DNA of 64,000 nucleotides from Serratia liquefaciens (GTDB taxonomy: Bacteria; Pseudomonadota; Gammaproteobacteria; Enterobacterales; Enterobacteriaceae), in contig JAAXZN010000041.1 in assembly GCA_012719855.1 (NCBI GenBank), positions 1 through 64,000 of the forward strand. Direction: 5' to 3'. Under the pieces are notes generated by a model that saw only the letters and a list, made by a program, of their open reading frames with translations, ran no database searches and was not told where the DNA came from. Shown one piece after another: positions 1-64,000 of the stretch. Position numbers and translations under genes: made by a program. How positions within the stretch are numbered: the first letter of the stretch is position 1; the number at the start of each line of letters is the position of its first letter.

Positions 1-41
1 ACAACATGCATCCCAACGGGTGGCTTAGCGGAGGGCGTGAA

Positions 42-857
42 ATGATCGCGATAGAGAGACTGATGCGGGCTGGAGACAGGCAGCAGCCGGTACGCAGCGG
101 CGAGGTGTGGTTGGTGGGCGCCGGACCGGGGGATGCGGAACTGCTGACTTTAAAGGCACTGAGGGTGATCCGGCAGGCCGACGTGGTGGTGTTCGATCGG
201 CTGGTTTCCCCGGCGGTAATGGCTTTATTGCCGAAAAAGGCCCTGTGTATCGACGTGGGGAAATCGATGGGATGCCATACCCTGTCGCAAACCGAAATAG
301 ACACGCTGCTGGTGGAGTTGGCACAGGCCGGTAATCGAGTGGTGCGCTTAAAAGGCGGTGACCCGTTTATTTTTGGCCGCGGCGGGGAGGAAATGGTGCA
401 TTTACAACGCCATGGTGTGGTGTGCCATGTGGTGCCGGGCATCACCGCTGCCAGCGGTTGTGCGGCGGTGAGCGGCATTCCGCTGACCCACCGCGATTAC
501 GCACAGTCGGTACGCTTTGTGACGGGGCATTGCCGCAATGGCGAAATCGACCTGGACTGGCGAGGGTTGGTTACCGCGGGCCAGACTCTGGTGTTTTATA
601 TGGGGCTGAGCCTGAGTGAAACGCTTACCGCGCAGCTGATACGCCATGGTATGGCGCCACAGACGCCGTTGGCGATCGTTGAACGCGGCACATTACCGCG
701 CCAACGAGTATTGATTGGCACATTATCAGCATTACCGGCGTTGATCGCCAAACAGCGGCCCGTTTCACCCAGCTTGCTGGTGATTGGTGAGGTGGTCAGC
801 CTCTACCGTACGACGAACGTCATTGCCGCGTTGCCTGAACCAGCGCTGACCGCCTGA
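42..857 (+). CDS. cobA: Uroporphyrinogen-III C-methyltransferase (SUMT)
   Basis: This enzyme uses S-adenosylmethionine to methylate uroporphyrinogen III twice, giving precorrin-2 for siroheme or cobalamin. The 271-residue protein has the SUMT/CysG-A signatures: [18 protein letters not shown] near the N-terminus, the [18 protein letters not shown] block and [22 protein letters not shown]. It lacks the CysG-B dehydrogenase/ferrochelatase domain, so it is the single-domain form. I chose the ATG at 42 because GGAGG lies seven bases upstream; the ATG at 6 has no ribosome site. A frame ending in TAG at 26-28 just upstream may be the tail of another gene, and nirD would fit because siroheme serves nitrite reductase, but only eight codons are visible. 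The role near nitrate genes is inference; the family call is firm. Confidence 0.92.
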
Positions 858-861
858 GCGG

Positions 862-1428
862 TTATTGACCGAAGCGACCGATGATACCCGCACCGCCCTT
901 GGCGTGGCCCTGCAATTTTTCCAACAGCTGTTCGCGGGTTAATCCTGGCCCCAGCGCATGGGGCGGGAGATCGGTGGCGATCAGCACGAAGGTATAGTGG
1001 TGCAAGCCTGAACCCGCCGGTGGACATGGACCGTGATACACCGCGGTACCCGGTGAATTCTTGCCTCCGACAAAGCCTTTGCCCTGAGTGAGGTCGCCTT
1101 CGGCGAAACCGCTGGCCGTGGCCGGGATGCCATAAGCTACCAGATGGCTAACGCCCAAACCGGCGCGGCCTTCGGGGTCGGACAGCAGCAGGGCGAAGCT
1201 GTTGGTGCCCGCCGGCGGGTGGGTCCAACTCAGCGCAGGTGAAACGTTGTCGCCGGTGCAACTGGCATTGCCGGGTGTTGCTCCGGCATATTTCTGTGCC
1301 AGCATGCCGCCGTCCTGAAACGCCGATGAGCTGAGGGTAAAGGTGCCGGCGGCCTGCGCCGCGAACGACAGCGAACCGGTAAGTAATGCCGCGCTGAGCG
1401 CGAGTGCGGAGAAACCACGACCGATCAT
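862..1428 (-). CDS. Secreted YbhB/YbcL-family PEBP-like protein
   Basis: This 188-residue protein belongs to the phosphatidylethanolamine-binding (Raf kinase inhibitor-like) family, whose bacterial members have no settled biochemical role. Residues 1-27 form a clear signal peptide ending AAQAA, so it is probably periplasmic. The family motifs are present: NVSPALSW, DPEGRAGLGVSHLVAYGIP and the pocket motif YHGPCPPAGSGLHHYTFVL. The start has a strong CAGGAGG ribosome site. It converges on cobA with four bases between the stops. No partner is suggested by its neighbours. Confidence is high for the family and low for function. Confidence 0.85.
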   Translation of the reverse strand: MIGRGFSALALSAALLTGSLSFAAQAAGTFTLSSSAFQDGGMLAQKYAGATPGNASCTGDNVSPALSWTHPPAGTNSFALLLSDPEGRAGLGVSHLVAYGIPATASGFAEGDLTQGKGFVGGKNSPGTAVYHGPCPPAGSGLHHYTFVLIATDLPPHALGPGLTREQLLEKLQGHAKGGAGIIGRFGQ

Positions 1429-1528
1429 ACAGCCTCCTGTGTGTGCTTAAATAAAGCATAGTGGCGCAGAGACAGGCTCGCTATAACAGCCGGGCCAACA
1501 GTCGGCTATAACAGCGCCAGCGACGGCA

Positions 1529-2245
1529 TTAATCCGCCATTGGGGTGAAATAAGCTGAAATAAGAGAATTTCCCTTGATGAAGGGCGTGATATCCATGTC
1601 GGCCAGCGAAAGCAGGGTAAACCAGCCGGAAAGGGCCAGATAGAGGCCGAAAGGCAGCGGGGCATCTCTGCCGGGGCTGCGGCGTAAACAGGCCAACGTC
1701 GCAACGCATAAGCCTGTCACTGCCGCGCCGGTGACCAATATGGGCAGGGCAGACCAGCCGCTCCAGGCCCCCAGGGCCGCCAGCAATTTAAAATCGCCCT
1801 GGCCGATGCCCTCCTTTTTTCGCCGCCAGCGATAACCGTCGTTAAGCAACCACAATGACAGATAGCCGACGGTGGCCCCGGTCACCGCCTCGTTCAGCGA
1901 GGTAAAGCAGCCTTGCTGATTGGCCAGCAGCCCGGCCCATAACAGCGGCTGCGTCAGGCGATCGGGCAATAATCGGTGCCGCCAGTCGATGCAGGCCAGC
2001 GCGATCAGCAGGGTTGCTACCAGCAGCAGCCCTGTTTGCTGCAGCGGTGTGAGGTTAAAAGGCAATACCGTCAGCCCGGCGCTGATGGCTATCAACATCA
2101 GAGTGCGGGTTTTTAGCGGCGGCAGGCGTTGCCCCAGATCCCGAGACACGGAATGCAGGAGCCATCTGGCGATGACCGCCGACAGTAACATGGCCGGAAT
2201 AAGCAGGCCGCGATACCACAGATCCCACTGCGGGGGGTTAAACAT
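1529..2245 (-). CDS. Prepilin peptidase (A24 family), short orphan form
   Basis: This is a membrane aspartyl peptidase of the type IV prepilin peptidase family, about 238 residues with roughly six hydrophobic segments. The catalytic aspartates are visible: D87 in ACIDWRHRLLPDRLT and the GxGD motif at 148-151 (GQGD followed by FKLLAALGAW). The N-terminal zinc/methyltransferase domain of PilD-type enzymes, with its paired CXXC motifs, is absent, so it probably cleaves without N-methylating. No pilin, secretin or type II secretion gene is in this window, so its substrate must be encoded elsewhere. I chose the ATG at 2245 because AAGGA is five bases upstream; an ATG at 2251 overlaps that site. 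Confidence 0.85.
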   Translation of the reverse strand: MFNPPQWDLWYRGLLIPAMLLSAVIARWLLHSVSRDLGQRLPPLKTRTLMLIAISAGLTVLPFNLTPLQQTGLLLVATLLIALACIDWRHRLLPDRLTQPLLWAGLLANQQGCFTSLNEAVTGATVGYLSLWLLNDGYRWRRKKEGIGQGDFKLLAALGAWSGWSALPILVTGAAVTGLCVATLACLRRSPGRDAPLPFGLYLALSGWFTLLSLADMDITPFIKGNSLISAYFTPMAD

Positions 2246-2770
2246 AAGCATCCTTGCTGAACTGAAATTAGCGTTCAAAATAGCGGCAAAATGAGTTTTA
2301 CAGCAGAGCAGGTGCCAGGTAAGGACGCGCTTTGCGCAGGCGATCGCAAAGCATTGTTTATAGCCAGGTAAAATACGCTGAAATTGAGGGTTTTCACGCA
2401 TAATCAAAGCATTACTGTGTTTTATGAAAAGATGAATGCTGATTAATCAGGCAAAATCCGCGATGAAATTTAGTGAATTTATCCTGCCAGAATGCCAATG
2501 TTCGGGCGCGATCGGGATTGACCCCTCTTGGTAAAGCGATATCAACCGTATTGGTGACGTTGTCACAAGATAAACTGAGGTTTATCTGATGGTTTATCAT
2601 CAGAAACCGATTAGACTTTGGGATTCATGATGCACTTTGGCGCCCCGGTGCCGACAGGGCCAATACCCCGGTTGTTCGCTGTGCAAAGGTCGTTGTTCTG
2701 CTGCCTGGAGTGGCCGCAGCAAAAAAGGTTTATCCGCCCACTCTCGGGATGAGGGAACGGCGGTGGTGTA
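2246..2770. other. Intergenic gap with a run of three adjacent inverted repeats
   Basis: I find no convincing gene here. Three perfect inverted repeats follow each other in 50 bases: GTGAC-GTT-GTCAC at 2554-2566, AGATAAAC-TGAG-GTTTATCT at 2568-2587 and CTGATG-GTTTAT-CATCAG at 2586-2603, the last two sharing two bases. None is followed by a T tract, so they are not simple terminators. They lie about 170 bases upstream of ychO and 310 bases upstream of the divergent peptidase gene. They may be operators or RNA hairpins. Confidence 0.5.
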
Positions 2771-4276
2771 ATGATTGAAGCTATCCCTAAAGCAAGTGAC
2801 AGAGTGAAGAAAACCGTTCATACCTTCTTGGCCCCTGCCTGTTTACCGGGGGTGGCGTTGGCGTGGCTGCTGGGCAGCTTGCCCGCCGGTGCCGAATCTC
2901 CCCCTGCGCCGCCTTCCGTTAGCCATCAAGCGAATACGGACGACACTTTGCCGGAGCTGGGCGGCAATACCTCGAATGACGCCGAACGCGAGAAAGAGTG
3001 GGCCACCATGGCCAAACAGCTGGGGGAACGTAACCTGAATAACGTTTCCGGCCAGCAGGTGCGTACCCGCGCCGAGAGTTACGCGGTGGGGCAAGCCGGT
3101 GAGGTGCTGCAACAACAGGCGCAAGAGCTGCTGTCACCGCTGGGGACCGCCAAACTGTCGCTGACTATGTCCGATCAGGGGAATTTTTCCGGCAGCAGCG
3201 GCCAGTTGTTCAGCCCTCTGTATGACGTTAACGGGCTGCTGACTTACAGCCAGCTCGGCCTGCTGCAGCAAACCGAAGGGGCGTTGGGCAACTTTGGCGT
3301 TGGACAGCGTTGGGTCGCCGGCGATTGGCTGCTGGGCTACAACACGGTGCTCGACAGCGACTTCAAACGCAATCATAACCGTGCCAGCCTGGGGGCCGAA
3401 GCCTGGGGCGACTTCCTGCGTTTTTCCGCCAATTATTACTATCCGTTATCGGCACTGGCGCAACAAAACGATAACGCCGAATTTCTCAGTCGTCCGGCAA
3501 GCGGTTACGACATCACCACCCAAGGCTATCTGCCGTTTTACCGCCAGATCGGCGGCTCTCTCAGCTACGAACAGTACTGGGGGGAGAACGTGAACCTGTT
3601 TGGCAGCGGTAAAAAACAAAACGACCCGCGAGCGATGCAATTGGGGGTGAATTACACCCCGGTGCCGCTGGTGACGGTGAAAGCGCTGCACAAAATGGGG
3701 GAAGGCGGGCTGAGCCAGGATCAGGTTGAGCTGGCGCTGAGCTATCGCCTTGGCGTACCGCTGGTAAAGCAGATATCGCCGGAGTATGTGGCCCAGGCCA
3801 AATCGCTGCGCGGCAGCCGCTATGGCAATATCGAACGGAAAAATGTCCCGGTAATGGAGTTCCGCCAGCGTAAAACGCTGCAGGTCTTCCTGGCCACGCC
3901 GCCCTGGAGCCTGCAACCGGGGGAAACGCTGCCGTTGAAGCTGGAGATTAAAACCACCAATAAAATCACCCGCGTCAGTTGGCAGGGGGATACCCAGGCA
4001 CTGAGCCTGACGTCGTCGCAAAACAGCAACGATCCGAACGGCTGGAGCCTGATTGTGCCGCAGTGGGATGACACGCCGGGGGCGGAAAACCGCTACCGTT
4101 TATCGGTCACGCTGGAAGACGACAAGCAGCAGTTGGTGACTTCCAACTGGATACAACTGCAGGTGACGCCGCCGCTGACGGCCTCTTCCGGGGGTGACGA
4201 GGGGCTGCCGCCGCCCAAAATGCTGCAAACGCCCACCATTCCGGCAGAGACCGGGCCGTTGAACGGCGCTGACTAA
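2771..4276 (+). CDS. ychO: Inverse autotransporter (intimin/invasin-like beta-domain protein), YchO
   Basis: This 501-residue protein resembles the N-terminal secretion unit of intimin and invasin: a signal segment (about residues 18-42), a periplasmic linker and a porin-like beta-barrel at roughly 120-330. Family-typical stretches include [38 protein letters not shown] and [21 protein letters not shown] short C-terminal region (about 370-470) could be a single Ig-like domain; long adhesive repeat arrays are absent. In E. coli ychO also sits beside narL, and here its stop overlaps the end of convergent narL by four bases, so synteny supports the name. The start has only a weak ribosome site. 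Proposed roles in adhesion or invasion come from the family. Confidence 0.85.
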
Positions 4277-4923
4277 CCGTTTTTGCCCTGCAGTACCCAC
4301 ACGGCGGCCTCAACGCGCGATTTCAGCTTCATTTTCTTCAGCAGGTGTTTGACGTGCACCTTGACGGTGCTTTCGGTGATGGTCAGCTTGCGGGCGATCA
4401 TCTTGTTCGGCAGCCCCTGGGCAATCAGTTTGAGAATATCGCGCTCGCGCGGCGTCAGTTGCTGAATATCCCGTTCGGCGCTCGGGCGGTTTTCGCGCAG
4501 GCTGGCGGCCAGAATCGGGGTTAACGCCTCGCTTAAGACCATCTGGCCTGCAGCCGCCTGGTGCAGCGCCTTCAACAGCTCCTCCGGCTCCATATCTTTC
4601 AGCAGGTAGCCGTCTGCGCCGCGTTTTAGCGCGCTGACCACGTCATCTTCGTGATTCGACACACTAAACACCACAATGCGGCCAGAAAGCGCGGTCATGC
4701 GCAGGCGATCCAACGTTTCCAGCCCGTTGATGCCCGGCATGTTCAGATCGAGCAGGATCAGGTCAGGATCGTGCTCCTCGGCCAGCGAAACACCTTGTTC
4801 ACCGTTGCCGGCTTCGGCAATCACCTGCAGGCGCGGGTCCATGCCGATAAGCTGTTTTACGCCGTTGCGCAGCATCGGGTGGTCGTCAATCAGTAAAATG
4901 GTGGCGGCAGTTTCGGTCGTCAT
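4273..4923 (-). CDS. narL: Nitrate/nitrite response regulator NarL
   Basis: NarL is the DNA-binding response regulator that activates nitrate respiration genes and represses alternative anaerobic pathways when phosphorylated by NarX or NarQ. The receiver domain has the acidic pair in LLIDDHPML and phospho-acceptor D59 in [10 protein letters not shown]. The C-terminus is a LuxR/FixJ helix-turn-helix ([15 protein letters not shown], then [15 protein letters not shown]). I chose the ATG at 4923, giving 216 residues as in E. coli NarL, because GGGAG lies six bases upstream; an ATG overlapping the narX stop has no such site. It is translated directly after narX, so the two form an operon. NarL-type heptamers occur upstream of both narK and narG. 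Confidence 0.97.
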
Positions 4924-4934
4924 GGTTTCTCCCA

Positions 4935-6719
4935 TTAGTCGATGGCGTGGTTGTCCGGTTTGAATACCACCCGGACCTCGGTGCCGCCGCCGTTGCGGGG
5001 CAAAATTTCGCAGCGGCCGTGCAGGCTTTTGGCGCGATCGCGCATTATGATCAGGCCGTAGTGGTCGGGGCGAAGGGTATCTTGCGGCAGGCCGCAGCCG
5101 TTATCGCAGACGCTCAGGGTGACTTCGCCCCGTTGATTGATCACCTGAATGCTCACCTGGCTGGCCTGGGCATGCTTGTGGATATTGCTTAACGCCTCAC
5201 GGGCAATTTGCAACAGGTGGATAGCCTGATAGGTGGGCACCGTGCGCGGCGTTAACTGATAGTCGAGGCTGATGGGAATACCGAGCCGTTGACCAAACTC
5301 CTGCACCGTCGACTGCAGCGCTGCCAGCAGCCCCGGCTCCGTCAACCGCAGGCGGAAGGTGGTCAGCAGCTCGCGCAGTTGGCGATAAGCAATGTTCAGT
5401 TCCTCTCGCATCTGTTGCACCAGCCCCAGGTTGGCGGGGGAAAGTTCCGCGCCCTGCATTTGCAGGCAACTGAGCTGCATCTTCAGGCACGACAGCGACT
5501 GGGCGATGGAGTCATGCAGTTCACGCGCTATCGCCGCCCGCTCTTCCATCAGCATCAGTTGCTGCTGGTGGTCAACCTGGCGTTCAATCGCCAACACGCT
5601 GGTCAATTGCTCCACCAGGGTGTTCATCAACTGCTTATGGTCGTCATTCAGCGGGCGCTGTGGCGCATGTTGCGCGACAATCACCCCATAATCTCCCAGC
5701 TTGTCGCTCAGGCTCCAGCTCAGTGATGGGTGGCAGGCATGCTGTTGCTCGTCGTCGTTCAGGCAGGCGCTGCACACCGGGTTATTGCAGTATTCCGGCC
5801 GCAACGGCTGGTTGCCGCTCAACTGCACAAACTGCTCCTGACTGTTGTTTTCATACAGGCGCACCTGAATGGCGCGCAACGGCGTCAGGGTTTGCAACTG
5901 ATTGAGTATTGGCGTCAGGCGGCTGCACAGCGGCTCATTGGCGTGCAGTTGGCGGCTGGCGCGGTACAAAAAGCTTAATACCTGGTTTTTTTGTTGCAGA
6001 TCGGCGGTCTTCTCCGCCACCCGTTGCTCCAGCCCGCTGTACATAGTGGCCAGTTCGTCGGACATGGTGTTTAACGCGCCGCCAAGCGAGGCCATTTCAT
6101 CCTGGTGGCCACGTTGAGTGAAGCGGTGGCTGAAATCGCCGCGGCCCACCGACAGCGCCATCGCCACCAATTGCCGCCATGGATGCAGCAGGCGACGGCG
6201 CAGGTAACAAATGGTGCCCACCAACAGCAACAGTGTCAGGGCGATAAACACCGCCTGTACCAGCGTCACCGTCAGCAACCGGCGTTCGGTATGGCGGTCG
6301 ATGTCCGAGACCAGCGCATCCAGCAGGGAGACGAAATGTGCCACCTGAGGGGCAGCGTCGGTCGGTTGACGGGCCTGGTGCAATTGCGGCAGCAGCGTCA
6401 GTCGCCAATAGTCGTGCAGCGCCTGAAACTGTTCGGTCAAGCCTTCTTGTTCCAGCGGGCGTTGCAGGTCGGGGCTGTTTGCATCCTGATCCAGTTCGCG
6501 TATCAGGATTTCGCTGCGCGCATCCAGCGGCACCTGTGCCAGCAGGCGATAGCTCTGCATCCGCAGTGAACCGGCTTTGTTGATGGCGTGGGCGTTGCCC
6601 TGAATGCTCTGTGACATCCAGGCGGAAATGCTCATGCCGGCCACGCCCAGTATGCCGAGCAGCAACATCAAAATGGCCACCTGGTTAACGATGGAAAGCG
6701 GAGCTAACAGGCGTTTCAT
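4935..6719 (-). CDS. narX: Nitrate/nitrite sensor histidine kinase NarX
   Basis: NarX is a membrane sensor that detects periplasmic nitrate and phosphorylates NarL. From the chosen ATG at 6719 it has 594 residues. A first membrane segment (about 9-30) is followed by the conserved P-box (about 42-60, [14 protein letters not shown]) that binds nitrate, a periplasmic helical bundle, a second membrane segment and a HAMP region. A central module has clustered cysteines (CNNPVCSAC). The kinase core has a HisKA_3 dimerisation motif with H402 in [12 protein letters not shown] and an ATP-binding domain with CDNGCGLP. In-frame ATGs further upstream add residues not expected in the family, so I rejected them. 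It is divergent from narK across a shared control region. Confidence 0.95.
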
Positions 6720-6841
6720 AGGCTTTGGATCCCCGGCGCATAGCAAAATAACGGCTGGAAACCAGAGGGCGAAAGCAGGTGGTGCCAGCGAAGGTGGTAA
6801 CGATTCCGCGTTATTTTTCATCATACCCAGGCATAACCCCA

Positions 6842-6960
6842 TACCTCTAACGAAGTACCCATTAGTTTCCACCTCGCATTGTGGGTGCGTGGCGGCGGTA
6901 CGGGGGAATTTTCAATCGCTTGATTTGTTTTGTTTTTAGCGACGTTAGCGGGTTACTCAT
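6842..6960 (+). promoter_or_regulatory. NarL heptamer sites between narX and narK
   Basis: Three sites match the NarL/NarP heptamer consensus TACYYMT exactly: TACCTCT at 6842-6848, TACCCAT at 6856-6862 and TACTCAT at 6954-6960. The last is followed two bases later by an imperfect inverted partner (AGGGATG, five of seven), approaching the 7-2-7 arrangement NarL prefers. In E. coli narK is strongly activated by phospho-NarL, so these are good candidates for its control and possibly for narX autoregulation. Binding is inferred from sequence alone. Confidence 0.65.
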
Positions 6961-7006
6961 AAAGGGATGGCGAGCATTTTCCGGCATCCGGCTACCTGCA
7001 TCCGGG

Positions 7007-7020
7007 TTGATTTACATCAA
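7007..7020 (+). promoter_or_regulatory. FNR box of the narK promoter
   Basis: TTGATTTACATCAA is a perfect match to the FNR consensus TTGAT-N4-ATCAA. If it sits at the usual -41.5 position, transcription would start near 7055 with a weak -10 hexamer TAGGGT at 7043-7048, leaving a short leader before the narK ATG at 7083. This implies anaerobic induction of narK, as in E. coli. Confidence 0.8.
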
Positions 7021-7082
7021 CTTTGCCGTAGGGGGCGCCGCCTAGGGTGAGCGAAGTTATCACCCTGTGTCTGAGGTTTTTT

Positions 7083-8477
7083 ATGTCGCAATCAGCAACG
7101 TCATTATCAAAATCAAAAAAAACAGGCGCGGTTATTCAGGACTGGCAGCCTGAGGATGCCGCATTTTGGCAGCAGCGCGGCCAACGCATTGCTAACCGCA
7201 ACCTGTGGATTTCCATTCCTTGCCTGCTATTGGCCTTCTGCGTCTGGATGTTGTTTAGCGCAGTAGCGGTCAATTTGAACAAGGTAGGATTCAATTTCAC
7301 CACCGATCAGCTGTTCCTGCTTACCGCGCTACCTTCCGTTTCGGGTGCCATCCTGCGCGTCCCTTATTCATTTGTTATCCCGATGTTCGGCGGGCGTCGC
7401 TGGACGGCCATCAGTACCTGCTTCCTGCTGGTACCCTGTCTGTGGCTGGGCTTCGCGGTACAGGATGCCACTACCCCTTATGGCGTGTTTGTCATTATCT
7501 CATTGCTGTGTGGCTTTGCCGGTGCCAACTTTGCTTCCAGCATGGCCAATATCAGTTTCTTCTTTCCCAAGGCTAAGCAAGGCGGCGCTTTGGGCCTGAA
7601 CGGTGGCTTGGGTAACCTGGGTGTGAGTGTGATGCAGTTGGTGGCTCCGCTGGTCATCTCCGTCGCTGTTTTCGGCGTATTTGGCGGGACGGCGCAGCAG
7701 CAGCCGGACGGCAGTTCACTGTGGTTGGAAAATGCGGCCTGGATCTGGGTACCCTTCTTGTTGGTCGGCACGCTGGCGGCCTGGTTCGGTATGAACGATC
7801 TGGCGGCCTCTAAAGCGTCGTTGCGTCAGCAGTTGCCGGTGCTCAAACGGGGCCACCTGTGGGTGCTGAGCCTGCTGTACCTCGCCACCTTTGGTTCCTT
7901 TATCGGTTTTTCCGCCGGCTTCGCCATGCTGTCTAAAACCCAGTTCCCGGACGTGGTCATTTTGCACTATGCCTTCTTTGGACCTTTCCTGGGGGCGCTG
8001 GCACGACCGGTGGGAGGCGCGTTATCCGACCGCTTTGGCGGTATCCGCGTCACGCTGATTAACTTTGTGCTGATGGCGGTGTTCGCCGCCTTGCTGTTCC
8101 TCACCTTACCGGGGGCAGGGCACGCAGGATCGTTTATCGCGTTTTACAGCGTCTTTATGCTGTTGTTCCTCACCGCCGGGTTGGGCAGTGGCTCTACCTT
8201 CCAGATGATTGCCGTTATCTTTCGCAAAATCACCGTCGACCGGGTTAAGGCGGCCGGGGGCAGTGATGAAAGTGCTCAGCGCGAGGCCGTCACTGATTCT
8301 GCCGCTGCATTGGGCTTCATCTCAGCGATTGGTGCTGCCGGTGGTTTCTTTATTCCGCAGGCTTTCGGTACCTCGCTGGCGCTGACCGGTTCGCCGGCGG
8401 GCGCGATGAAAATCTTCCTGGTGTTTTATGTTGTATGCGTGTTGGTGACCTGGGTCGTTTACGGCCGTAAAAGATAG
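7083..8477 (+). CDS. narK: Nitrate/nitrite transporter NarK
   Basis: NarK is a 12-helix major facilitator of the nitrate/nitrite porter family that exchanges nitrate for nitrite across the inner membrane. The 464-residue protein has the two nitrate-signature glycine-rich helices (ALGLNGGLGNLGVSVMQL and GFISAIGAAGGFFIPQAFG), an arginine helix SGAILRVPYSF and GALARPVGGALSDRFGG. I chose the ATG at 7083, preceded by TGAGGT; an ATG at 7047 lies upstream of the predicted transcription start. In E. coli narGHJI follows directly; here about 18 kb of other genes intervene. A terminator follows, so narK is probably transcribed alone. Confidence 0.96.
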   Translation: MSQSATSLSKSKKTGAVIQDWQPEDAAFWQQRGQRIANRNLWISIPCLLLAFCVWMLFSAVAVNLNKVGFNFTTDQLFLLTALPSVSGAILRVPYSFVIPMFGGRRWTAISTCFLLVPCLWLGFAVQDATTPYGVFVIISLLCGFAGANFASSMANISFFFPKAKQGGALGLNGGLGNLGVSVMQLVAPLVISVAVFGVFGGTAQQQPDGSSLWLENAAWIWVPFLLVGTLAAWFGMNDLAASKASLRQQLPVLKRGHLWVLSLLYLATFGSFIGFSAGFAMLSKTQFPDVVILHYAFFGPFLGALARPVGGALSDRFGGIRVTLINFVLMAVFAALLFLTLPGAGHAGSFIAFYSVFMLLFLTAGLGSGSTFQMIAVIFRKITVDRVKAAGGSDESAQREAVTDSAAALGFISAIGAAGGFFIPQAFGTSLALTGSPAGAMKIFLVFYVVCVLVTWVVYGRKR

Positions 8478-8496
8478 CCAAGTACTGACAACTTCT

Positions 8497-8525
8497 GCGC
8501 CTGCCCGTCAGGGGAGGCGCTTTTT
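8497..8525 (+). terminator. Rho-independent terminator of narK
   Basis: GCGCCT (8497-8502) pairs with AGGCGC (8515-8520), with an inner CCC/GGG extension around a GTCA loop, followed by TTTTT. It lies 19 bases after the narK stop. Confidence 0.85.
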
Positions 8526-9257
8526 ATCCCACGTTTTAAGTGAAGCTTTTTACCTCCCCAGTGAAATCCTCGTAGTTTTAGGTAATATTCTTATTATTAC
8601 GTACTGCTTTTTCCTTTGTTTATAGATATATCTCTCCCACTTTGATTTTTTCCTGTCTTTGCGAAAAATGTTATTCCGACATTATTTTTTCATTTCTACG
8701 TCGAATTCCTTACGGAAATAACGCACTGTGAATGCTGCCTTACGTGGCAATGAAATTCTGTTTCTTCACGCTGGCGGAGATTCATTTCATCAAGTTAACA
8801 ATACACCTTTGTATTTGATGCTATATTTTAACTAAGCATTCCGAGAGGGACTAAATCAGATAACTCTCATTCTGTTTTAGCAGGCTTTTTGTAGGCTATC
8901 TGACAATCAGATTAGGTGGAAAAACAGATGATATTGTTTGATGGTGGGATGAAATTTCATAATTTCATTTAAATAACATTTTTTTAACATGTGTATGGTT
9001 TTTGTTTTAAAACAATAAGATAATCCAGTTTTATTGCCGGAAATCATGATAAGAAACCATGTTTCCAACAGGGAAATAAAGACATTCAAAGAAACATAGC
9101 CTCCTTTTGAGAGGTGTTGTAAAAAATGAAATCAGTAATTTTTTATAAAAATAAATATCCCATGAATGCAACCTGTTGAGTTTACATTTAATTTCTTGAA
9201 CATTTTTTCATATTTCTATACAAAGTGTGCAGGACAGGCACGCTAAGGAAATTAAAA
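8526..9257. other. AT-rich intergenic region at the left edge of the polysaccharide locus
   Basis: This stretch of about 730 bases is visibly richer in A+T than its surroundings and has no convincing gene on either strand. The low-G+C character continues into the regulator gene that follows. Such stretches in enterobacteria are often acquired DNA bound by H-NS. I see no tRNA, integrase or direct-repeat boundary that would define an insertion point. Confidence 0.5.
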
Positions 9258-10157
9258 GTGAATCTTGATAAAAGAATAAAGATTAGGAATCTAGATGTTC
9301 TGACACCGTCCAGGGAAAAATTTCGCCTACGTTGGAAGGAGTATCAGATACTTTCACTTCTTGTCGCCAGATCCCCAGAACTGGTTAGCCGTACGGAAAT
9401 TATAGAAAACATTTGGAAAGGGACTTATTGTTCGGATTCAACGATAAATCAAACAATTAAATCAATTCGTCAAAAGATCGGCGATGCTGAGCATACACTT
9501 ATCAGAACCATTCCTCGTTTAGGTTATAAGGTGGAGAACAAGGCCGTTTTTCACTTTATTTCTGAAGAAGAGGAATATGTCGACGATGAAATATGGGGTG
9601 TCGACAATAACGATAATAAAGATATTCAAGCGGAACTTTCTGAAAGTAACGATAAGCAGGATGAAACTTTAGCTGACGAAATAGAGCTCAATGATGAAAA
9701 TATGGCTCCTGTTGATCCTCCGGCAACGCCAGTAACGCTTAAAAATACATCAATCAGAAAAAAGATACCGGCTTCAGCGGGTTTTTTCTCCGTACCCGCC
9801 GTCAGAGTTGTGAAATACCTGTCGGTATTCGTATCGTTGCTCATTATTTCACATTTCTCCTACGTGCTGGGGAATCAAACCCGCCCGCCGATTATCAATG
9901 ATATTCAAAACAATACCCGTGTAGTGCTGACTCTGACGCTGAATAACTCCCGCACCAACAGTCCGCAAACCCTGCTTTGCCTGTATCAGGGGGAAAGTCT
10001 GGAGCAGGCCACCATCGAATGCGTCGATCCTAAACAAGGAAGGTTGAAACAGCCGGTGAAATACGAAACTTCGGATGCGCAAGGGACGGGTAAGATTAAT
10101 CTCACACTGCCGAATAAAACCATGGAATATCAGGTCGCTTACGATGTTAAAAATTAG
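9258..10157 (+). CDS. Membrane-anchored winged-helix regulator (ToxR/CadC type)
   Basis: The N-terminal domain (about residues 10-100) is an OmpR-type winged helix: LVSRTEIIENIWKG, STINQTIKSIRQKIG and TIPRLGYKV. A long acidic linker full of Asp, Glu and Asn follows, then one hydrophobic segment (about 188-208, VVKYLSVFVSLLIISHFSYVLG) and a periplasmic domain of about 90 residues. This is the layout of one-component membrane regulators such as ToxR and CadC. The likely start is the GTG at 9258, with TAAGGA upstream; a GTG at 9225 lacks a ribosome site. Base composition is AT-rich, unlike the flanking nar genes. Its position just before the polysaccharide genes suggests, but does not prove, local control. 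The periplasmic domain contains two cysteines (LLCLYQG and IECVDP) that could form a disulfide. Confidence 0.75.
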   Translation: MNLDKRIKIRNLDVLTPSREKFRLRWKEYQILSLLVARSPELVSRTEIIENIWKGTYCSDSTINQTIKSIRQKIGDAEHTLIRTIPRLGYKVENKAVFHFISEEEEYVDDEIWGVDNNDNKDIQAELSESNDKQDETLADEIELNDENMAPVDPPATPVTLKNTSIRKKIPASAGFFSVPAVRVVKYLSVFVSLLIISHFSYVLGNQTRPPIINDIQNNTRVVLTLTLNNSRTNSPQTLLCLYQGESLEQATIECVDPKQGRLKQPVKYETSDAQGTGKINLTLPNKTMEYQVAYDVKN

Positions 10158-10340
10158 CACGCGATGATATTTCACCTTTGTCGATAATTTTACATTTGGC
10201 ACATATTTTTATTTCATTATTTGTTATTTGAAAGCCGGGTTCGTTTTGTCCAGTCTGGTTTCCATGTTCTAACGCGAATTAGCGTCCTGCCTCAATGGTG
10301 CGGTGGGGAATAATGGATAAACCGGGCTGAGTGACAAATT

Positions 10341-11297
10341 ATGGATAAGCGTAAAGTAGCGATCATCGGGGGTTCCGGCTTTATCGGAACGCGTTTGGTT
10401 AAGCGTCTGAGTGCGCGTGACGACCTGGTGTTGACCATCGTGGATAAAAAGCGGAGCGAGCATTTTCCCGAGCTCTATCAGTTTGGCGATGTAACCCAGC
10501 CCCAGACCCTGCAGGAGCCGTTGGCAGGGTGTGACGCCGTGATCAACCTTGCGGCTGAGCATCAGGATAATGTTGATCCTATCTCACTGTATTATCAGGT
10601 TAACGTTGAGGGGGCGCGCAATGTCTGCATGACAGCATCGGCGCTGAATATCCAACAGATTATCTTTACCTCCTCCGTGGCGGTTTATGGTTTCGTGACC
10701 CGGGAGACCGGCGAAGAAGGGGTTTTCGAGCCCTTTAACCATTACGGCAAATCCAAATTGGAAGCGGAATATGTCTATGAAGCCTGGCGTAAAGCCGATG
10801 GCAGTAACAAATTAACCATCATCCGCCCGACGGTGGTGTTTGGCGAAAACAATCGCGGCAACGTTTATAACCTGTTCCGTCAAATTGCCAGCGGCCGCTT
10901 TGTGATGATAGGCAGCGGCAATAATATGAAGTCCATGGCCTACGTTGAGAATATTGCCGCCAGACTCGAGTACGCACTGGATCAACAGGCCACTTATCAG
11001 GTCAGTAATTATGTTGATAAACCTGACTTCACCATGAATCAGCTGGTGGACGTTATTTCTTCATCATTAGGCAGAAATAATAAGACTATTCGCATTCCTT
11101 ACCTATTTGGGATCTGCGGTGCAACGGCATTAGATGTAGTGAGTAAAATAAGTCGCCGAAAATTTCCTATTAGCCGCGTCCGGGTACAGAAATTCTGTGC
11201 CAGAACACAATTTAAAAGCAATGTGCAATGTGATTTCGTGGCGCCGGTCGAACTTGATTCGGCAATCGAAAAAACAATTAAGCATGAGTTTTCCTAG
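10341..11297 (+). CDS. NAD-dependent sugar epimerase/dehydratase (extended SDR)
   Basis: This 318-residue extended short-chain dehydrogenase has a Rossmann motif at the N-terminus (AIIGGSGFIGTRLVKRL) and the active-site YxxxK (HYGKSKLEAEYVY), with the upstream serines in IIFTSSVAVYGF. The family converts nucleotide sugars, for example UDP-glucose to UDP-galactose or uronic acid derivatives; the exact substrate cannot be read from the sequence. It lies before the JUMPstart element, so it may be transcribed from its own promoter rather than with the RfaH-controlled genes downstream. A role in supplying a precursor for the neighbouring polysaccharide is inference from location. Confidence 0.8.
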   Translation: MDKRKVAIIGGSGFIGTRLVKRLSARDDLVLTIVDKKRSEHFPELYQFGDVTQPQTLQEPLAGCDAVINLAAEHQDNVDPISLYYQVNVEGARNVCMTASALNIQQIIFTSSVAVYGFVTRETGEEGVFEPFNHYGKSKLEAEYVYEAWRKADGSNKLTIIRPTVVFGENNRGNVYNLFRQIASGRFVMIGSGNNMKSMAYVENIAARLEYALDQQATYQVSNYVDKPDFTMNQLVDVISSSLGRNNKTIRIPYLFGICGATALDVVSKISRRKFPISRVRVQKFCARTQFKSNVQCDFVAPVELDSAIEKTIKHEFS

Positions 11298-11420
11298 AGA
11301 TAACTTTATTACGAGTTAGGGTTATTTATTTTACGCCTCTGACAAGCAGATAAATCTGTATTAAACGGGATTGGCTGATGCTGACTTATATCCTGGGGCT
11401 GTCAATTTTATTTTTGTTAA

Positions 11421-11458
11421 TAGCGCATTGGGAGCTGTAACTCAAGGGCGGTAGCGTG
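11421..11458 (+). promoter_or_regulatory. JUMPstart element with ops site (RfaH recruitment)
   Basis: The sequence closely follows the JUMPstart consensus of enterobacterial O-antigen and capsule operons, containing GCGCATTGGGAGCTG, AACTCAAG and the ops core GGCGGTAGCGTG at 11447-11458. At ops the paused RNA polymerase recruits RfaH, which suppresses termination and couples translation across long surface-polysaccharide operons. It ends 19 bases before the first gene of the cluster. RfaH itself would be encoded elsewhere. Confidence 0.9.
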
Positions 11459-11477
11459 CTTATTCGCTGGAGGAACA

Positions 11478-12527
11478 ATGTTATATCAACTGAGCGTGAT
11501 ATTTATTTTGGCGCTGGTGCTGGTGGTTATTGCCCGCCGCGCCGCGTTGGCGGTGGGGTTAGTGGATAAACCCAATGCGCGCAAGCGTCATCAGGGGCAT
11601 GTTCCGCTGGTTGGCGGGATTGTCATTTACCTCGTGATGACGCTGGTGACCTTTTGGCAGCCCGAATGGTTGCCGCACAGTACCACCTACTTGCTGAGCA
11701 TTACGGCGCTGGTGTTGCTGGGCGTTCTGGATGACCGCTTTGATCTGCCGGTGACGCCACGCGTCATCGTGCAGGGAGGGATTGCGCTGGCGATGATGCT
11801 GGCGGCAGGGATGCAACTCACTTCTTTGGGTTACCTGTGGGGTCATCAGGAACTGCAGCTGGGTTACGCGGCCTTGTTGATCACGCCGTTGGCGGTGTGG
11901 GGGGCGATCAACGCCTATAACATGGTTGACGGCATCGACGGCCAACTGGGCGCGCTGTCCTGCGTCACGTTTATGGCGCTGGCCATCCTGTTCGGGCTGG
12001 CCGGGCATGAAGAGCAGGCGTTGTGGTGTCTGAGCCTGATTGCGGCGCTGGCAGCCTACCTGCTGTTTAACCTCAGCGTATTCGGTGCGCGCAACAAGAT
12101 TTTCATGGGGGATGCCGGCAGCATGGTGATTGGGTTTAGCGTGCTGTGGTTGCTGATTGCCGCCACGCAGGGCGAAGACGCTGTGATGCGACCGGTGACC
12201 GCACTGTGGCTGATTGCCATTCCGCTGATGGACATGGTGACGGTGATGACGCGTCGTTTGCTGCGTCGACAGAGTCCCTTTAAGGCTGGGCGCGATCACC
12301 TGCATCATATTCTGATGCGCCGTGGCCTTAATGCACGCCAGGCGCTGAGCATGAGCTGCATGTTGGCGGTGACGCTGGCCTGCGTCGGCATCTGCAGCGA
12401 AGTGCTGCAACTGCCCGATCACCTGATGCTGCTGGCCTTTGTATTTTGTTTCTTCGGTTATTTTGTCCTGCTGCACGAACCCCGTCAGGCCAGAGTTTTT
12501 ACCGATAACCCTACCGCCGATCGTTAA
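11478..12527 (+). CDS. WecA-like undecaprenyl-phosphate sugar-1-phosphate transferase
   Basis: This polytopic inner-membrane enzyme (349 residues, about ten or eleven hydrophobic segments) starts polysaccharide repeat assembly by moving a HexNAc-1-phosphate from a UDP sugar to undecaprenyl phosphate. Family motifs are present: D85-D86 in LGVLDDRFDLP, NAYNMVDGIDG (D151, D154), FMGDAGSMVIGF and the RDHLHHILMRRG loop. It resembles WecA/WbpL rather than the WbaP/WcaJ type, so the initiating sugar is probably an N-acetylated hexosamine. It is the first gene after the ops site and has a good GGAGG ribosome site. A strong terminator directly follows. It is presumably a second copy beside the enterobacterial-common-antigen WecA, which I cannot see here. 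Confidence 0.87.
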   Translation: MLYQLSVIFILALVLVVIARRAALAVGLVDKPNARKRHQGHVPLVGGIVIYLVMTLVTFWQPEWLPHSTTYLLSITALVLLGVLDDRFDLPVTPRVIVQGGIALAMMLAAGMQLTSLGYLWGHQELQLGYAALLITPLAVWGAINAYNMVDGIDGQLGALSCVTFMALAILFGLAGHEEQALWCLSLIAALAAYLLFNLSVFGARNKIFMGDAGSMVIGFSVLWLLIAATQGEDAVMRPVTALWLIAIPLMDMVTVMTRRLLRRQSPFKAGRDHLHHILMRRGLNARQALSMSCMLAVTLACVGICSEVLQLPDHLMLLAFVFCFFGYFVLLHEPRQARVFTDNPTADR

Positions 12528-12534
12528 TCCTCCC

Positions 12535-12560
12535 ACGGGCCGCAACGGCGGCCCGTTTTT
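12535..12560 (+). terminator. Strong intra-operon terminator between the wecA-like gene and wza
   Basis: ACGGGCCGC (12535-12543) pairs perfectly with GCGGCCCGT (12548-12556) around an AACG loop, followed by a run of T to 12560. It lies eight bases after the transferase stop and ends just before the wza start. With the ops site upstream, it looks like a checkpoint that RfaH-modified polymerase can pass and unmodified polymerase cannot. Confidence 0.88.
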
Positions 12561-12572
12561 CACGGTACCGTT

Positions 12573-13706
12573 ATGAACCTTCATTTGCCTCATTTGATGC
12601 CACTGGTGCTGTCCAGCGTTTTGCTCAGTGGTTGCACCGCTTTTCCGGGTTCACACCTGCCGACCCATGGCAAAGACACAGTGACTCAACAAGACGACGA
12701 TTTCGATCTGGATAAACAGGTTCAGGTGTATCGCGTCACGCCGATGTTGCTGGAAAAAATGCGTCGCATAGAGCCGGTAGCGCGCCCCAACCTGGCGTTG
12801 GATCAGCGGTTGCAAAGCTATCAGTACCGCATCGGCGTTGGCGACGTGCTCAACGTTACCGTCTGGGATCACCCGGAGCTGACCACCCCGGCAGGGCAAT
12901 ACCGCAGCGCCAGCGATACCGGCAACTGGGTGCATGCCGATGGCGCCATCTTCTATCCGTACATCGGCAGGGTGCAGGTGGTGGGCAAAACCGTTACCGA
13001 AGTGCGCAACCAGATTGCCAGCCGCCTGGCAACCTATGTGGAAAGCCCACAGGTGGACGTCAGCATCGCCGCCTTCCGTTCACAAAAGGTGTATGTCACC
13101 GGGGAAGTGAAAACCTCTGGGCAGCAGGCCGTGACCAACGTACCGCTGACCATTCTGGATGCGATCAACGCCGCCGGCGGGCTGACCGATAACGCCGACT
13201 GGCGCAACGTGGTACTGACGCACCAGGGCAAAGAACAGCCGATTTCGCTGCAGGCGCTGATGCAGCGCGGCGACATCAGCCAAAACCACCTGCTGACGCC
13301 TGGCGACATCCTCTATGTGCCGCGCAACGACGAACTGAAAGTGTTTGTGATGGGCGAAGTCGGCAAGCAGTCGACGCTGAAAATGGACCGCAGTGGCATG
13401 ACGCTGACCGAAGCCCTGGGCAGTTCCGAAGGGATCAGCCAGACGGTGGCCGATGCTACCGGGGTGTTCGTGATCCGCCCGAACGGCGGCAAGCAGCCAA
13501 AACGGCTGGCGTCGCTGTACCAGTTTGACCTGTCTGATGCCGCCGCACTGGCGATGGGCACCGAATTCCAGCTGGAGCCTTACGACGTGGTGTACGTCAC
13601 CGCGGCACCGATCGCACGCTGGAACCGCTTGATTAGCCAGTTGGTACCGACCATTTCCAGCTTCAACGACCTCAGTGAGGCCACGTTGCGGGTACGTAAC
13701 TGGTAA
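12573..13706 (+). CDS. wza: Wza-type outer-membrane polysaccharide export lipoprotein
   Basis: Wza forms the octameric outer-membrane channel that exports capsular or exopolysaccharide. The 377-residue protein has a lipoprotein signal with lipobox LLSGC (acylated C21), a poly_export domain ([20 protein letters not shown]) and SLBB-type domains ([15 protein letters not shown] and [15 protein letters not shown]). The C-terminal amphipathic helix region matches the channel-forming end of Wza. The ribosome site is weak, and the gene begins 12 bases after a strong terminator, so its expression probably depends on readthrough. Wzc follows directly; the Wzb phosphatase gene that usually lies between them is missing. 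Confidence 0.92.
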
Positions 13707-13734
13707 CCCCGTAACGGTGACTAAAGGAATACCG

Positions 13735-15915
13735 ATGATGAAGAACAATGCATTGCCGATTGTGATGGCCGAACAGGACGACAAATTGGAGTGGGAGCGC
13801 CTGATTGGCCCGCTGTGGGACAACCGCTGGCGCATTCTGCTGGTGACCGGCGTAGCCGGGATCCTGGGCTGTGCCTATGCGTTGATGGCAACGCCAATCT
13901 ATCAGGCCACGGCTTTGGTGCAGGTGGAAAAACAACTTTCGGGCGACTCGCTGCTGCGCGAAACGCTGGACAGTTCGATCGGCGGAGTCGGTCAGAACTC
14001 GGCGACCCAGGACGAGGTATCGCTGGCGAAATCACGTTACGTAATTGGCAAAACCGTTGACGACCTCGGCCTGACGGTGCGCATCAGTCCGGACTATTTC
14101 CCGCTGTTCGGCAAGGGCATCGCCCGCCTGAGCGGCGAAGTGACACCGGTACTGCGTATTTCCTCAATGAAGATACCGGCGGTGATGCAGGGTCAGGAAC
14201 TGACCCTGACCGTCGATGATCCACAGCATTATAGCCTGAGCCATGACGGCAAAACCTTGTTCAGCGGCGTTGTAGGGCAAACGCTGCAGCAGGGCGGTTG
14301 GTCGGTCAACGTGAGCGAGCTTGAGGCGCAGCCGGGCACTACCTTCACCGTGGTTAACGTGCCGCGCCAAAAAGCGGTGGACGATCTGCGCAATATTCTG
14401 GATGTTGCACCTGGCGGCAAGGAAAGCGGCATCATGACCTTCAGCCTGGCGGGGGAGGATCCGCAGCGTGCGGAAGCGGTGCTCAAGAGCATCACCGATA
14501 ACTACCTGCAGCAGAATGTGGATCGCAAAACTGAAGAGGCCCAGCGCATGCTGGCTTTCTTGCACGAGCAGTTGCCGCGGACCCAGACCTCGCTCAATAA
14601 CGCCGAGAATCAGCTTAATCAATTCCGCCAGCAGAACGACTCGGTAGACCTGTCGCTGGAGGCCAAGTCGGTGCTGGACACCCAGGTGCAGCTTGAAGGG
14701 CAACTTAATGAGCTGACCTTCAAAGAGGCGGAAATTTCCAAACTTTATACCCGGGTACATCCGGCCTATCGCGCCCTGTTGGAAAAGCGCGCCACGCTGG
14801 AGGCGGAAAAAGCGCGGCTTGGTAAACAGGTGCAAACCCTGCCGAAAACTCAGCAGGAAATATTGCGCTTAACCCGCGACGTGCAGGTGGATCAGCAGGT
14901 CTACATGCAGTTGATGAACAAACAGCAGGAGCTGAGCATCAGCAAGGCCGGAACCGTGGGCAACATTCGCATCATTGATGAGGCGGAAACCGGCCTGCGT
15001 CCGGTACAGCCGCAGAAAGCGATGATCGTCTTCTTCGCGCTGCTGATGGGCGGCGTGCTGTCGGCGTCGGTGGTGGTGTTGCGTGCGGCGCTTCACCGTG
15101 GCATCAGCGACACCGATACGCTGGAAAAGCGCGGTATCAGCGTGTATGCCACGGTGCCGCTTTCGCCCTGGCAACAGAAACGTAACCGTATTCAACAGCA
15201 ACTGTTGACTAAACACAGCAGCGATAAACTGCCGATCCTGGCGCAGGAGGAACCGGAAGATTTGTCCGTTGAGGCCATCCGCAGCCTGCGTACCAGCCTG
15301 CATTTCGCCATGATGGAGGCCAAAAACAATATTCTGATGGTATCCGGCGCCAGCCCGGCCAGCGGGAAAAGCTTTACCAGCACCAACCTGGCGGTGGTGA
15401 TCGCTCAGGCAGGGCAGCGGGTGCTGCTGATCGACGCCGACATGCGCAAAGGCTTTCTGCATCGTTGGTTGATCAACAGCGCCAAGGCCGGCCTGTCAGA
15501 TATGCTGTCCGGGCTGATTGCGCCAGAAATGGCGGTGAAGAAGACCGACATCGCCAATCTGGATTTCGTGCCGCGTGGTCAGGTGCCGCCCAATCCGTCC
15601 GAACTGCTGATGCACCAACGCTTTGCCGATTTCCTGCGTTGGGCAGGGCAGAATTACGATCTGGTGCTGATCGACACGCCACCGGTACTGGCGGTGACCG
15701 ACGCGGCGATTGTTGGGCATCACGCCGGTACGGCGCTGATGGTGGTGCGTTTTGAGGTCAACACCGTCAGACAGATTGAGACCAGCATCCGACGTTTCGA
15801 ACAGAATGGCGTTGCCATTAAAGGGGTGATCCTCAACGGCATGGTGAAAAAAACCGCTACCGATGCCGGCTACTATGCCTTTGCTTATCCCAGCCATCAG
15901 GAAAAGGTTCAGTAA
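13735..15915 (+). CDS. wzc: Wzc-type polysaccharide co-polymerase / BY-kinase
   Basis: Wzc is an inner-membrane tyrosine autokinase that controls chain length and works with Wza in export. The 726-residue protein has an N-terminal Wzz domain with a first membrane segment (about 25-50), a large periplasmic coiled-coil region (about 240-420), a second membrane segment near 430-450 and a cytoplasmic kinase. Kinase motifs are Walker A (GASPASGKS, about residue 537), Walker A' (LLIDADMRKG, about 565) and Walker B (LVLIDTPP, about 642). The C-terminal tail carries only three clustered tyrosines (GYYAFAY), fewer than in E. coli Wzc. I chose the ATG at 13735, preceded by AAAGGAA; a longer reading would overlap the wza end without a ribosome site. 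Confidence 0.93.
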   Translation: MMKNNALPIVMAEQDDKLEWERLIGPLWDNRWRILLVTGVAGILGCAYALMATPIYQATALVQVEKQLSGDSLLRETLDSSIGGVGQNSATQDEVSLAKSRYVIGKTVDDLGLTVRISPDYFPLFGKGIARLSGEVTPVLRISSMKIPAVMQGQELTLTVDDPQHYSLSHDGKTLFSGVVGQTLQQGGWSVNVSELEAQPGTTFTVVNVPRQKAVDDLRNILDVAPGGKESGIMTFSLAGEDPQRAEAVLKSITDNYLQQNVDRKTEEAQRMLAFLHEQLPRTQTSLNNAENQLNQFRQQNDSVDLSLEAKSVLDTQVQLEGQLNELTFKEAEISKLYTRVHPAYRALLEKRATLEAEKARLGKQVQTLPKTQQEILRLTRDVQVDQQVYMQLMNKQQELSISKAGTVGNIRIIDEAETGLRPVQPQKAMIVFFALLMGGVLSASVVVLRAALHRGISDTDTLEKRGISVYATVPLSPWQQKRNRIQQQLLTKHSSDKLPILAQEEPEDLSVEAIRSLRTSLHFAMMEAKNNILMVSGASPASGKSFTSTNLAVVIAQAGQRVLLIDADMRKGFLHRWLINSAKAGLSDMLSGLIAPEMAVKKTDIANLDFVPRGQVPPNPSELLMHQRFADFLRWAGQNYDLVLIDTPPVLAVTDAAIVGHHAGTALMVVRFEVNTVRQIETSIRRFEQNGVAIKGVILNGMVKKTATDAGYYAFAYPSHQEKVQ

Positions 15916-15919
15916 CCCT

Positions 15920-17209
15920 ATGAAAGCGATGCTGATGAACTCCCTGTGGTTAATGTTGGAGCGAGTATCGCTGAGCCTGTCGGGGATTTTCGTTTCGGTT
16001 TACGTCGCGCGCTATCTGGGGCCGGCGCAGTACGGGCTGATTAACTATTTACTGTCGGTGATCGCCATCGCGGTTCCGCTGGTGCAACTGGGGGCCGACG
16101 CGGTGTTGTTCAACCGTGTCGCCCGCCAACGGCACAGCGGCATTCGGTTGATGCTGGCCTCTATGCGTCTACGGCGGCAACTCTTTGCGCTGATCGCGGT
16201 GCCGCTGATGGCTTGGGCGTTGTTAACGCAGGATCGCACCAGCCAGATCATGATGGCGCTGATGCTGGCCAGCGCTTATTTCTCGGTGCAGGACGTTTAT
16301 AAAATCTATTACGACGCCCTGTTGAAATCGAAGCTGAACACGCTGATCAACAATGTGGCGCTGCTGCTGTCGATCGTGGTGCGGCTGGCGCTGGTGCATG
16401 CCAAGCTGCCGCTGGAATGGTTTGCGGTGCCCTATGTGCTGAGCAGCCTGATCCCCTATGGGGTACGTTGGCTGCTGTTTCGCCGCGAGAAGGGGGGCAT
16501 GCGGCCCATCAGCCTGCGTCATCAACGGCGCTATGGCCGTTATCTGCTGAAGGTCGGGCTGCCGTTGGCCGTGTCCGGGCTATCGATTGTCATCTATACG
16601 CGTATCGACCAGATCATGATCGGTAACTATCTCGGGGAACACAGCGTCGGGCTGTACAGCGCCGCCATCACCCTGAGTCAGGGATGGGTCTTTGTGCCCA
16701 TTGCGCTGATTACCTCGATGATGCCGGGGGTGGCCAACGCCGGTTCCCTGACCGAACAGGAAGGGCGGATCCGGCTGCTGTATCTGGTGGTGCTGCTGCT
16801 TTCGATGCCGGTGATATTACTGCTGTCGCTATTCCCTGGCCCGATAGTGAAGCTGATGTTTGGCGACAGTTACCGCGAAACTGCCACCATTCTGGCGCTG
16901 TGTTCGGTGACATCGCTGTTCTCGGTGATGGGCACCGTCTCTTATCGGGCGATCGTGCTGTTTGGCGGTTATCGGTTTATCGCGATAAAAATGCCATTGG
17001 CCGCTTTGGTCAACGTGCTGATGAATCTGGTGTTGATCCCGCGTTATGGCATTTTGGGCGCGGCGATATCAACGTTTATCACCGAATTTATTTCATTTTT
17101 TGTACTTAATGGCTTTTTTAGAAAAGGACAAATTACCCGGTTGCAGGTCACCTGCTACCGCTGTTTACCGCAACTAATAGGGAAGGTGCGAGAACTTTAT
17201 GCTAAATAA
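15920..17209 (+). CDS. wzx: Wzx-type polysaccharide flippase
   Basis: This 429-residue protein has about twelve hydrophobic segments and the MVF/polysaccharide_synt fold features of Wzx, including the N-terminal SVYVARYLGPAQYGLINY block and the IYTRIDQIMIGNYLGEHSVGLYSAAI block. Wzx moves the undecaprenyl-linked repeat unit across the inner membrane for Wzy-dependent polymerisation. It starts four bases after the wzc stop and its end overlaps the next gene by 11 bases, so it is within the same operon. Confidence 0.88.
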   Translation: MKAMLMNSLWLMLERVSLSLSGIFVSVYVARYLGPAQYGLINYLLSVIAIAVPLVQLGADAVLFNRVARQRHSGIRLMLASMRLRRQLFALIAVPLMAWALLTQDRTSQIMMALMLASAYFSVQDVYKIYYDALLKSKLNTLINNVALLLSIVVRLALVHAKLPLEWFAVPYVLSSLIPYGVRWLLFRREKGGMRPISLRHQRRYGRYLLKVGLPLAVSGLSIVIYTRIDQIMIGNYLGEHSVGLYSAAITLSQGWVFVPIALITSMMPGVANAGSLTEQEGRIRLLYLVVLLLSMPVILLLSLFPGPIVKLMFGDSYRETATILALCSVTSLFSVMGTVSYRAIVLFGGYRFIAIKMPLAALVNVLMNLVLIPRYGILGAAISTFITEFISFFVLNGFFRKGQITRLQVTCYRCLPQLIGKVRELYAK

Positions 17210-18047
17210 TCTGGTGAAGGGTTTTTACCGTAATATACCCGACGCATTATATCATCAGCTAAAATATGCTCTATTTTTTCACAAGCTACCGCATCTGGCT
17301 AAACCGGTCGGGTATAGCGAGAAACTGATGCGCAGGAAAGTCTATCCTTTGGCAATGTATACTCAATTGTCCGATAAGTATCTGGTCAGGGAGTATATTG
17401 AGAAGCTGTGGGGGAAAGAATACCTGATTGAACTCTATGCTCAGGGTGAAAAATTAACTGAGGAAATGTACCAGTCATTGCCTGACGCCTTTGTGATTAA
17501 GGCGAATCACGGTAGCGGTTATAACAAGCTGGTATTTGATAAAAGTCAAACCAGCTTTAATGAATTGCGGGTGCTGACCAACAGCTGGCTGCGACAGAAC
17601 TTTTATCAGGTCTATCGCGAACGTCATTATAAGGATATTTCGCCGCGCATCATGGTGGAGAAAATGTTGCTGGAGGACGGAAAAACCCCGAATGACATCA
17701 AGATCCACTGTTTTAACCGCAACGGGGAAGTGCGTTTTTTCATCCAGATTGATTACCAGCGTTTTATCGACCACCGCCGTGATTTTTTCGATGCCCAATG
17801 GAACCGCACCGAGATCCGCATGGGGGTGCCCAACAGCGAAGTGCCTATGGATAAACCCTGTCGCCTGGATCAGATGCTGAAGCTGGCACGCCAGGTGGCA
17901 GAACAGTTTTCTTACGTAAGAGTGGATTTCTATCAGGTGCAGGAAAGGATCTATTTTGGCGAGTTAACATTTACTCCCGGAGCCGGCCTGCAACGATTCA
18001 CACCGGAAATTATTGAACAGGAATGGGGAGGTTATTTCCAGGAGTAG
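17199..18047 (+). CDS. TupA-like ATP-grasp protein of polysaccharide synthesis
   Basis: This 282-residue protein matches the TupA-like ATP-grasp family, often annotated as glycosyltransferase but built on an ATP-grasp fold. Visible features are VGYSEKLMRRK at the N-terminus, the nucleotide-binding stretch PDAFVIKANHGSGYNKLV, ISPRIMVEKMLL and the metal/ATP-site region NDIKIHCFNRNGEVRF, with YVRVDFYQV and IYFGELTFTPGAGLQRF at the end. Relatives may attach amino acids or other acids to sugars of surface polymers. If so, the polymer here could carry an amide-linked decoration; that is inference. It overlaps wzx, so the two are translationally coupled. Confidence 0.82.
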   Translation: MLNNLVKGFYRNIPDALYHQLKYALFFHKLPHLAKPVGYSEKLMRRKVYPLAMYTQLSDKYLVREYIEKLWGKEYLIELYAQGEKLTEEMYQSLPDAFVIKANHGSGYNKLVFDKSQTSFNELRVLTNSWLRQNFYQVYRERHYKDISPRIMVEKMLLEDGKTPNDIKIHCFNRNGEVRFFIQIDYQRFIDHRRDFFDAQWNRTEIRMGVPNSEVPMDKPCRLDQMLKLARQVAEQFSYVRVDFYQVQERIYFGELTFTPGAGLQRFTPEIIEQEWGGYFQE

Positions 18048-18185
18048 TTGAGTCACCGGTAGGCTGCGCGTATTTCACCGCGTCAGGACGGGGGTGTAAC
18101 CGGACAAGGATATTCTGGGATAACAAGTTATTCCGTTGGCGTTAGCATCGTTTTGCCAAATGATAATATATTGTTGAGGTAATAA

Positions 18186-19091
18186 ATGGACTTATCGATT
18201 GTCATTCCCGTTTTTAATAACTCAGCCAGTTTGGCCACCACATTAGTCAGGATGACCAATGCCTGCTCCGGTTTCGACTACGAAATTATCGTGGTTGATA
18301 ATGCGTCGGACAAACAAGAGTTGGATAATATACGCAGCCTGCTGGTCGCCAATCGCCGGGCGCGGCTGCATGAAAGTAAAGTACGGCGTAATACGGCAGC
18401 CTCTTGCAATGTCGGTTTTCGGTTAGCACGTTCGGACGTGGTTTTTTTTCTCGAGCCGGAGGATTCGTTTAATACCAACTATATTATCCGGCGTCTGAAA
18501 CGTCATCAGGACACCCGAATAGACATTATCTTCGGTAACTACGTCACGGTAAGTGATAAGAATATTCGCAGCTATCGCTTCGATTATAAAGAAGGCGTGG
18601 CGGGAGCGGATTTTTTATTTCTCGATATGGGTGATATCCGCACCTCAACCATCAGCCTGCGTAAGAAGGAAGACCGACGTTTTTTATTTCCGGAGTTCCT
18701 CTACAAGTATCAAGACTGGGGATTTTTGGTCAACGCCACCAATCTGGGGGCCAGGGTGGCCTTCGACGAGGGGCGCGGCGTGTTTATCCGCTGCGGCGAT
18801 GCCGATACGGACCGCTGCCGGATGAACATCGATGCCAGCGAGCAGTTTATCGATGCTTACCTTAATGCCAGCGGCCGCTATATCAGCGGTTTTGCCTGCA
18901 AACACCTGCTGGCCTCGCTGTACAGCGAAAACCTGCAGGCCTTCACCTATTACTCATCGCGCACCGAGCGCGATGCCCTGAGCAGCAAATTCAGGGCGAT
19001 CAAACTGTACGGAGACTGTCTGGCCAGACTGGGGCTGTTTCCACTGGGCGGGCGACTGTTGCGTACCGCCCGCGAGGGATTTCGGAGATGA
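18186..19091 (+). CDS. Glycosyltransferase, GT2 fold
   Basis: This 301-residue protein has an N-terminal GT-A glycosyltransferase domain: LSIVIPVFNNSASLATTL, YEIIVVDNASDKQELDNI, and an acidic motif EPEDSF in place of the usual DxD. The acceptor-side half is shorter and not recognisable in detail. It should add one sugar to the lipid-linked repeat in the cytoplasm. It is separated from the gene upstream by 138 bases, the widest gap inside the locus apart from the leader, and is followed one base later by the next glycosyltransferase gene. Donor and linkage cannot be told from sequence. Confidence 0.78.
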   Translation: MDLSIVIPVFNNSASLATTLVRMTNACSGFDYEIIVVDNASDKQELDNIRSLLVANRRARLHESKVRRNTAASCNVGFRLARSDVVFFLEPEDSFNTNYIIRRLKRHQDTRIDIIFGNYVTVSDKNIRSYRFDYKEGVAGADFLFLDMGDIRTSTISLRKKEDRRFLFPEFLYKYQDWGFLVNATNLGARVAFDEGRGVFIRCGDADTDRCRMNIDASEQFIDAYLNASGRYISGFACKHLLASLYSENLQAFTYYSSRTERDALSSKFRAIKLYGDCLARLGLFPLGGRLLRTAREGFRR

Positions 19092-19092
19092 C

Positions 19093-20154
19093 ATGCAGCA
19101 ACGAAAAGTAGCGATTGTGATTGAGAACATCGCCGAAAAAGGCGGTACCGAGCGGGTGGCCAGCAGCCTGGCCAATGCGCTGACGACACGTCTGGGGCAT
19201 CAGGTGGATCTGGTGTCGATCAGCGGCGACCGGGCATTTTACCCGCTGGACGAGTCAGTGACCTTGCGCTTTATGCCGGGCAGAACGCTGTTGTGGCCCT
19301 GGCGATTGGCATGGTTTTTACGACGCGGCCGCTATGACGCAATTATCACCGTTTCGATGGGGAAACTGTCGTCGATCATGGTGCCGTACCTGCGCTTGCT
19401 GTGCCCCAACAGCCGGTTGTTGCTGAGTGAACACGTCAGTTTCCACCAGTATGCCTGGCCGATGAAGTGGCTGAAGGTGCTGGTCTACCGGCTGGGCGAC
19501 CGCACGGTACTGCTGACGAAGAAAGATTTGGCCACCATCAGCCGCTGGGTACCCAGCCGTAAATGCCAGGTGATCGAGAACGTTTCGCCGTTCCCGGTAC
19601 AACCGCCGCAACCGGTGCAGCAACAGCCGGTGGCGCTGGCGGTGGGGCGGTTATGCCGACAGAAAGGGTTCGACCGGCTGATTGCCGCCTGGCAGCGGAT
19701 CGCCCCGCTTGCGCGGGATTGGCAACTGCATATCGTCGGCGACGGCCCGGACCGGGGGGCTCTGCAACAGCAGATTGACGCGGCCGGCCTAGGCCAGCGG
19801 GTGAAGCTGCTGCCGGCGACGGCGGACATCGCCGGTCACTATCGTCAGGCCGCCATGCTGTTGATGACCTCGCGTTACGAAGGTTTACCGATGGTGTTGA
19901 TTGAAGCGATGAGCTTTGGCCTGCCCCTGGTGGCCTTTGACTGCCAGACCGGCCCGGCAGAACTGATCGATAACGGTGAGAACGGTTATCTGGTGGCGGA
20001 GGGCGATATCGAGGCCTTCAGCCAATGCACGCTGGCGCTGATTGACGACGGTGAGTTGCGTCAGCGCTTTTCCCTTCACTCGTTGGCACGGGCGCAGCAG
20101 TTCATTCCCGAGCGTATTTATCCCCAATGGCAACAGCTTATTGCTGGAGGTTAA
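19093..20154 (+). CDS. Glycosyltransferase, GT4 family (GT-B fold)
   Basis: This 353-residue protein is a retaining GT-B glycosyltransferase. The N-terminal half opens with VAIVIENIAEKGGTERVASSLANAL, the C-terminal half has LAVGRLCRQKGFDRLIAAW and the donor-binding EX7E motif in SRYEGLPMVLIEAMSFGLPLVAFDC. It is the only GT4 member in this locus. Its sugar donor is unknown. It lies one base after the preceding gene and one base before the next, with a clear GGAGG ribosome site for the latter inside its 3' end, so all are co-transcribed. Confidence 0.87.
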   Translation: MQQRKVAIVIENIAEKGGTERVASSLANALTTRLGHQVDLVSISGDRAFYPLDESVTLRFMPGRTLLWPWRLAWFLRRGRYDAIITVSMGKLSSIMVPYLRLLCPNSRLLLSEHVSFHQYAWPMKWLKVLVYRLGDRTVLLTKKDLATISRWVPSRKCQVIENVSPFPVQPPQPVQQQPVALAVGRLCRQKGFDRLIAAWQRIAPLARDWQLHIVGDGPDRGALQQQIDAAGLGQRVKLLPATADIAGHYRQAAMLLMTSRYEGLPMVLIEAMSFGLPLVAFDCQTGPAELIDNGENGYLVAEGDIEAFSQCTLALIDDGELRQRFSLHSLARAQQFIPERIYPQWQQLIAGG

Positions 20155-20155
20155 G

Positions 20156-20899
20156 ATGGAAAAAGTTTCAGTCATCATGCCGGCTTACAATGCCGCAGGC
20201 TTTATCAAAGAGTCGATCCTCGGGGTGCTGAACCAGACATACCAGGATTATCACCTGTATGTGATCGACGATGCTTCCACCGACCATACCGCCGAGGTGG
20301 TGAAACCGTTCATCCACGATCGTCTGACTTACATCCGCAACGACACCAATCAGGGCGTGGCCGAGACCCGTAATATCGCGATTGAAGCCGCGCGCGGCGA
20401 TTATATTGCGTTCTGCGACAGCGATGACGTCTGGCACCCGAACAAGCTGGCGCGCCAGGTCGGGATCCTCAAAACCAACCGCTACGACGTGGTGTGCTCC
20501 CATTATTACACCTTTGAAGATGACCCGACGCGGGTGAAAAACTACCGTGGCGCCGGTGAGATCATCGCCTATAAAGACATGTTGAAAAGCAACTGGATCG
20601 GCAACCTGACCGGCATGTACAACCAGCGTCAGGTCGGCAAGGTGTACCAGAGCAAAGTGGGTCATGAGGATTACGTTATGTGGCTGTCGGTGCTGGAGAA
20701 GGCGCGGAACCACATGGCTTACTGCATCCCTGAACCCCTGGCTTTTTATCGCCTCTCCGCGCAGTCGCTGTCCGGCAATAAATTCCGCGCGGCCGATTGG
20801 CAGTGGCAGATATATCGCCGTCATCTGGGGCTTTCCTATCAGAAGTCCTGTTATCTGTTCTTCTCCTATCTGTACAGCGCGGTGATGAAAAGACAATGA
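20156..20899 (+). CDS. Glycosyltransferase, GT2 family
   Basis: This 247-residue protein has a canonical GT2 domain: VSVIMPAYNAAGFIKESILGVL, YVIDDASTDHTAEVV, and the DxD-type motif AFCDSDDVWHPNKL. The C-terminal part has the WLSVLEKARNH-type stretch often found in WcaA/WaaE-like enzymes. The ATG at 20156 has GGAGG just upstream. The stop overlaps the start of the secreted glycosidase gene (ATGA). Donor and acceptor are not predictable from sequence. Confidence 0.87.
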   Translation: MEKVSVIMPAYNAAGFIKESILGVLNQTYQDYHLYVIDDASTDHTAEVVKPFIHDRLTYIRNDTNQGVAETRNIAIEAARGDYIAFCDSDDVWHPNKLARQVGILKTNRYDVVCSHYYTFEDDPTRVKNYRGAGEIIAYKDMLKSNWIGNLTGMYNQRQVGKVYQSKVGHEDYVMWLSVLEKARNHMAYCIPEPLAFYRLSAQSLSGNKFRAADWQWQIYRRHLGLSYQKSCYLFFSYLYSAVMKRQ

Positions 20900-22782
20900 A
20901 TTTCAGCAAGCTAACCTTAGCCTGCCTGCTGGCATGCGCCGGCTGGGCAGGGCTGGCCAATGCGGCCGGCTGCGACGGCAACCTGCTCAAGGATCCCGGC
21001 TTCGAGCAGGGGGGGGCCGGGTGGTCGCTGGCCTCGGCGCAGGTGGTGGCGGGTGGACACGGCGGTCAGCGCAGCCTGTTTTATCAAAATCACAACCCGG
21101 CCAACTACCACAACATGCTGCAAAGTCTGTCGGTCAAACCGGGTCAACAGCTGGCTTTTGGTGCCTGGGTTCGCGGTGAAAATCTCAGGGGCAAGGGCGA
21201 AAATCAGGGCGCCGGCGTGTTTGTCGAAAGCTATGACGACCAGGGGCGTTTTTTGGCGGGCAGCTATCCGCAGGGACTGCTGGGTACCAGCGGCTGGCAG
21301 CCGGTGACCGGCGATTTTCGGGTGCCACCACGGGCGGTGAAAGTGGTACTGGGCGTTTATCTGCGTCAGGGCACCACCGGTAGCGCCTGGTTTGACGATG
21401 TTTACGCCTGCCTGCAACCTGTTGCGCCGGAGTTGTACCAGATGCGCAGCGGCAAGGAGGCGGCCTCCAGCCTGATTGAGGTGGTGGATCCGCAGCAGGT
21501 GCAGGTGGACAGTACCCTGGTCGACGACAAGAATACCACCGTCAAACATGATAGCCGCCGCTATGCCATCAGCGAAAAACAGCAGGTGGAGTTTCCGCTG
21601 CCGGCCGATCTGGCTGCCGGCGAGTATCGTTTGCAGCAGCAGGTGACGGACGTGGCTTCGCAACGCAGCCAGCGCAGCGAAATGCCGATCAGCGTCGGTC
21701 GCCCGCAGCCCAAGGTAGCGCTGGATGCTCAGGGTTACGTTTTGAAGCAAGGCAAGCGCTTCTTCCCGCTCGGCATTTACATGTACGGCGAGATGGCGAC
21801 GGACGAGCATCTGACGCGCATCCGCGATGCCGGTTTCAATACCTTGCTCAATTACAACTACGGCACCGGACGCGACCCCTATAACTATTTCCGCAAAACC
21901 CGGCAATACGGTTTGCAGGTGATTTTTTCGCTCAAGGATATGTACGCCGGTACCCGCTTTGCGCCGGAAACCAAGATGAGCTATCCGCAGCTGACGGCCA
22001 GCTATGTGGAAAAATTCAAGCATCAGCCCAACCTGCTCGCCTGGTACATCAACGACGAACTGGGCCCGGAATATGTGCCGCAGATTGAGCAAAAACACCT
22101 GCAGGTCAAGCAGCTGGATCCTGACCATCTGACCTTCCAGGTGTTGGACAAGACCGGAACGCTCAATGCCTATTTCAACAGTTCGGATGTGCTGGCCAGT
22201 GACCCTTATCCGGTCGGCAGAGACGCCGATCTGACGCGGACGCTGGAGTACAGCCGTATTACCAGTCAGGTGGCGCGCCAGGCCAAAGGGGCGTGGCTGG
22301 TGATGCAGATTATGGATCATGCCGCTTACGCGCCTGACCGCAAACCGCGTCAGCCTACCGAGGCGGAGATCCGCAATCAGGCCTGGTTGGGGTTGATCGG
22401 CGGGGCCAGAGGCATCCTGTTTTATTCCTATACCGATCTGTTCTACAAGCGCCAGCGCGGCGGGTTCAGCCAGCAGGAATTTGATGCTATCTGGCGCGGC
22501 GTCGCCGGCGTAGCGCAGCAGATTGTCAGCTTTGAGCCTTACCTGCTTTCCGGTGAAAGCCAGTTGTTGCAAGGCAACAATACCGCCATCCCGGCCCGTC
22601 TGTTTATCCAAGGCGAACGGGGCCTGGTGCTGATCGCCAACCCTTACTATCGCCAGATGTCGGCAAGGTTTGATCTGCCTGCAGGTTGGCAGGCCCAGGG
22701 GCAGCGGCAGATTGAGGCCGAGTTGCCGTCGATGGGCAGCCGTGCGGTATGGGTACAACGTCAAACAGAAAAGAAAGGATAA
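20896..22782 (+). CDS. Secreted glycoside-hydrolase-like protein with N-terminal carbohydrate-binding module
   Basis: This 628-residue protein has a signal peptide (1-23, ending LANA). Residues about 27-175 look like a CBM4/9-type jelly roll (NLLKDPGFEQGGAGW, QLAFGAWVRGENL, GSAWFDDVYACL). A linker beta-domain is followed by a TIM-barrel-like region from about 285 (RFFPLGIYMYGEMATDEHL, then LLAWYINDELGPEY). E388 in the NDE motif is a candidate acid/base residue, as in clan GH-A enzymes; I could not identify the nucleophile with confidence. The start overlaps the previous stop. A secreted glycosidase inside a synthesis operon may trim, release or clear its own polymer, as in alginate and cellulose loci. 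The exact family needs a profile search. Confidence 0.72.
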   Translation: MNFSKLTLACLLACAGWAGLANAAGCDGNLLKDPGFEQGGAGWSLASAQVVAGGHGGQRSLFYQNHNPANYHNMLQSLSVKPGQQLAFGAWVRGENLRGKGENQGAGVFVESYDDQGRFLAGSYPQGLLGTSGWQPVTGDFRVPPRAVKVVLGVYLRQGTTGSAWFDDVYACLQPVAPELYQMRSGKEAASSLIEVVDPQQVQVDSTLVDDKNTTVKHDSRRYAISEKQQVEFPLPADLAAGEYRLQQQVTDVASQRSQRSEMPISVGRPQPKVALDAQGYVLKQGKRFFPLGIYMYGEMATDEHLTRIRDAGFNTLLNYNYGTGRDPYNYFRKTRQYGLQVIFSLKDMYAGTRFAPETKMSYPQLTASYVEKFKHQPNLLAWYINDELGPEYVPQIEQKHLQVKQLDPDHLTFQVLDKTGTLNAYFNSSDVLASDPYPVGRDADLTRTLEYSRITSQVARQAKGAWLVMQIMDHAAYAPDRKPRQPTEAEIRNQAWLGLIGGARGILFYSYTDLFYKRQRGGFSQQEFDAIWRGVAGVAQQIVSFEPYLLSGESQLLQGNNTAIPARLFIQGERGLVLIANPYYRQMSARFDLPAGWQAQGQRQIEAELPSMGSRAVWVQRQTEKKG

Positions 22783-22788
22783 CCGGTC

Positions 22789-23775
22789 ATGAATATTACC
22801 CTGAGCCTGATTATTCCGGTGTACAAGGTTGAGGCTTATATCGAGGCGTGCCTGGATTCGGTGTTGCAACAGCTGCCTGACTGGGCGGAGGCGATCATCG
22901 TGGATGACGGCAGCCCGGACGGCGCCATCGGCATTGCCGAGGAAGTGCTGTGTCGCTATCCACAGCACAGGCGGCGGGTCAGCATTCTGCGCCAGGAAAA
23001 CCAGGGGTTGAGCCAGGCGCGCAACAACGGCATTGACCATGCAGAGGGGCGCTACGTTGGTTTTTTGGACTCCGACGATGTGCTGCTGGAGGGCTACTTC
23101 AGCATTTTGGGCCGCCTGCTGGCGGATAACCCCTTGGCCGACATCGTGGCCTTCAACGCCCAGCGCTTTTCAACCTTCAATAACGGCAAGATCCAACCAG
23201 AGGGCACCATGGCTATCGTGCCCGGCAATGCGGCTCCGCAGCAGCGTGATGACCATATGGCGCTGCTGGCAGACAGCTTTAACCGCAGCATGTGGTTCGC
23301 CTGGGCGCGGATTTATCGCAAAACGCTGTTCGATGAGGCTCGCTTCCCGGCGGGGCGAAACTTTGAAGATATTCAGCTGATCCCACAGCTTTACCTGAAG
23401 GCCGATCGCATCGTGGTCTGCGATACGCCATTGGTGGGATACCGTGCCAACCCTAACGGCATTACGCGCGCGCCAAAGCGACGCGATCTGGACGATCTGG
23501 ATTACGCACTCGACGGCGCTGACAGCGGGCGACGGCAGGGGCTGGGGCATGGGCTTTACTCGATCCTCTACGTCACCACGCTGAAAGCGCGTTTGTTGGT
23601 GGGGCTGGATTTCTTCGGGGCGCGCGATGCGCTGCGCGAAACCCGCGAGCTGAAGCGCCGTTATTCCGGCCTGCGCGGCGAGGAGCGCAAAATGCTGAGC
23701 CGTAAAAACCGGCTGTTTTACCGTAGCCCGCTGGCTTACTACCTGATGGCCCGGCTGTACAACCTGCGCGGCTAG
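22789..23775 (+). CDS. Glycosyltransferase, GT2 family
   Basis: This 328-residue protein has a full GT2 domain: LSLIIPVYKVEAYIEACLDSVL, AIIVDDGSPDGAIGIAEEV, RQENQGLSQARNNGID and the DxD motif GFLDSDDVLLEGYF. The C-terminal half includes the conserved-looking FEDIQLIPQLYLKA stretch typical of EpsJ/WcaA-like enzymes. It begins six bases after the glycosidase stop with an AAAGGA ribosome site. It presumably adds a backbone or side-branch sugar. Confidence 0.88.
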   Translation: MNITLSLIIPVYKVEAYIEACLDSVLQQLPDWAEAIIVDDGSPDGAIGIAEEVLCRYPQHRRRVSILRQENQGLSQARNNGIDHAEGRYVGFLDSDDVLLEGYFSILGRLLADNPLADIVAFNAQRFSTFNNGKIQPEGTMAIVPGNAAPQQRDDHMALLADSFNRSMWFAWARIYRKTLFDEARFPAGRNFEDIQLIPQLYLKADRIVVCDTPLVGYRANPNGITRAPKRRDLDDLDYALDGADSGRRQGLGHGLYSILYVTTLKARLLVGLDFFGARDALRETRELKRRYSGLRGEERKMLSRKNRLFYRSPLAYYLMARLYNLRG

Positions 23776-23877
23776 CGGCGCACCATTCGCCTCTTTCCCG
23801 TTTTCGTTAAAGCAGCGGCATGCTGCACCCATGTCAATTGGGGCGACCCTTTCGCCCCCAACAGGCAGACTAAAACT

Positions 23878-24780
23878 ATGAGTATCACCGTCAGCGTCAT
23901 CATACCCACCTATGGCCGCAGCGAACTGCTGGCTCGCGCCATCGATAGCGTATTGGCACAAACCCATCGCCCGTTGGAAATCATCGTGGTGGATGACAAC
24001 CCGCAGGGCGACGCCCATCGCCTGGCGACCCGCGAGCGCCTGGCCGGCTACATTGAGCGGGGTGAGATTATTTATTACCCGCGCAGGCGCAATGGCGGGG
24101 GCGCATTGGCACGTAACAGCGGGATCCTGCGTTCGAGCGGGCAGTACATCAGCTTTCTGGATGACGACGATTATTATCATCCACAGAAAATCGCCCGCCA
24201 ACTGGCCTTTATGCAGCAGGGCGATTACGACGTCAGCCTGTGCGATATGGATATTCTGAAAAACGGGCAGATCGGCACCGAGCATTACTACCGCGCGCGC
24301 TGCGAAGGGCTGGAGGATTTTATGCTGGCCGGCGTAGCCTACACGCCGATGATCATGATGCGACGCAGCACGGCGATTGCGGTGCGCGGCTTTTTCAACA
24401 CGCCTCGCTACCAGGACCATATCTTCCTCTACCGGCTGCTGGCGGCCGGAGCGAAGATCGGCACGCTGCATGAACGACTGGCGGTGCACAACGACCATGA
24501 CGGTGAACGCATCACCTCCAGTCCGAAGGGCATTATTGGCTACCGCAATAAAATGCAGTTTGAACAGCGGCTGATGCCACAGGTTTCACCCCGGGCACGC
24601 AAGATCATGCGCCTGCGCCATACCTGCATTACTTCGCGCATCATTACCGACGGCAAGAGTCGCCTGGCCGGCGTTTTCTATGGGCTGAAGGGCATTGTTT
24701 ACGTCAATAGCGGCTTGATGGCGGGGGTGTATATGAAAAATATCATCCGCAATGTGTTTTTCCGCGGCGTGCCGTTCTGA
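23878..24780 (+). CDS. Glycosyltransferase, GT2 family
   Basis: This 300-residue protein is a GT2 enzyme: VSVIIPTYGRSELLARAIDSVL, EIIVVDDNPQGDAHRL and a DxD-type motif SFLDDDDYYHPQKIARQL. It is the fifth glycosyltransferase of the locus. A 102-base gap before it contains a hairpin (TTGGGGCGA at 23838-23846 with TCGCCCC at 23852-23858) that resembles part of the dispersed repeat seen elsewhere in the window. There is no distinct ribosome site immediately before the ATG. Confidence 0.87.
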   Translation: MSITVSVIIPTYGRSELLARAIDSVLAQTHRPLEIIVVDDNPQGDAHRLATRERLAGYIERGEIIYYPRRRNGGGALARNSGILRSSGQYISFLDDDDYYHPQKIARQLAFMQQGDYDVSLCDMDILKNGQIGTEHYYRARCEGLEDFMLAGVAYTPMIMMRRSTAIAVRGFFNTPRYQDHIFLYRLLAAGAKIGTLHERLAVHNDHDGERITSSPKGIIGYRNKMQFEQRLMPQVSPRARKIMRLRHTCITSRIITDGKSRLAGVFYGLKGIVYVNSGLMAGVYMKNIIRNVFFRGVPF

Positions 24781-24836
24781 GCTGCGTTTCGCGTGCTCCG
24801 TTACCCTTAAGAGACTCCCCCTTTCAGAGGATGATT

Positions 24837-26090
24837 ATGCGCTTTGAACGTTCGACGCTGATCGGCAGCGTGCTGTTGCTGACGGTACCGCTTTTCGCTT
24901 TGCTGCACAGCATAGGAACGCTGCGGGCAGGAAAGAAGAACTCGGCGGCTTATTTGCTGATTGCGCTGTGTTTTTTCTTTTTCTTCATTAAAATCCCGCC
25001 GCTGGCGGATCTTTACCGCCACTTTGCCAACTACGATGCCATCAACTCGGCTACCCGCCTGAGTGATGTTATTCAGGGCAAGGTGGACGTGGTGCTGTAC
25101 GCCAATTTCTATATTTTCAAAACGCTGGGTATCCCGTTTTTCATTATTCCGGGGCTGTACGTCGCGCTGTCGGTTTACTGCTATCTCAGCGCGCTGAATA
25201 TCGTCATGCTGCATTCCGGCAAGGCGTTCACCGCGCGGCAGTTTGTGCTGCTGCATCTGGCGGTGCTGTTTTTGATTAACCCGTTTATCATTGCCATGGG
25301 GTTACGCTTTGGCTTCTCGATGGCGGTGATGACCCTGGCGATGGTGCTGTTTTGTCATAAGCTCAACCGCCCGCTCGCCGCCGGCCTGATGCTGTTCGCC
25401 ATGCTGACCCACTTTTCCAGCATGCTGCTGGTGGGCGTGTTCCTGTGCAGCCGGGTGATGCGCCTGAACCGCCTGCTGACGGTGGTGTTCAGCGCCATCG
25501 CCTTCCTGACCGCCAAGTTTGCGCTGCCGTTTATCGTTTCCCATATTACGATCTCCGGCATCAACAGTTACTCCGACGTCTATACCTCCGGCATGTACGC
25601 CAGCGACTACCTGACATCCGGCAACGCCAACGGCATGATTAACTTCCTGATCGTGTTATTCCCGGCGCTGTTTCTGGGTGTCTTTATGCTGGGTAACCCG
25701 ATGAGCAACCAGACGGGGGACATCAAGAACTACGCGGCCTGGCTGGTGGTGTTTGTGTTCCTGTGTTCCAGCTCGCTGCAGGCGGCCAGCCGTTATGCCA
25801 GCGTGGCCTCGGTGTTCTTGCTGTTTTATTACGTGGCCCATCGGGGATCGTTCATCCGCGGCAGATTCAACTACTTCTTCCTGTGCTTTATGCTGATGGC
25901 CACCGGTTATAACCTGATAGAGAACATTTATGTCCCGCGCCGCCCGATCATGCTGGGGCAGATGTGGCAGTCGTTCTATAAAACCCCGCTGCTGAACTTG
26001 TTCTATGGCGAGCAGGAATATGAGCAGTATCTGCAATTTATCAACCGCGACAGCGGCGAGTGGATAGGGCATGAGATGGATTTAGGCTAA
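24837..26090 (+). CDS. EpsG-type polysaccharide polymerase (Wzy role)
   Basis: This 417-residue membrane protein has about ten hydrophobic segments and matches the EpsG family, which fills the Wzy polymerase role in many exopolysaccharide loci. The family-typical region LADLYRHFANYDAI follows the first helices, and INPFIIAMGLRFGFSMAVMT is another conserved stretch. It should join repeat units on the periplasmic face. I chose the ATG at 24837 because AGAGG lies six bases upstream; an ATG at 24831 touches that site. It is the last gene of the locus. No clear terminator follows, but the dispersed repeat at 26166 has stem-loop structure. Confidence 0.82.
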   Translation: MRFERSTLIGSVLLLTVPLFALLHSIGTLRAGKKNSAAYLLIALCFFFFFIKIPPLADLYRHFANYDAINSATRLSDVIQGKVDVVLYANFYIFKTLGIPFFIIPGLYVALSVYCYLSALNIVMLHSGKAFTARQFVLLHLAVLFLINPFIIAMGLRFGFSMAVMTLAMVLFCHKLNRPLAAGLMLFAMLTHFSSMLLVGVFLCSRVMRLNRLLTVVFSAIAFLTAKFALPFIVSHITISGINSYSDVYTSGMYASDYLTSGNANGMINFLIVLFPALFLGVFMLGNPMSNQTGDIKNYAAWLVVFVFLCSSSLQAASRYASVASVFLLFYYVAHRGSFIRGRFNYFFLCFMLMATGYNLIENIYVPRRPIMLGQMWQSFYKTPLLNLFYGEQEYEQYLQFINRDSGEWIGHEMDLG

Positions 26091-26165
26091 TGCGTTTTTT
26101 ATTCCAGTAACCCTCACTTCGCCAAACAGGAAGCGGGCGTCAGTCCGCTTGAGGCCGTAGACAAA

Positions 26166-26265
26166 GTGCTCTGTTGTTTAATGGTAGGGGCGCTGCATGC
26201 TGCGCCCAATAGCATAATCAATGAGTTAAATCGGGTCGAACATGGTCGACCCCTACAGGTTTAGC
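26166..26265 (+). repeat. Dispersed ~100-bp repeat, copy 1
   Basis: This element shares long identical blocks with 54389-54484: GTGCTCTGTTGTT, GCATGCTGCGCCCAATAGCAT, ATCAATGAGT and GGTTTAGC. It has two internal dyads: GGGGCGCTGCATGCTGCGCCC, and GGGTCGAACATGGTCGACCC. Its GTAGGGG...CCCCTAC ends (26184-26256) are inverted repeats. It lies between the last polysaccharide gene and the narG promoter. It looks like a small non-coding palindromic repeat rather than an insertion sequence. Confidence 0.8.
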
Positions 26266-26296
26266 CTTTTCGAGTGTTTGTCAGCAGTCCGCTTCC

Positions 26297-26411
26297 TACC
26301 CCCAAATACCCCGACTTACCCCGCAGCATATCCCATCGAACATCTGACTCATCATTTCTATAATATTTTCAATTAATTAAACCCAATGCTTGCCATGATA
26401 CTTTAGGGGTA
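26297..26411 (+). promoter_or_regulatory. NarL-type heptamer array and IHF-like site upstream of narG
   Basis: Three near-consensus NarL heptamers lie exactly ten bases apart: TACCCCC (26297), TACCCCG (26307) and TACCCCG (26317), each matching six of seven positions of TACYYMT. A perfect heptamer TACCCCT is on the minus strand at 26405-26411. TTTCAATTAATTA at 26367-26379 matches the IHF consensus at all but one position. Taking the FNR box at -41.5, the heptamer array centres near -187 and the IHF-like site near -124. In E. coli narG, NarL binds near -195 and IHF near -125, so the looped architecture appears conserved. Confidence 0.72.
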
Positions 26412-26448
26412 TCCACGCCTCTGCCGCCGTTATTCTCCCTCCGTTCTC

Positions 26449-26462
26449 TTGATCGCAATCAA
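26449..26462 (+). promoter_or_regulatory. FNR box of the narGHJI promoter
   Basis: TTGATCGCAATCAA is a perfect FNR site. At the usual -41.5 spacing, transcription would begin near 26497, giving a leader of about 175 bases that includes the ERIC element. The -10 region (TAGGCT at 26485-26490) is weak, as expected for an activator-dependent promoter. Confidence 0.85.
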
Positions 26463-26513
26463 TTTGCCACCGCAACCGCATTAGTAGGCTGGCGGCAGAT
26501 TGAGCAATGTCAT

Positions 26514-26636
26514 TACCCGTCGTATTTCAAGCCGCAGCGTTGTTACCTGCGCTCGCTCACTCCAGTTACTTACTTGAGTAAGCGCCTGGAGATGAGCGAG
26601 CTGGCCGCCTGGCTGTGACTTGAAATCCATAGGGTA
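26514..26636. repeat. ERIC element (enterobacterial repetitive intergenic consensus)
   Basis: This imperfect palindrome of about 123 bases has the ERIC core: CGCTCACTCCAGTTACTTACTT and GAGTAAGCGCCTGGAGATGAGC. The ends pair as TACCC...ATTTCAAG with CTTGAAAT...GGGTA. It lies within the predicted narG leader, with 34 bases between it and the narG ATG, so it would be transcribed and fold into a long hairpin next to the ribosome site. Confidence 0.9.
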
Positions 26637-26670
26637 AAAAAATATTAAAAAGCCCTCAGGAGAATTCCGG

Positions 26671-29600
26671 ATGAGCAAGTTTCTAGACCGATTCCGCTAT
26701 TTTAAGCAGTTGGCGGAACCCTTTTCTGGCGATCATGGCCAGACGTTGAACACCAACCGCGACTGGGAAGACGGCTACCGCAGCCGTTGGCAGCACGACA
26801 AGATTGTGCGCTCCACCCATGGGGTCAACTGCACCGGCTCCTGCAGCTGGAAAATTTATGTGAAAAACGGCCTGGTCACCTGGGAAACCCAGCAGACCGA
26901 TTACCCACGTACCCGTCCCGATCTGCCAAACCATGAACCGCGCGGTTGCCCACGTGGCGCCAGCTATTCCTGGTATCTGTACAGCGCCAACCGGCTGAAA
27001 TACCCATTGATGCGCAAACGCCTGATCAAACTGTGGCGCGAAGCCAAGGCGCTGCACAGCGATCCCGTCGAGGCCTGGGGCTCGATCGTCAGCGATCCTG
27101 AAAAAGCCAAAAGCTACAAAGTGGCGCGCGGGCGCGGCGGTTTCGTCCGTTCCAGTTGGCAGGAGGTAAACGAGCTGATCGCCGCTTCCAACGTCTACAC
27201 CGCCAAAACCTTCGGTCCGGATCGCATCATTGGCTTCTCGCCAATCCCCGCGATGTCGATGGTGTCTTACGCCGCCGGCGCCCGTTATCTGTCGCTGATT
27301 GGCGGCACCTGCCTGAGCTTCTACGACTGGTATTGCGACTTGCCGCCGGCCTCGCCAATGACCTGGGGTGAACAGACCGACGTGCCGGAATCCGCCGACT
27401 GGTATAACTCTTCCTACATTATCGCCTGGGGTTCCAACGTGCCTCAGACGCGCACCCCGGACGCGCACTTCTTCACCGAAGTACGTTACAAAGGCACCAA
27501 AACCGTGGCGGTCACGCCGGACTACGCCGAAGTCGCCAAGCTGTGCGACCAGTGGCTGAATCCGAAGCAGGGCACCGACAGCGCCATGGCGCTGGCGATG
27601 GGCCACGTGATGCTGAAAGAGTTCCACCTGGATCGTGAGGTGGGCTATTTCCGCGATTACGTGCGTCGTTATACCGACATGCCGATGCTGGTTATGCTGG
27701 AGCCGCGCGAAGAGGGGCATTATGCCGCCGGTCGTCTGCTGCGCGCCGCCGATTTGGTCGACGGCCTGGGGCAAGAAAATAACCCTGAATGGAAAACCGT
27801 TGCCATTGATCAACGCAGTGGCGAACTGGTTGCTCCGCAGGGGTCGATCGGTTTCCGCTGGGGCGAACAGGGCAAATGGAACCTGGAACAACGCGCCGGC
27901 CAGGACCAGCAGGAAGTGGAATTGCAACTCAGCCTGCTGGGCGCGCATGACGAAGTGGCCGAGGTGGGGTTCCCTTACTTTGGCGGCATCAAAAGCGGCG
28001 CTGCCGAGGGCGGGAACTTCAACAGCGTGGCGCTGGACGAGATCCTGCTGCACAAGCTGCCGGTCAAACGCCTGCGCCTGGCGGACGGCAGCGAAGCGCT
28101 GGTGACCAGCGTGTACGATTTGACCCTGGCCAACTACGGCCTCGAGCGTGGCCTGAATGACGCCAACTGCGCCACCGACTACGACGACGTCAAAGCCTAT
28201 ACCCCGGCCTGGGCCGAGCAGATCACCGGCGTTTCCCGCCACAACATCATCCGCATTGCGCGCGAATTTGCCGACAACGCCGAGAAAACCCATGGCCGTT
28301 CGATGATTATCGTCGGTGCCGGTGTCAACCACTGGTACCACATGGACATGACCTACCGTGGGCTGATCAACATGCTGATCTTCTGCGGCTGCGTCGGCCA
28401 GAGCGGTGGCGGCTGGGCGCACTACGTCGGCCAGGAAAAGCTGCGGCCGCAGACCGGCTGGCTGCCGCTGGCGTTTGGCCTCGACTGGCAACGTCCGCCG
28501 CGTCATATGAACAGCACCTCGTTCTTCTATAACCATTCCAGCCAGTGGCGTTATGAAACCGTGGGGACCGAAGAGCTGTTGTCGCCGATGGCGGACAAAT
28601 CACGCTTCGGCGGAAGCCTGATCGATCTCAACGTGCGTGCCGAGCGCATGGGCTGGTTGCCGTCCGCACCACAGCTGGGCACCAACCCACTGCATCTGGC
28701 GGCGCAGGCGCAAGCCGCAGGACAATCGCCGGTGGAGTACACCGTCGACGCCCTGAAGAAAGGGACGCTGGGCTTTGCCGCCGAGCAGCCGGACAACCCA
28801 CAGAACTTCCCGCGTAACCTGTTCGTCTGGCGCTCTAACCTGCTGGGTTCCTCCGGCAAGGGTCATGAGTACATGCTCAAATACCTGTTGGGCACCGAAA
28901 ACGGCATTCAGGGCAAGGATCTGGGCCAGCAGGGCGGTGCCAAGCCGCAGGAAGTGGAATGGCTGGATAACGGCGGCGAAGGCAAGCTGGATCTGGTGGT
29001 GACCCTGGATTTCCGCATGTCCAGCACCTGCCTCTATTCCGACATCGTGCTGCCGACCGCCACCTGGTACGAAAAAGACGACATGAATACCTCGGATATG
29101 CATCCGTTTATTCACCCGCTGTCGGCGGCGGTCGATCCGGCCTGGGACTCGAAGAGCGACTGGGAAATCTACAAGGGCATCGCCAAAGCCTTCTCCGAAG
29201 TCTGTGTCGGGCACCTGGGGCAGGAAACCGACGTGGTGACGCTGCCGATCCAGCATGACTCCGCCGCCGAGCTGGCGCAGCCTTACGGCGTCAAAGACTG
29301 GAAAAAGGGGGAGTGTGAACTGATCCCCGGCAAAACCGCGCCGCATATCATGGTGGTGGAACGCGATTACCCGGCCACCTATGAGCGTTTCACTTCGCTG
29401 GGGCCACTGCTGGATAAGCTGGGCAACGGCGGGAAAGGCATTGGCTGGAACACCCAGGAAGAAGTCGACTTCCTGAAAAAGCTCAACTACGTCAAAACCG
29501 CAGGCCCGGCAGCGGGGCGGCCGAAAATTGAAAGCGCCATTGATGCCGCCGAAGTGATCCTGACGTTAGCACCGGAAACCAACGGGCAGGTGGCGGTCAA

Positions 29601-30447
29601 GGCGTGGGAGGCTCTGGGCAAAATGACCGGCCGCGATCACCGCCATCTGGCGCTGAACAAGGAAGACGAAAAAATCCGCTTCCGCGACATTCAGGCCCAG
29701 CCGCGCAAAATCATTTCCAGCCCCACCTGGTCAGGGCTGGAGGATGAACACGTGTCGTATAACGCCTGTTATACCAACGTGCATGAGCTGATCCCATGGC
29801 GCACCATCAGCGGCCGCCAGCAGTTGTATCAGGACCACGAGTGGATGCGCGCCTTTGGCGAGAGCCTGCTGGTGTACCGTCCGCCGATCGATACGCGTGC
29901 CGCGCAGCCGTTGCTGAACCAGAAGCCGAACGGCAATAAAGAGAAGGCGTTGAACTTTCTGACGCCGCACCAGAAGTGGGGCATTCACTCCACCTACAGC
30001 GACAACCTGCTGATGCTGACCCTGTCGCGCGGTGGGCCGATCGTCTGGATGAGCGAAGACGACGCCAAAGAGCTGGGCATTGAGGATAACGACTGGATCG
30101 AAGCCTTTAACGCCAACGGCGCACTGACCGCTCGGGCGGTGGTCAGCCAGCGTATTCCTGCCGGTATGACCATGATGTACCACGCGCAAGAACGCATCGT
30201 GAATATTCCCGGCTCGGAAATTACCAGCCAGCGCGGCGGCATTCACAACTCGGTGACCCGCGTCTGCCCGAAACCGACCCATATGATCGGTGGTTACGCG
30301 CAGCTGGCCTACGGTTTCAACTATTACGGCACCGTTGGCTCCAACCGCGACGAGTTTGTGGTGGTACGCAAAATGAACCGCATCGATTGGTTAGACGGTG
30401 AAGGCAACGACGACTCGCAGGGCAGCCAGCAGGAGAAAGCAAAATGA
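26671..30447 (+). CDS. narG: Respiratory nitrate reductase A, alpha subunit NarG
   Basis: NarG holds the molybdenum bis-MGD cofactor and reduces nitrate to nitrite on the cytoplasmic side of the inner membrane. At 1258 residues it is close to the E. coli size. The N-terminal FS0 cluster motif is present (HGVNCTGSCSW with a later GCPRG), as is the Mo-ligand aspartate region SFYDWYCDLPPASPMTWG. The C-terminal molydopterin-binding region includes GGIHNSVTRVCPKPTHMIGGYAQ. The ribosome site CAGGAGAA precedes the ATG. Its stop overlaps the narH start (ATGA). Control by FNR, IHF and NarL is suggested by the upstream sites. Unusually, narK is not the adjacent upstream gene. Confidence 0.98.
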   Translation: MSKFLDRFRYFKQLAEPFSGDHGQTLNTNRDWEDGYRSRWQHDKIVRSTHGVNCTGSCSWKIYVKNGLVTWETQQTDYPRTRPDLPNHEPRGCPRGASYSWYLYSANRLKYPLMRKRLIKLWREAKALHSDPVEAWGSIVSDPEKAKSYKVARGRGGFVRSSWQEVNELIAASNVYTAKTFGPDRIIGFSPIPAMSMVSYAAGARYLSLIGGTCLSFYDWYCDLPPASPMTWGEQTDVPESADWYNSSYIIAWGSNVPQTRTPDAHFFTEVRYKGTKTVAVTPDYAEVAKLCDQWLNPKQGTDSAMALAMGHVMLKEFHLDREVGYFRDYVRRYTDMPMLVMLEPREEGHYAAGRLLRAADLVDGLGQENNPEWKTVAIDQRSGELVAPQGSIGFRWGEQGKWNLEQRAGQDQQEVELQLSLLGAHDEVAEVGFPYFGGIKSGAAEGGNFNSVALDEILLHKLPVKRLRLADGSEALVTSVYDLTLANYGLERGLNDANCATDYDDVKAYTPAWAEQITGVSRHNIIRIAREFADNAEKTHGRSMIIVGAGVNHWYHMDMTYRGLINMLIFCGCVGQSGGGWAHYVGQEKLRPQTGWLPLAFGLDWQRPPRHMNSTSFFYNHSSQWRYETVGTEELLSPMADKSRFGGSLIDLNVRAERMGWLPSAPQLGTNPLHLAAQAQAAGQSPVEYTVDALKKGTLGFAAEQPDNPQNFPRNLFVWRSNLLGSSGKGHEYMLKYLLGTENGIQGKDLGQQGGAKPQEVEWLDNGGEGKLDLVVTLDFRMSSTCLYSDIVLPTATWYEKDDMNTSDMHPFIHPLSAAVDPAWDSKSDWEIYKGIAKAFSEVCVGHLGQETDVVTLPIQHDSAAELAQPYGVKDWKKGECELIPGKTAPHIMVVERDYPATYERFTSLGPLLDKLGNGGKGIGWNTQEEVDFLKKLNYVKTAGPAAGRPKIESAIDAAEVILTLAPETNGQVAVKAWEALGKMTGRDHRHLALNKEDEKIRFRDIQAQPRKIISSPTWSGLEDEHVSYNACYTNVHELIPWRTISGRQQLYQDHEWMRAFGESLLVYRPPIDTRAAQPLLNQKPNGNKEKALNFLTPHQKWGIHSTYSDNLLMLTLSRGGPIVWMSEDDAKELGIEDNDWIEAFNANGALTARAVVSQRIPAGMTMMYHAQERIVNIPGSEITSQRGGIHNSVTRVCPKPTHMIGGYAQLAYGFNYYGTVGSNRDEFVVVRKMNRIDWLDGEGNDDSQGSQQEKAK

Positions 30448-31988
30448 AAATTCGTTCACAAGTCGGCATGGTGCTGAACCTGGACAAATGCATCGGTTGC
30501 CATACATGTTCGGTGACCTGCAAGAACATCTGGACCAGCCGCGAGGGTATGGAGTACGCCTGGTTCAACAACGTCGAAAGCAAACCCGGCGTCGGCTACC
30601 CGCACGCCTGGGAAGATCAGCAAAAGTGGAAGGGCGGTTGGATCCGTAAAATCAACGGCAAGCTGGAACCGCGTATGGGCAGCCGCGTCGGCCTGTTGTC
30701 GAAGATTTTCGCCAACCCGGACGTGCCTGCGCTGGACGATTACTACGAGCCTTTCGACTACGACTATCAGAACCTGCCTACCGCGCCGCAGGGGAAGCAT
30801 CAGCCGATCGCCCGTCCGCGCTCGCTGATCACCGGCCAGCGTATGAAGAAGATCGAAAGCGGCCCGAACTGGGAGGAGATCCTCGGCGGCGAATTCGAGA
30901 AACGCTCGCAGGACAAAAACTTCGACAATATGCAGAAGGCGATGTACGGCCAGTTCGAAAACACCTTCATGATGTATTTGCCGCGCCTGTGCGAACACTG
31001 CCTTAACCCGGCCTGTGTCGCGACTTGCCCAAGCGGCGCCATCTACAAGCGTGGCGAAGACGGCATTGTGCTGATCGATCAGGATAAATGCCGCGGCTGG
31101 CGCATGTGCCTGACCGGCTGTCCGTACAAAAAAATCTATTTCAACTGGAAGAGCGGCAAGTCCGAGAAGTGCATCTTCTGCTACCCGCGTATCGAATCCG
31201 GCCAGCTGACGGTGTGTTCGGAAACCTGCGTTGGCCGTATCCGCTATCTGGGCGTGCTGCTGTATGACGCCGATCGCATTGAGCAAGCCGCCGCTGCCGA
31301 GAACGAGCAGGATCTCTATCAGCGCCAGTTGGATATCTTCCTGGATCCGCACGATCCGGCGGTGATTGCCCAGGCGTTGCAGGACGGCATTCCGCAAGGC
31401 GTGATCGAGGCCGCGCAGCAGTCGCCGGTGTATAAAATGGCGATGGACTGGAAGCTGGCGCTGCCGCTGCACCCGGAATACCGCACGTTGCCGATGGTCT
31501 GGTACGTCCCGCCGCTGTCACCGATTCAATCCGCCGCCGATGCCGGTGAGCTGGCGCACAGCGGCGTGTTGCCGGACGTGGAAAGCCTGCGTATCCCGGT
31601 GCAATATCTGGCCAACTTGCTGACCGCCGGGGATACCGCACCGGTGCTGTTGGCACTCAAGCGCATGCTGGCAATGCGCCACTACAAACGGGCGGAAACC
31701 GTTGACGGCGTACAGGACACCAGTGCGCTGGAGCAGGTGGGGTTGACCGAAGCGCAGGCGCAGGAAATGTACCGCTATCTGGCGATCGCCAACTATGAAG
31801 ACCGCTTTGTGATCCCATCCAGCCACCGCGAGCTGGCGCGAGAAGCCTTCCCGGAAAGCAAAGGCTGCGGTTTCAGCTTTGGCGACGGCTGCCACGGCAG
31901 CGACGGTAAATTCAATCTGTTCAACAGCCGCCGCATTGACGCCATTGATGTGACGCAAAAAACCACTCGCCAGGAGGATGCCTCATGA
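30444..31988 (+). CDS. narH: Nitrate reductase A, beta subunit NarH
   Basis: NarH is the electron-transfer subunit that passes electrons from NarI haems to NarG through four iron-sulfur clusters. The 514-residue protein has cysteine groups CIGCHTCSVTC, CEHCLNPACVATCPSG, CRGWRMCLTGCPYKK and KCIFCYPRIESG...CSETCVG. The Trp in CRGW replaces a cysteine, which marks the [3Fe-4S] cluster of this family. It overlaps narG and narJ by four bases at each end, so translation is coupled. Confidence 0.98.
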   Translation: MKIRSQVGMVLNLDKCIGCHTCSVTCKNIWTSREGMEYAWFNNVESKPGVGYPHAWEDQQKWKGGWIRKINGKLEPRMGSRVGLLSKIFANPDVPALDDYYEPFDYDYQNLPTAPQGKHQPIARPRSLITGQRMKKIESGPNWEEILGGEFEKRSQDKNFDNMQKAMYGQFENTFMMYLPRLCEHCLNPACVATCPSGAIYKRGEDGIVLIDQDKCRGWRMCLTGCPYKKIYFNWKSGKSEKCIFCYPRIESGQLTVCSETCVGRIRYLGVLLYDADRIEQAAAAENEQDLYQRQLDIFLDPHDPAVIAQALQDGIPQGVIEAAQQSPVYKMAMDWKLALPLHPEYRTLPMVWYVPPLSPIQSAADAGELAHSGVLPDVESLRIPVQYLANLLTAGDTAPVLLALKRMLAMRHYKRAETVDGVQDTSALEQVGLTEAQAQEMYRYLAIANYEDRFVIPSSHRELAREAFPESKGCGFSFGDGCHGSDGKFNLFNSRRIDAIDVTQKTTRQEDAS

Positions 31989-32707
31989 TCAGCCTGAAAG
32001 TGATTGCCCGGCTGCTGGACTACCCGGAGCAGGCGCTGTTTGACCATCAGCAGGCGTTGGTCGAGGCGCTGGAGCCGGCCAGCGAACTGGATTTACACCA
32101 CAGCGCGCAGCTGATCCTGTTTATTCGCCGTTTTTGCGCTCGTCCGTTGCTGGACGTGCAGGCCGAATATTGCGAACTGTTTGATCGTGGCCGCGCCACC
32201 TCGCTGCTGCTGTTTGAGCACGTGCATGGTGAATCGCGCGATCGCGGTCAGGCGATGGTCGACCTGATGGCGCAATACCGTGACGCGGGGCTGGAGATCG
32301 ACAGCCGCGAGCTACCGGACTTTTTGCCGTTGTATCTGGAATACCTGGCCAGCCGCAACCAGGCCGAAGCGCGCGGCGGGTTGCAGGATATCGCGCCGAT
32401 CCTGGCGCTGTTGGGCGCACGTTTGCAGCAGAGAGAGAGTCCGTATGCGGTGTTGTTTGATCTGTTGCTGACACTGTCCGGCACCGAGGTGAAAAGCGCC
32501 AGCCTGGAAAGCCAGGTGGCGGGGGAAGCCAGGGACGACACGCCGCAGGCGCTGGACGCGGTCTGGGAAGAGGAGCAGATCAAGTTTCTCGGTGAGGAAG
32601 GCTGCGCTTCGGCACAGCAAACGGCGCATCAGCGACGCTTTGCCGGCGCGGTGGCGCCACAGTACCTGGACCTGACGGATGCGCTAACCGGAACCAAAGG
32701 ACGCTAA
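31985..32707 (+). CDS. narJ: Nitrate reductase assembly chaperone NarJ
   Basis: NarJ is a cytoplasmic chaperone that holds NarG during insertion of the molybdenum cofactor and is not part of the final enzyme. The 240-residue helical protein has the NarJ/TorD-type features: [16 protein letters not shown] near the start, [31 protein letters not shown] in two adjacent halves, and [13 protein letters not shown]. It overlaps narH and is followed two bases later by narI. Confidence 0.96.
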
Positions 32708-32709
32708 TC

Positions 32710-33387
32710 ATGCAATTTTTAAATCAATTCTTCTTCGATATTTACCCCTATCTGGCGGGAGCGATTTTCCTGATAGGCAGCTGGTTGCGTTACGATTACG
32801 GGCAGTACAGCTGGCGTGCCGGCTCCAGCCAAATGCTGGATAAAAAGGGCATGCGCTTGGCATCCAACCTGTTCCATATCGGTATTTTGGGTATCTTCGC
32901 CGGTCACTTCCTCGGCATGTTGACGCCGCACTGGATGTATGAAGCCTTCCTGCCGATCGACGTGAAACAGAAGCTGGCGATGATTGCCGGCGGTGCCTGC
33001 GGCGTGATGACGTTAGTCGGCGGGGCGCTGTTACTGAAACGTCGCCTGACCAACCCACGTGTGCGTGCGACCAGCAGCTTTGCCGACATTATGATCCTGA
33101 CGCTGTTGGTGGTGCAGGTGTGTCTGGGGCTGCTGACCATTCCGTTCTCCGCCCAGCATATGGACGGCAGCGAAATGATGAAGCTGGTGGCCTGGGCGCA
33201 GGCGGTGGTGACCTTCCACGCCGGGGCGTCACAGCATCTGGCTGGGGTTGCGTTGATCTTCAAATTGCACATGGTGCTGGGCATGACGTTGTTCGTGCTG
33301 TTCCCGTTCTGCCGCCTGGTGCATATCTGGAGCGTGCCGGTGGAATACCTGACCCGTCGCTACCAACTGGTGCGTAACCGCCGTTAA
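32710..33387 (+). CDS. narI: Nitrate reductase A, gamma subunit NarI (cytochrome b)
   Basis: NarI is the membrane cytochrome b that oxidises quinol and anchors NarGH. The 225-residue protein has five hydrophobic segments and the expected histidines for two b haems: [17 protein letters not shown] and, near the end, FKLHMVLGM and [22 protein letters not shown]. The short N-terminus [20 protein letters not shown] is typical. It closes the nar operon. Confidence 0.97.
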
Positions 33388-33402
33388 TTCCTCGCCTACA
33401 TA

Positions 33403-33434
33403 GCGGCAATGCCTGCCAGGTGTTGTCGCTTTTC
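33403..33434 (+). terminator. Probable terminator of narGHJI
   Basis: GCGGCAA (33403-33409) can pair with TTGTCGC (33423-33429) with one G-U pair, and CCT/AGG extend the stem inside. TTTT follows. It lies 16 bases after the narI stop. Confidence 0.55.
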
Positions 33435-33709
33435 TGCTTCTCCGTGGTTTTCCGCCTATTCTTAATTTATCTCCCCTGAGTGAGTTCCTGTAGATCTCCG
33501 TTCGACCTTGCTCTAGGCTGTGGCCGGATAAACAGACGTGATTTATCGGCTCAGTTAAATGAACGGAATCAATCAGTAAGAATGCCACTTGGGTTTTTCT
33601 TTATGCTGATGTCAAACAAGGGTATGGCTGAGGATAGCGGGGTTTGAATCATTAACCGCGCTTGATAGTTGGCCAACGGAATAATGGACAAGCAGGCTGA
33701 ACAACGATA
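33435..33709. other. Intergenic region upstream of the lipid operon
   Basis: This region must hold the promoter of the eight-gene operon that follows. I see no strong -35/-10 pair, no FNR or NarL site and no obvious operator. The first gene lacks a strong ribosome site; the bases before its ATG read GAACAACGATA. Confidence 0.4.
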
Positions 33710-34717
33710 ATGACCCTAAATAGCCTTTCCCAAAGCTTATTGCCTCTTAAAATTATTGCGACCGGCGCGGCGTTGCCGCCGCAGTGCGTCGAATCCTCGG
33801 CGCTGGACCGTCGCTTGAACAAGTCGGCCGGTTACGTAGAAAAACGTTCGGGTATTATTCATCGTTTCCATGCCGACAATGATGCCAGTCAGGCCGAATT
33901 GGCCGTTGCCGCGCTGGACGATGCTCTTGCCCGCCATGCGATCCCGCGAGACTCCATCGATCTGCTTATCTCCGCTTCGGCCATCGCGGTGCAGGCGTTG
34001 CCTTTCAGCGCCGCGCATATTCTAAAACTGGCCCGACTGCGGCCGGGAATCGCGGGCTTTGATATCAACACCAGCTGCGTCAGTTTTATCTCCGCGCTGC
34101 AGGTGGCGGCAGGGTTGCTCAATACGGGCGTTTATCGGCGCATTGCTATTGTCTCTGCCGATATCGCTTCGCGCGGTATCGACTGGGAGGATGAAGAGTC
34201 TTCATTGATCTTCGGTGATGGTGCGGCCTGCGCTATTGTCGAGCAAGGTGACGGGCGTAGCGGCATTTTGTCCTACCTGATGGAAACCCACCCGGAAGGC
34301 AGCGAGTTTTGTGAGATCAGAGCCGGCGGTACGCGCCGTAATCCGCGTGCCGGCATGAATGACAGTGACTTTCTGTTCCATATGAAGGGCAAGCAGCTGT
34401 TCCGCCAGGCTTCGGCGCTGATCGAAAGCTTCCTTGGCCGTTTGCTGTCGGCTGCGGGGCTGAACCTGGCGCAAATTGCTACCGTGGTGCCGCATCAGGC
34501 CAGCCATCTCTCTTTGGAGCATATGCGCAAGCGGCTGCATGTTTCCCCGCAGGCCCTGGTGGATATCTATCGTTACCGGGGCAATCAGGTGGCGGCTTCC
34601 ATCCCTTCGACCCTGCACCAAGCGGCAATAACCGGCAGGTTGAACGCCGAACGTCCGGTGATGCTGATCGGCACCGCCGCCGGTTTGACGCTGGGCGGCA
34701 TGGTACTGCTGCCATGA
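33710..34717 (+). CDS. FabH/OleA-like beta-ketoacyl synthase III
   Basis: This 335-residue thiolase-superfamily enzyme carries the KAS III triad: C123 in FDINTSCVSFI, H262 in VVPHQASHLSLEHM and N292 in RGNQVAASIP. The 30-residue His-Asn spacing matches FabH. KAS III enzymes join an acyl thioester to a malonyl-ACP or, in the OleA branch, to a second acyl-CoA. The OleD-like reductase encoded next makes the OleA-type head-to-head condensation an attractive reading, but I do not see decisive OleA-specific residues, and a FabH-like or acyltransferase role remains possible. It is the first of eight overlapping genes. Confidence 0.82.
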   Translation: MTLNSLSQSLLPLKIIATGAALPPQCVESSALDRRLNKSAGYVEKRSGIIHRFHADNDASQAELAVAALDDALARHAIPRDSIDLLISASAIAVQALPFSAAHILKLARLRPGIAGFDINTSCVSFISALQVAAGLLNTGVYRRIAIVSADIASRGIDWEDEESSLIFGDGAACAIVEQGDGRSGILSYLMETHPEGSEFCEIRAGGTRRNPRAGMNDSDFLFHMKGKQLFRQASALIESFLGRLLSAAGLNLAQIATVVPHQASHLSLEHMRKRLHVSPQALVDIYRYRGNQVAASIPSTLHQAAITGRLNAERPVMLIGTAAGLTLGGMVLLP

Positions 34718-35730
34718 AGGTGCTGGTGACCGGAGCGACCAGCGGGCTGGGGCGCAACGCCGCCGAGTGGCTGTTGGCCGCCGGGCATCAGGTGCATGCC
34801 ACCGGACGGGATATTGCCGCGGGGCGGCAGTTGGCGGCACTGGGCGCCAGGTTTACCGCGCTGGACCTGACCGTGGCCGGGGACGAGCAGTGTGAGCAAT
34901 TAATCGCGGGCCATGACATCGTCTGGCACTGTGCCGCAAAATCTTCACCCTGGGGCAGCCGCGAGGCGTTTGATCAGGCCAATAGCCGCGTGACGGAAAA
35001 ACTCGCCGGCGCCGCCGGACGTTGCGGGGTTCAGCGGTTTATCCATATTTCGACGCCGGCGGTTTATTTCGATTTCAGCCACCGCCACAACGTCACCGAG
35101 GCGGATATTTCCCGACGCTTTGCCAATCATTATGCCGCCAGCAAGTTTGCTGCCGAACAGAGCATTGCGGCGGAGGTGTCCGCCTTTCCGCACACCACCT
35201 ACCTGATCTTGCGCCCTCGCGGCCTGTTCGGTCCCCATGACCGGGTCATCGTGCCAAGGATACTGGCGCAGCTGCGGCGCGATAAAGGCGTGCTGCGTTT
35301 GCCGGGCGGCGGTTCCGCTTATCTGGATCTCACCTTTGTGCTCAACGTGGTGCATGCGATGGATCTGGCAAGCCGTCAACCAGGTTTACCGTCCGGCAGC
35401 ATTTTCAATATCACCAACCAACAGCCGCAGCGGCTGGCCGATATGTTGCACCAACTGCTCAACCGGCAGTTGGGCTGGCAATACGCCGTCAAGGCGGTGC
35501 CATATCCCTTATTGTCGGGCGTTGCTACGGGGATGGAGCTGTTGGCCCACGTCACCCGCAAAGAACCGATGCTGACCCGCTATAGCGTTGCGGCGGCCTA
35601 TTTCGACATGACGCTGGATAACACCCAGGCGATAGAGGTGCTGGGTTATCGGCCGCGCTACAGTCTGGAGCAGGGGATCGAACTGACGGCGCAGTGGTTA
35701 AAGCAGCAGGGGATGAGCGCAGATGGCTAA
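34714..35730 (+). CDS. OleD-like NAD(P)-dependent reductase (extended SDR)
   Basis: This 338-residue extended short-chain dehydrogenase resembles the 3-beta-hydroxysteroid dehydrogenase/OleD group. Its Rossmann motif is LVTGATSGLGRNAAEWLL; other group-typical stretches are HCAAKSSPWGS, HISTPAVYF, the catalytic YAASK, LRPRGLFGPHD and the C-terminal LDNTQAIEVLGYRPRYS. OleD reduces a 2-alkyl-3-keto acid to the hydroxy acid in long-chain olefin synthesis. Here it follows the KAS III gene with an ATGA overlap, as expected if it reduces that enzyme's keto product. The substrate is inference. Confidence 0.8.
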   Translation: MKVLVTGATSGLGRNAAEWLLAAGHQVHATGRDIAAGRQLAALGARFTALDLTVAGDEQCEQLIAGHDIVWHCAAKSSPWGSREAFDQANSRVTEKLAGAAGRCGVQRFIHISTPAVYFDFSHRHNVTEADISRRFANHYAASKFAAEQSIAAEVSAFPHTTYLILRPRGLFGPHDRVIVPRILAQLRRDKGVLRLPGGGSAYLDLTFVLNVVHAMDLASRQPGLPSGSIFNITNQQPQRLADMLHQLLNRQLGWQYAVKAVPYPLLSGVATGMELLAHVTRKEPMLTRYSVAAAYFDMTLDNTQAIEVLGYRPRYSLEQGIELTAQWLKQQGMSADG

Positions 35731-36529
35731 CATCATGACGTTTGAAATCGGTTATTGCACTCATCTGGGCTGCATGGCGCTGCGCGGTTCGGCGATGCGC
35801 ACCTGTAAATTTCCTTCCCGGGCCTATCTGCTGGAAGTCGGCGAGCGCCGCTGGCTGTGGGATACCGGTTATGCCAGCCATTTTGAGCATTACACCGCCA
35901 GCGGCATTTTTCGGCTTTATCGCCAGGTGACGCCGGTTTATTTCAGCCCGCAGCAGGCCCTGTTGGAACAGTTGCGCAGTCTGGGGCTGAACACTGGCGA
36001 TATCGAGGCGGTGATCATTTCGCACTTTCATGCGGACCACATTGCCGGTCTGCGAGACTTCAGCAGCCTGAAGATGATTTGCTCCGGCGAAGGGTGGCAG
36101 CAAACCCGAGAGCTGCGCGGTTTTGCCGCGTTGAAAAGGGCATTTGTGCCCGGATTGATTCCGGAAGGTTTTGAATCTGCGCTGCAGTTCGTCGAGGGAT
36201 TTCCGCTGCAAAGCCTGCCTGCCGCATTGGCCCCTTTCCAACAGGGCTATGTGCTGCCGGGCAGCGGCGGAGAAATTGTTATCGTGCCGCTGCCAGGGCA
36301 CGCCGCCGGGCACCTTGGGGCCTTTGTGCTGACCGATGCCGGCTGGACGCTGCTGGCCAGCGATGCCGCCTGGTCGCCGCTGAACTATCAGCAACTGCGT
36401 GGCCCTTCGCGGTTGGCTAACCTGATCATGGACAATCCGCGCAGCTATTACGACACCCTGGGCGCGCTCAACCAGCTCTATCTTGGCGGCGCTGCGGAGA
36501 TCCGCCTGTGTCATGAGGGGGATTTATGA
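35723..36529 (+). CDS. Metallo-beta-lactamase-fold hydrolase
   Basis: This 268-residue protein has the metal site of the MBL superfamily: H101-x-H103-x-D105-H106 in ISHFHADHIAGL, H193 in PLPGHAAGHLGAF and D214 in LLASDAAWSP. The layout is closest to lactonase- or thioesterase-like members such as AHL lactonases, which open lactone or ester bonds. In this operon it could hydrolyse a thioester or lactone intermediate; no OleB-type alpha/beta hydrolase is present. It overlaps the preceding gene by eight bases and the next by four. Confidence 0.83.
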   Translation: MANIMTFEIGYCTHLGCMALRGSAMRTCKFPSRAYLLEVGERRWLWDTGYASHFEHYTASGIFRLYRQVTPVYFSPQQALLEQLRSLGLNTGDIEAVIISHFHADHIAGLRDFSSLKMICSGEGWQQTRELRGFAALKRAFVPGLIPEGFESALQFVEGFPLQSLPAALAPFQQGYVLPGSGGEIVIVPLPGHAAGHLGAFVLTDAGWTLLASDAAWSPLNYQQLRGPSRLANLIMDNPRSYYDTLGALNQLYLGGAAEIRLCHEGDL

Positions 36530-37812
36530 TCCCGCTGATGACGCTATGGCACTACCTGCGTGCGCGGCGACTGAGCTTTACCCAACGGGCGGCGCTGGAG
36601 GCCTATCAGGCGCGCCAACTGAAGCGGTTTGCCCGGCGCATATTGGCGAGCAGTCCCTATTTTCAACCCTATAGTGCATTGCCCCTGACCGAGTGGCCAA
36701 CGATGGACAAGGCGGTGATGATGGCCAATTTCGATCGGATGAACACCGCCGGTCTGCGATTGGAGGAGCTTTTGGCCTGTGCCCGGCGCAGCGAAAGCGA
36801 TCGCGATTTCAGCCCCAAAGTGGGCAACTACAGCGTCGGCTTATCTACCGGCACCTCTGGGCGGCGCGGCGTGTTTGTCGTCAGCCCCCAGGAGCAGCAG
36901 ATTTGGGCTGGAGGCATGCTGGCAAAAATGTTGCCGCAGGGGGTATTTGCCGGGGAGAAGGTCGCGCTGTTCCTGCGGGCCGACAACAACCTGTACCACA
37001 GCGTCAATAACCGTTGGCTGAGCCTGTCGTTTTACGATCTGTTTGCTCCCTTTGCCGAACATTTGCCGCAGATTGAGCGTGAACAGCCGACGATTATCGT
37101 GGCCCCGGCCCAGGTGTTGTGCGCCCTGGCGGATGCCGTTGAACGCGGCGAACTCAAGCTCAGCGTCAAAAAAGTGATTTCAGTGGCCGAAGTGCTGGAA
37201 CCGCAGGATCGCCAACGTTTACAACGGGTGTTTGCGCAGGTGGGGGAAGTGTATCAGGCCACCGAAGGTTTTTTGGCCGCGACCTGCAGCCACGGCACTT
37301 TGCATCTGAACGAAGAGTTTATTCATGTCGAACCTCAGTGGATCGACGAACGGCGTTTTACCCCGTTGATTACCGATTTTACCCGCCGTACCCAACCGAT
37401 AGTGCGCTATCGCCTGGACGATATTCTGGTGAAGCGCGAACAACCCTGTCCCTGCGGGCAGGCGACCATGGCATTGGATCGTATCGAAGGGCGCTGTGAT
37501 GACCAACTGCTGTTGCCGGCCAGCCAGGGCGCAACGCAACAGGTCTTCGCCGACCTGTGCCGCCGCGTGATAGCCAATGCGTTGCCGGCGGTGGCGGATT
37601 ACCGGCTGACGCAGCAGGGCGGCAGTGAGCTGTATCTGACGGCCGATTGCAACCCGGAGGCGTTGGCGAGCTGCCAACGGCAATTGATCGCGCTGTTCGA
37701 ACAGCAAGGTATTGCCACGGAGCAACTGGTGTGGCACCCGCAAACGCAGGCGATCATGCCGCAGTTCGATGCCAAGCGCCGCCGCATTGTTCGCCTGCCG
37801 GAGGCCGGATGA
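36526..37812 (+). CDS. PaaK/F390-synthetase-like adenylate-forming enzyme
   Basis: This 428-residue protein resembles the coenzyme F390 synthetase/PaaK branch of adenylate-forming enzymes. Visible features are the phosphate-loop-like VGLSTGTSGRRGVFVVS, a motif YQATEGFLAATCSHGTLHLNEE in two adjacent halves, and the PIVRYRLDDI stretch containing the conserved aspartate. Such enzymes activate a carboxylic acid as an acyl-adenylate. It is clearly shorter than OleC or FAAL-type ligases. In this operon it probably activates the beta-hydroxy or fatty acid made by the earlier enzymes. A cofactor F420/F390 role is unlikely in an enterobacterium. It overlaps neighbours on both sides (ATGA). Confidence 0.78.
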   Translation: MIPLMTLWHYLRARRLSFTQRAALEAYQARQLKRFARRILASSPYFQPYSALPLTEWPTMDKAVMMANFDRMNTAGLRLEELLACARRSESDRDFSPKVGNYSVGLSTGTSGRRGVFVVSPQEQQIWAGGMLAKMLPQGVFAGEKVALFLRADNNLYHSVNNRWLSLSFYDLFAPFAEHLPQIEREQPTIIVAPAQVLCALADAVERGELKLSVKKVISVAEVLEPQDRQRLQRVFAQVGEVYQATEGFLAATCSHGTLHLNEEFIHVEPQWIDERRFTPLITDFTRRTQPIVRYRLDDILVKREQPCPCGQATMALDRIEGRCDDQLLLPASQGATQQVFADLCRRVIANALPAVADYRLTQQGGSELYLTADCNPEALASCQRQLIALFEQQGIATEQLVWHPQTQAIMPQFDAKRRRIVRLPEAG

Positions 37813-38426
37813 AAATCGTTGTTTATCGCCTGTGGCAGATGTTGCTGGGGTGGGGATTTGTCGGGGTTATCTACCACGGCAGCGATCGTTGGCAAGGTGC
37901 CGGCCACTTGCTGACGCCCGGCTGGGTTGACCGGGCGATCCCGTTCAGCCCGCATGCCATCTGGCTGTATCTGTCGTTTTTCCTGATTATCCCGCTGTGC
38001 TATCTGCTTTGTCCGTTGAACCGGCTAAAATGGCTCAGAACTACCATGCAGCTCAGCGCCTTGCTGGCGGGCGCCATTTATCTGCTGTGGCCGACGACGA
38101 TGGACTATCCGCGCGTTCAGCCGGGTTCGGTGAGTGCTGATTTGCTGGCGGCGCTGATCGGCGTTGATTCGTCGCAAAACTGCCTGCCTTCACTGCATAT
38201 CGCCTTGACGGTATTGGCGGTGTGGGCGGCGGCGGAAAGCCATAAAAAACTGCGCAGCGCGTTGCTGATCGTCTGGGGGCTGGCGATTGCATTTTCCATC
38301 TTGCAACTGCGTCGCCACCTGTTTGTGGATTTGCTCCGTGGGGCGGCGTTGGCGTGGGGCGTGGGCTACGTCTGCCAGCGAGTTCAATGGATTGGCTGGG
38401 GCGTACGGCAGGGGGAAGAGTCATGA
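37809..38426 (+). CDS. PAP2/IPC-synthase-like membrane phosphatase or phosphotransferase
   Basis: This 205-residue protein has about five or six hydrophobic segments and the two C-terminal motifs of the PAP2 superfamily: CLPSLHIALTV (the PSGH-like motif) and LRRHLFVDLLRG (the SRxxxxxHxxxD-like motif with His and Asp). The sequence style fits the inositolphosphorylceramide-synthase-like PAP2_3 group, which move or remove lipid head groups. It starts with an ATGA overlap. In this operon it could dephosphorylate a lipid or attach a phospho-head group to the product. Confidence 0.75.
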   Translation: MKIVVYRLWQMLLGWGFVGVIYHGSDRWQGAGHLLTPGWVDRAIPFSPHAIWLYLSFFLIIPLCYLLCPLNRLKWLRTTMQLSALLAGAIYLLWPTTMDYPRVQPGSVSADLLAALIGVDSSQNCLPSLHIALTVLAVWAAAESHKKLRSALLIVWGLAIAFSILQLRRHLFVDLLRGAALAWGVGYVCQRVQWIGWGVRQGEES

Positions 38427-39541
38427 TCGATCTGGTGATACCTATCGTGTTTATGCTGTTGGTGGTGCTGGGGGAAGCCCTGTGGCTGCAGTGGCGGCGC
38501 AAGGGCAGCGTCGATTGGCATGACGTGATTTTCAACCTCAACTCCGGGCATATCATGCTGTGGCTGTTTCGCGGTTTGGAAATCGCCTGCTACGGCTACG
38601 TGGTCACGCATTTCAATCAGGGCTGGCTGGACGGTTGGCCGCCGGTGCTGATGTGGATGTTTGCAATTCTGGCCTGGGATTTCGGTTTTTACTGGCTGCA
38701 CCGGTTACACCACCGTTTCCGCCTGCTGTGGGCGGTGCATGTGGTGCATCACCAGGGCGAGCATTTCAATCTGTCACTGGGCGTACGCAACTCGTGGTAT
38801 TCGTCACTGACCTCCATCCCGTTCTTTATGCTGTTGGCGTTGGCGGGCGTGCCGCTGTCGGTGTTTATCACCGTTTCTATCCTGCATTACAGCATTCAGC
38901 TGTTTAACCATAATTCGGTGACCCCAAAACTCGGCTTTCTGGAGCATATCCTGGTGACGCCGGCGCATCACCGGGTGCACCACGTTAAAGACCTGGCCTA
39001 TTCCAACCGGAATTTCGGCGGCAGCTTTATCTTCTGGGACAAGCTGTTTGGCACCTTTTGCCCGGTGCTGCCGACGGAGCCTTTTACCTACGGCGTGCGT
39101 GGCGACAAATCTTCCGCCAATCCGTTTTGGGCCAGTAACCTGCCGTTTATGCGCTATTTCAAGCTGCCTTTCCAACCTTCGACCCAGAGCGGGCGTTTCC
39201 GCTGTTCCGCCGGGTGCCTGGTGAGCGGGGCCATGCTGCTGTTTGCTCTGGTGCTGGGCTATGTTTATCGTTTTGGTTACGGCTATGACGGGGTGACCGG
39301 CGAGCAGGCGGCGTTGTTTGTGCTGTTGGCGACCGGGGCGATCGCCTTGGGAGGGATGGCTGAAGGTCGTCGCTGGGGCGTAGGCGTTTGGCTGTTGGTG
39401 ACGTTGGCTTTCCCCCTGTGGTTATTGAAAGTGCCCGATGGGCAGTCCGTATTCTGGTGGAGCCTGGCCGGTGTCATTGTGGTTCACGGTTGCGCTGTCG
39501 CGGCCGGCTGGGGACGCCAAAAAGAGGCCGCGTATGGCTGA
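38423..39541 (+). CDS. Sterol-desaturase/fatty-acid-hydroxylase family membrane di-iron enzyme
   Basis: This 372-residue membrane protein has the eight-histidine pattern of the fatty acid hydroxylase superfamily: WLHRLHHRF, HVVHHQGEHFN, LFNHNS and TPAHHRVHHVKDLAYS. These enzymes use a di-iron centre and oxygen to hydroxylate or desaturate lipids. Extra hydrophobic segments at about 265-370 follow the catalytic region. It overlaps the PAP2 gene (ATGA) and the first desaturase gene by eight bases. The substrate is presumably the lipid made by this operon. Confidence 0.85.
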   Translation: MIDLVIPIVFMLLVVLGEALWLQWRRKGSVDWHDVIFNLNSGHIMLWLFRGLEIACYGYVVTHFNQGWLDGWPPVLMWMFAILAWDFGFYWLHRLHHRFRLLWAVHVVHHQGEHFNLSLGVRNSWYSSLTSIPFFMLLALAGVPLSVFITVSILHYSIQLFNHNSVTPKLGFLEHILVTPAHHRVHHVKDLAYSNRNFGGSFIFWDKLFGTFCPVLPTEPFTYGVRGDKSSANPFWASNLPFMRYFKLPFQPSTQSGRFRCSAGCLVSGAMLLFALVLGYVYRFGYGYDGVTGEQAALFVLLATGAIALGGMAEGRRWGVGVWLLVTLAFPLWLLKVPDGQSVFWWSLAGVIVVHGCAVAAGWGRQKEAAYG

Positions 39542-40625
39542 TTTGCCGCCGCTGAGTTTTCCCGCAGAGGGGGAACAGGCGTTTCATCGGGAATTGAAAC
39601 GACGGGCGCATGCTTACCTGAGCGGTCGCGACGATCACCGTTTTGCCGATGCGGCCCGTTGGGCCAAGGCCACGATTTTACTGCTGCTTTGCGTGGGCTT
39701 CTACCTGCTCAGTTTGATGCAGCACCGGCCTTTGGCCTTTATGCTGTGTTACTTCGTTTTTGTCATGATGGGCATGTTGCTGAACGTCAACGTTAATCAC
39801 GATGCTTCACACAACGCCTTCGCCCGCACGCCGTGGGTCAATCGTCTGGTCGGGCGGCTGGTGACTCTGCCGCTGGGCGTCGATCCGGATTACTGGCGAA
39901 CCCGGCACGTCAGCTATCACCATGTGTATGCCAACGTCGAACATTACGATCTGGATACGGAAGAGAACGGTTTCTTTCGCCAAACCCCGTTTCAGCGCTG
40001 GCGAGCCTATATGCGCTATCAGCACCTTTACTGGCCGCTGATTGCCGCGCTGTCACTGCCGTACATTGCGCTGGTGTTCGATTGGTCGGATCGCTTGGGC
40101 AAGACGCCGCTGGCGGCGAAGGGCGTATTGCCCGGACGCAAGGGCTGGGCGGTGTTCATTGCCGGGAAAATAGCTCATCTGTTGCTGGTGCTGGCGATCC
40201 CTTTGGTGGTGGGGCAACAAAATGGCATCGGCTGGCCAACGGTGCTGGCCGCCTATCTGCTGAGCCAAATGCTGGCCTCGCTGTGGGTGGTGTTTTTGCT
40301 GTTGGGGACCCACTGGGCGCAGGCTGAATTTTATGCGGTTCCGGCAGGCGGCCAGATGCCGCAGGGGTGGTATCGGCATAACTTCGCCACCGCCTGCGAT
40401 TGGGAAACCTCGCCGAAGTGGCTGCACCATCTGACCGGCGGGCTGAATTATCACCTGACCCACCATTTGTTCCCCGGCTGGAATCATCGTCATTATCCGG
40501 CGCTGGCCGCCATACTGGCGGAGGTGGCAGCAAGTCACAACATGGATTATCGCTGCATCGGCTATCGTGAATTATTGCGACAGCAGCAACGTTTTTTACG
40601 CGCCATGGGGCAACCACCGCAATGA
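39534..40625 (+). CDS. Membrane fatty acid desaturase 1
   Basis: This 363-residue acyl-lipid/acyl-CoA desaturase has the three histidine boxes HDASHNAF, RHVSYHHVYAN and HLTHHLFPGWNHRHYP plus four or so membrane segments, and would introduce a double bond with oxygen and an electron donor. It is clearly a paralogue of the next gene: the N-terminal YLxxRxDHRFAD, the box regions and the QTPFQR and GRKGW stretches align along the full length. No ferredoxin, rubredoxin or reductase gene is in the operon, so electrons must come from elsewhere. Confidence 0.9.
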   Translation: MADLPPLSFPAEGEQAFHRELKRRAHAYLSGRDDHRFADAARWAKATILLLLCVGFYLLSLMQHRPLAFMLCYFVFVMMGMLLNVNVNHDASHNAFARTPWVNRLVGRLVTLPLGVDPDYWRTRHVSYHHVYANVEHYDLDTEENGFFRQTPFQRWRAYMRYQHLYWPLIAALSLPYIALVFDWSDRLGKTPLAAKGVLPGRKGWAVFIAGKIAHLLLVLAIPLVVGQQNGIGWPTVLAAYLLSQMLASLWVVFLLLGTHWAQAEFYAVPAGGQMPQGWYRHNFATACDWETSPKWLHHLTGGLNYHLTHHLFPGWNHRHYPALAAILAEVAASHNMDYRCIGYRELLRQQQRFLRAMGQPPQ

Positions 40626-41728
40626 AAATGCCGGACACCACACCGCTAGCGCCCTTGGCGTTCCAGCGAGAGGCGAGTGAGATCCATCAGGACCTGATGC
40701 GGGCCAGTCAGGCCTATCTGGCGACGCGCGGCGATCACCGTTTTGCCGACGGCAGAATGTTTGCCAAGCTGTTGGCGCTAATACTGTTGTGCGCCGGTTT
40801 TTACGCGCTGAGCCTGCAGCAGCAACATTTCTGGGCCCACTTTGGCTGCTATGTCGGCTTTATTTTTTCCGCCATGATGCTGACGATCAATGTGGTGCAC
40901 GACGCCTCGCATAATGCCGTTTTCAAACGCGCACGGTTGAATCACTGGCTTAACTTTTTCGTCAGTATGCCCTTGGGGCTGGATGCCGACTGTTGGCGGG
41001 TGCGGCACGTCATCTTCCACCATGCCTATAACAATATCGAAGGTTACGATCCGGATATTGAACCTAACGGCGTATTGCGGCAAACGCCGTTCCAGCGTCG
41101 CAAGGCATTTATGCGCCTGCAACCCTACTATTGGCCGATCGTCGCGGCGCTGACTTTCCCTTATTACATCTGGTTGTTCGACTGGCTGGATCGCGCCGGT
41201 AAAACGCGTATGACGCCGAAGATGATGTTCCAGGGCCGGAAGGGGTGGGGGATTTTCCTGTTGGGCAAGCTGGCGCATTTTACCCTGGCGCTGGCCATTC
41301 CTCTGTGGCTGATGCCGCCGGCGGTCAGTGCCGGAATGGTGTTACTGACCTATCTGCTCAGCCAGATGCTGTCGTCACTGGTGTTTGTGATGCTGATTGT
41401 CGGCACCCACTGGGCCAAGGCCAACTTTTATCAGGCCCCCGAACAGGGACGGCTGGCGCACGGTTGGTACCAGCACGTTTTTGCCACCACCTTTGACTGG
41501 CAAGCTTCTCCGGCGTGGCTGGGCTATTGGCTTGGCGGGGCTAACCTGCACCTGACGCACCATCTGTTTCCCCATTGGAATCACCGACACTACCCGGCGC
41601 TGGCGAAGATCATTGCCGAGGTGGCCGCGCAGCACGGCCTGGATTATCAATGCCTCAGTCTGAAAAGGTTACTGGGCATGCAGCAACGTTTTCTCGGGGC
41701 AATGGGGCGTAAGCCATCTGATCGTTGA
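40622..41728 (+). CDS. Membrane fatty acid desaturase 2 (tandem paralogue)
   Basis: This 368-residue desaturase has boxes HDASHNAV, RHVIFHHAYNN and HLTHHLFPHWNHRHYP. It begins inside the stop of desaturase 1 (ATGA) and is the last gene of the operon. The two paralogues probably act at different positions of the same chain or one after the other, as in polyunsaturated or acetylenic lipid pathways; this is inference. The end is followed by a 118-base gap with no clear terminator. Confidence 0.9.
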   Translation: MKMPDTTPLAPLAFQREASEIHQDLMRASQAYLATRGDHRFADGRMFAKLLALILLCAGFYALSLQQQHFWAHFGCYVGFIFSAMMLTINVVHDASHNAVFKRARLNHWLNFFVSMPLGLDADCWRVRHVIFHHAYNNIEGYDPDIEPNGVLRQTPFQRRKAFMRLQPYYWPIVAALTFPYYIWLFDWLDRAGKTRMTPKMMFQGRKGWGIFLLGKLAHFTLALAIPLWLMPPAVSAGMVLLTYLLSQMLSSLVFVMLIVGTHWAKANFYQAPEQGRLAHGWYQHVFATTFDWQASPAWLGYWLGGANLHLTHHLFPHWNHRHYPALAKIIAEVAAQHGLDYQCLSLKRLLGMQQRFLGAMGRKPSDR

Positions 41729-41846
41729 TAAATGCAAGTCTTGCAACATATTGAATTTGCGAGACGTTACGCAGTTCGCTAATTGAACAGGTCGTGCGGC
41801 TCACGTAGACTCTGTCTCACTGACAATCAGCCACAGGAGGTGAAGT

Positions 41847-42071
41847 ATGCGCAGTTTGCCGATCCGTTTATCCAATAAAATTGATGACGATCTGAATGAT
41901 ATAGCCCGGCGCCATGGGATGGAGAAAACCGAGGTGATCAAGATGGCCTTTGCGTTGATAGCCATAGCCGATAAGCACTGGATGAAACAGAACGGGACGT
42001 CCCTTGGCATAGTGCGGGAGAATGGCAAAGAGCTGGAGGCCGTGGGGCAAGTCGTGGGGATCTTCCCTTGA
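41847..42071 (+). CDS. Small ribbon-helix-helix-like protein
   Basis: This 74-residue protein starts with LPIRLSNKIDDDLNDIARRHGMEKTEVIKMAFALIA when read in two parts, a pattern like CopG/Arc-type ribbon-helix-helix domains: a short strand and then two amphipathic helices. The C-terminal 25 residues are not recognisable. It has a strong CAGGAGGTG ribosome site. The stop overlaps the TTG start of the next gene, so the pair is coupled. It could be a DNA-binding autoregulator or antitoxin-like partner of the small membrane protein; I do not recognise the pair. Confidence 0.6.
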   Translation: MRSLPIRLSNKIDDDLNDIARRHGMEKTEVIKMAFALIAIADKHWMKQNGTSLGIVRENGKELEAVGQVVGIFP

Positions 42072-42334
42072 GTATCGAAGACACCAATCTACGCGATGAA
42101 GCCGGTAGGGTTTATCTGGAGCAGATGTTGGTCTTTGATGAAATGGAACGTTTGCGCTTGGCGCGCCAGGTGCTGTGCGGGATCTTCGTGATAAGCGTGG
42201 GGTTTTTTGCCGCCCACGCTTATTGGGATCAAAGCGAGCCTATCAGGCAAGTGTTCGAGCTGTTGAAAATTGGTGCGCTGCCCTTGGTCACGCTGGTTAT
42301 TTCCTTCTACTTCCCCAACACCTCGGCCAGATAG
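42068..42334 (+). CDS. Small two-helix membrane protein of unknown function
   Basis: This 88-residue protein has an acidic, charged N-terminal region of about 35 residues and two hydrophobic segments (about 36-51 VLCGIFVISVGFFAAH and 66-82 LLKIGALPLVTLVISFY). The TTG start overlaps the TGA stop of the preceding gene. Its end stops nine bases before the end of the convergent DUF2474 gene. I do not recognise the family. Confidence 0.55.
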   Translation: MSIEDTNLRDEAGRVYLEQMLVFDEMERLRLARQVLCGIFVISVGFFAAHAYWDQSEPIRQVFELLKIGALPLVTLVISFYFPNTSAR

Positions 42335-42342
42335 CGCTCAGG

Positions 42343-42492
42343 TTATTCCGACTTCATACCCGCGGCGGTCATCAGCAGGCGGAACATCGAGGCGACCAGG
42401 AACAGCCCCAGCACGCTGGCGCTCCAGATAATCACCAGCCAACCAACGCGTTTCCACCAGGGGGCCGGTGCGCTTGCGGTTTTATCTTGCAT
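42343..42492 (-). CDS. DUF2474-type small subunit of the bd oxidase (CydX-like)
   Basis: This 49-residue protein, MQDKTASAPAPWWKR followed by a single hydrophobic helix (GWLVIIWSASVLGLFLVA) and FRLLMTAAGMKSE, fits the DUF2474 single-helix family found at the ends of cioAB operons. Like CydX in E. coli, it probably stabilises the oxidase. It starts 14 bases after the cioB stop. It is easy to miss because of its size. Confidence 0.82.
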   Translation of the reverse strand: MQDKTASAPAPWWKRVGWLVIIWSASVLGLFLVASMFRLLMTAAGMKSE

Positions 42493-42506
42493 ACTGTTTT
42501 CCCTCA

Positions 42507-43514
42507 TCAATGGTAACCCTGCTCATGGCTGACCTTGCCGCGGACCACGTAGTAGCTCCAGAAGGTGTAGACCAAAATAATCGGGATGATAAACAGCGCG
42601 CCGACCAGCATAAAGCCCAGGCTTTGCGGCGGTGCGGCGGCGTCCCACAGGGTGATGGACGGTGGGATCAGCAGCGGCCAGATGCTGATGCCCAAGCCGC
42701 TCAGGCCGAGGAACACCAGCAGCAGGGTCAGCAAGAACGGCGAATAGTGCGCCGCGTTGTTCACGCCACGCTGGATCCCCCAGGCGCTGAGCAACACCAG
42801 CACCGGAACCGGCAGCAGCCAGAACAGGTTCGGCAGCGTAAACCAGCGGCTGGCGATCTCGGGATGGGCAATCGGCGTCCAGATACTGACCACCGCCAAC
42901 ACCAGCAGCAAAGTGACCAGCAGCGGCGTCGCCAACCGATACATGCGAGCCTGCAGGTCACCGGCGGTCTTCATTACCAGCCAGGTACAGCCCAGCAGTG
43001 CATAGGTCACCACCAGCCCCAACCCACAGAACAGCGCGAACGGCGTCAGCCAGTCAAGGGCTCCTCCGGCATAGCTGCGGCCGTTGACCGGGAAGCCGTT
43101 GATGATGGCGCCCACTACCACCCCCTGACTGAAGGTGGCGAACAGAGATCCCCAGATAAACGCCTTATCCCAGATATGCCGCTTTTCTTCCTTGGCCTTG
43201 AAGCGGAATTCAAAGGCCACGCCGCGGAAAATCAGCCCGAAAAGCATCAGGGTGAGCGGAATGGCCAGCGCATCGAGGATCACCGCGTAGGCCAACGGGA
43301 AGGCACCAAACAGCGCCGCACCGCCCAGCACCAGCCAGGTTTCGTTACCGTCCCAAACCGGTGCGACGGTGTTCATCATCACATCGCGGTCACCGCTGTC
43401 CTTGACCCAGGGGAACAGAATACCGATACCCAAATCAAAGCCGTCCATTACCACGTACATCATGGTGCTGAACACGATGATCACAAACCAAATCAACGGA
43501 AGATCAATACCCAT
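42507..43514 (-). CDS. cioB: Cytochrome bd-type (cyanide-insensitive) quinol oxidase subunit II
   Basis: This 335-residue protein with eight or nine hydrophobic segments is CydB/CioB family: the N-terminal IWFVIIVFSTMMYVVMDGFDLGIGIL (read in two parts) and the NTVAPVWDGNETWLVLGGAALFGAFP block are diagnostic. It pairs with subunit I to oxidise quinol and reduce oxygen without pumping protons. It starts two bases after cioA ends and is followed by the DUF2474 gene. Confidence 0.93.
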   Translation of the reverse strand: MGIDLPLIWFVIIVFSTMMYVVMDGFDLGIGILFPWVKDSGDRDVMMNTVAPVWDGNETWLVLGGAALFGAFPLAYAVILDALAIPLTLMLFGLIFRGVAFEFRFKAKEEKRHIWDKAFIWGSLFATFSQGVVVGAIINGFPVNGRSYAGGALDWLTPFALFCGLGLVVTYALLGCTWLVMKTAGDLQARMYRLATPLLVTLLLVLAVVSIWTPIAHPEIASRWFTLPNLFWLLPVPVLVLLSAWGIQRGVNNAAHYSPFLLTLLLVFLGLSGLGISIWPLLIPPSITLWDAAAPPQSLGFMLVGALFIIPIILVYTFWSYYVVRGKVSHEQGYH

Positions 43515-43516
43515 GC

Positions 43517-44917
43517 TCAGCTCCTGTCATCCAGAGTTTCTTTTACCGCAGACAGCGGGCGAGCCGGTCTGCCGTCCGTGTCGTCTTCATGGCTTTCATG
43601 CTGCTGCGGTCCTTTGCGGATCAGACGCATCATGTAGGAGTACCCCACGCCGAACACCGAACAGTAAACGATGATAAACGCCAGCAGGCTGATGCTCATG
43701 TGCAGGTCACCGTGCGCGGAAACCGCATCTTTGGTGCGCAGCAGACCATAGACCACCCACGGCTGTCGGCCGATTTCGGTGGTGAACCAACCCGCCAGCA
43801 GCGCCACCAACCCGGATGGCCCCATCCACAGGATGAAGTACAGGAAGGGGCGGGACTGGTACAGCCCGCCGCGCCAGCGCAGCCACAGGCTCCAAACCCC
43901 GGCGAGGATCATCAGCATGCCCAGCGCCACCATGATGCGGAACGACCAGAACACCACGGTGGAGTTGGGGCGATCCTCCGGCGGGAAGGATTTCAGCGCC
44001 GGGACCTGTTCGGTCAGGCTGTGAGTCAGGATCAGGCTGCCAAGATAGGGCACTTCCAGCTTGAAGCGAGTCTCTTCACGCGCCATGTCCGGCCAACCGA
44101 ACAGGATCAGCGGCGTCGCCTCTCCCGGCGGGTTTTCCCAGTGGCCTTCAATGGCGGCAATCTTCGCCGGCTGGTACTTCAGCGTATTCAGGCCGTGCGC
44201 ATCACCAATCAGGGCTTGTACCGGCGCGACGATCAGCGCCATCCACATCGCCATCGACAGCATTTTGCGCATTGCCGGTGTGTCACGCCCACGCAGCAGA
44301 TGCCAGGCGGCGGAAGCGCCCACGAAGAAGGCCGAAGACAGGAAAGCGGCGGTCGACATGTGCAACAGACGGTACGGGAATGACGGGTTGAATATCACTT
44401 TCAGCCAGTCGACCGGTACCACCTGGCCGTTGATGATTTCGTGGCCCTGCGGCGTTTGCATCCAGCTGTTGGACGCCAGGATCCAGAAGGTGGAAATCAG
44501 GGTGCCCAGTGCCACCATGCAGGTCGCGAAGAAGTGCAACCCTGGGCCGACGCGGTTCCAACCGAACAACATCACCCCAAGGAAGCCTGCCTCCAGGAAG
44601 AAGGCGGTCAGCACTTCATAGGTCAGCAACGGGCCGGTGATACTGCCGGCGAACTCGGAGAAGAAGCTCCAGTTAGTGCCGAACTGATAGGCCATTACCA
44701 GCCCCGAAACCACCCCCATGCCGAAGTTGACGGCAAAAATTTTCGACCAGAAATGGTACAAGTCGCGATAGGCTTCATTGCGTGTTTTCAGCCATAGCCC
44801 TTCCAGCACCGCCAGGTAACTGGCCAAACCTATGGTGATTGCAGGAAAAATAATATGGAAAGAAACGGTGAAGGCGAACTGTATTCTGGCAAGTTCCAGT
44901 GCATCAAGACCCAGCAT
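43517..44917 (-). CDS. cioA: Cytochrome bd-type (cyanide-insensitive) quinol oxidase subunit I
   Basis: This 466-residue protein carries the haems of the bd oxidase. Diagnostic parts are LARIQFAFTVSFHIIFPAITIG, the ETRFKLEVPYLGSLI quinol-loop region and TTEIGRQPWVVYGLLRT. The Q loop looks short and GLLRT after GRQPW fits the CioA rather than the long-loop E. coli CydA type, suggesting low-sensitivity-to-cyanide oxidase; that property is inferred from family. I chose the ATG at 44917, preceded by AAGGAGG. Upstream is a divergent control region shared with a MocR-type regulator. Confidence 0.93.
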   Translation of the reverse strand: MLGLDALELARIQFAFTVSFHIIFPAITIGLASYLAVLEGLWLKTRNEAYRDLYHFWSKIFAVNFGMGVVSGLVMAYQFGTNWSFFSEFAGSITGPLLTYEVLTAFFLEAGFLGVMLFGWNRVGPGLHFFATCMVALGTLISTFWILASNSWMQTPQGHEIINGQVVPVDWLKVIFNPSFPYRLLHMSTAAFLSSAFFVGASAAWHLLRGRDTPAMRKMLSMAMWMALIVAPVQALIGDAHGLNTLKYQPAKIAAIEGHWENPPGEATPLILFGWPDMAREETRFKLEVPYLGSLILTHSLTEQVPALKSFPPEDRPNSTVVFWSFRIMVALGMLMILAGVWSLWLRWRGGLYQSRPFLYFILWMGPSGLVALLAGWFTTEIGRQPWVVYGLLRTKDAVSAHGDLHMSISLLAFIIVYCSVFGVGYSYMMRLIRKGPQQHESHEDDTDGRPARPLSAVKETLDDRS

Positions 44918-44981
44918 GGCGCCTCCTTGGGTTGGACATAAAATAACCTCTTCAGTATAGCTGTAATTTTTTTGTGGAAAG

Positions 44982-44993
44982 CTTGGCGCCAAG
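44982..44993. promoter_or_regulatory. 12-bp palindrome between cioA and the MocR-type gene
   Basis: CTTGGCGCCAAG is a perfect palindrome in the 144-base divergent region. A perfect -10 hexamer TATAAT lies at 45015-45020 for the rightward gene, and TATACT on the minus strand (44955-44960) could be the -10 of cioA. The palindrome sits between them and may be an operator. No experimental link is known to me. Confidence 0.45.
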
Positions 44994-45061
44994 TTAAGCA
45001 CGGAGTACAGTGACTATAATAGTGACAGTTATTTCACTTTTTCATATAACAGTTAAGGCCT

Positions 45062-46480
45062 ATGACCAGATACGAGCAGCTCGCACAGCAAATACGTGAA
45101 CAAATCCAGAACCGGGTATGGCGGGCGGGGGACAAGCTGCCGTCGCTGCGGGAGAGCGGCAAGCGTGCCGGGCTGAGCCTGATGACGGTGGTGCAGTCGT
45201 ATCAACTGCTGGAGAGTCAGGGCTGGATCGTCGCGCGACCGCAGTCCGGCTATTACGTGGCGGCACGCCCGCAACCGCTGCCGCAGCCGGCGCGCGGGGA
45301 AAAACTGCTGTTGAGTGAGCAGGTGGACATCAACACCTTTGTCTTCGACGTGCTGCAGGCGTGCAAAGATCCTGAAATTATCCCCTTCGGCTCGGCGTTT
45401 CCCGATGCCACGCTGTTTGCTCAGCCGAAGCTGGCGCGGGCGCTGAGCAGCGTAGCGCGCAAATTCACCCCGCACAGTTCGCTGGCTAACCTGCCGCCCG
45501 GCAATGACGCGTTGCGCCGCAACATTGCCCAGCGTTATGCGTTGAGCGGCATGCAGGTCGCCCCGGATGAAATCGTGATTACCGCCGGTGCTATGGAGTC
45601 GCTGAGCCTTAGCCTGCAGGCGGTGACGCAGCCGGGGGATTACGTGGCGATCGAGTCCCCGGCCTTTTACGGGGCATTGCAGGCGCTGGAGCGGCTGCGG
45701 TTAAAGGCGGTGGCGATCGCGACCCATCCGCAGGACGGCATCGATCTGGATGCGTTGGAACATGCCTTGGAACAGTACCCGATTAAGGCCTGCTGGCTGA
45801 TGACCTACTTCCAGAATCCATTGGGTGCCTCGATGCCGGCAGAGAATAAACAGCGGCTGGTGGGCATGCTGCGCGAGCGGCAGATATCGCTGATTGAGGA
45901 CGATGTTTACGGCGAACTGTATTTCAGCGCCGAGCGCCCGCAGCCGGCCAAGGCGTTAGACCGCGGCGGGCAGATTTTGCACTGTTCGTCGTTTTCCAAA
46001 TGCCTTGCACCGGGCTTTCGCGTGGGCTGGGTGGCGGCGGGGCGCTATGCGCAGCAGATCCAGCGTTTGCAACTGATGAGCACGGTATCGACCAGCGTGC
46101 CCACCCAGTTGGCGATCGCCGATTATCTGCTGCATGGCGGCTACGACACCCATCTGCGGCGCTTGCGTCGGCTGCTGGCTCAGCGTCAGAGCATGATGCG
46201 CCAGGCGATTGCCCATCACTTTCCACCTACCGTAAAGGTCAGCCAGCCCGACGGCGGCTATTTTCTGTGGGTAGAGCTGGATCCTGCGCTGTCGTCGATG
46301 GAACTGTACCAGCGCGCGCTGGCGTTGGGTGTGAGTATCGCGCCGGGCAGGATGTTCACCACCGGCAACCATTTCAACCACTGCTTCCGCCTGAACGCCT
46401 CTTTTGACTGGAGCGACAAGCACGAAGCGGCGATCCAGACCTTAGCTAAACTTATCCGGCAGCTTGAACCCTCAGGCTAA
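45062..46480 (+). CDS. MocR/YdcR-type regulator (GntR helix-turn-helix fused to aminotransferase)
   Basis: This 472-residue protein has an N-terminal GntR winged helix (about 1-75: GDKLPSLRESGKRAGLSLMTVVQSYQLLES) and a fold-type I aminotransferase domain. The PLP lysine is K313 in SSFSKCLAPGFRVGW, and the cofactor-pocket stretch TAGAMESLSLSLQAV and the FQNPLGASMP loop are present. MocR proteins sense a PLP adduct and act as transcription factors. Sequence style and length are like E. coli YdcR. Its position, divergent from cioAB and upstream of a peptide-type ABC operon, makes either a possible target. Confidence 0.87.
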   Translation: MTRYEQLAQQIREQIQNRVWRAGDKLPSLRESGKRAGLSLMTVVQSYQLLESQGWIVARPQSGYYVAARPQPLPQPARGEKLLLSEQVDINTFVFDVLQACKDPEIIPFGSAFPDATLFAQPKLARALSSVARKFTPHSSLANLPPGNDALRRNIAQRYALSGMQVAPDEIVITAGAMESLSLSLQAVTQPGDYVAIESPAFYGALQALERLRLKAVAIATHPQDGIDLDALEHALEQYPIKACWLMTYFQNPLGASMPAENKQRLVGMLRERQISLIEDDVYGELYFSAERPQPAKALDRGGQILHCSSFSKCLAPGFRVGWVAAGRYAQQIQRLQLMSTVSTSVPTQLAIADYLLHGGYDTHLRRLRRLLAQRQSMMRQAIAHHFPPTVKVSQPDGGYFLWVELDPALSSMELYQRALALGVSIAPGRMFTTGNHFNHCFRLNASFDWSDKHEAAIQTLAKLIRQLEPSG

Positions 46481-46493
46481 ACACGCCCAGTGA

Positions 46494-46547
46494 CCGGAAA
46501 TCGCAATAGAAAAATTCATATTGCGATTTCCGGCAATAGAATGCCGG
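46494..46547 (+). terminator. Two overlapping hairpins after the MocR-type gene (terminator or attenuator)
   Basis: CCGGAAATCGCAATA (46494-46508) pairs perfectly with TATTGCGATTTCCGG (46519-46533) around a ten-base loop. A second hairpin, CCGGCA (46530-46535) with TGCCGG (46542-46547), uses the last four bases of the first and is followed by TTTCG. The two stems cannot form fully together. This could be an ordinary terminator region or an attenuator ahead of the ABC operon. Confidence 0.6.
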
Positions 46548-46632
46548 TTTCGTTGTTAGACAGCCCCCCGGACGCCGATTACTCTGCGATAAATTTTGTC
46601 ACATTTATCAACGGGTAAACGAGGGGCGGCGG

Positions 46633-48321
46633 GTGAGCAGAATAAGAAATCAACGGAATAAACGGGTGCAAAAACCACGGACCGCGCTGGCCATCGCCTG
46701 CGCGCTGGGGCTGGCATTTAGCGCCCAGGCGGAAACCTTGGCGGAAGGCATTACTCCGGCCAGCGACGCCAGCCTGGTGCCGGCGGCGGCCAAGCTGCGC
46801 AAAGACACCGTGGTGGCCGGTATTCTGGAGCCTCAGGGCAATTTTAATCCCTATCTGTTCAGCAATGGCTGGGATGAGAACGTCACCGACGTGATCTTTA
46901 CCCGGCTGATTGGTCTGGACAGCCAGGGCAAACCGGTGGCGCGGCTGGCAGAGTCCTGGCAGGTCAGCCCGGACAACCGGGTCTACACCATCAAACTGCG
47001 GCCTAATCTGCTCTACAGCGACGGCTCGCCAATCAAAGCCGAAGATATCGCCTTTACCCTGACGCTGCTGCATGACCCTGCCTATGACGGAGATACCGAC
47101 ATTGCTCCGGCGCACATTCAGGGCGGGGCGGAGTACAAGAACGGCACCGCCCCCAGCATCAGCGGGCTGAAGGTGATCGACGATCGTACGCTTCAAATCA
47201 CCACCACCCAGCCGGGGGCGACTACGCTGCAGCTGATCGGCGGGCCGGTGCTGTCGAAAGCCTATTACGGCAAGGAATACCAGCGCGGTAAGCTGGAGAG
47301 CGTGCGTGCGCTGAACGGCAAGCCGTTAGGCAACGGGCCCTATATTTACGATAAATACGTACCGGGGCAGGAAATCCGGTTCCACGCCAACCCGAACTTC
47401 TATCTCGGTACGCCGGCCGTGGCGCGCTTTATTTACCGGGTGACCAATCCCTCAACCAACTTCCAGCTGTTCCAGACCGGCGAAACCGACTACGACGCCT
47501 TTACTTCCAAGCCCGATGACATTGAACAGCTGAAGCTGCTTGGCTTCGCCAATATCAATTTGTACAGCTCCAGCGACTACAGCCGGGTGGATTTCAACTT
47601 TAAACGTCCGGCTCTGCAGGATGCGCGCGTGCGTCAGGCACTGATCTACGGTCTGGATCGGCAAAAGCTGATTACCGTGGTGTACCAGGGTTACGGTTCG
47701 GTGGCCAATCAGCCGATCTCGCCCGTATCCTGGGCATACGATCCGCAGGGCATCAACCCCTACGCCTACGATGTCAACAAAGCCAAGCAACTGCTGGATC
47801 AGGCCGGGTGGAAACCGGGAGCGGACGGCATTCGCCAGAAGGACGGTAAAAAGCTGGAGCTGACGCTGTTGGTGACCAAAAAGCTGATTAACGATGCGCT
47901 GGTGCCGATTGCCAAAGACAACTATCGGCAGATTGGCGTGCTGTTGAAGCCGCAGGTGTTGGATTTCAATGCGCTGCTGGCGCAACGCAAGGCCGGTAAT
48001 TACGATCTGGCGTCGCTCAGTACCAGCGGGCTGAATGACCCGCATGACGGGGTGCGTGATTTCATCAGCCAGGTCAGCGAAACCGGCTATCACAATCCGC
48101 AGGTGGACAAGCTGATTGGCGAGGCTAACGCCACGCTGGATATCGAACAGCGTAAGCCTTTATACCATAAGCTGTATCAGGTATTGGCCGAGGATCCGCC
48201 GGTGATCTTGCTGGGTAACCGTAAAGTGCTCAGCGCCAGCAGCGCGCGCGTCACCGGCTTTAAACCGGACGTTTACAACGGTCTGACCGGCAGCCTGCCG
48301 GACGTCAAGATCGCTCAGTAA
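46633..48321 (+). CDS. Peptide-type ABC transporter substrate-binding protein (family 5)
   Basis: This 562-residue periplasmic protein has a signal peptide with basic N-terminus and cleavage near AFSAQA (33/34). It matches SBP_bac_5 (DppA/OppA): VTDVIFTRLIGLDSQGKPVARLAESW, VYTIKLRPNLLYSDGSPIKAEDIAFTL (two parts) and ALIYGLDRQKLI. The likely start is the GTG at 46633 with GAGGGG upstream. It is the first of five genes forming a complete importer. The ligand could be peptides, opines or other cations and cannot be read from sequence. Confidence 0.88.
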   Translation: MSRIRNQRNKRVQKPRTALAIACALGLAFSAQAETLAEGITPASDASLVPAAAKLRKDTVVAGILEPQGNFNPYLFSNGWDENVTDVIFTRLIGLDSQGKPVARLAESWQVSPDNRVYTIKLRPNLLYSDGSPIKAEDIAFTLTLLHDPAYDGDTDIAPAHIQGGAEYKNGTAPSISGLKVIDDRTLQITTTQPGATTLQLIGGPVLSKAYYGKEYQRGKLESVRALNGKPLGNGPYIYDKYVPGQEIRFHANPNFYLGTPAVARFIYRVTNPSTNFQLFQTGETDYDAFTSKPDDIEQLKLLGFANINLYSSSDYSRVDFNFKRPALQDARVRQALIYGLDRQKLITVVYQGYGSVANQPISPVSWAYDPQGINPYAYDVNKAKQLLDQAGWKPGADGIRQKDGKKLELTLLVTKKLINDALVPIAKDNYRQIGVLLKPQVLDFNALLAQRKAGNYDLASLSTSGLNDPHDGVRDFISQVSETGYHNPQVDKLIGEANATLDIEQRKPLYHKLYQVLAEDPPVILLGNRKVLSASSARVTGFKPDVYNGLTGSLPDVKIAQ

Positions 48322-48369
48322 CGGCAAGGCGCCGCTGCGCCGGTTTGGGCAGCGGTGACGGAAAACACC

Positions 48370-49326
48370 ATGAGAAATTTTATCCTGCGCCGCTTGCTGC
48401 AAACCCTGCCGATGATGCTGCTGGCATCGCTGCTGATTTTCTTTATTTTCGCGATGACTCCCGGCGACTTTATCGACGGCAACATCAACCTGACGCCGCA
48501 GCGCGCGGCTGAGCTGCGGGCGCTCTACGGGCTGGATCAGCCACTGTTCAGCCGCTATCTGCACTGGCTCGGCCAACTGTTGCAGGGTGATCTCGGCTTC
48601 TCGCTGCAATACCAAATCCCGGTCAGTACCCTGTTGAACCAGTATATCTGGAACTCCTTCCTGCTGGCGTCGGTGGCGCTGGTGCTGTATTGGGGCATTG
48701 CGTTGGCGGTGGGCGTGGCCTCGGCAATGAAACCCTACTCGTTGTTCGACCATCTGGTGACCGTGGCGGTGTTCGGTGCCATGTCGTTCCCGACCTTTTT
48801 CCTCTGTCTGTTGCTGATCAAATGGTTCGCCGTCGATCTGCACTGGCTGCCTGCGGGTGGCATGCTGCGCACCGGTAGCGAAGCCAGCGGATTGGCGTGG
48901 GCACTGGACGTGGCGGCGCACCTGTTGCTGCCGGTGCTGGCGTTGGTGATGCTGCAGGCCGGTACCCTGACGCGCTATTTCCGCGCCAGCATGCTGGACG
49001 TGATCCGCATGGATTATATCCGTACCGCACGCGCCAAGGGGCTGAAGGAAAAAACGGTGATCCTGCGGCATGCGCTGCGTAATGCGCTGTTGCCGATCAT
49101 CACCCTGTTGGGCTTTGAGCTGCCCGCGTTGTTTTCCGGCGCGCTGATCACCGAAAAAATCTTCAACTGGCCGGGCGCCGGGCACATCCATATCGATTCT
49201 CTGGCGGCGCGCGACTATCCGGTATTGATGGGCTTTACGCTGTTTCTGGCGGTATTGACCATTTTAGGCAATCTGCTGGCGGACATTTTGTACGCCTATG
49301 CCGACCCGCGCATTCGTTTGAGGTAA
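48370..49326 (+). CDS. Peptide-type ABC transporter permease 1 (DppB/OppB-like)
   Basis: This 318-residue protein has six hydrophobic segments and the DppB family features: FILRRLLQTLPMMLLASLLIF at the start (read in two parts), LYGLDQPLFSRYLHWLGQLLQGDLG and the ABC-ATPase docking loop DYIRTARAKGLKEKTVILRHALRNAL. I chose the ATG at 48370 because family members begin at MRNFILRR; an ATG at 48355 adds five residues. It forms a heterodimeric channel with the next gene product. Confidence 0.9.
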   Translation: MRNFILRRLLQTLPMMLLASLLIFFIFAMTPGDFIDGNINLTPQRAAELRALYGLDQPLFSRYLHWLGQLLQGDLGFSLQYQIPVSTLLNQYIWNSFLLASVALVLYWGIALAVGVASAMKPYSLFDHLVTVAVFGAMSFPTFFLCLLLIKWFAVDLHWLPAGGMLRTGSEASGLAWALDVAAHLLLPVLALVMLQAGTLTRYFRASMLDVIRMDYIRTARAKGLKEKTVILRHALRNALLPIITLLGFELPALFSGALITEKIFNWPGAGHIHIDSLAARDYPVLMGFTLFLAVLTILGNLLADILYAYADPRIRLR

Positions 49327-49328
49327 CT

Positions 49329-50279
49329 ATGTTGGCATCCTTGTTTTTCGGGCGACGTCGCCGTTGGCGGCAAGCGCAACTCCCGGCGCTGGCGCAGCTG
49401 TCGCCGCCGCCGACTGCCCAGGCCTGGCAGCGGCTGCGGCGTCACCGCCTGGCGATGATTTCACTGCTGCTGTTGGTGTTGATGGCGGTGCTGTGCCTGT
49501 TCGGTCCGATGCTGTCACCCTGGCAGGACGATGCCGGCGATGCGTTGAGTATCAACCAGGCACCCGGCGCAGAACACTGGCTGGGCACCGATTTTCTCGG
49601 TCGCGATATTTATACCCGTTTGCTGCTGGCGGGGCGCATTTCGCTGACCATCGGCCTGGTGTCGATGCTGTTGTCGGTCACGCTCGGCTACCTGCTGGGG
49701 GCGCTGTCCGGCTATCTTGGCGGCTTGGTGGATAAGCTGATTATGCGCTTTGCCGATCTGTTGATGACCATTCCCAGCCTGCCGTTGCTGATCATTATGG
49801 GCGCGATGTTGTCGGAGCTGGACGTTTCGCCGGACTACCGTATTTACATGGTGATGATCATGCTCAGCCTGCTGGGTTGGCCGTCGCTGGCGCGGCTGGT
49901 GCGCGGGCAAATTTTGTCGTTGCGCGAGCGTGACTTCATGCTGGCCACCGAGGTGCTGGGCTTGTCCACCCGGCGGCGTATTTTCGGCCACCTGCTGCCC
50001 AATACCATTCCGATCCTGGTGGTGGTGGCCACCATGGGCGTCGCTAATGCCATTCTCAGCGAATCGGCACTGAGCTACCTGGGGTTGGGCGTGGTGCCGC
50101 CAATGCCGTCGTGGGGCAACATGATGGACGCCGCCAACAGCCTGATCGATTTTCAACGTCGCCCCTGGCTGTGGATGCCACCGGGGTTGGCGATTTTCAT
50201 CACCGTCGTGGCGATTAATATTCTGGGTGACGGCCTGCGGGACGCGCTTGATCCAAAAATGAACGGGGTAAGACGATGA
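49329..50279 (+). CDS. Peptide-type ABC transporter permease 2 (DppC/OppC-like)
   Basis: This 316-residue protein has an N-terminal cytoplasmic segment (about 1-45), then six hydrophobic helices. DppC-type features are HWLGTDFLGRDIYTRLLLAGR and the docking loop REFMLATEVLGL-like stretch RERDFMLATEVLGLSTRRRI. It starts two bases after the previous stop and its own stop overlaps the first ATPase gene (ATGA). Confidence 0.9.
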   Translation: MLASLFFGRRRRWRQAQLPALAQLSPPPTAQAWQRLRRHRLAMISLLLLVLMAVLCLFGPMLSPWQDDAGDALSINQAPGAEHWLGTDFLGRDIYTRLLLAGRISLTIGLVSMLLSVTLGYLLGALSGYLGGLVDKLIMRFADLLMTIPSLPLLIIMGAMLSELDVSPDYRIYMVMIMLSLLGWPSLARLVRGQILSLRERDFMLATEVLGLSTRRRIFGHLLPNTIPILVVVATMGVANAILSESALSYLGLGVVPPMPSWGNMMDAANSLIDFQRRPWLWMPPGLAIFITVVAINILGDGLRDALDPKMNGVRR

Positions 50280-51262
50280 GCCAGCCGCTGGTGGTCTTTA
50301 ATCAACTGTCGGTAGCCTTCCAGGGCGAACAGGGGCGGGTGCGGGCGGTGCAGCAGGTGAGTTTTGACCTGCATGCCGGACAAACGTTGGGAGTAGTCGG
50401 CGAGTCCGGCTGCGGTAAAAGCGTGACCGCAATGGCGCTGATGGGGCTGTTGCCACAACCGCTGGCGCAAATTGACGGCGGTGAAATTCATTTCGACGGC
50501 CAGGATTTGTTGAAGTTGCGGCCCCAACAAATGGCCGATTTGCGCGGTAACCGTTTGGCGATGATTTTTCAGGAACCGATGAGCGCATTGAACCCGGTAT
50601 TGACGATTGGCGAGCAGTTGGTTGAACCGTTAATCCGTCATCGGGGCGCGACGCCGAAAGCCGCCTGGCGGGAAGCCACGGCGCTGATTACCGAAGTTGG
50701 TCTGGCGCGTGCCGAACAGCTGATGGCCAGCTATCCGCACCAGCTTTCCGGCGGCATGTTGCAGCGCATCATGATCGCCATGGCCATCAGTTGCCGACCG
50801 GCGTTGCTGATTGCCGACGAACCCACTACCGCGTTGGATGTCACCGTACAGGCGCAAATTCTTGCGCTGCTGCGCGAGCAGGCGCGTAAGCACAATATGG
50901 CGATGATGCTGATTACTCACGATCTCGGGGTGATTGCCCAGATGGCTGATCGGCTGGTGGTGATGTACGCCGGGCGTATTGTCGAGCAGGGGGCCACGCA
51001 TGAAGTGTTGGCCAATCCGCAGCACCCTTACACCCAGGGATTGCTGGCCTCGCGGCCGGTGGCGGGGCAGCGGCGGCGGCGATTGTATTCGATCCCCGGC
51101 CAGGTGCCCGATCTGGCCAGTTTGCCGGACTACTGCGCCTTTGCCGAACGCTGTGACAAAGCGAGCGCTCGCTGCCGTGACGGCATTCCGCCATTGTATG
51201 GCGATCGGCGGCGGCAATCCGCCTGTTTCCTGAATGCCGGGGGGCGTATTCATGTCGGCTGA
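50276..51262 (+). CDS. Peptide-type ABC transporter ATPase 1 (DppD/OppD-like)
   Basis: This 328-residue ATPase has Walker [10 protein letters not shown], signature [15 protein letters not shown] and Walker [13 protein letters not shown]. The C-terminal oligopeptide-transporter extension has the cysteine cluster ([14 protein letters not shown]) that binds an iron-sulfur cluster in DppD-type proteins. It overlaps the next ATPase gene by 11 bases. Confidence 0.92.
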
Positions 51263-52220
51263 ACCCTTGGTGGAGGTGAAAGGGCTGAAGAAATATTTCC
51301 CGCTGCGTGAAGGGCTATTCGGTCAGACCACCGGGCAACTGCGGGCGGTGGATGATGTCAGCTTCAGCATTCGCCGGGGAACGGTTTTTGGCCTGGTGGG
51401 GGAGTCCGGCAGCGGTAAAACCACCGTCGGCCGAACCTTGCTGGGGCTGCATGAAAAGACCGCCGGCGAGGTGTTGTTCAAAGGGCAGGCGTTGGATACG
51501 CTCAGCAACCGTCAGCGGCGCGCGATGCGCCCGAAGATGCAGCTGGTGTTTCAAGACCCGTACAGTTCCCTGAATCCGAGAATGCGGGTAGGCGATGCGA
51601 TTGGCGAAGCCCTGCTGCAGCACGGCTTGGCGCAAAAGAGCGAGCTGCGAGACCGGGTGATGGATACCCTGGAAATCTGCGGGTTGTCGGCGCAGCATTA
51701 CGGGCGATTTCCCCATGAGTTTTCCGGCGGCCAGCGGCAGCGCATCGGTATAGCCCGGGCACTGATTTTGCAGCCGGAGTTTATCGTCGCCGACGAGCCG
51801 ATTTCGGCGCTGGACGTCTCTATTCAGGCACAGATCATCAACCTGTTTTCCGATCTTCAGGAACAGCAGGGGGTGACTTTCCTGTTTATTTCGCACGATC
51901 TCGGGGTGGTCGAGCATCTGTGTCAGGACGTGGCGGTAATGTACCTTGGGCAAATTGTCGAAAGTGCCGATCGCGATTCGCTGTTTCGCCGGCCGCTGCA
52001 CCCTTACACTCAGGCACTGTTGGCCGCGGTACCCAGTTTGGATCCGCACCGTCAGCCGCAGGCGATGGCCCGGGGAGAATTACCTGACCCCGCCCAGCCA
52101 CCGCAAGGCTGTCGCTTTCACACTCGCTGTCCGCAGGCCACTGCGCAATGCCGGGAACAGGCCCCGGCGTTACGGCAGGTGGCGGCAGGTCACCGGGTGG
52201 CCTGCCATTATGTCGGCTGA
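51252..52220 (+). CDS. Peptide-type ABC transporter ATPase 2 (DppF/OppF-like)
   Basis: This 322-residue ATPase has Walker [10 protein letters not shown], signature [15 protein letters not shown] and Walker [13 protein letters not shown], with the C-terminal cysteine motif [12 protein letters not shown] chose the ATG at 51252 ([11 protein letters not shown]); an upstream ATG at 51234 gives a longer end without family support. It completes the importer. Its stop is two bases from the end of the convergent esterase gene. Confidence 0.92.
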
Positions 52221-52222
52221 GC

Positions 52223-53197
52223 TTAGGCCAGATAGTGTTTCAGCGCGCGCCCGGCCTGATGGATGGCCGAGTGCACCGCCGGTACCTCGGCGATCGGGTT
52301 GAGCAAGCCATAGTCGTGGATCAGGCCGTTATAACGGGTGGAGGTGACTTCCACCCCGGCGGCATTGAGCAGGCGGGCATAGGCTTCGCCTTCGTCACGC
52401 AGCACGTCCAGTTCGGCGGTTTGCACCAGCGCCGGCGGCAGGCCTTTCAACTGTTCCAGCGTGGCGTTAAGCGGCGAGGCGTAGATCTCTTTGCGCTGGG
52501 CTTTATCGGTGGTGTAGTTGTCCCAGAACCATTTCATCATGTTGCGGGTGAGGAAATAGCCCTCGCCGAACTGGTGGTAAGACTCGGTATCGAAATTGGC
52601 GTGGGTCACTGGCCACAGCAGGATCTGGCTGCGCAGGGCAGGCGTGCCTTTATCTTTGGCCATCAGGCTGACCACCGCCGCCATATTGCCGCCGGCGCTG
52701 TTGCCGACTACCGCCAGACGTGAACCGTCGACGTTGATTTTCTCGCCGTACTCGGCCACCCATTCGGTCGCCGCGTAGGCCTGATTGATGGCGACAGGGT
52801 AATGAGCTTCCGGCGATCGGCTGTAGTTAACGAACACCGCCGCCGCGCCGGAGCTGTGTACCAGATCGCGCACCAGCCGTTCGTGGGTCGGGAAGTCTCC
52901 CAGCACCCAGCCGCCGCCGTGGAAGAACATGAACACCGGCAGCTTCTCCTTTACTTTGGCCGGCCGCACGATGTGCAGCAGGATATCCTGACCATCGACG
53001 TGAATGGTTTTTTCGCTGATTTCGACTTCACGCAGAGGGACTTCGGTACCGCTTTGCAGGCCCTCCATCACCTTACGCGCCTCTTTCGGCTTCAGCTGTT
53101 CCAGGGGTTTGGCGTCACTGGAATTCAGCGCATCAAGAAAGGTACGGATATCGTGCTGTGCTGCCGGCTGGGTAAGATCAACAGTTTTCTTGGACAT
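52223..53197 (-). CDS. HSL-family alpha/beta hydrolase (esterase/lipase)
   Basis: This 324-residue enzyme is of the hormone-sensitive-lipase esterase group: the oxyanion motif HGGG at 93-96, catalytic S167 in GNSAGG, D264 in AELDVLRDE and H294 in GLIHDYGLL. There is no signal peptide, so it acts in the cytoplasm. Its own start is 172 bases from the LacI-type operator, on the other side of the divergent region from the glycosylasparaginase gene, so it could share regulation. Substrates in this family are short acyl esters. Confidence 0.88.
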   Translation of the reverse strand: MSKKTVDLTQPAAQHDIRTFLDALNSSDAKPLEQLKPKEARKVMEGLQSGTEVPLREVEISEKTIHVDGQDILLHIVRPAKVKEKLPVFMFFHGGGWVLGDFPTHERLVRDLVHSSGAAAVFVNYSRSPEAHYPVAINQAYAATEWVAEYGEKINVDGSRLAVVGNSAGGNMAAVVSLMAKDKGTPALRSQILLWPVTHANFDTESYHQFGEGYFLTRNMMKWFWDNYTTDKAQRKEIYASPLNATLEQLKGLPPALVQTAELDVLRDEGEAYARLLNAAGVEVTSTRYNGLIHDYGLLNPIAEVPAVHSAIHQAGRALKHYLA

Positions 53198-53331
53198 CTT
53201 GGTTCCTCTGGCACAGGGGGATGAAAACCTTCTGGTGAGATCACAGTGTAGTAGAACAGAGTGTCGATGGGCTTAGTGGTGTGTGCCCTGTTGCAAAAGG
53301 CGCGTCACGCCACGCTTTTCACCGCTTCGGT

Positions 53332-53387
53332 TTGACTTTTCAGATGGGCAGCGATATTTTTTAATCACCATGGAACACGTGTTCCAT
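53332..53387 (+). promoter_or_regulatory. Promoter and LacI-type operator 1 (glycosylasparaginase gene)
   Basis: A promoter with TTGACT (53332-53337), a 17-base spacer and TATTTT (53355-53360) is followed ten bases later by the perfect 18-bp palindrome ATGGAACACGTGTTCCAT at 53370-53387, with the central CG typical of LacI-family operators. It covers the expected transcription start. The identical 18 bases occur in front of the ABC operon at 61232. A second, different palindrome pair, ATGACCGGTCAT and CACCGGTG (53396-53415), follows and could bind another regulator. Confidence 0.85.
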
Positions 53388-53457
53388 TGATGCAAATGAC
53401 CGGTCATCACCGGTGCCTTTCTTTTAGCGCTGAACGCCGTGCGGGAAACATAACCCT

Positions 53458-54384
53458 ATGATTGTGATTGCAAACTCTGAAGGACACCCGGGTATCGGCC
53501 TGTCTGCCGAACGGTTACGACAGGGGCAGAATGGCCTGCGTGCCATCGTTGAGGGCATCAAGCTGGTGGAACTGGATCCGAGCGTACGTACGGTGGGCTT
53601 CGGTGGCTGGCCCAACGTGCTGGGTGAGATGGAGCTGGATGCTTCGGTGATGGACGGCGATAGCTTGCGCACCGGTGCGGTGGGGGCGTTACAAGGCTAC
53701 CTGCATCCGGTCGAAGTCGCTTATCGGGTGATGGAAGATCTTAACCATGAAATCCTGGTGGGCGCCGGAGCGGCACGTTTCGCCGCTGAGATCGGCGCGT
53801 TGGCGGGTGACAACCTGATTGCCGATTCCAAACGGGTCTGGTGGGAAAAACTGGAGCAGGCGATGGATGCCGAACAGCTTCGCAACTGGCCGAATATCCC
53901 ACTGGCAGGGCTGTCCAATAATGCCACCGATCCTGAACGGGTGCGCGACACCACGGTATTTTTAGCCATGGATGGTGGGCGCACGCTCAGCGCGGCGACG
54001 TCAACGTCAGGCTGGGCGTGGAAATACCCGGGGCGGCTGGGGGACAGCCCGATCATCGGCAGCGGCTCCTATGCCGACAGCCGCTATGGCGCCTGTGCCT
54101 GTACCCACACCGGGGAAATGACCATTCGCTGTGGCACCAGTCGCGCAGTCGTGCTGTATATGAAGATGGGGATGACGCTGGATCAGGCGGTGTATGAGGC
54201 GATTGAAGATCTGAATTACCTGAAGGACGGTTATACCGAAGGGGTGACTATTCACGCCATCGATAAGGACGGAAACCATAAGGTCGTCAGCCTTAACTGC
54301 CCGGGGCCGATTCAGTATTGGCTGTGGCAAAGCGGTATGGCGGCACCGGAATTGCGCGATGCGGAGATTATAACGACCCGCTGA
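53458..54384 (+). CDS. N4-(beta-N-acetylglucosaminyl)-L-asparaginase family Ntn-hydrolase
   Basis: The family cleaves the bond between GlcNAc and asparagine, or acts on isoaspartyl peptides and asparagine. The 308-residue precursor shows the autoprocessing site D164-T165 (RDTTVFLAMD), where T165 would become the N-terminal nucleophile of the beta chain, followed by AATSTSGWAWKYPGRLGDSPIIGSG in two parts, a stretch conserved in glycosylasparaginases. The N-terminal GHPGIG and FGGWPNVLGEMELDASVMDG also fit. No signal peptide, so it acts after uptake. It is controlled by the palindromic operator upstream and converges on the LacI gene. The GlcNAc-Asn substrate is the best guess, not proven. Confidence 0.85.
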   Translation: MIVIANSEGHPGIGLSAERLRQGQNGLRAIVEGIKLVELDPSVRTVGFGGWPNVLGEMELDASVMDGDSLRTGAVGALQGYLHPVEVAYRVMEDLNHEILVGAGAARFAAEIGALAGDNLIADSKRVWWEKLEQAMDAEQLRNWPNIPLAGLSNNATDPERVRDTTVFLAMDGGRTLSAATSTSGWAWKYPGRLGDSPIIGSGSYADSRYGACACTHTGEMTIRCGTSRAVVLYMKMGMTLDQAVYEAIEDLNYLKDGYTEGVTIHAIDKDGNHKVVSLNCPGPIQYWLWQSGMAAPELRDAEIITTR

Positions 54385-54388
54385 CCAG

Positions 54389-54484
54389 GTGCTCTGTTGT
54401 TATGGGAGGGGCGCGGCATGCTGCGCCCAATAGCATCATCAATGAGTGACATGGGGCGAACCGGTTCGACCCTACCGGTTTAGC
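54389..54484 (+). repeat. Dispersed ~100-bp repeat, copy 2
   Basis: This copy of the element at 26166 fills the whole gap between the convergent glycosylasparaginase and LacI genes, and its GGTTTAGC end supplies the LacI stop codon on the minus strand. Its dyads (GGGGCGCGGCATGCTGCGCCC, and GGGGCGAACCGGTTCGACCC) could work as a two-way terminator here. Matching blocks to copy 1 are GTGCTCTGTTGTT, GCATGCTGCGCCCAATAGCAT and ATCAATGAGT. Confidence 0.8.
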
Positions 54485-55472
54485 ATGACGCGCGTACCAC
54501 CAGTTCGGTGGGAATGGTGATCTGCTGCGGCGCAGCCTGGGGGCTGTCGCTGCGCAGTTCGACCAGCCGAACGATGGCGGCGATCATTGCGTCGATATCA
54601 CGCCGCACCGACGTGAGCCGGTAACTCGGCCAGGCTGCCATCGGGATATCGTCGAAGCCGTAAACCGCGACGTCCTGAGGGATCTGCAGCGAAGTGTGCA
54701 AACGAATATAGTCCATCACCCCCATCGCCATGGAGTCTGCGGTGCAGAAAATGGCCTGCGGAGCCGCAAGCGCGCCCAGCAGCTGCGGCGCGAGGTTAAA
54801 TCCGCTCAGGTAGCTGTAGTCGCCGCTCAGCTGCGCGACAATCTCTAACCGCTGCTGTGCGGCATGAGCCAGAAAAGTTTGCTGACGCAGCTGTTCGCCG
54901 TGGGCGCTGCTGCGGCCACCGAGCAGGGCCATCCGGCGTTGACCCTTTTGCGCCATCAGCGCCGCCAGCTGTTGCAGGCTGGGCGACTCATCGGCGTTGA
55001 GGGCATCGCACAGGGCGTCGCCCGCCAGACCGTTGAGCATAATGGGGGTTGCGATGCGAAACAGGTCTTTAGCCGCGCGAGCGCTGATGTTGTCGGCGAA
55101 CACCACGGCAGAATCGACATGGTAAGAGATGGTTTGCTTCAGGTAGCTGGCCGGATCGTCAATGCCTTCCAGCCGGATCATCACCGCCTGCCGGTTGCTC
55201 TTCTGCAGTTGTTCAACCAGACGATCGAAAAACTCGAGATCGGACAAATCGTGAAAGTGGTTCACCACCACCGCGACAAAGCCGGTTTTGCCGCTGTGCA
55301 GGCTCTGGGCGATGGCGTCTGGCGCGTAGCCTAACTGGCTGGCGACGCGCATCACCAGCTCGCGGTTTTTTTGCGAGACCCGGCCCTGATTGGAAAAGGC
55401 GCGTGATACCACGGTGCGTGAAACGCCGGCCACGCGGGCGACATCGTGAGAGGTGACTTTTTTCATCGGCAT
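54480..55472 (-). CDS. LacI-family transcriptional regulator
   Basis: This 330-residue protein has the LacI helix-turn-helix at the N-terminus (VTSHDVARVAGVSRTVVSRAF) with the hinge region AIAQSLHSGKTG, then a periplasmic-binding-protein-like sensor domain. It lies last in the ABC operon and next to the glycosylasparaginase gene, and is the obvious candidate to bind the two identical 18-bp palindromes. An ATG at 55466 is an alternative start; neither has a good ribosome site. The inducer is probably the transported glycoconjugate or a breakdown product; that is inference. Confidence 0.92.
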   Translation of the reverse strand: MPMKKVTSHDVARVAGVSRTVVSRAFSNQGRVSQKNRELVMRVASQLGYAPDAIAQSLHSGKTGFVAVVVNHFHDLSDLEFFDRLVEQLQKSNRQAVMIRLEGIDDPASYLKQTISYHVDSAVVFADNISARAAKDLFRIATPIMLNGLAGDALCDALNADESPSLQQLAALMAQKGQRRMALLGGRSSAHGEQLRQQTFLAHAAQQRLEIVAQLSGDYSYLSGFNLAPQLLGALAAPQAIFCTADSMAMGVMDYIRLHTSLQIPQDVAVYGFDDIPMAAWPSYRLTSVRRDIDAMIAAIVRLVELRSDSPQAAPQQITIPTELVVRASC

Positions 55473-55500
55473 ACGGCAGCTACTCTACGGAATACGGGGC

Positions 55501-55521
55501 GCTGCGACAGGGGCTCGCAGC
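55501..55521 (-). other. Hairpin between the ABC ATPase and LacI genes
   Basis: GCTGCGA and TCGCAGC form a perfect 7-bp stem around a seven-base loop. There is no T tract, so it is more likely an mRNA stability or processing element that lowers regulator expression than a terminator. Confidence 0.45.
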
Positions 55522-55533
55522 GGCAATATGGTC

Positions 55534-56667
55534 TCACAGAATGTCGGCCGGCAACACTGTTTCCCCGCGTTGTACCAACCGTTGACCGGTTTGCGCATCA
55601 AAGAAGTGTAAAGCGGCGGTATCCAGCGTAATGGCCAACGGCTGACCCTGGGCATACTGCCGTTGTGCGTGCTGCTTGACGATGTACTGCGCACCGTTGT
55701 CACCCTGAACGAACAGGTTGCTCTCTGCACCCAGGTTTTCACTGTACACCAGCGTGCCACGCAGGTGGGGTTCTACCCGTGGCGCGCTGATGTTGCACGC
55801 CTCCGGACGGCAGCCCAGCGTCAGCCAGTCGCCTCCTCTTGCTGCCAGCGCCGGGAATTCGGCGGTGCTCAAAGGCAGCAGCAAACCAGAGTCTCCCTGC
55901 AATACGATCTGCTCGCCTTGCACCAGGACTTGAACGTCGAACAGGTTCATCTGCGGCGAACCGATAAACTCGGCGACAAAGCGATTAACCGGCCGGTGAT
56001 AAAGATCCAGCGGCGTACCGATCTGCTGCACTTTCCCCTGATTCATGATGACCACTTTGTCCGCCATGGTCATGGCTTCCACCTGGTCGTGGGTGACGTA
56101 AATGATGGTCGCGCCGATCGCCTTATGCAGTGCAGACAACTCCTGACGCATGCGGTTGCGCAGTTTGGCGTCGAGGTTGGAGAGCGGTTCGTCAAACAGA
56201 AACACCTTGGGCCGCCGAACAATCGCCCGGCCCAACGCCACGCGCTGGCGCTGGCCACCGGAAAGCTGGCCGGGTTTGACCTTCAGGAACTCCGTCAGGT
56301 GCAGCATTTCGGCCACGGCGGCAATCTGCGTGGCAATCTCCGCCTTGGCCATGCCTTTGATTTTCAAAGACAGCGCCATGTTTTCGTAGACTGTCATATG
56401 CGGGTACAGCGCATAGCTCTGGAAAACCATGGCGATATCACGGTATTTGGGCAACACCTCGTTCATGCGTTCGCCGTCGATCAACAGTTCGCCGGAGGAG
56501 AGGGTTTCCAGCCCGGCTATCATCCGCAGCGTGGTGGACTTACCGCAGCCGGACGGGCCGAGCAGCACCACAAACTCGCCTTTCTCAACCCGCAGATTAA
56601 CGTCGCTGGCGGCCTGGTAGCCGTTGTCATAGCGTTTGTTGATATCAACCAGTTCTACGTAAGCCAT
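55534..56667 (-). CDS. Sugar ABC transporter ATPase (MalK/UgpC type)
   Basis: This 377-residue ATPase has Walker A GPSGCGKST, signature LSGGQRQRVALGRAI and Walker B VFLFDEPLSNLDAKLR, followed by the C-terminal TOBE/OB regulatory domain of MalK-type proteins (IGSPQMNLFDVQV, GCRPEACNI). It energises the two permeases encoded upstream in the same operon. It starts two bases after the aminopeptidase gene. Confidence 0.93.
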   Translation of the reverse strand: MAYVELVDINKRYDNGYQAASDVNLRVEKGEFVVLLGPSGCGKSTTLRMIAGLETLSSGELLIDGERMNEVLPKYRDIAMVFQSYALYPHMTVYENMALSLKIKGMAKAEIATQIAAVAEMLHLTEFLKVKPGQLSGGQRQRVALGRAIVRRPKVFLFDEPLSNLDAKLRNRMRQELSALHKAIGATIIYVTHDQVEAMTMADKVVIMNQGKVQQIGTPLDLYHRPVNRFVAEFIGSPQMNLFDVQVLVQGEQIVLQGDSGLLLPLSTAEFPALAARGGDWLTLGCRPEACNISAPRVEPHLRGTLVYSENLGAESNLFVQGDNGAQYIVKQHAQRQYAQGQPLAITLDTAALHFFDAQTGQRLVQRGETVLPADIL

Positions 56668-56669
56668 GA

Positions 56670-58079
56670 TCAGCGCTCCGTCTGGGCAAGCAGGGCGCTC
56701 AATCGCGCCAGCAGCAGCACGCCGAATGAGGACGCACCGTTGGCGTACAGCTTGCGGTGCGGCATATCGGTAGACATGGCGGCAATATCCAGATGCGCCC
56801 AGCGCTGGCGCGGCTGCACGAACTCGCCGATAAAGGTCGCCGCCACGCAGGGGCTGCCGTGCGGATCTTCACCGCCGTGACGGTAATCGGCAAATTCAGA
56901 CTTCAGTACCCCGCGATACCAGCCGCCGTGCGGCATCGGCCATACCGGCTCGGCGCTGGCCTTGCCCGCCAGGGTGACCTGCGCCAGAAAGTCGTCGTCG
57001 TTACCCATCATGGCCGCATACTCCTTGCCCAGCGCCACGCCTGCGCCGCCGGTCAGGGTAGCGATATCGAGCAGAAAGTCGGGCTGGAAGCGCTGCTGGG
57101 CATAGCTGATGACGTCCGCCAGCACCATGCGGCCTTCGGCGTCGGTTGAAATGATTTCCACCGACTTGCCATTGTGCATGGTCACCACGTCGCCGGGGCG
57201 CTGTGCGCGGGAAGAGGGCATGTTTTCTACCAGACCGCACAGGCCAATCACGCGGATCGGCAGTTGCAGCGCGTCGATGATACGCATGGCACCCACCACC
57301 GCTGCCGCGCCCCCCATGTCGAATTTCATGGTGCTCATGCGTGCCGCGCCTTTAATGCTGATGCCGCCGCTGTCGAAGGTCACGCCTTTACCGACCAACG
57401 CAAGCGTATGACTTGCATTAGCAGGATGGTGGTCGAGGATCAGTAATTGCGATGCGCGGGCGCTGCCTTGACCGACGCCCAGCAGGCCACCGAAGCCCAG
57501 CTGCGCCATCTGCTCCTCATCCAGCACCTCCTGGCGAAGATGAGTAAAGGGCAATTGCGCGACGGCTGCCACGAAGCTTTCCGGATAGAGAATATTGGCC
57601 GGCTTATTCATCAGCTCACGTCCGATGATCACGCCCTCGGCATGCAGATTGGCCCAGTCGCACTGCGCCTGCGTTGTCGCATCATGGCTGGCCAGGGGAT
57701 GGGTTGGGTCGGTTAGCCGGGCGCTGGCATGGTGCTGATAGCGATAAGCGCCCAGACGCAGGCCGAACAGCAGCCAGCGCCAGGTTTCTGTACCGGTCGA
57801 TGAGCCTTGATCCAGTGTCAGACGCAGGTGCTGTAGCCCGAAGTCTTTTTGCCCGGCGGCGATGCCGGCACCGGCATCCTGTAGCGCCGCAGGCGTCAGG
57901 GAAGGGCCGATATTGAGCGCAAAACGACCATCGCCCAGCGGATAAAGCACGCCGACGGCGGCCTGTTGCAGGCCGGCGTTTTGCAGCGTCACCGGCAGTG
58001 AACCTTCCGCCGCGGTAAACAGGATGACTTGCTGGCGCGCTGCTGTGCCGTTTTCAATAAAAATATCAATGAATTGCAT
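56670..58079 (-). CDS. M17-family leucyl aminopeptidase-like enzyme
   Basis: This 469-residue protein is a PepA/M17 metallo-aminopeptidase: the metal-binding stretch VGKGVTFDSGGISIKG, then MKFDMGGAAAVVGAM, and the signature STDAEGRMVLAD are all present, with the active lysine in VGKG and the arginine in EGR. No signal peptide. It lies inside a sugar ABC operon, four bases after permease 2 and two before the ATPase gene, which is unusual. With the glycosylasparaginase it could trim amino acids from imported glycopeptides. I chose the ATG at 58079 because AAGGG precedes it and it clears the upstream stop. Confidence 0.9.
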   Translation of the reverse strand: MQFIDIFIENGTAARQQVILFTAAEGSLPVTLQNAGLQQAAVGVLYPLGDGRFALNIGPSLTPAALQDAGAGIAAGQKDFGLQHLRLTLDQGSSTGTETWRWLLFGLRLGAYRYQHHASARLTDPTHPLASHDATTQAQCDWANLHAEGVIIGRELMNKPANILYPESFVAAVAQLPFTHLRQEVLDEEQMAQLGFGGLLGVGQGSARASQLLILDHHPANASHTLALVGKGVTFDSGGISIKGAARMSTMKFDMGGAAAVVGAMRIIDALQLPIRVIGLCGLVENMPSSRAQRPGDVVTMHNGKSVEIISTDAEGRMVLADVISYAQQRFQPDFLLDIATLTGGAGVALGKEYAAMMGNDDDFLAQVTLAGKASAEPVWPMPHGGWYRGVLKSEFADYRHGGEDPHGSPCVAATFIGEFVQPRQRWAHLDIAAMSTDMPHRKLYANGASSFGVLLLARLSALLAQTER

Positions 58080-58083
58080 AAGT

Positions 58084-58917
58084 TTACCCTTTGACCGCCC
58101 CACGGGTGAGGCTTTCCATCATTTGTTTGGACGAGAAGATAAAGGCGATCAGCAGTGGGACGATCGCCAGGAAACTGCCGGTCATCACCAGGTTCCACGG
58201 CGTGGCGGTAGCGCCGCTCAGGCTGCGCAGCACCAGTTGGAGAATTTGCTTGTCCGGCGACTGCAATGCCACCAGCGGCAACATAAAGTTGTTCCAGGTC
58301 TCGACCACCACCACGATTGCCACCGTCAGCAGTGCCGGGCGCATCAGCGGCAGGCCGATACGCAAAAATATCTGCAGTTCATTCAGGCCGTCCATGCGCG
58401 CACTGTCGAGTATTTCGCTGGGCAGTGAGGAACTGACGTATTGCCGCACCAGGAAAATCCCGAAGATGTTCACCCCGGCGGGCAGCCAGACGGCGGCAAA
58501 CTGATCGAGCAGGCCAACGCTTTTAATCACGAAGAAGTAGGGCACCAGATTGACCACGCTGGGCACCATCATGGTCAACATGAGGGTCGTGAATAACACC
58601 TTTTTGCCCTTGAACTGATAGACGCTGAAGGCGTAGCCCGCCGCGGCGGAAACCAGCACGCTGGTCAAGGTGGCCATGGCGGTGACATAGAGGGTGTTGA
58701 GCAGCGAGCGGGTGAAAGGCACCTGTTGCTCCAGCCCCCGGTAGTTGTCCAGCAGGTGGCTGCCGAAGCGCAGCGACATGCCCATGATGCTGCGGGTGTC
58801 CTGTGTCGCCAGCAACGCCGACCAATAGAACGGGAACAGCGACAGCGAGGCGAACAGCGATACCAGCAGGTAAATCACCAGTTTGCCGGTGTCGAAACGG
58901 CGACCCTCAGCGATCAT
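58084..58917 (-). CDS. Sugar ABC transporter permease 2 (MalG type)
   Basis: This 277-residue protein has six hydrophobic segments and the MalG-type ATPase docking loop (EILDSARMDGLNELQIFLRIGLPLMRPAL). It overlaps permease 1 by 11 bases. It forms the channel with permease 1 for a carbohydrate-type ligand. Confidence 0.92.
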   Translation of the reverse strand: MIAEGRRFDTGKLVIYLLVSLFASLSLFPFYWSALLATQDTRSIMGMSLRFGSHLLDNYRGLEQQVPFTRSLLNTLYVTAMATLTSVLVSAAAGYAFSVYQFKGKKVLFTTLMLTMMVPSVVNLVPYFFVIKSVGLLDQFAAVWLPAGVNIFGIFLVRQYVSSSLPSEILDSARMDGLNELQIFLRIGLPLMRPALLTVAIVVVVETWNNFMLPLVALQSPDKQILQLVLRSLSGATATPWNLVMTGSFLAIVPLLIAFIFSSKQMMESLTRGAVKG

Positions 58918-59848
58918 TCTTCAGTCCTCCACGGTTGCCGAAACCCCAAAATACCAGCGCACTGACCAGCGCAATCAGCAGGAACAGGATCCAGGAGATG
59001 GCCGAAGCGGTGCCCATATCCAGATAGGACCAACCGGTCTTGTATACGTACATCGATACCGTCAGGCCGCTGTTGTCCACGCCACCGGTGCCCTGCGTCA
59101 GGATCATGGGTTCATTGAACAGCTGCATGTTGCCGATCAGCGTCATCAGCGTGGCGAAGAAAATAAAGGGGGCCAACAGCGGCAGCGCGATATAGCGGAA
59201 TTTTTGCCAGCGGCCCGCACCGTCCAGCTCGATCGCTTCGTACAGGTCCGGCGAAATAGAGGCCAGACCGGTCATGTAAATCACCGTGTTGATACCGGTG
59301 AACTTCCAGGTCACCTGATTGGCGATGGTGAAGCGGATCCAGTCGCTGTCGAAGAAGTTGATCGGCAACACGGTGGCCAGCGCGCTCAGGTGCAGCTTTG
59401 CGGCCAATCCACTTAACAGCTCGTTGACCATACCGACCGGCGAGAACAGGTTGAACACGATCAGGCTGACGGCGACGGAAGAGGTAATGTAGGGCAGGAA
59501 GATCGCCGCCTTCAAAAAACGTCTGCCGCGCACGATGATGTGCAGCAGTGAATAAGCCAGGGTGATGGCGAACAGATGCTGGCACAGGCCGGACACCAAC
59601 GTGATTTTAATGGTGTTGACCAGCGACACCCAGAAGGCGTCATCGGTGAAGGCATAGTAAAAGTTATCCAGCCCGACAAACTTCATCGAACTCAGGCCTT
59701 TTACCGGGTTCCAGGATTGGAATGAGAGAAACGCCGAGAAAAAAATCGGGAAGGCGTTGAACACCGCAAACAGCAGCATGAACGGCAGCAGCAGCAGGTA
59801 GGCGGTGCGGTGATCGTGCAGCAGCCCTTTGAAAAATCGCTTACGCAT
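58907..59848 (-). CDS. Sugar ABC transporter permease 1 (MalF type)
   Basis: This 313-residue protein has about six hydrophobic segments, an N-terminal AYLLLLPFMLLFAVFNAFPIFFSAFLSF region (read in two parts) and the docking loop DLYEAIELDGAGRWQKFRYIALPLLAP. It is preceded by a terminator that separates it from the binding-protein gene, so it should be made at lower levels than the binding protein. Confidence 0.92.
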   Translation of the reverse strand: MRKRFFKGLLHDHRTAYLLLLPFMLLFAVFNAFPIFFSAFLSFQSWNPVKGLSSMKFVGLDNFYYAFTDDAFWVSLVNTIKITLVSGLCQHLFAITLAYSLLHIIVRGRRFLKAAIFLPYITSSVAVSLIVFNLFSPVGMVNELLSGLAAKLHLSALATVLPINFFDSDWIRFTIANQVTWKFTGINTVIYMTGLASISPDLYEAIELDGAGRWQKFRYIALPLLAPFIFFATLMTLIGNMQLFNEPMILTQGTGGVDNSGLTVSMYVYKTGWSYLDMGTASAISWILFLLIALVSALVFWGFGNRGGLKNDR

Positions 59849-59873
59849 AGACTCCCCGAACCGACGGAAAACG

Positions 59874-59898
59874 AAAAAAAGGCGGCCGCTAAGCCGCC
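59874..59898 (-). terminator. Intra-operon terminator after the binding-protein gene
   Basis: On the minus strand GGCGGC and GCCGCC form a 6-bp G+C stem with a six-base loop, followed by seven T. It lies between the binding-protein gene and permease 1. Partial termination here would give more binding protein than membrane components, as in many sugar importer operons. Confidence 0.85.
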
Positions 59899-59910
59899 GC
59901 AGGCTGATGA

Positions 59911-61185
59911 TTACAGGGCGCGCATCCGCCGTTCCAGCAGCTTATTGGCATCGCGCAGCGTGCTGTCGATGTCTTGATGCTGCACCAGGATCTTCTTCGC
60001 CGCTTCGTTGAGAATTTCGTTGGCAATATTGTCCTCCGGCGAGGAAGCCACGGGTTTCAGGTCCGGAACCAGGCTGGCGTAGTAACGCATTGAGTGCTGG
60101 CCGCCGAGAATGCTGCTGGGCGTGTCGAAGTAGGGCGCGTTGTACACGTCGAGGCGAGCAGGCAAGGTACCGGCGGTTTTCGCGGCGTCAATCACCACGT
60201 CACGCTGCATAAAATATTGAATGAATTGCCAGGCCGCCTGAGCATTTTTGCTTTGCTTGGGGATCACCAGCGTGGTGCCGCCTGCGTTGACCTTGATATT
60301 GCCCGGCACGCCGGTCACCCGCCACAGACCGGCTTTCGCACCGTCCGGATCCAGTTCCTGCTCGATGCGGCCTTCATCCCACGGGCCATCGATATCGGCG
60401 AACAGTTTTCCCTGCCGGTACAGCTTGATGTATTCCTGCGAGTTGGTGGAGCCGTCGAGGGAGGCTGCCAGCCCTTTGTCATACAGCGTTTTGATCACCG
60501 TCATCAGCTGTTTGATCTGCGGTGAGTCCAGGTTGGGCTTGCCGTCTTTGGTGTAGACCGGCTTGCCCGGTTCACTGTTCATACCCACCACCAGCGGATT
60601 GATCAGGCTGGTGGCCGCCGGCAGCAGGTAGGCGCCTTGCTCTTTTTTCAGCTTCTCACCGAAGGCGATAAAGCTGTCCCAGCTTTGGGTGATGTCCTCA
60701 ATCTTTACGCCTGCCTTCTGCACCATGTCATTACGGTAGATCATGATCACCGGCCCGGTGTCGTAAGGCACGCCATAGATATTGCCGTCATTACCCTTTG
60801 CCAGGCTGATCATCGAAGGATCGAACTGCCAACCCTGGCTATCAATGCTGAACGGCGGGGCGCTCAGGTTATTCAGGCCGCCGGAGTTGGCGAAGCTACC
60901 GAGTTTGATGGTGCTGACGCTGAAGATATCGGCGGCGCCCTGGCCAACGGCCAACGCGGTGGTCAGCTTTTGATGGCAGTCGGCGAAGCCGCATTTGATC
61001 GACTGCACCTGAATGTCCGGATGCGCCGCCTCAAAGTCTTTAATCACTTTGTTGATGTAATCATTGGGCAAATAGTTGGCGAAGGTAATGCTGGTGTTGG
61101 CGCTGGCGGAAAGGGGCAGGCCCAGCAGCACGGCCAGTGCAACCCCGGTGAGACTTTTATTATTACGCAAGCAGACTTGAGCCAT
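59911..61185 (-). CDS. Sugar ABC transporter substrate-binding protein (family 1)
   Basis: This 424-residue periplasmic protein has a signal peptide (about 1-29, ending SASA) and matches SBP_bac_1: ITFANYLPNDYINKVIKDFEAAHPDI in two parts, VGQGAADIFSV and NGGGTTLVIPKQ-like VNAGGTTLVIPKQS. A cysteine pair in KCGFADCHQKL probably forms a disulfide. The start at 61185 follows GGGG; longer readings run into the operator. It is the first gene of the operon and lies downstream of promoter and operator 2. Confidence 0.9.
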   Translation of the reverse strand: MAQVCLRNNKSLTGVALAVLLGLPLSASANTSITFANYLPNDYINKVIKDFEAAHPDIQVQSIKCGFADCHQKLTTALAVGQGAADIFSVSTIKLGSFANSGGLNNLSAPPFSIDSQGWQFDPSMISLAKGNDGNIYGVPYDTGPVIMIYRNDMVQKAGVKIEDITQSWDSFIAFGEKLKKEQGAYLLPAATSLINPLVVGMNSEPGKPVYTKDGKPNLDSPQIKQLMTVIKTLYDKGLAASLDGSTNSQEYIKLYRQGKLFADIDGPWDEGRIEQELDPDGAKAGLWRVTGVPGNIKVNAGGTTLVIPKQSKNAQAAWQFIQYFMQRDVVIDAAKTAGTLPARLDVYNAPYFDTPSSILGGQHSMRYYASLVPDLKPVASSPEDNIANEILNEAAKKILVQHQDIDSTLRDANKLLERRMRAL

Positions 61186-61231
61186 GATAACCCCGATCCT
61201 GTGCAGTCGATGTGGTGTGTGTTTTTTCATC

Positions 61232-61285
61232 ATGGAACACGTGTTCCATTGAAATTAACCTATTATCGCGTCAGCGGACTGTCAA
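61232..61285 (-). promoter_or_regulatory. Promoter and LacI-type operator 2 (ABC operon)
   Basis: On the minus strand TTGACA (61280-61285), a 17-base spacer and TAGGTT (61257-61262) are followed seven bases later by ATGGAACACGTGTTCCAT (61232-61249), identical in all 18 bases to operator 1. The operator covers the likely transcription start, a typical place for repression. Three further bases (TGA on the plus strand) after the palindrome are also shared. Confidence 0.88.
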
Positions 61286-61394
61286 CATTTTGTTCGGCAA
61301 GTTAACAAATATGAGATCTGACGCGGCCGTTGCCCAAGTTCACGCCCGATTTTGGCCCAGACAGGATCACGCAGGGCCTGTAATGACGCGGGTT

Positions 61395-61433
61395 TGCCCG
61401 CATCTGGTGCATTTTCTGCACCTGAATGGGGCA
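61395..61433 (+). promoter_or_regulatory. Two NtrC-like enhancer sites upstream of astC
   Basis: TGCCCGCATCTGGTGCA (61395-61411) matches 12 of 17 positions and TGCACCTGAATGGGGCA (61417-61433) matches 14 of 17 positions of the NtrC consensus TGCACCAAAATGGTGCA. Their centres are 22 bases apart, about two helix turns, and they lie some 220-250 bases upstream of the sigma-54 promoter. This agrees with nitrogen control of the E. coli ast operon. Confidence 0.72.
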
Positions 61434-61557
61434 AAAGTGTGACGGAGAGCAAATCAGGCCAAATTATTTTTGCGAGCGCGATCAGAAATATCGAAGTTTT
61501 TTGTCATTGAATAGGATTTCGCAGCCAATGATGATTTTTCGCCTTATTTTTCCAATT

Positions 61558-61596
61558 ATTCATTAGCAATGCATATTTATTGAATAAGTATGCATT
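61558..61596 (+). promoter_or_regulatory. Pair of ARG boxes (ArgR sites) upstream of astC
   Basis: ATTGAATAAGTATGCATT (61579-61596) closely matches the ArgR half-site pattern TGAAT-N4-ATTCA with one half-site mismatch. A weaker box (ATTCATTAGCAATGCATA, 61558-61575) lies three bases upstream, the normal ArgR spacing. In E. coli ArgR also stimulates astC. The sites fall between the NtrC-like sites and the promoter. Confidence 0.65.
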
Positions 61597-61649
61597 ATAA
61601 GCCGTTGTTTTACCAAAAAAAACCGCGTTTTTCGCCAAAAATCCCGTTT

Positions 61650-61665
61650 TGGCACGATAGCTGCT
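61650..61665 (+). promoter_or_regulatory. Sigma-54 promoter of the ast operon
   Basis: TGGCACGATAGCTGCT matches the -24/-12 consensus TGGCACGrNNNTTGCW at all fixed positions but one, with the right spacing of GG and GC. Transcription would start near 61676, leaving an unusually long leader of about 250 bases before the astC ATG at 61926. Confidence 0.82.
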
Positions 61666-61910
61666 CTACACTCTTTATCAAACGGCATGTATTTTAACTG
61701 CTCGTTAACATTTATTCCCCGTTACAGGACCTGATACCCGGCATAAATAGCGAAAAACGCGGTTGATGTAACAGATTTGTTTCTGAATAGGCGGTGAAAG
61801 GCAGAGTTATCACCGGCTAAAAAACGGATCGAACGGCGCGGTTTTTTATGTTTTGTTGTGGACCATCCAGGCTGGAGCGGCCCTTACAGTCAAAATTCAG
61901 TCTTTGCTGA

Positions 61911-63140
<1,230 letters not shown>

Positions 63141-63145
63141 CACAC

Positions 63146-63171
63146 AGGCTGCGCCCTTACCGGCGCAGCCT
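63146..63171 (+). other. Intercistronic stem-loop between astC and astA
   Basis: AGGCTGCGCC (63146-63155) pairs perfectly over 10 bp with GGCGCAGCCT (63162-63171) around a six-base loop. There is no T tract, so it is more likely to protect or process the mRNA between two co-transcribed genes than to end transcription. Confidence 0.7.
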
Positions 63172-63192
63172 GATTCAGACGAGGTTCGCATT

Positions 63193-64000
63193 ATGATGAT
63201 TATTCGCCCTATAGAGCGTCGCGATTTGGCTGACTTACTGACGCTGGCCGGTAAGTCCGGTATCGGTCTCACTTCCCTGCCGCAAGATGAAGATACCTTG
63301 TCGGCACGCATTGAGCGGGCGTTAAAAACCTGGCAAGGCGAACTTCCGCGTGGTGACCAGTGTTATCTGTTTGTGCTGGAAGACAGCGAGCGCCAGCAGG
63401 CGGTAGGGGTTTGCGCGATTGAAGTGGCCGTCGGGCTGACTGAACCCTGGTACAGCTTCCGCGTCGGCACGCAGGTGCATGCATCCAAACAGTTGAACGT
63501 GTATAAATCGGTGCCGACGCTGTTCCTCAGCAACGATCACACCGGCCATTCCGAACTGTGCACGCTGTTCCTCGATCCGGACTATCGTCACGGCGAAAAC
63601 GGCAAGCTGTTGTCGAAGGTGCGTTTCCTGTTTATCGCCGCTTTCCGTGAGCGTTTCTCCGCCCGGCTGATTGCCGAAATGCGCGGTTTCTCTGATGAAG
63701 AGGGCCGTTCGCCGTTCTGGGAGAGCGTCGGGAACCATTTCTTTTCCATCGAGTTCGCCAAGGCGGACTACCTGAGCGGCACCGGTCAGAAAGCGTTTAT
63801 CGCCGAACTGATGCCGAAACACCCGCTGTACGTCGATTTCCTGGCTGAAGACGCGCAAAAAGTGATTGGCGAAGTGCACCCGCAGACGGTGCCTGCGCGC
63901 CGGGTACTGGAGTCCGAAGGCCTGCGTTATCAGGGCTATGTCGATATCTTCGACGGCGGCCCAACGCTGGAGGCGGAAATCGATCAGATCCGCGCGGTCA
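63193..64000 (+). CDS. astA: Arginine N-succinyltransferase AstA (cut by window end)
   Basis: AstA carries out the first step of the succinyltransferase pathway, joining succinyl-CoA to arginine. The visible 269 residues begin [23 protein letters not shown], and include [19 protein letters not shown] in two parts, [20 protein letters not shown] and [19 protein letters not shown], all typical of AstA. The reading frame is open to the end of the window, so the C-terminus is missing. The start has GAGG eight bases upstream. Confidence 0.95.

Follow-up and report, generated by a model that had tools for sequence, protein, structure and literature searches.

The closest described systems are the OleABCD pathway to olefins and beta-lactones (control loci L152 and L153), in which thiolase-fold condensation and SDR reduction are combined with an AMP-forming enzyme and a hydrolase (OleB, of the alpha/beta-hydrolase fold), and the chain-interconnecting ketosynthases CorB and MxnB of corallopyronin and myxopyronin biosynthesis. 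CorB and MxnB take PKS-borne chains, and enzymes of their type couple two beta-ketoacyl chains. They are not known to be accompanied by a core of SDR, MBL-fold hydrolase and F390-like enzyme; their products are reported to be alpha-pyrone antibiotics (PMC4901931). No paper on the operon described here was recognised in the searched portion of the open-licence literature.

In the window, a 64,000-nucleotide stretch of Serratia liquefaciens DNA, eight open reading frames on the forward strand (33710-41728) form one tightly packed operon (Table 1). Each gene overlaps the next, the seven overlaps measuring 4, 8, 4, 4, 4, 8 and 4 bases in gene order, just as the first-pass annotation had described them (ATGA or 8 bases). 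Family searches identified ACP_syn_III with its C-terminal domain, Epimerase/3Beta_HSD, Lactamase_B, TIGR02304, PAP2_3, FA_hydroxylase and two FA_desaturase domains, in agreement with the functions initially read from the letters, namely KAS III, reductase, MBL, PaaK/F390, PAP2-like, hydroxylase and two desaturases. The start of the PAP2 gene was set at 37809 and not at the start of the longer listed ORF. None of the operon's genes encodes an ACP. Of all terminator-like stems in the scan, the longest (33402-33430, 13 pairs) lies in the gap behind narI, where no site reached the threshold for a promoter; it should be noted that the promoter and terminator scan as a whole resembled shuffled sequences, with 10 stems found versus 11.1 expected.

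Table 1 Features of the operon and its upstream gap in the window.
Feature	Position	Strand	Characteristics
narI-operon gap	33388..33709	+	narI by TIGR00351
KAS III-type ketosynthase	33710..34717	+	C123-H262-N292; CorB/MxnB-like clade by sequence; Leu97 at OleA Glu117 site
Extended SDR (Epimerase/3Beta_HSD)	34714..35730	+	S113-Y140-K144; 4-base overlap with KAS
MBL-fold hydrolase	35723..36529	+	8-base overlap; nearest to lactonases
PaaK/F390-synthetase-like adenylating enzyme	36526..37812	+	TIGR02304 above cut-off
PAP2_3-type membrane protein	37809..38426	+	motifs PSLH and RRHLFVD
Fatty acid/sterol hydroxylase family (PF04116)	38423..39541	+	several hydrophobic stretches
Fatty acid desaturase 1	39534..40625	+	three His boxes
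Fatty acid desaturase 2	40622..41728	+	three His boxes; 53% identity to desaturase 1

The first four genes are a conserved block behind which the tail genes are exchanged. The KAS, SDR, MBL and F390-like genes of this core stand side by side in 76 of the 80 genome loci examined, which represent the best 80 of 582 confirmed matches and therefore lean towards near relatives. The four exceptions are L078 and L092, in which no KAS was found, L093, located at a contig end, and L087, in which all four genes are present and a long ORF call broke the distance rule. Residue conservation was counted without L029, which has broken reading frames, and without loci lacking a match for the respective family. 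The core was seen in Bacillota, Fusobacteriota and alpha-, beta- and gammaproteobacteria. Of 5426 complete E. coli genomes, 671, about one in eight, carry it in a nearly whole operon of seven genes, and this counterpart occupies the same site behind narI. The record of the laboratory and probiotic strain E. coli Nissle matches the seven-gene operon from end to end. This shared location, together with the contiguity of the core among the best-matching loci, argues that the gene arrangement is not due to chance. For phage carriage, viral contigs were scanned with the F390 alignment, and tblastn found no relative among the 23 pattern matches.

Based on sequence, the window KAS is assigned to a CorB/MxnB-type clade. 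It groups with CorB and MxnB in a first tree (99/98) and in a second (97/93), which leaves out seven long-branch rows, three of them core rows, and in which the operon KAS group, with weak support, encloses CorB and MxnB. Both of these are represented by incomplete chains, the row core_L156 comprises residues 521-868 of an 868-residue ORF, and rows labelled 'oth' are other KAS III. Sequence, tree and fold all point to CorB/MxnB as the nearest solved relatives, at about 30% identity; in the fold comparison, carried out with a monomer model, FabH structures are nearly as close as CorB, whose Z lead is small (1-3). The catalytic triad, correctly described from the start as intact, is kept in 85 relatives (Cys in 84 with one gap, His and Asn in 85/85 each). 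The Cys-His-Asn triad is shared with OleA and with KAS III enzymes in general. At the position of OleA Glu117, the base contributed by the partner subunit, Leu is found in 50/50 rows of alignment A5, window included, and the 85 relatives carry Leu (80), Ile (4) or a gap (1), with Glu117 equated to E97 of the control OleA by counting with a 20-residue offset. CorB and MxnB also lack a Glu here and have Val instead. A KAS with OleA's Glu117 base was rejected on account of these residues.

By profile score, the window KAS stays below the cut-offs of the models that OleA and FabH rows pass. It reaches 89.9 bits with PRK09258 (cut-off 285), compared with 463 and 467 for two control OleA, and 187.6 bits with TIGR00747 (cut-off 292), which 12/12 FabH rows pass. 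With PRK07204, 'beta-ketoacyl-ACP synthase III' (cut-off 402), it scores 314, and two Bacillota core KAS pass (445 and 425). A grouping of core and FabH that excludes CorB/MxnB was rejected (p 0.0028, in a test picked after seeing the tree); on this and on the TIGR00747 score, FabH membership was discarded, and the clustering with FabH that the first-pass annotation had named beforehand as refuting was not seen. OleA lies far off in the first tree; in the second, its two rows share the side of the core and are separated from FabH (96/90), with a very long branch. A single clade of core and OleA was not rejected (p 0.10) in this tree with its two OleA rows; judged by the trees alone, the KAS may be related to OleA.

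The other three core enzymes differ from their Ole counterparts. The best NCBIfam match of the SDR is the OleD model NF042422, with 143 bits against a cut-off of 580 and 641 bits for the two control OleD, and the SDR branches outside the OleD clade with moderate support (87/94 and 90/88 at the forks that separate them). A relative of the operon SDR, YbjS, occurs in nearly all complete E. coli genomes. The hydrolase belongs to Lactamase_B and not to the fold of OleB; its putative metal ligands H101, H103, D105, H106, H193, D214 and H264 form a conserved pattern, and profile comparison with control OleB gave no match. In place of OleC, the operon encodes a PaaK-type enzyme, which scores 586 bits with TIGR02304 'F390 synthetase-related' (cut-off 251.9) and whose E247, D299 and K417 are conserved among relatives. 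TIGR02304, like PRK07204, is the name of a protein family and not of a pathway. The OleC model is absent from the enzyme's model matches (1008 bits for control OleC), and hhalign against control OleC found no similarity (E 0.07 over 35 columns). Assignment of the SDR, hydrolase and ligase as OleD, OleB and OleC was consequently rejected.

The operon parallels Ole in its four-enzyme logic without belonging to that pathway. The initial proposal of an Ole-like biosynthetic operon is partly supported: it survives in its logic of condensing, reducing, adenylating and hydrolysing and in its chain-modifying enzymes, and fails in that the SDR, hydrolase and adenylating enzyme are not OleD, OleB or OleC. 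It was right that other families stand at the places of OleB and OleC; that the first two steps look conserved was not supported, given the KAS residue and score, its grouping with CorB/MxnB and the position of the SDR. Nothing speaks specifically for a hydrocarbon, whereas a long-chain product that is desaturated or hydroxylated is plausible.

Behind the core, the Serratia operon carries PAP2, hydroxylase and desaturase genes, additional to anything in Ole, while tails elsewhere consist of glycosyltransferases, of ATP-grasp, GNAT and Rieske proteins, or of a sulfotransferase. Tail counts are lower bounds, as L083 and L085 (counted as tail-less), L040, L069 and L094 end soon after the core; L065, L071, L072, L094 and L110 are unlabelled as to tail, and the tree of the survey leaves out L025 and L029. 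Pfam families in the tails recur among sphingolipid finishing enzymes, namely GT21 ceramide glucosyltransferase, AUR1-type PAP2_3, PF04116 hydroxylase and PF00487 desaturase. The sphingolipid route differs in that no amino-acid-condensing enzyme is among these eight genes. The glycosyltransferase of some other tails is related to HpnI. The PAP2 protein resembles AUR1 only below significance (E 0.07), and among solved structures it has no significant sequence match, the best being LpxE (E 0.018).

The best reading is a pathway that builds a scaffold by joining or extending acyl chains and is served by exchangeable finishing enzymes. We hypothesize, with roughly even confidence for and against, that the operon is dedicated to a lipid or lipid-like metabolite whose core enzymes condense, reduce, hydrolyse and re-activate and whose tail enzymes finish the product. 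The KAS would take an acyl chain onto Cys123 from either ACP or CoA and link it through a C-C bond to another thioester; this second chain, probably a beta-keto one, would be joined in CorB/MxnB fashion, since the base Glu117 of OleA is absent. The SDR would then turn the beta-keto group into a hydroxyl, the MBL enzyme would cleave a thioester or lactone, and the PaaK-like enzyme would adenylate the free acid and transfer it to an amine, an alcohol or CoA. For this Serratia genome, removal or transfer of a phosphate head group may fall to the PAP2 protein, and oxidation of the membrane-embedded chains to the hydroxylase and the desaturase pair; in other genomes, different finishing enzymes would act on the core product. 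The order of steps and the substrates are guesses. Against this reading stand the identity of only about 30% between the KAS and CorB/MxnB, the narrow Z lead of CorB over FabH, the lack of an ACP gene, the PAP2 protein's want of a significant match to a solved structure, and the second-tree position of OleA with its unrejected joint clade.

A FabH-like KAS would instead carry out decarboxylating condensation of acyl-CoA or acyl-ACP with malonyl-ACP, after which the SDR would give a 3-hydroxyacyl chain, the MBL enzyme would release it and the PaaK-like enzyme would attach a head group, resulting in a single-chain 3-hydroxy lipid. The shared triad, the absent Glu117, the closeness of FabH structures and the core KAS profile, with which FabH of this genome reaches 237 bits and two true OleA 94 and 98, are all consistent with this alternative. 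However, the KAS branch is separate from the 12 FabH rows, the joint grouping is rejected, the window KAS stays at 188 of the 292 bits of TIGR00747, and the genome already has its own FabH gene (L192, 490 bits with that model), which makes this a possible but somewhat doubtful alternative. A true Ole-type route to long-chain olefins or beta-lactones, with MBL and F390-like enzymes replacing OleB and OleC, would share the same four reaction types and could explain the best match of the SDR and the second-tree position of OleA, including the unrejected joint clade. This route is very improbable given the Leu or Ile at the Glu117 position, the missed OleA-type and OleD cut-offs, the SDR placement outside OleD and the lack of profile similarity for both MBL-OleB and F390-like-OleC.

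Instead of a membrane lipid, the operon may make a small molecule that diffuses as a signal or resembles an antibiotic, for example an alpha-pyrone or lactone, with the AHL-lactonase-type MBL enzyme opening or editing a lactone. The pyrones of CorB/MxnB, the similarity of the MBL enzyme to lactonases and the patchy spread and exchanged tails agree with such a product, which we nevertheless regard as unlikely, since all four tail proteins here fall into lipid-modifying families and other tails contain the HpnI-related glycosyltransferase. On the side of the preferred scaffold pathway, a more specific version is speculative and rather improbable: a modular, hitherto undescribed class of bacterial two-chain lipids, in which CorB/MxnB-like KAS, SDR, MBL and PaaK-like ligase would build a ceramide-like scaffold without serine palmitoyltransferase, to be finished by interchangeable tails (PAP2-hydroxylase-desaturase, GT21 glycosyltransferase, ATP-grasp/GNAT/Rieske or sulfotransferase) in bacteria of three or more phyla, among them roughly an eighth of complete E. 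coli genomes.

The exchanged tails represent a natural experiment, in which one scaffold is combined with several finishing chemistries, and the operon offers a possible biochemical context for YbjS of E. coli. The four-enzyme core is found together in three or more phyla, E. coli strains in wide use included, and an unnoticed lipid or metabolite may therefore be present in well-studied bacteria.

The operon starts 322 bases downstream of narI in a genome of 5.46 Mb and 70 contigs, with the window on contig 32. NarH and NarI exceed their NCBIfam cut-offs and a narJ-like gene falls below its own (282 versus 410). The first-pass annotation had read eight genes here with overlaps of 4 or 8 bases, a reading that is correct, all families being confirmed by profile searches.

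Coordinates of the operon and of features discussed in the text.
Feature	Location	Strand	Remarks
Eight-gene operon	window, 33710-41728	+	gene junctions overlap by 4, 8, 4, 4, 4, 8, 4 bases (from sequence)
Desaturases 1 and 2	window, 39534-41728	+	last two operon genes
Two small ORFs	window, 41847-42335	+	directly after the operon (by eye)
Two ORFs	window, 42507-45001	-	resemble cytochrome bd oxidase subunits (by eye)
Small conserved protein, ~190 residues	L061 (fetched locus), 12429-12995, and relatives		between two glycosyltransferase genes
868-residue ORF	L156 (fetched locus), 10054-12657		core KAS forms its end, first part without Pfam match; fusion or run-on ORF
Stand-alone SDR	contig 63 of the window's genome, 16986-17963 (L159, 8957-9985)		second SDR of this genome

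The KAS is a KAS III protein comprising ACP_syn_III and its C-terminal domain. The SDR is of the extended type (Epimerase/3Beta_HSD) with OleD as its top NCBIfam model (143 bits, cut-off 580), while the MBL-fold hydrolase best matches 4-pyridoxolactonase (56 bits, cut-off 325), followed by AHL lactonases. The F390-like protein belongs to TIGR02304, F390 synthetase-related (586 bits, cut-off 252); its AMP-binding match is weak (23 bits, below the cut-off of 30) and its nearest solved sequences are PaaK chains. The remaining proteins fall into PAP2_3, FA_hydroxylase and, twice, FA_desaturase. Conserved positions, whose presumed roles are those usual in the respective families, were counted among relatives with a match to the given family, the window being left out. 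They are kept almost throughout: C123 (84/85), H262 and N292 (both 85/85) in the KAS; S113, Y140 and K144 (88/88) in the SDR; H101, H103, D105 and H106 (88/88) and H193, D214 and H264 (87/88) in the hydrolase; E247, D299 and K417 (89/89) in the F390-like protein; H130, H170 and D174 (68/68) in the PAP2 protein; and H183, H186 and H187 (62/62) in the hydroxylase, where H182 is replaced by Asn in 11/62. The solved sequences nearest to the PAP2 protein, LpxE, AUR1 and PgpB, are all weak matches (E 0.018 to 0.11), and phosphatase and transferase activity are therefore both possible. Each desaturase contains three His boxes, and because the pair is 53% identical, they probably arose by tandem duplication. 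The E. coli operon encodes one desaturase only, versus two in the window.

Core and tail were counted in 80 loci of a species-genome collection, the best 80 of 582. In 77 of these 80 loci the F390-like gene has KAS, SDR and MBL genes nearby, and in 76 the four are contiguous and in order when a distance rule is applied. Grouped core genes also occur in plasmid records from Paracoccus, Ketogulonicigenium, Shinella, Rhizobium, Paraburkholderia and a Pseudomonas, as well as from Pontibacillus and Paenibacillus, where an ATP-grasp gene sits between KAS and SDR. A Fusobacterium record holds the core genes in rearranged order. Two Pseudomonas megaplasmids (L025, L213) carry the F390-like gene, L025 also the MBL gene; the stretches viewed contain no annotated KAS gene. 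Broken copies, due to sequencing error or decay, were seen on the E. coli plasmid record pBone4_5 (several genes as short ORFs), in Pseudomonas caricapapayae (KAS) and in a Ralstonia (MBL).

Near the core, PAP2, hydroxylase and desaturase genes occur in 66, 60 and 59 of the best 80 of 582 loci, respectively, and all three together in 58, four of which also hold a glycosyltransferase module. This module, in which a GT21 glycosyltransferase comes after a second OleD-like SDR, is present in 9/80 loci (in L061, 117 bits with Glyco_transf_21 and 96 bits with the HpnI model, whose cut-off is 310). A small protein and a second glycosyltransferase are each found in 8/80. The small protein has no significant Pfam match and shows, by eye, an alpha/beta-hydrolase-like Ser-Asp-His pattern; relatives of it and of GT21 are also present at the Fusobacterium locus. 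Other tails encode GNAT, Rieske and ATP-grasp proteins (Rhizobium, Shinella and a Roseateles-labelled record, in which the GNAT gene is unnamed), with variants at further loci, ATP-grasp and GNAT (Paraburkholderia), or a divergent sulfotransferase together with TetR (Paracoccus and Ketogulonicigenium). Nine of the best 80 loci lack any nearby PAP2, hydroxylase, desaturase or GT21 gene, two of them ending shortly after the core. When six tail labels were mapped onto a rapid tree built from 99 F390-like proteins (94 labelled), 14 changes were needed, compared with a minimum of 5 and a shuffled mean of 32.7; judged by this tree, tails thus track kinship, yet are repeatedly gained, lost or exchanged.

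The TIGR02304 gene is frequent within the genus (above cut-off in 24/30 genomes) and patchy beyond (7/398 genomes drawn from the phylum), the window's own genome being counted in both. Among 5426 complete E. coli genomes, 672 match, and in 671 of them the seven-gene stretch is present to at least 80%; the matches listed include CFT073, Nissle, ATCC 25922, EC958 and NRG 857C. The operon, with its one desaturase gene, is located between narI and tRNA-Tyr genes in both E. coli records inspected. Genes similar to annotated E. coli narH flank the operon at six Serratia loci and at Escherichia, Leclercia and Citrobacter loci. In the F390-like tree, the nearest row to the window protein is a Serratia sequence, and the window's genome is treated as a Serratia on this basis. 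Snodgrassella alvi (Neisseriaceae) carries the four-gene core without the usual tail, and its F390-like protein groups with these two sequences, which suggests that the core may have been transferred between distant families.

The first-pass annotation had likened the operon to the Ole pathway, a useful parallel that does not extend to the enzymes themselves on the features tested. At the Ole control loci L152 and L153, OleD passes its cut-off with 641 bits, and at L152 OleC scores 1008 (cut-off 900) and OleB is an alpha/beta hydrolase, in contrast to the MBL-fold hydrolase of the operon. The SDR tree places the window SDR outside the clade of control OleD rows with moderate support; at its weak forks stand a small number of core SDRs and OleD-like rows. 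Profile comparison gave no match between MBL and OleB or between the F390-like protein and OleC. The operon therefore appears to parallel Ole in its working without being a member of it. The stand-alone SDR of the window's genome groups within the clade of operon SDRs; its match in E. coli carries the annotation ybjS and occurs in 5373/5426 genomes.

Based on family membership, the core enzymes would form a bond, reduce, hydrolyse and adenylate. The KAS may join two chains, as suggested by its kinship with CorB/MxnB and the absent glutamate; for CorB/MxnB, a T-shaped two-chain cavity is described (PMC4901931). The PAP2, hydroxylase and desaturase families point to membrane tailoring by the tail enzymes. 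A sphingolipid-like reading might be drawn from shared enzyme families only.

In the open-licence papers searched, no described product for the operon was found. PMC2649909, PMC5467263, PMC9823363 and PMC5501837 mention 'F390 synthetase' for other loci, in aromatic degradation or in plain lists, and the text of an OleA homologue screen (PMC7064751) does not contain the word Serratia. The operon is real, conserved and biosynthetic, and apparently undescribed. More striking than the gene set first noted, and reaching beyond that locus, is a four-gene core common to several phyla and combined with exchangeable tails.
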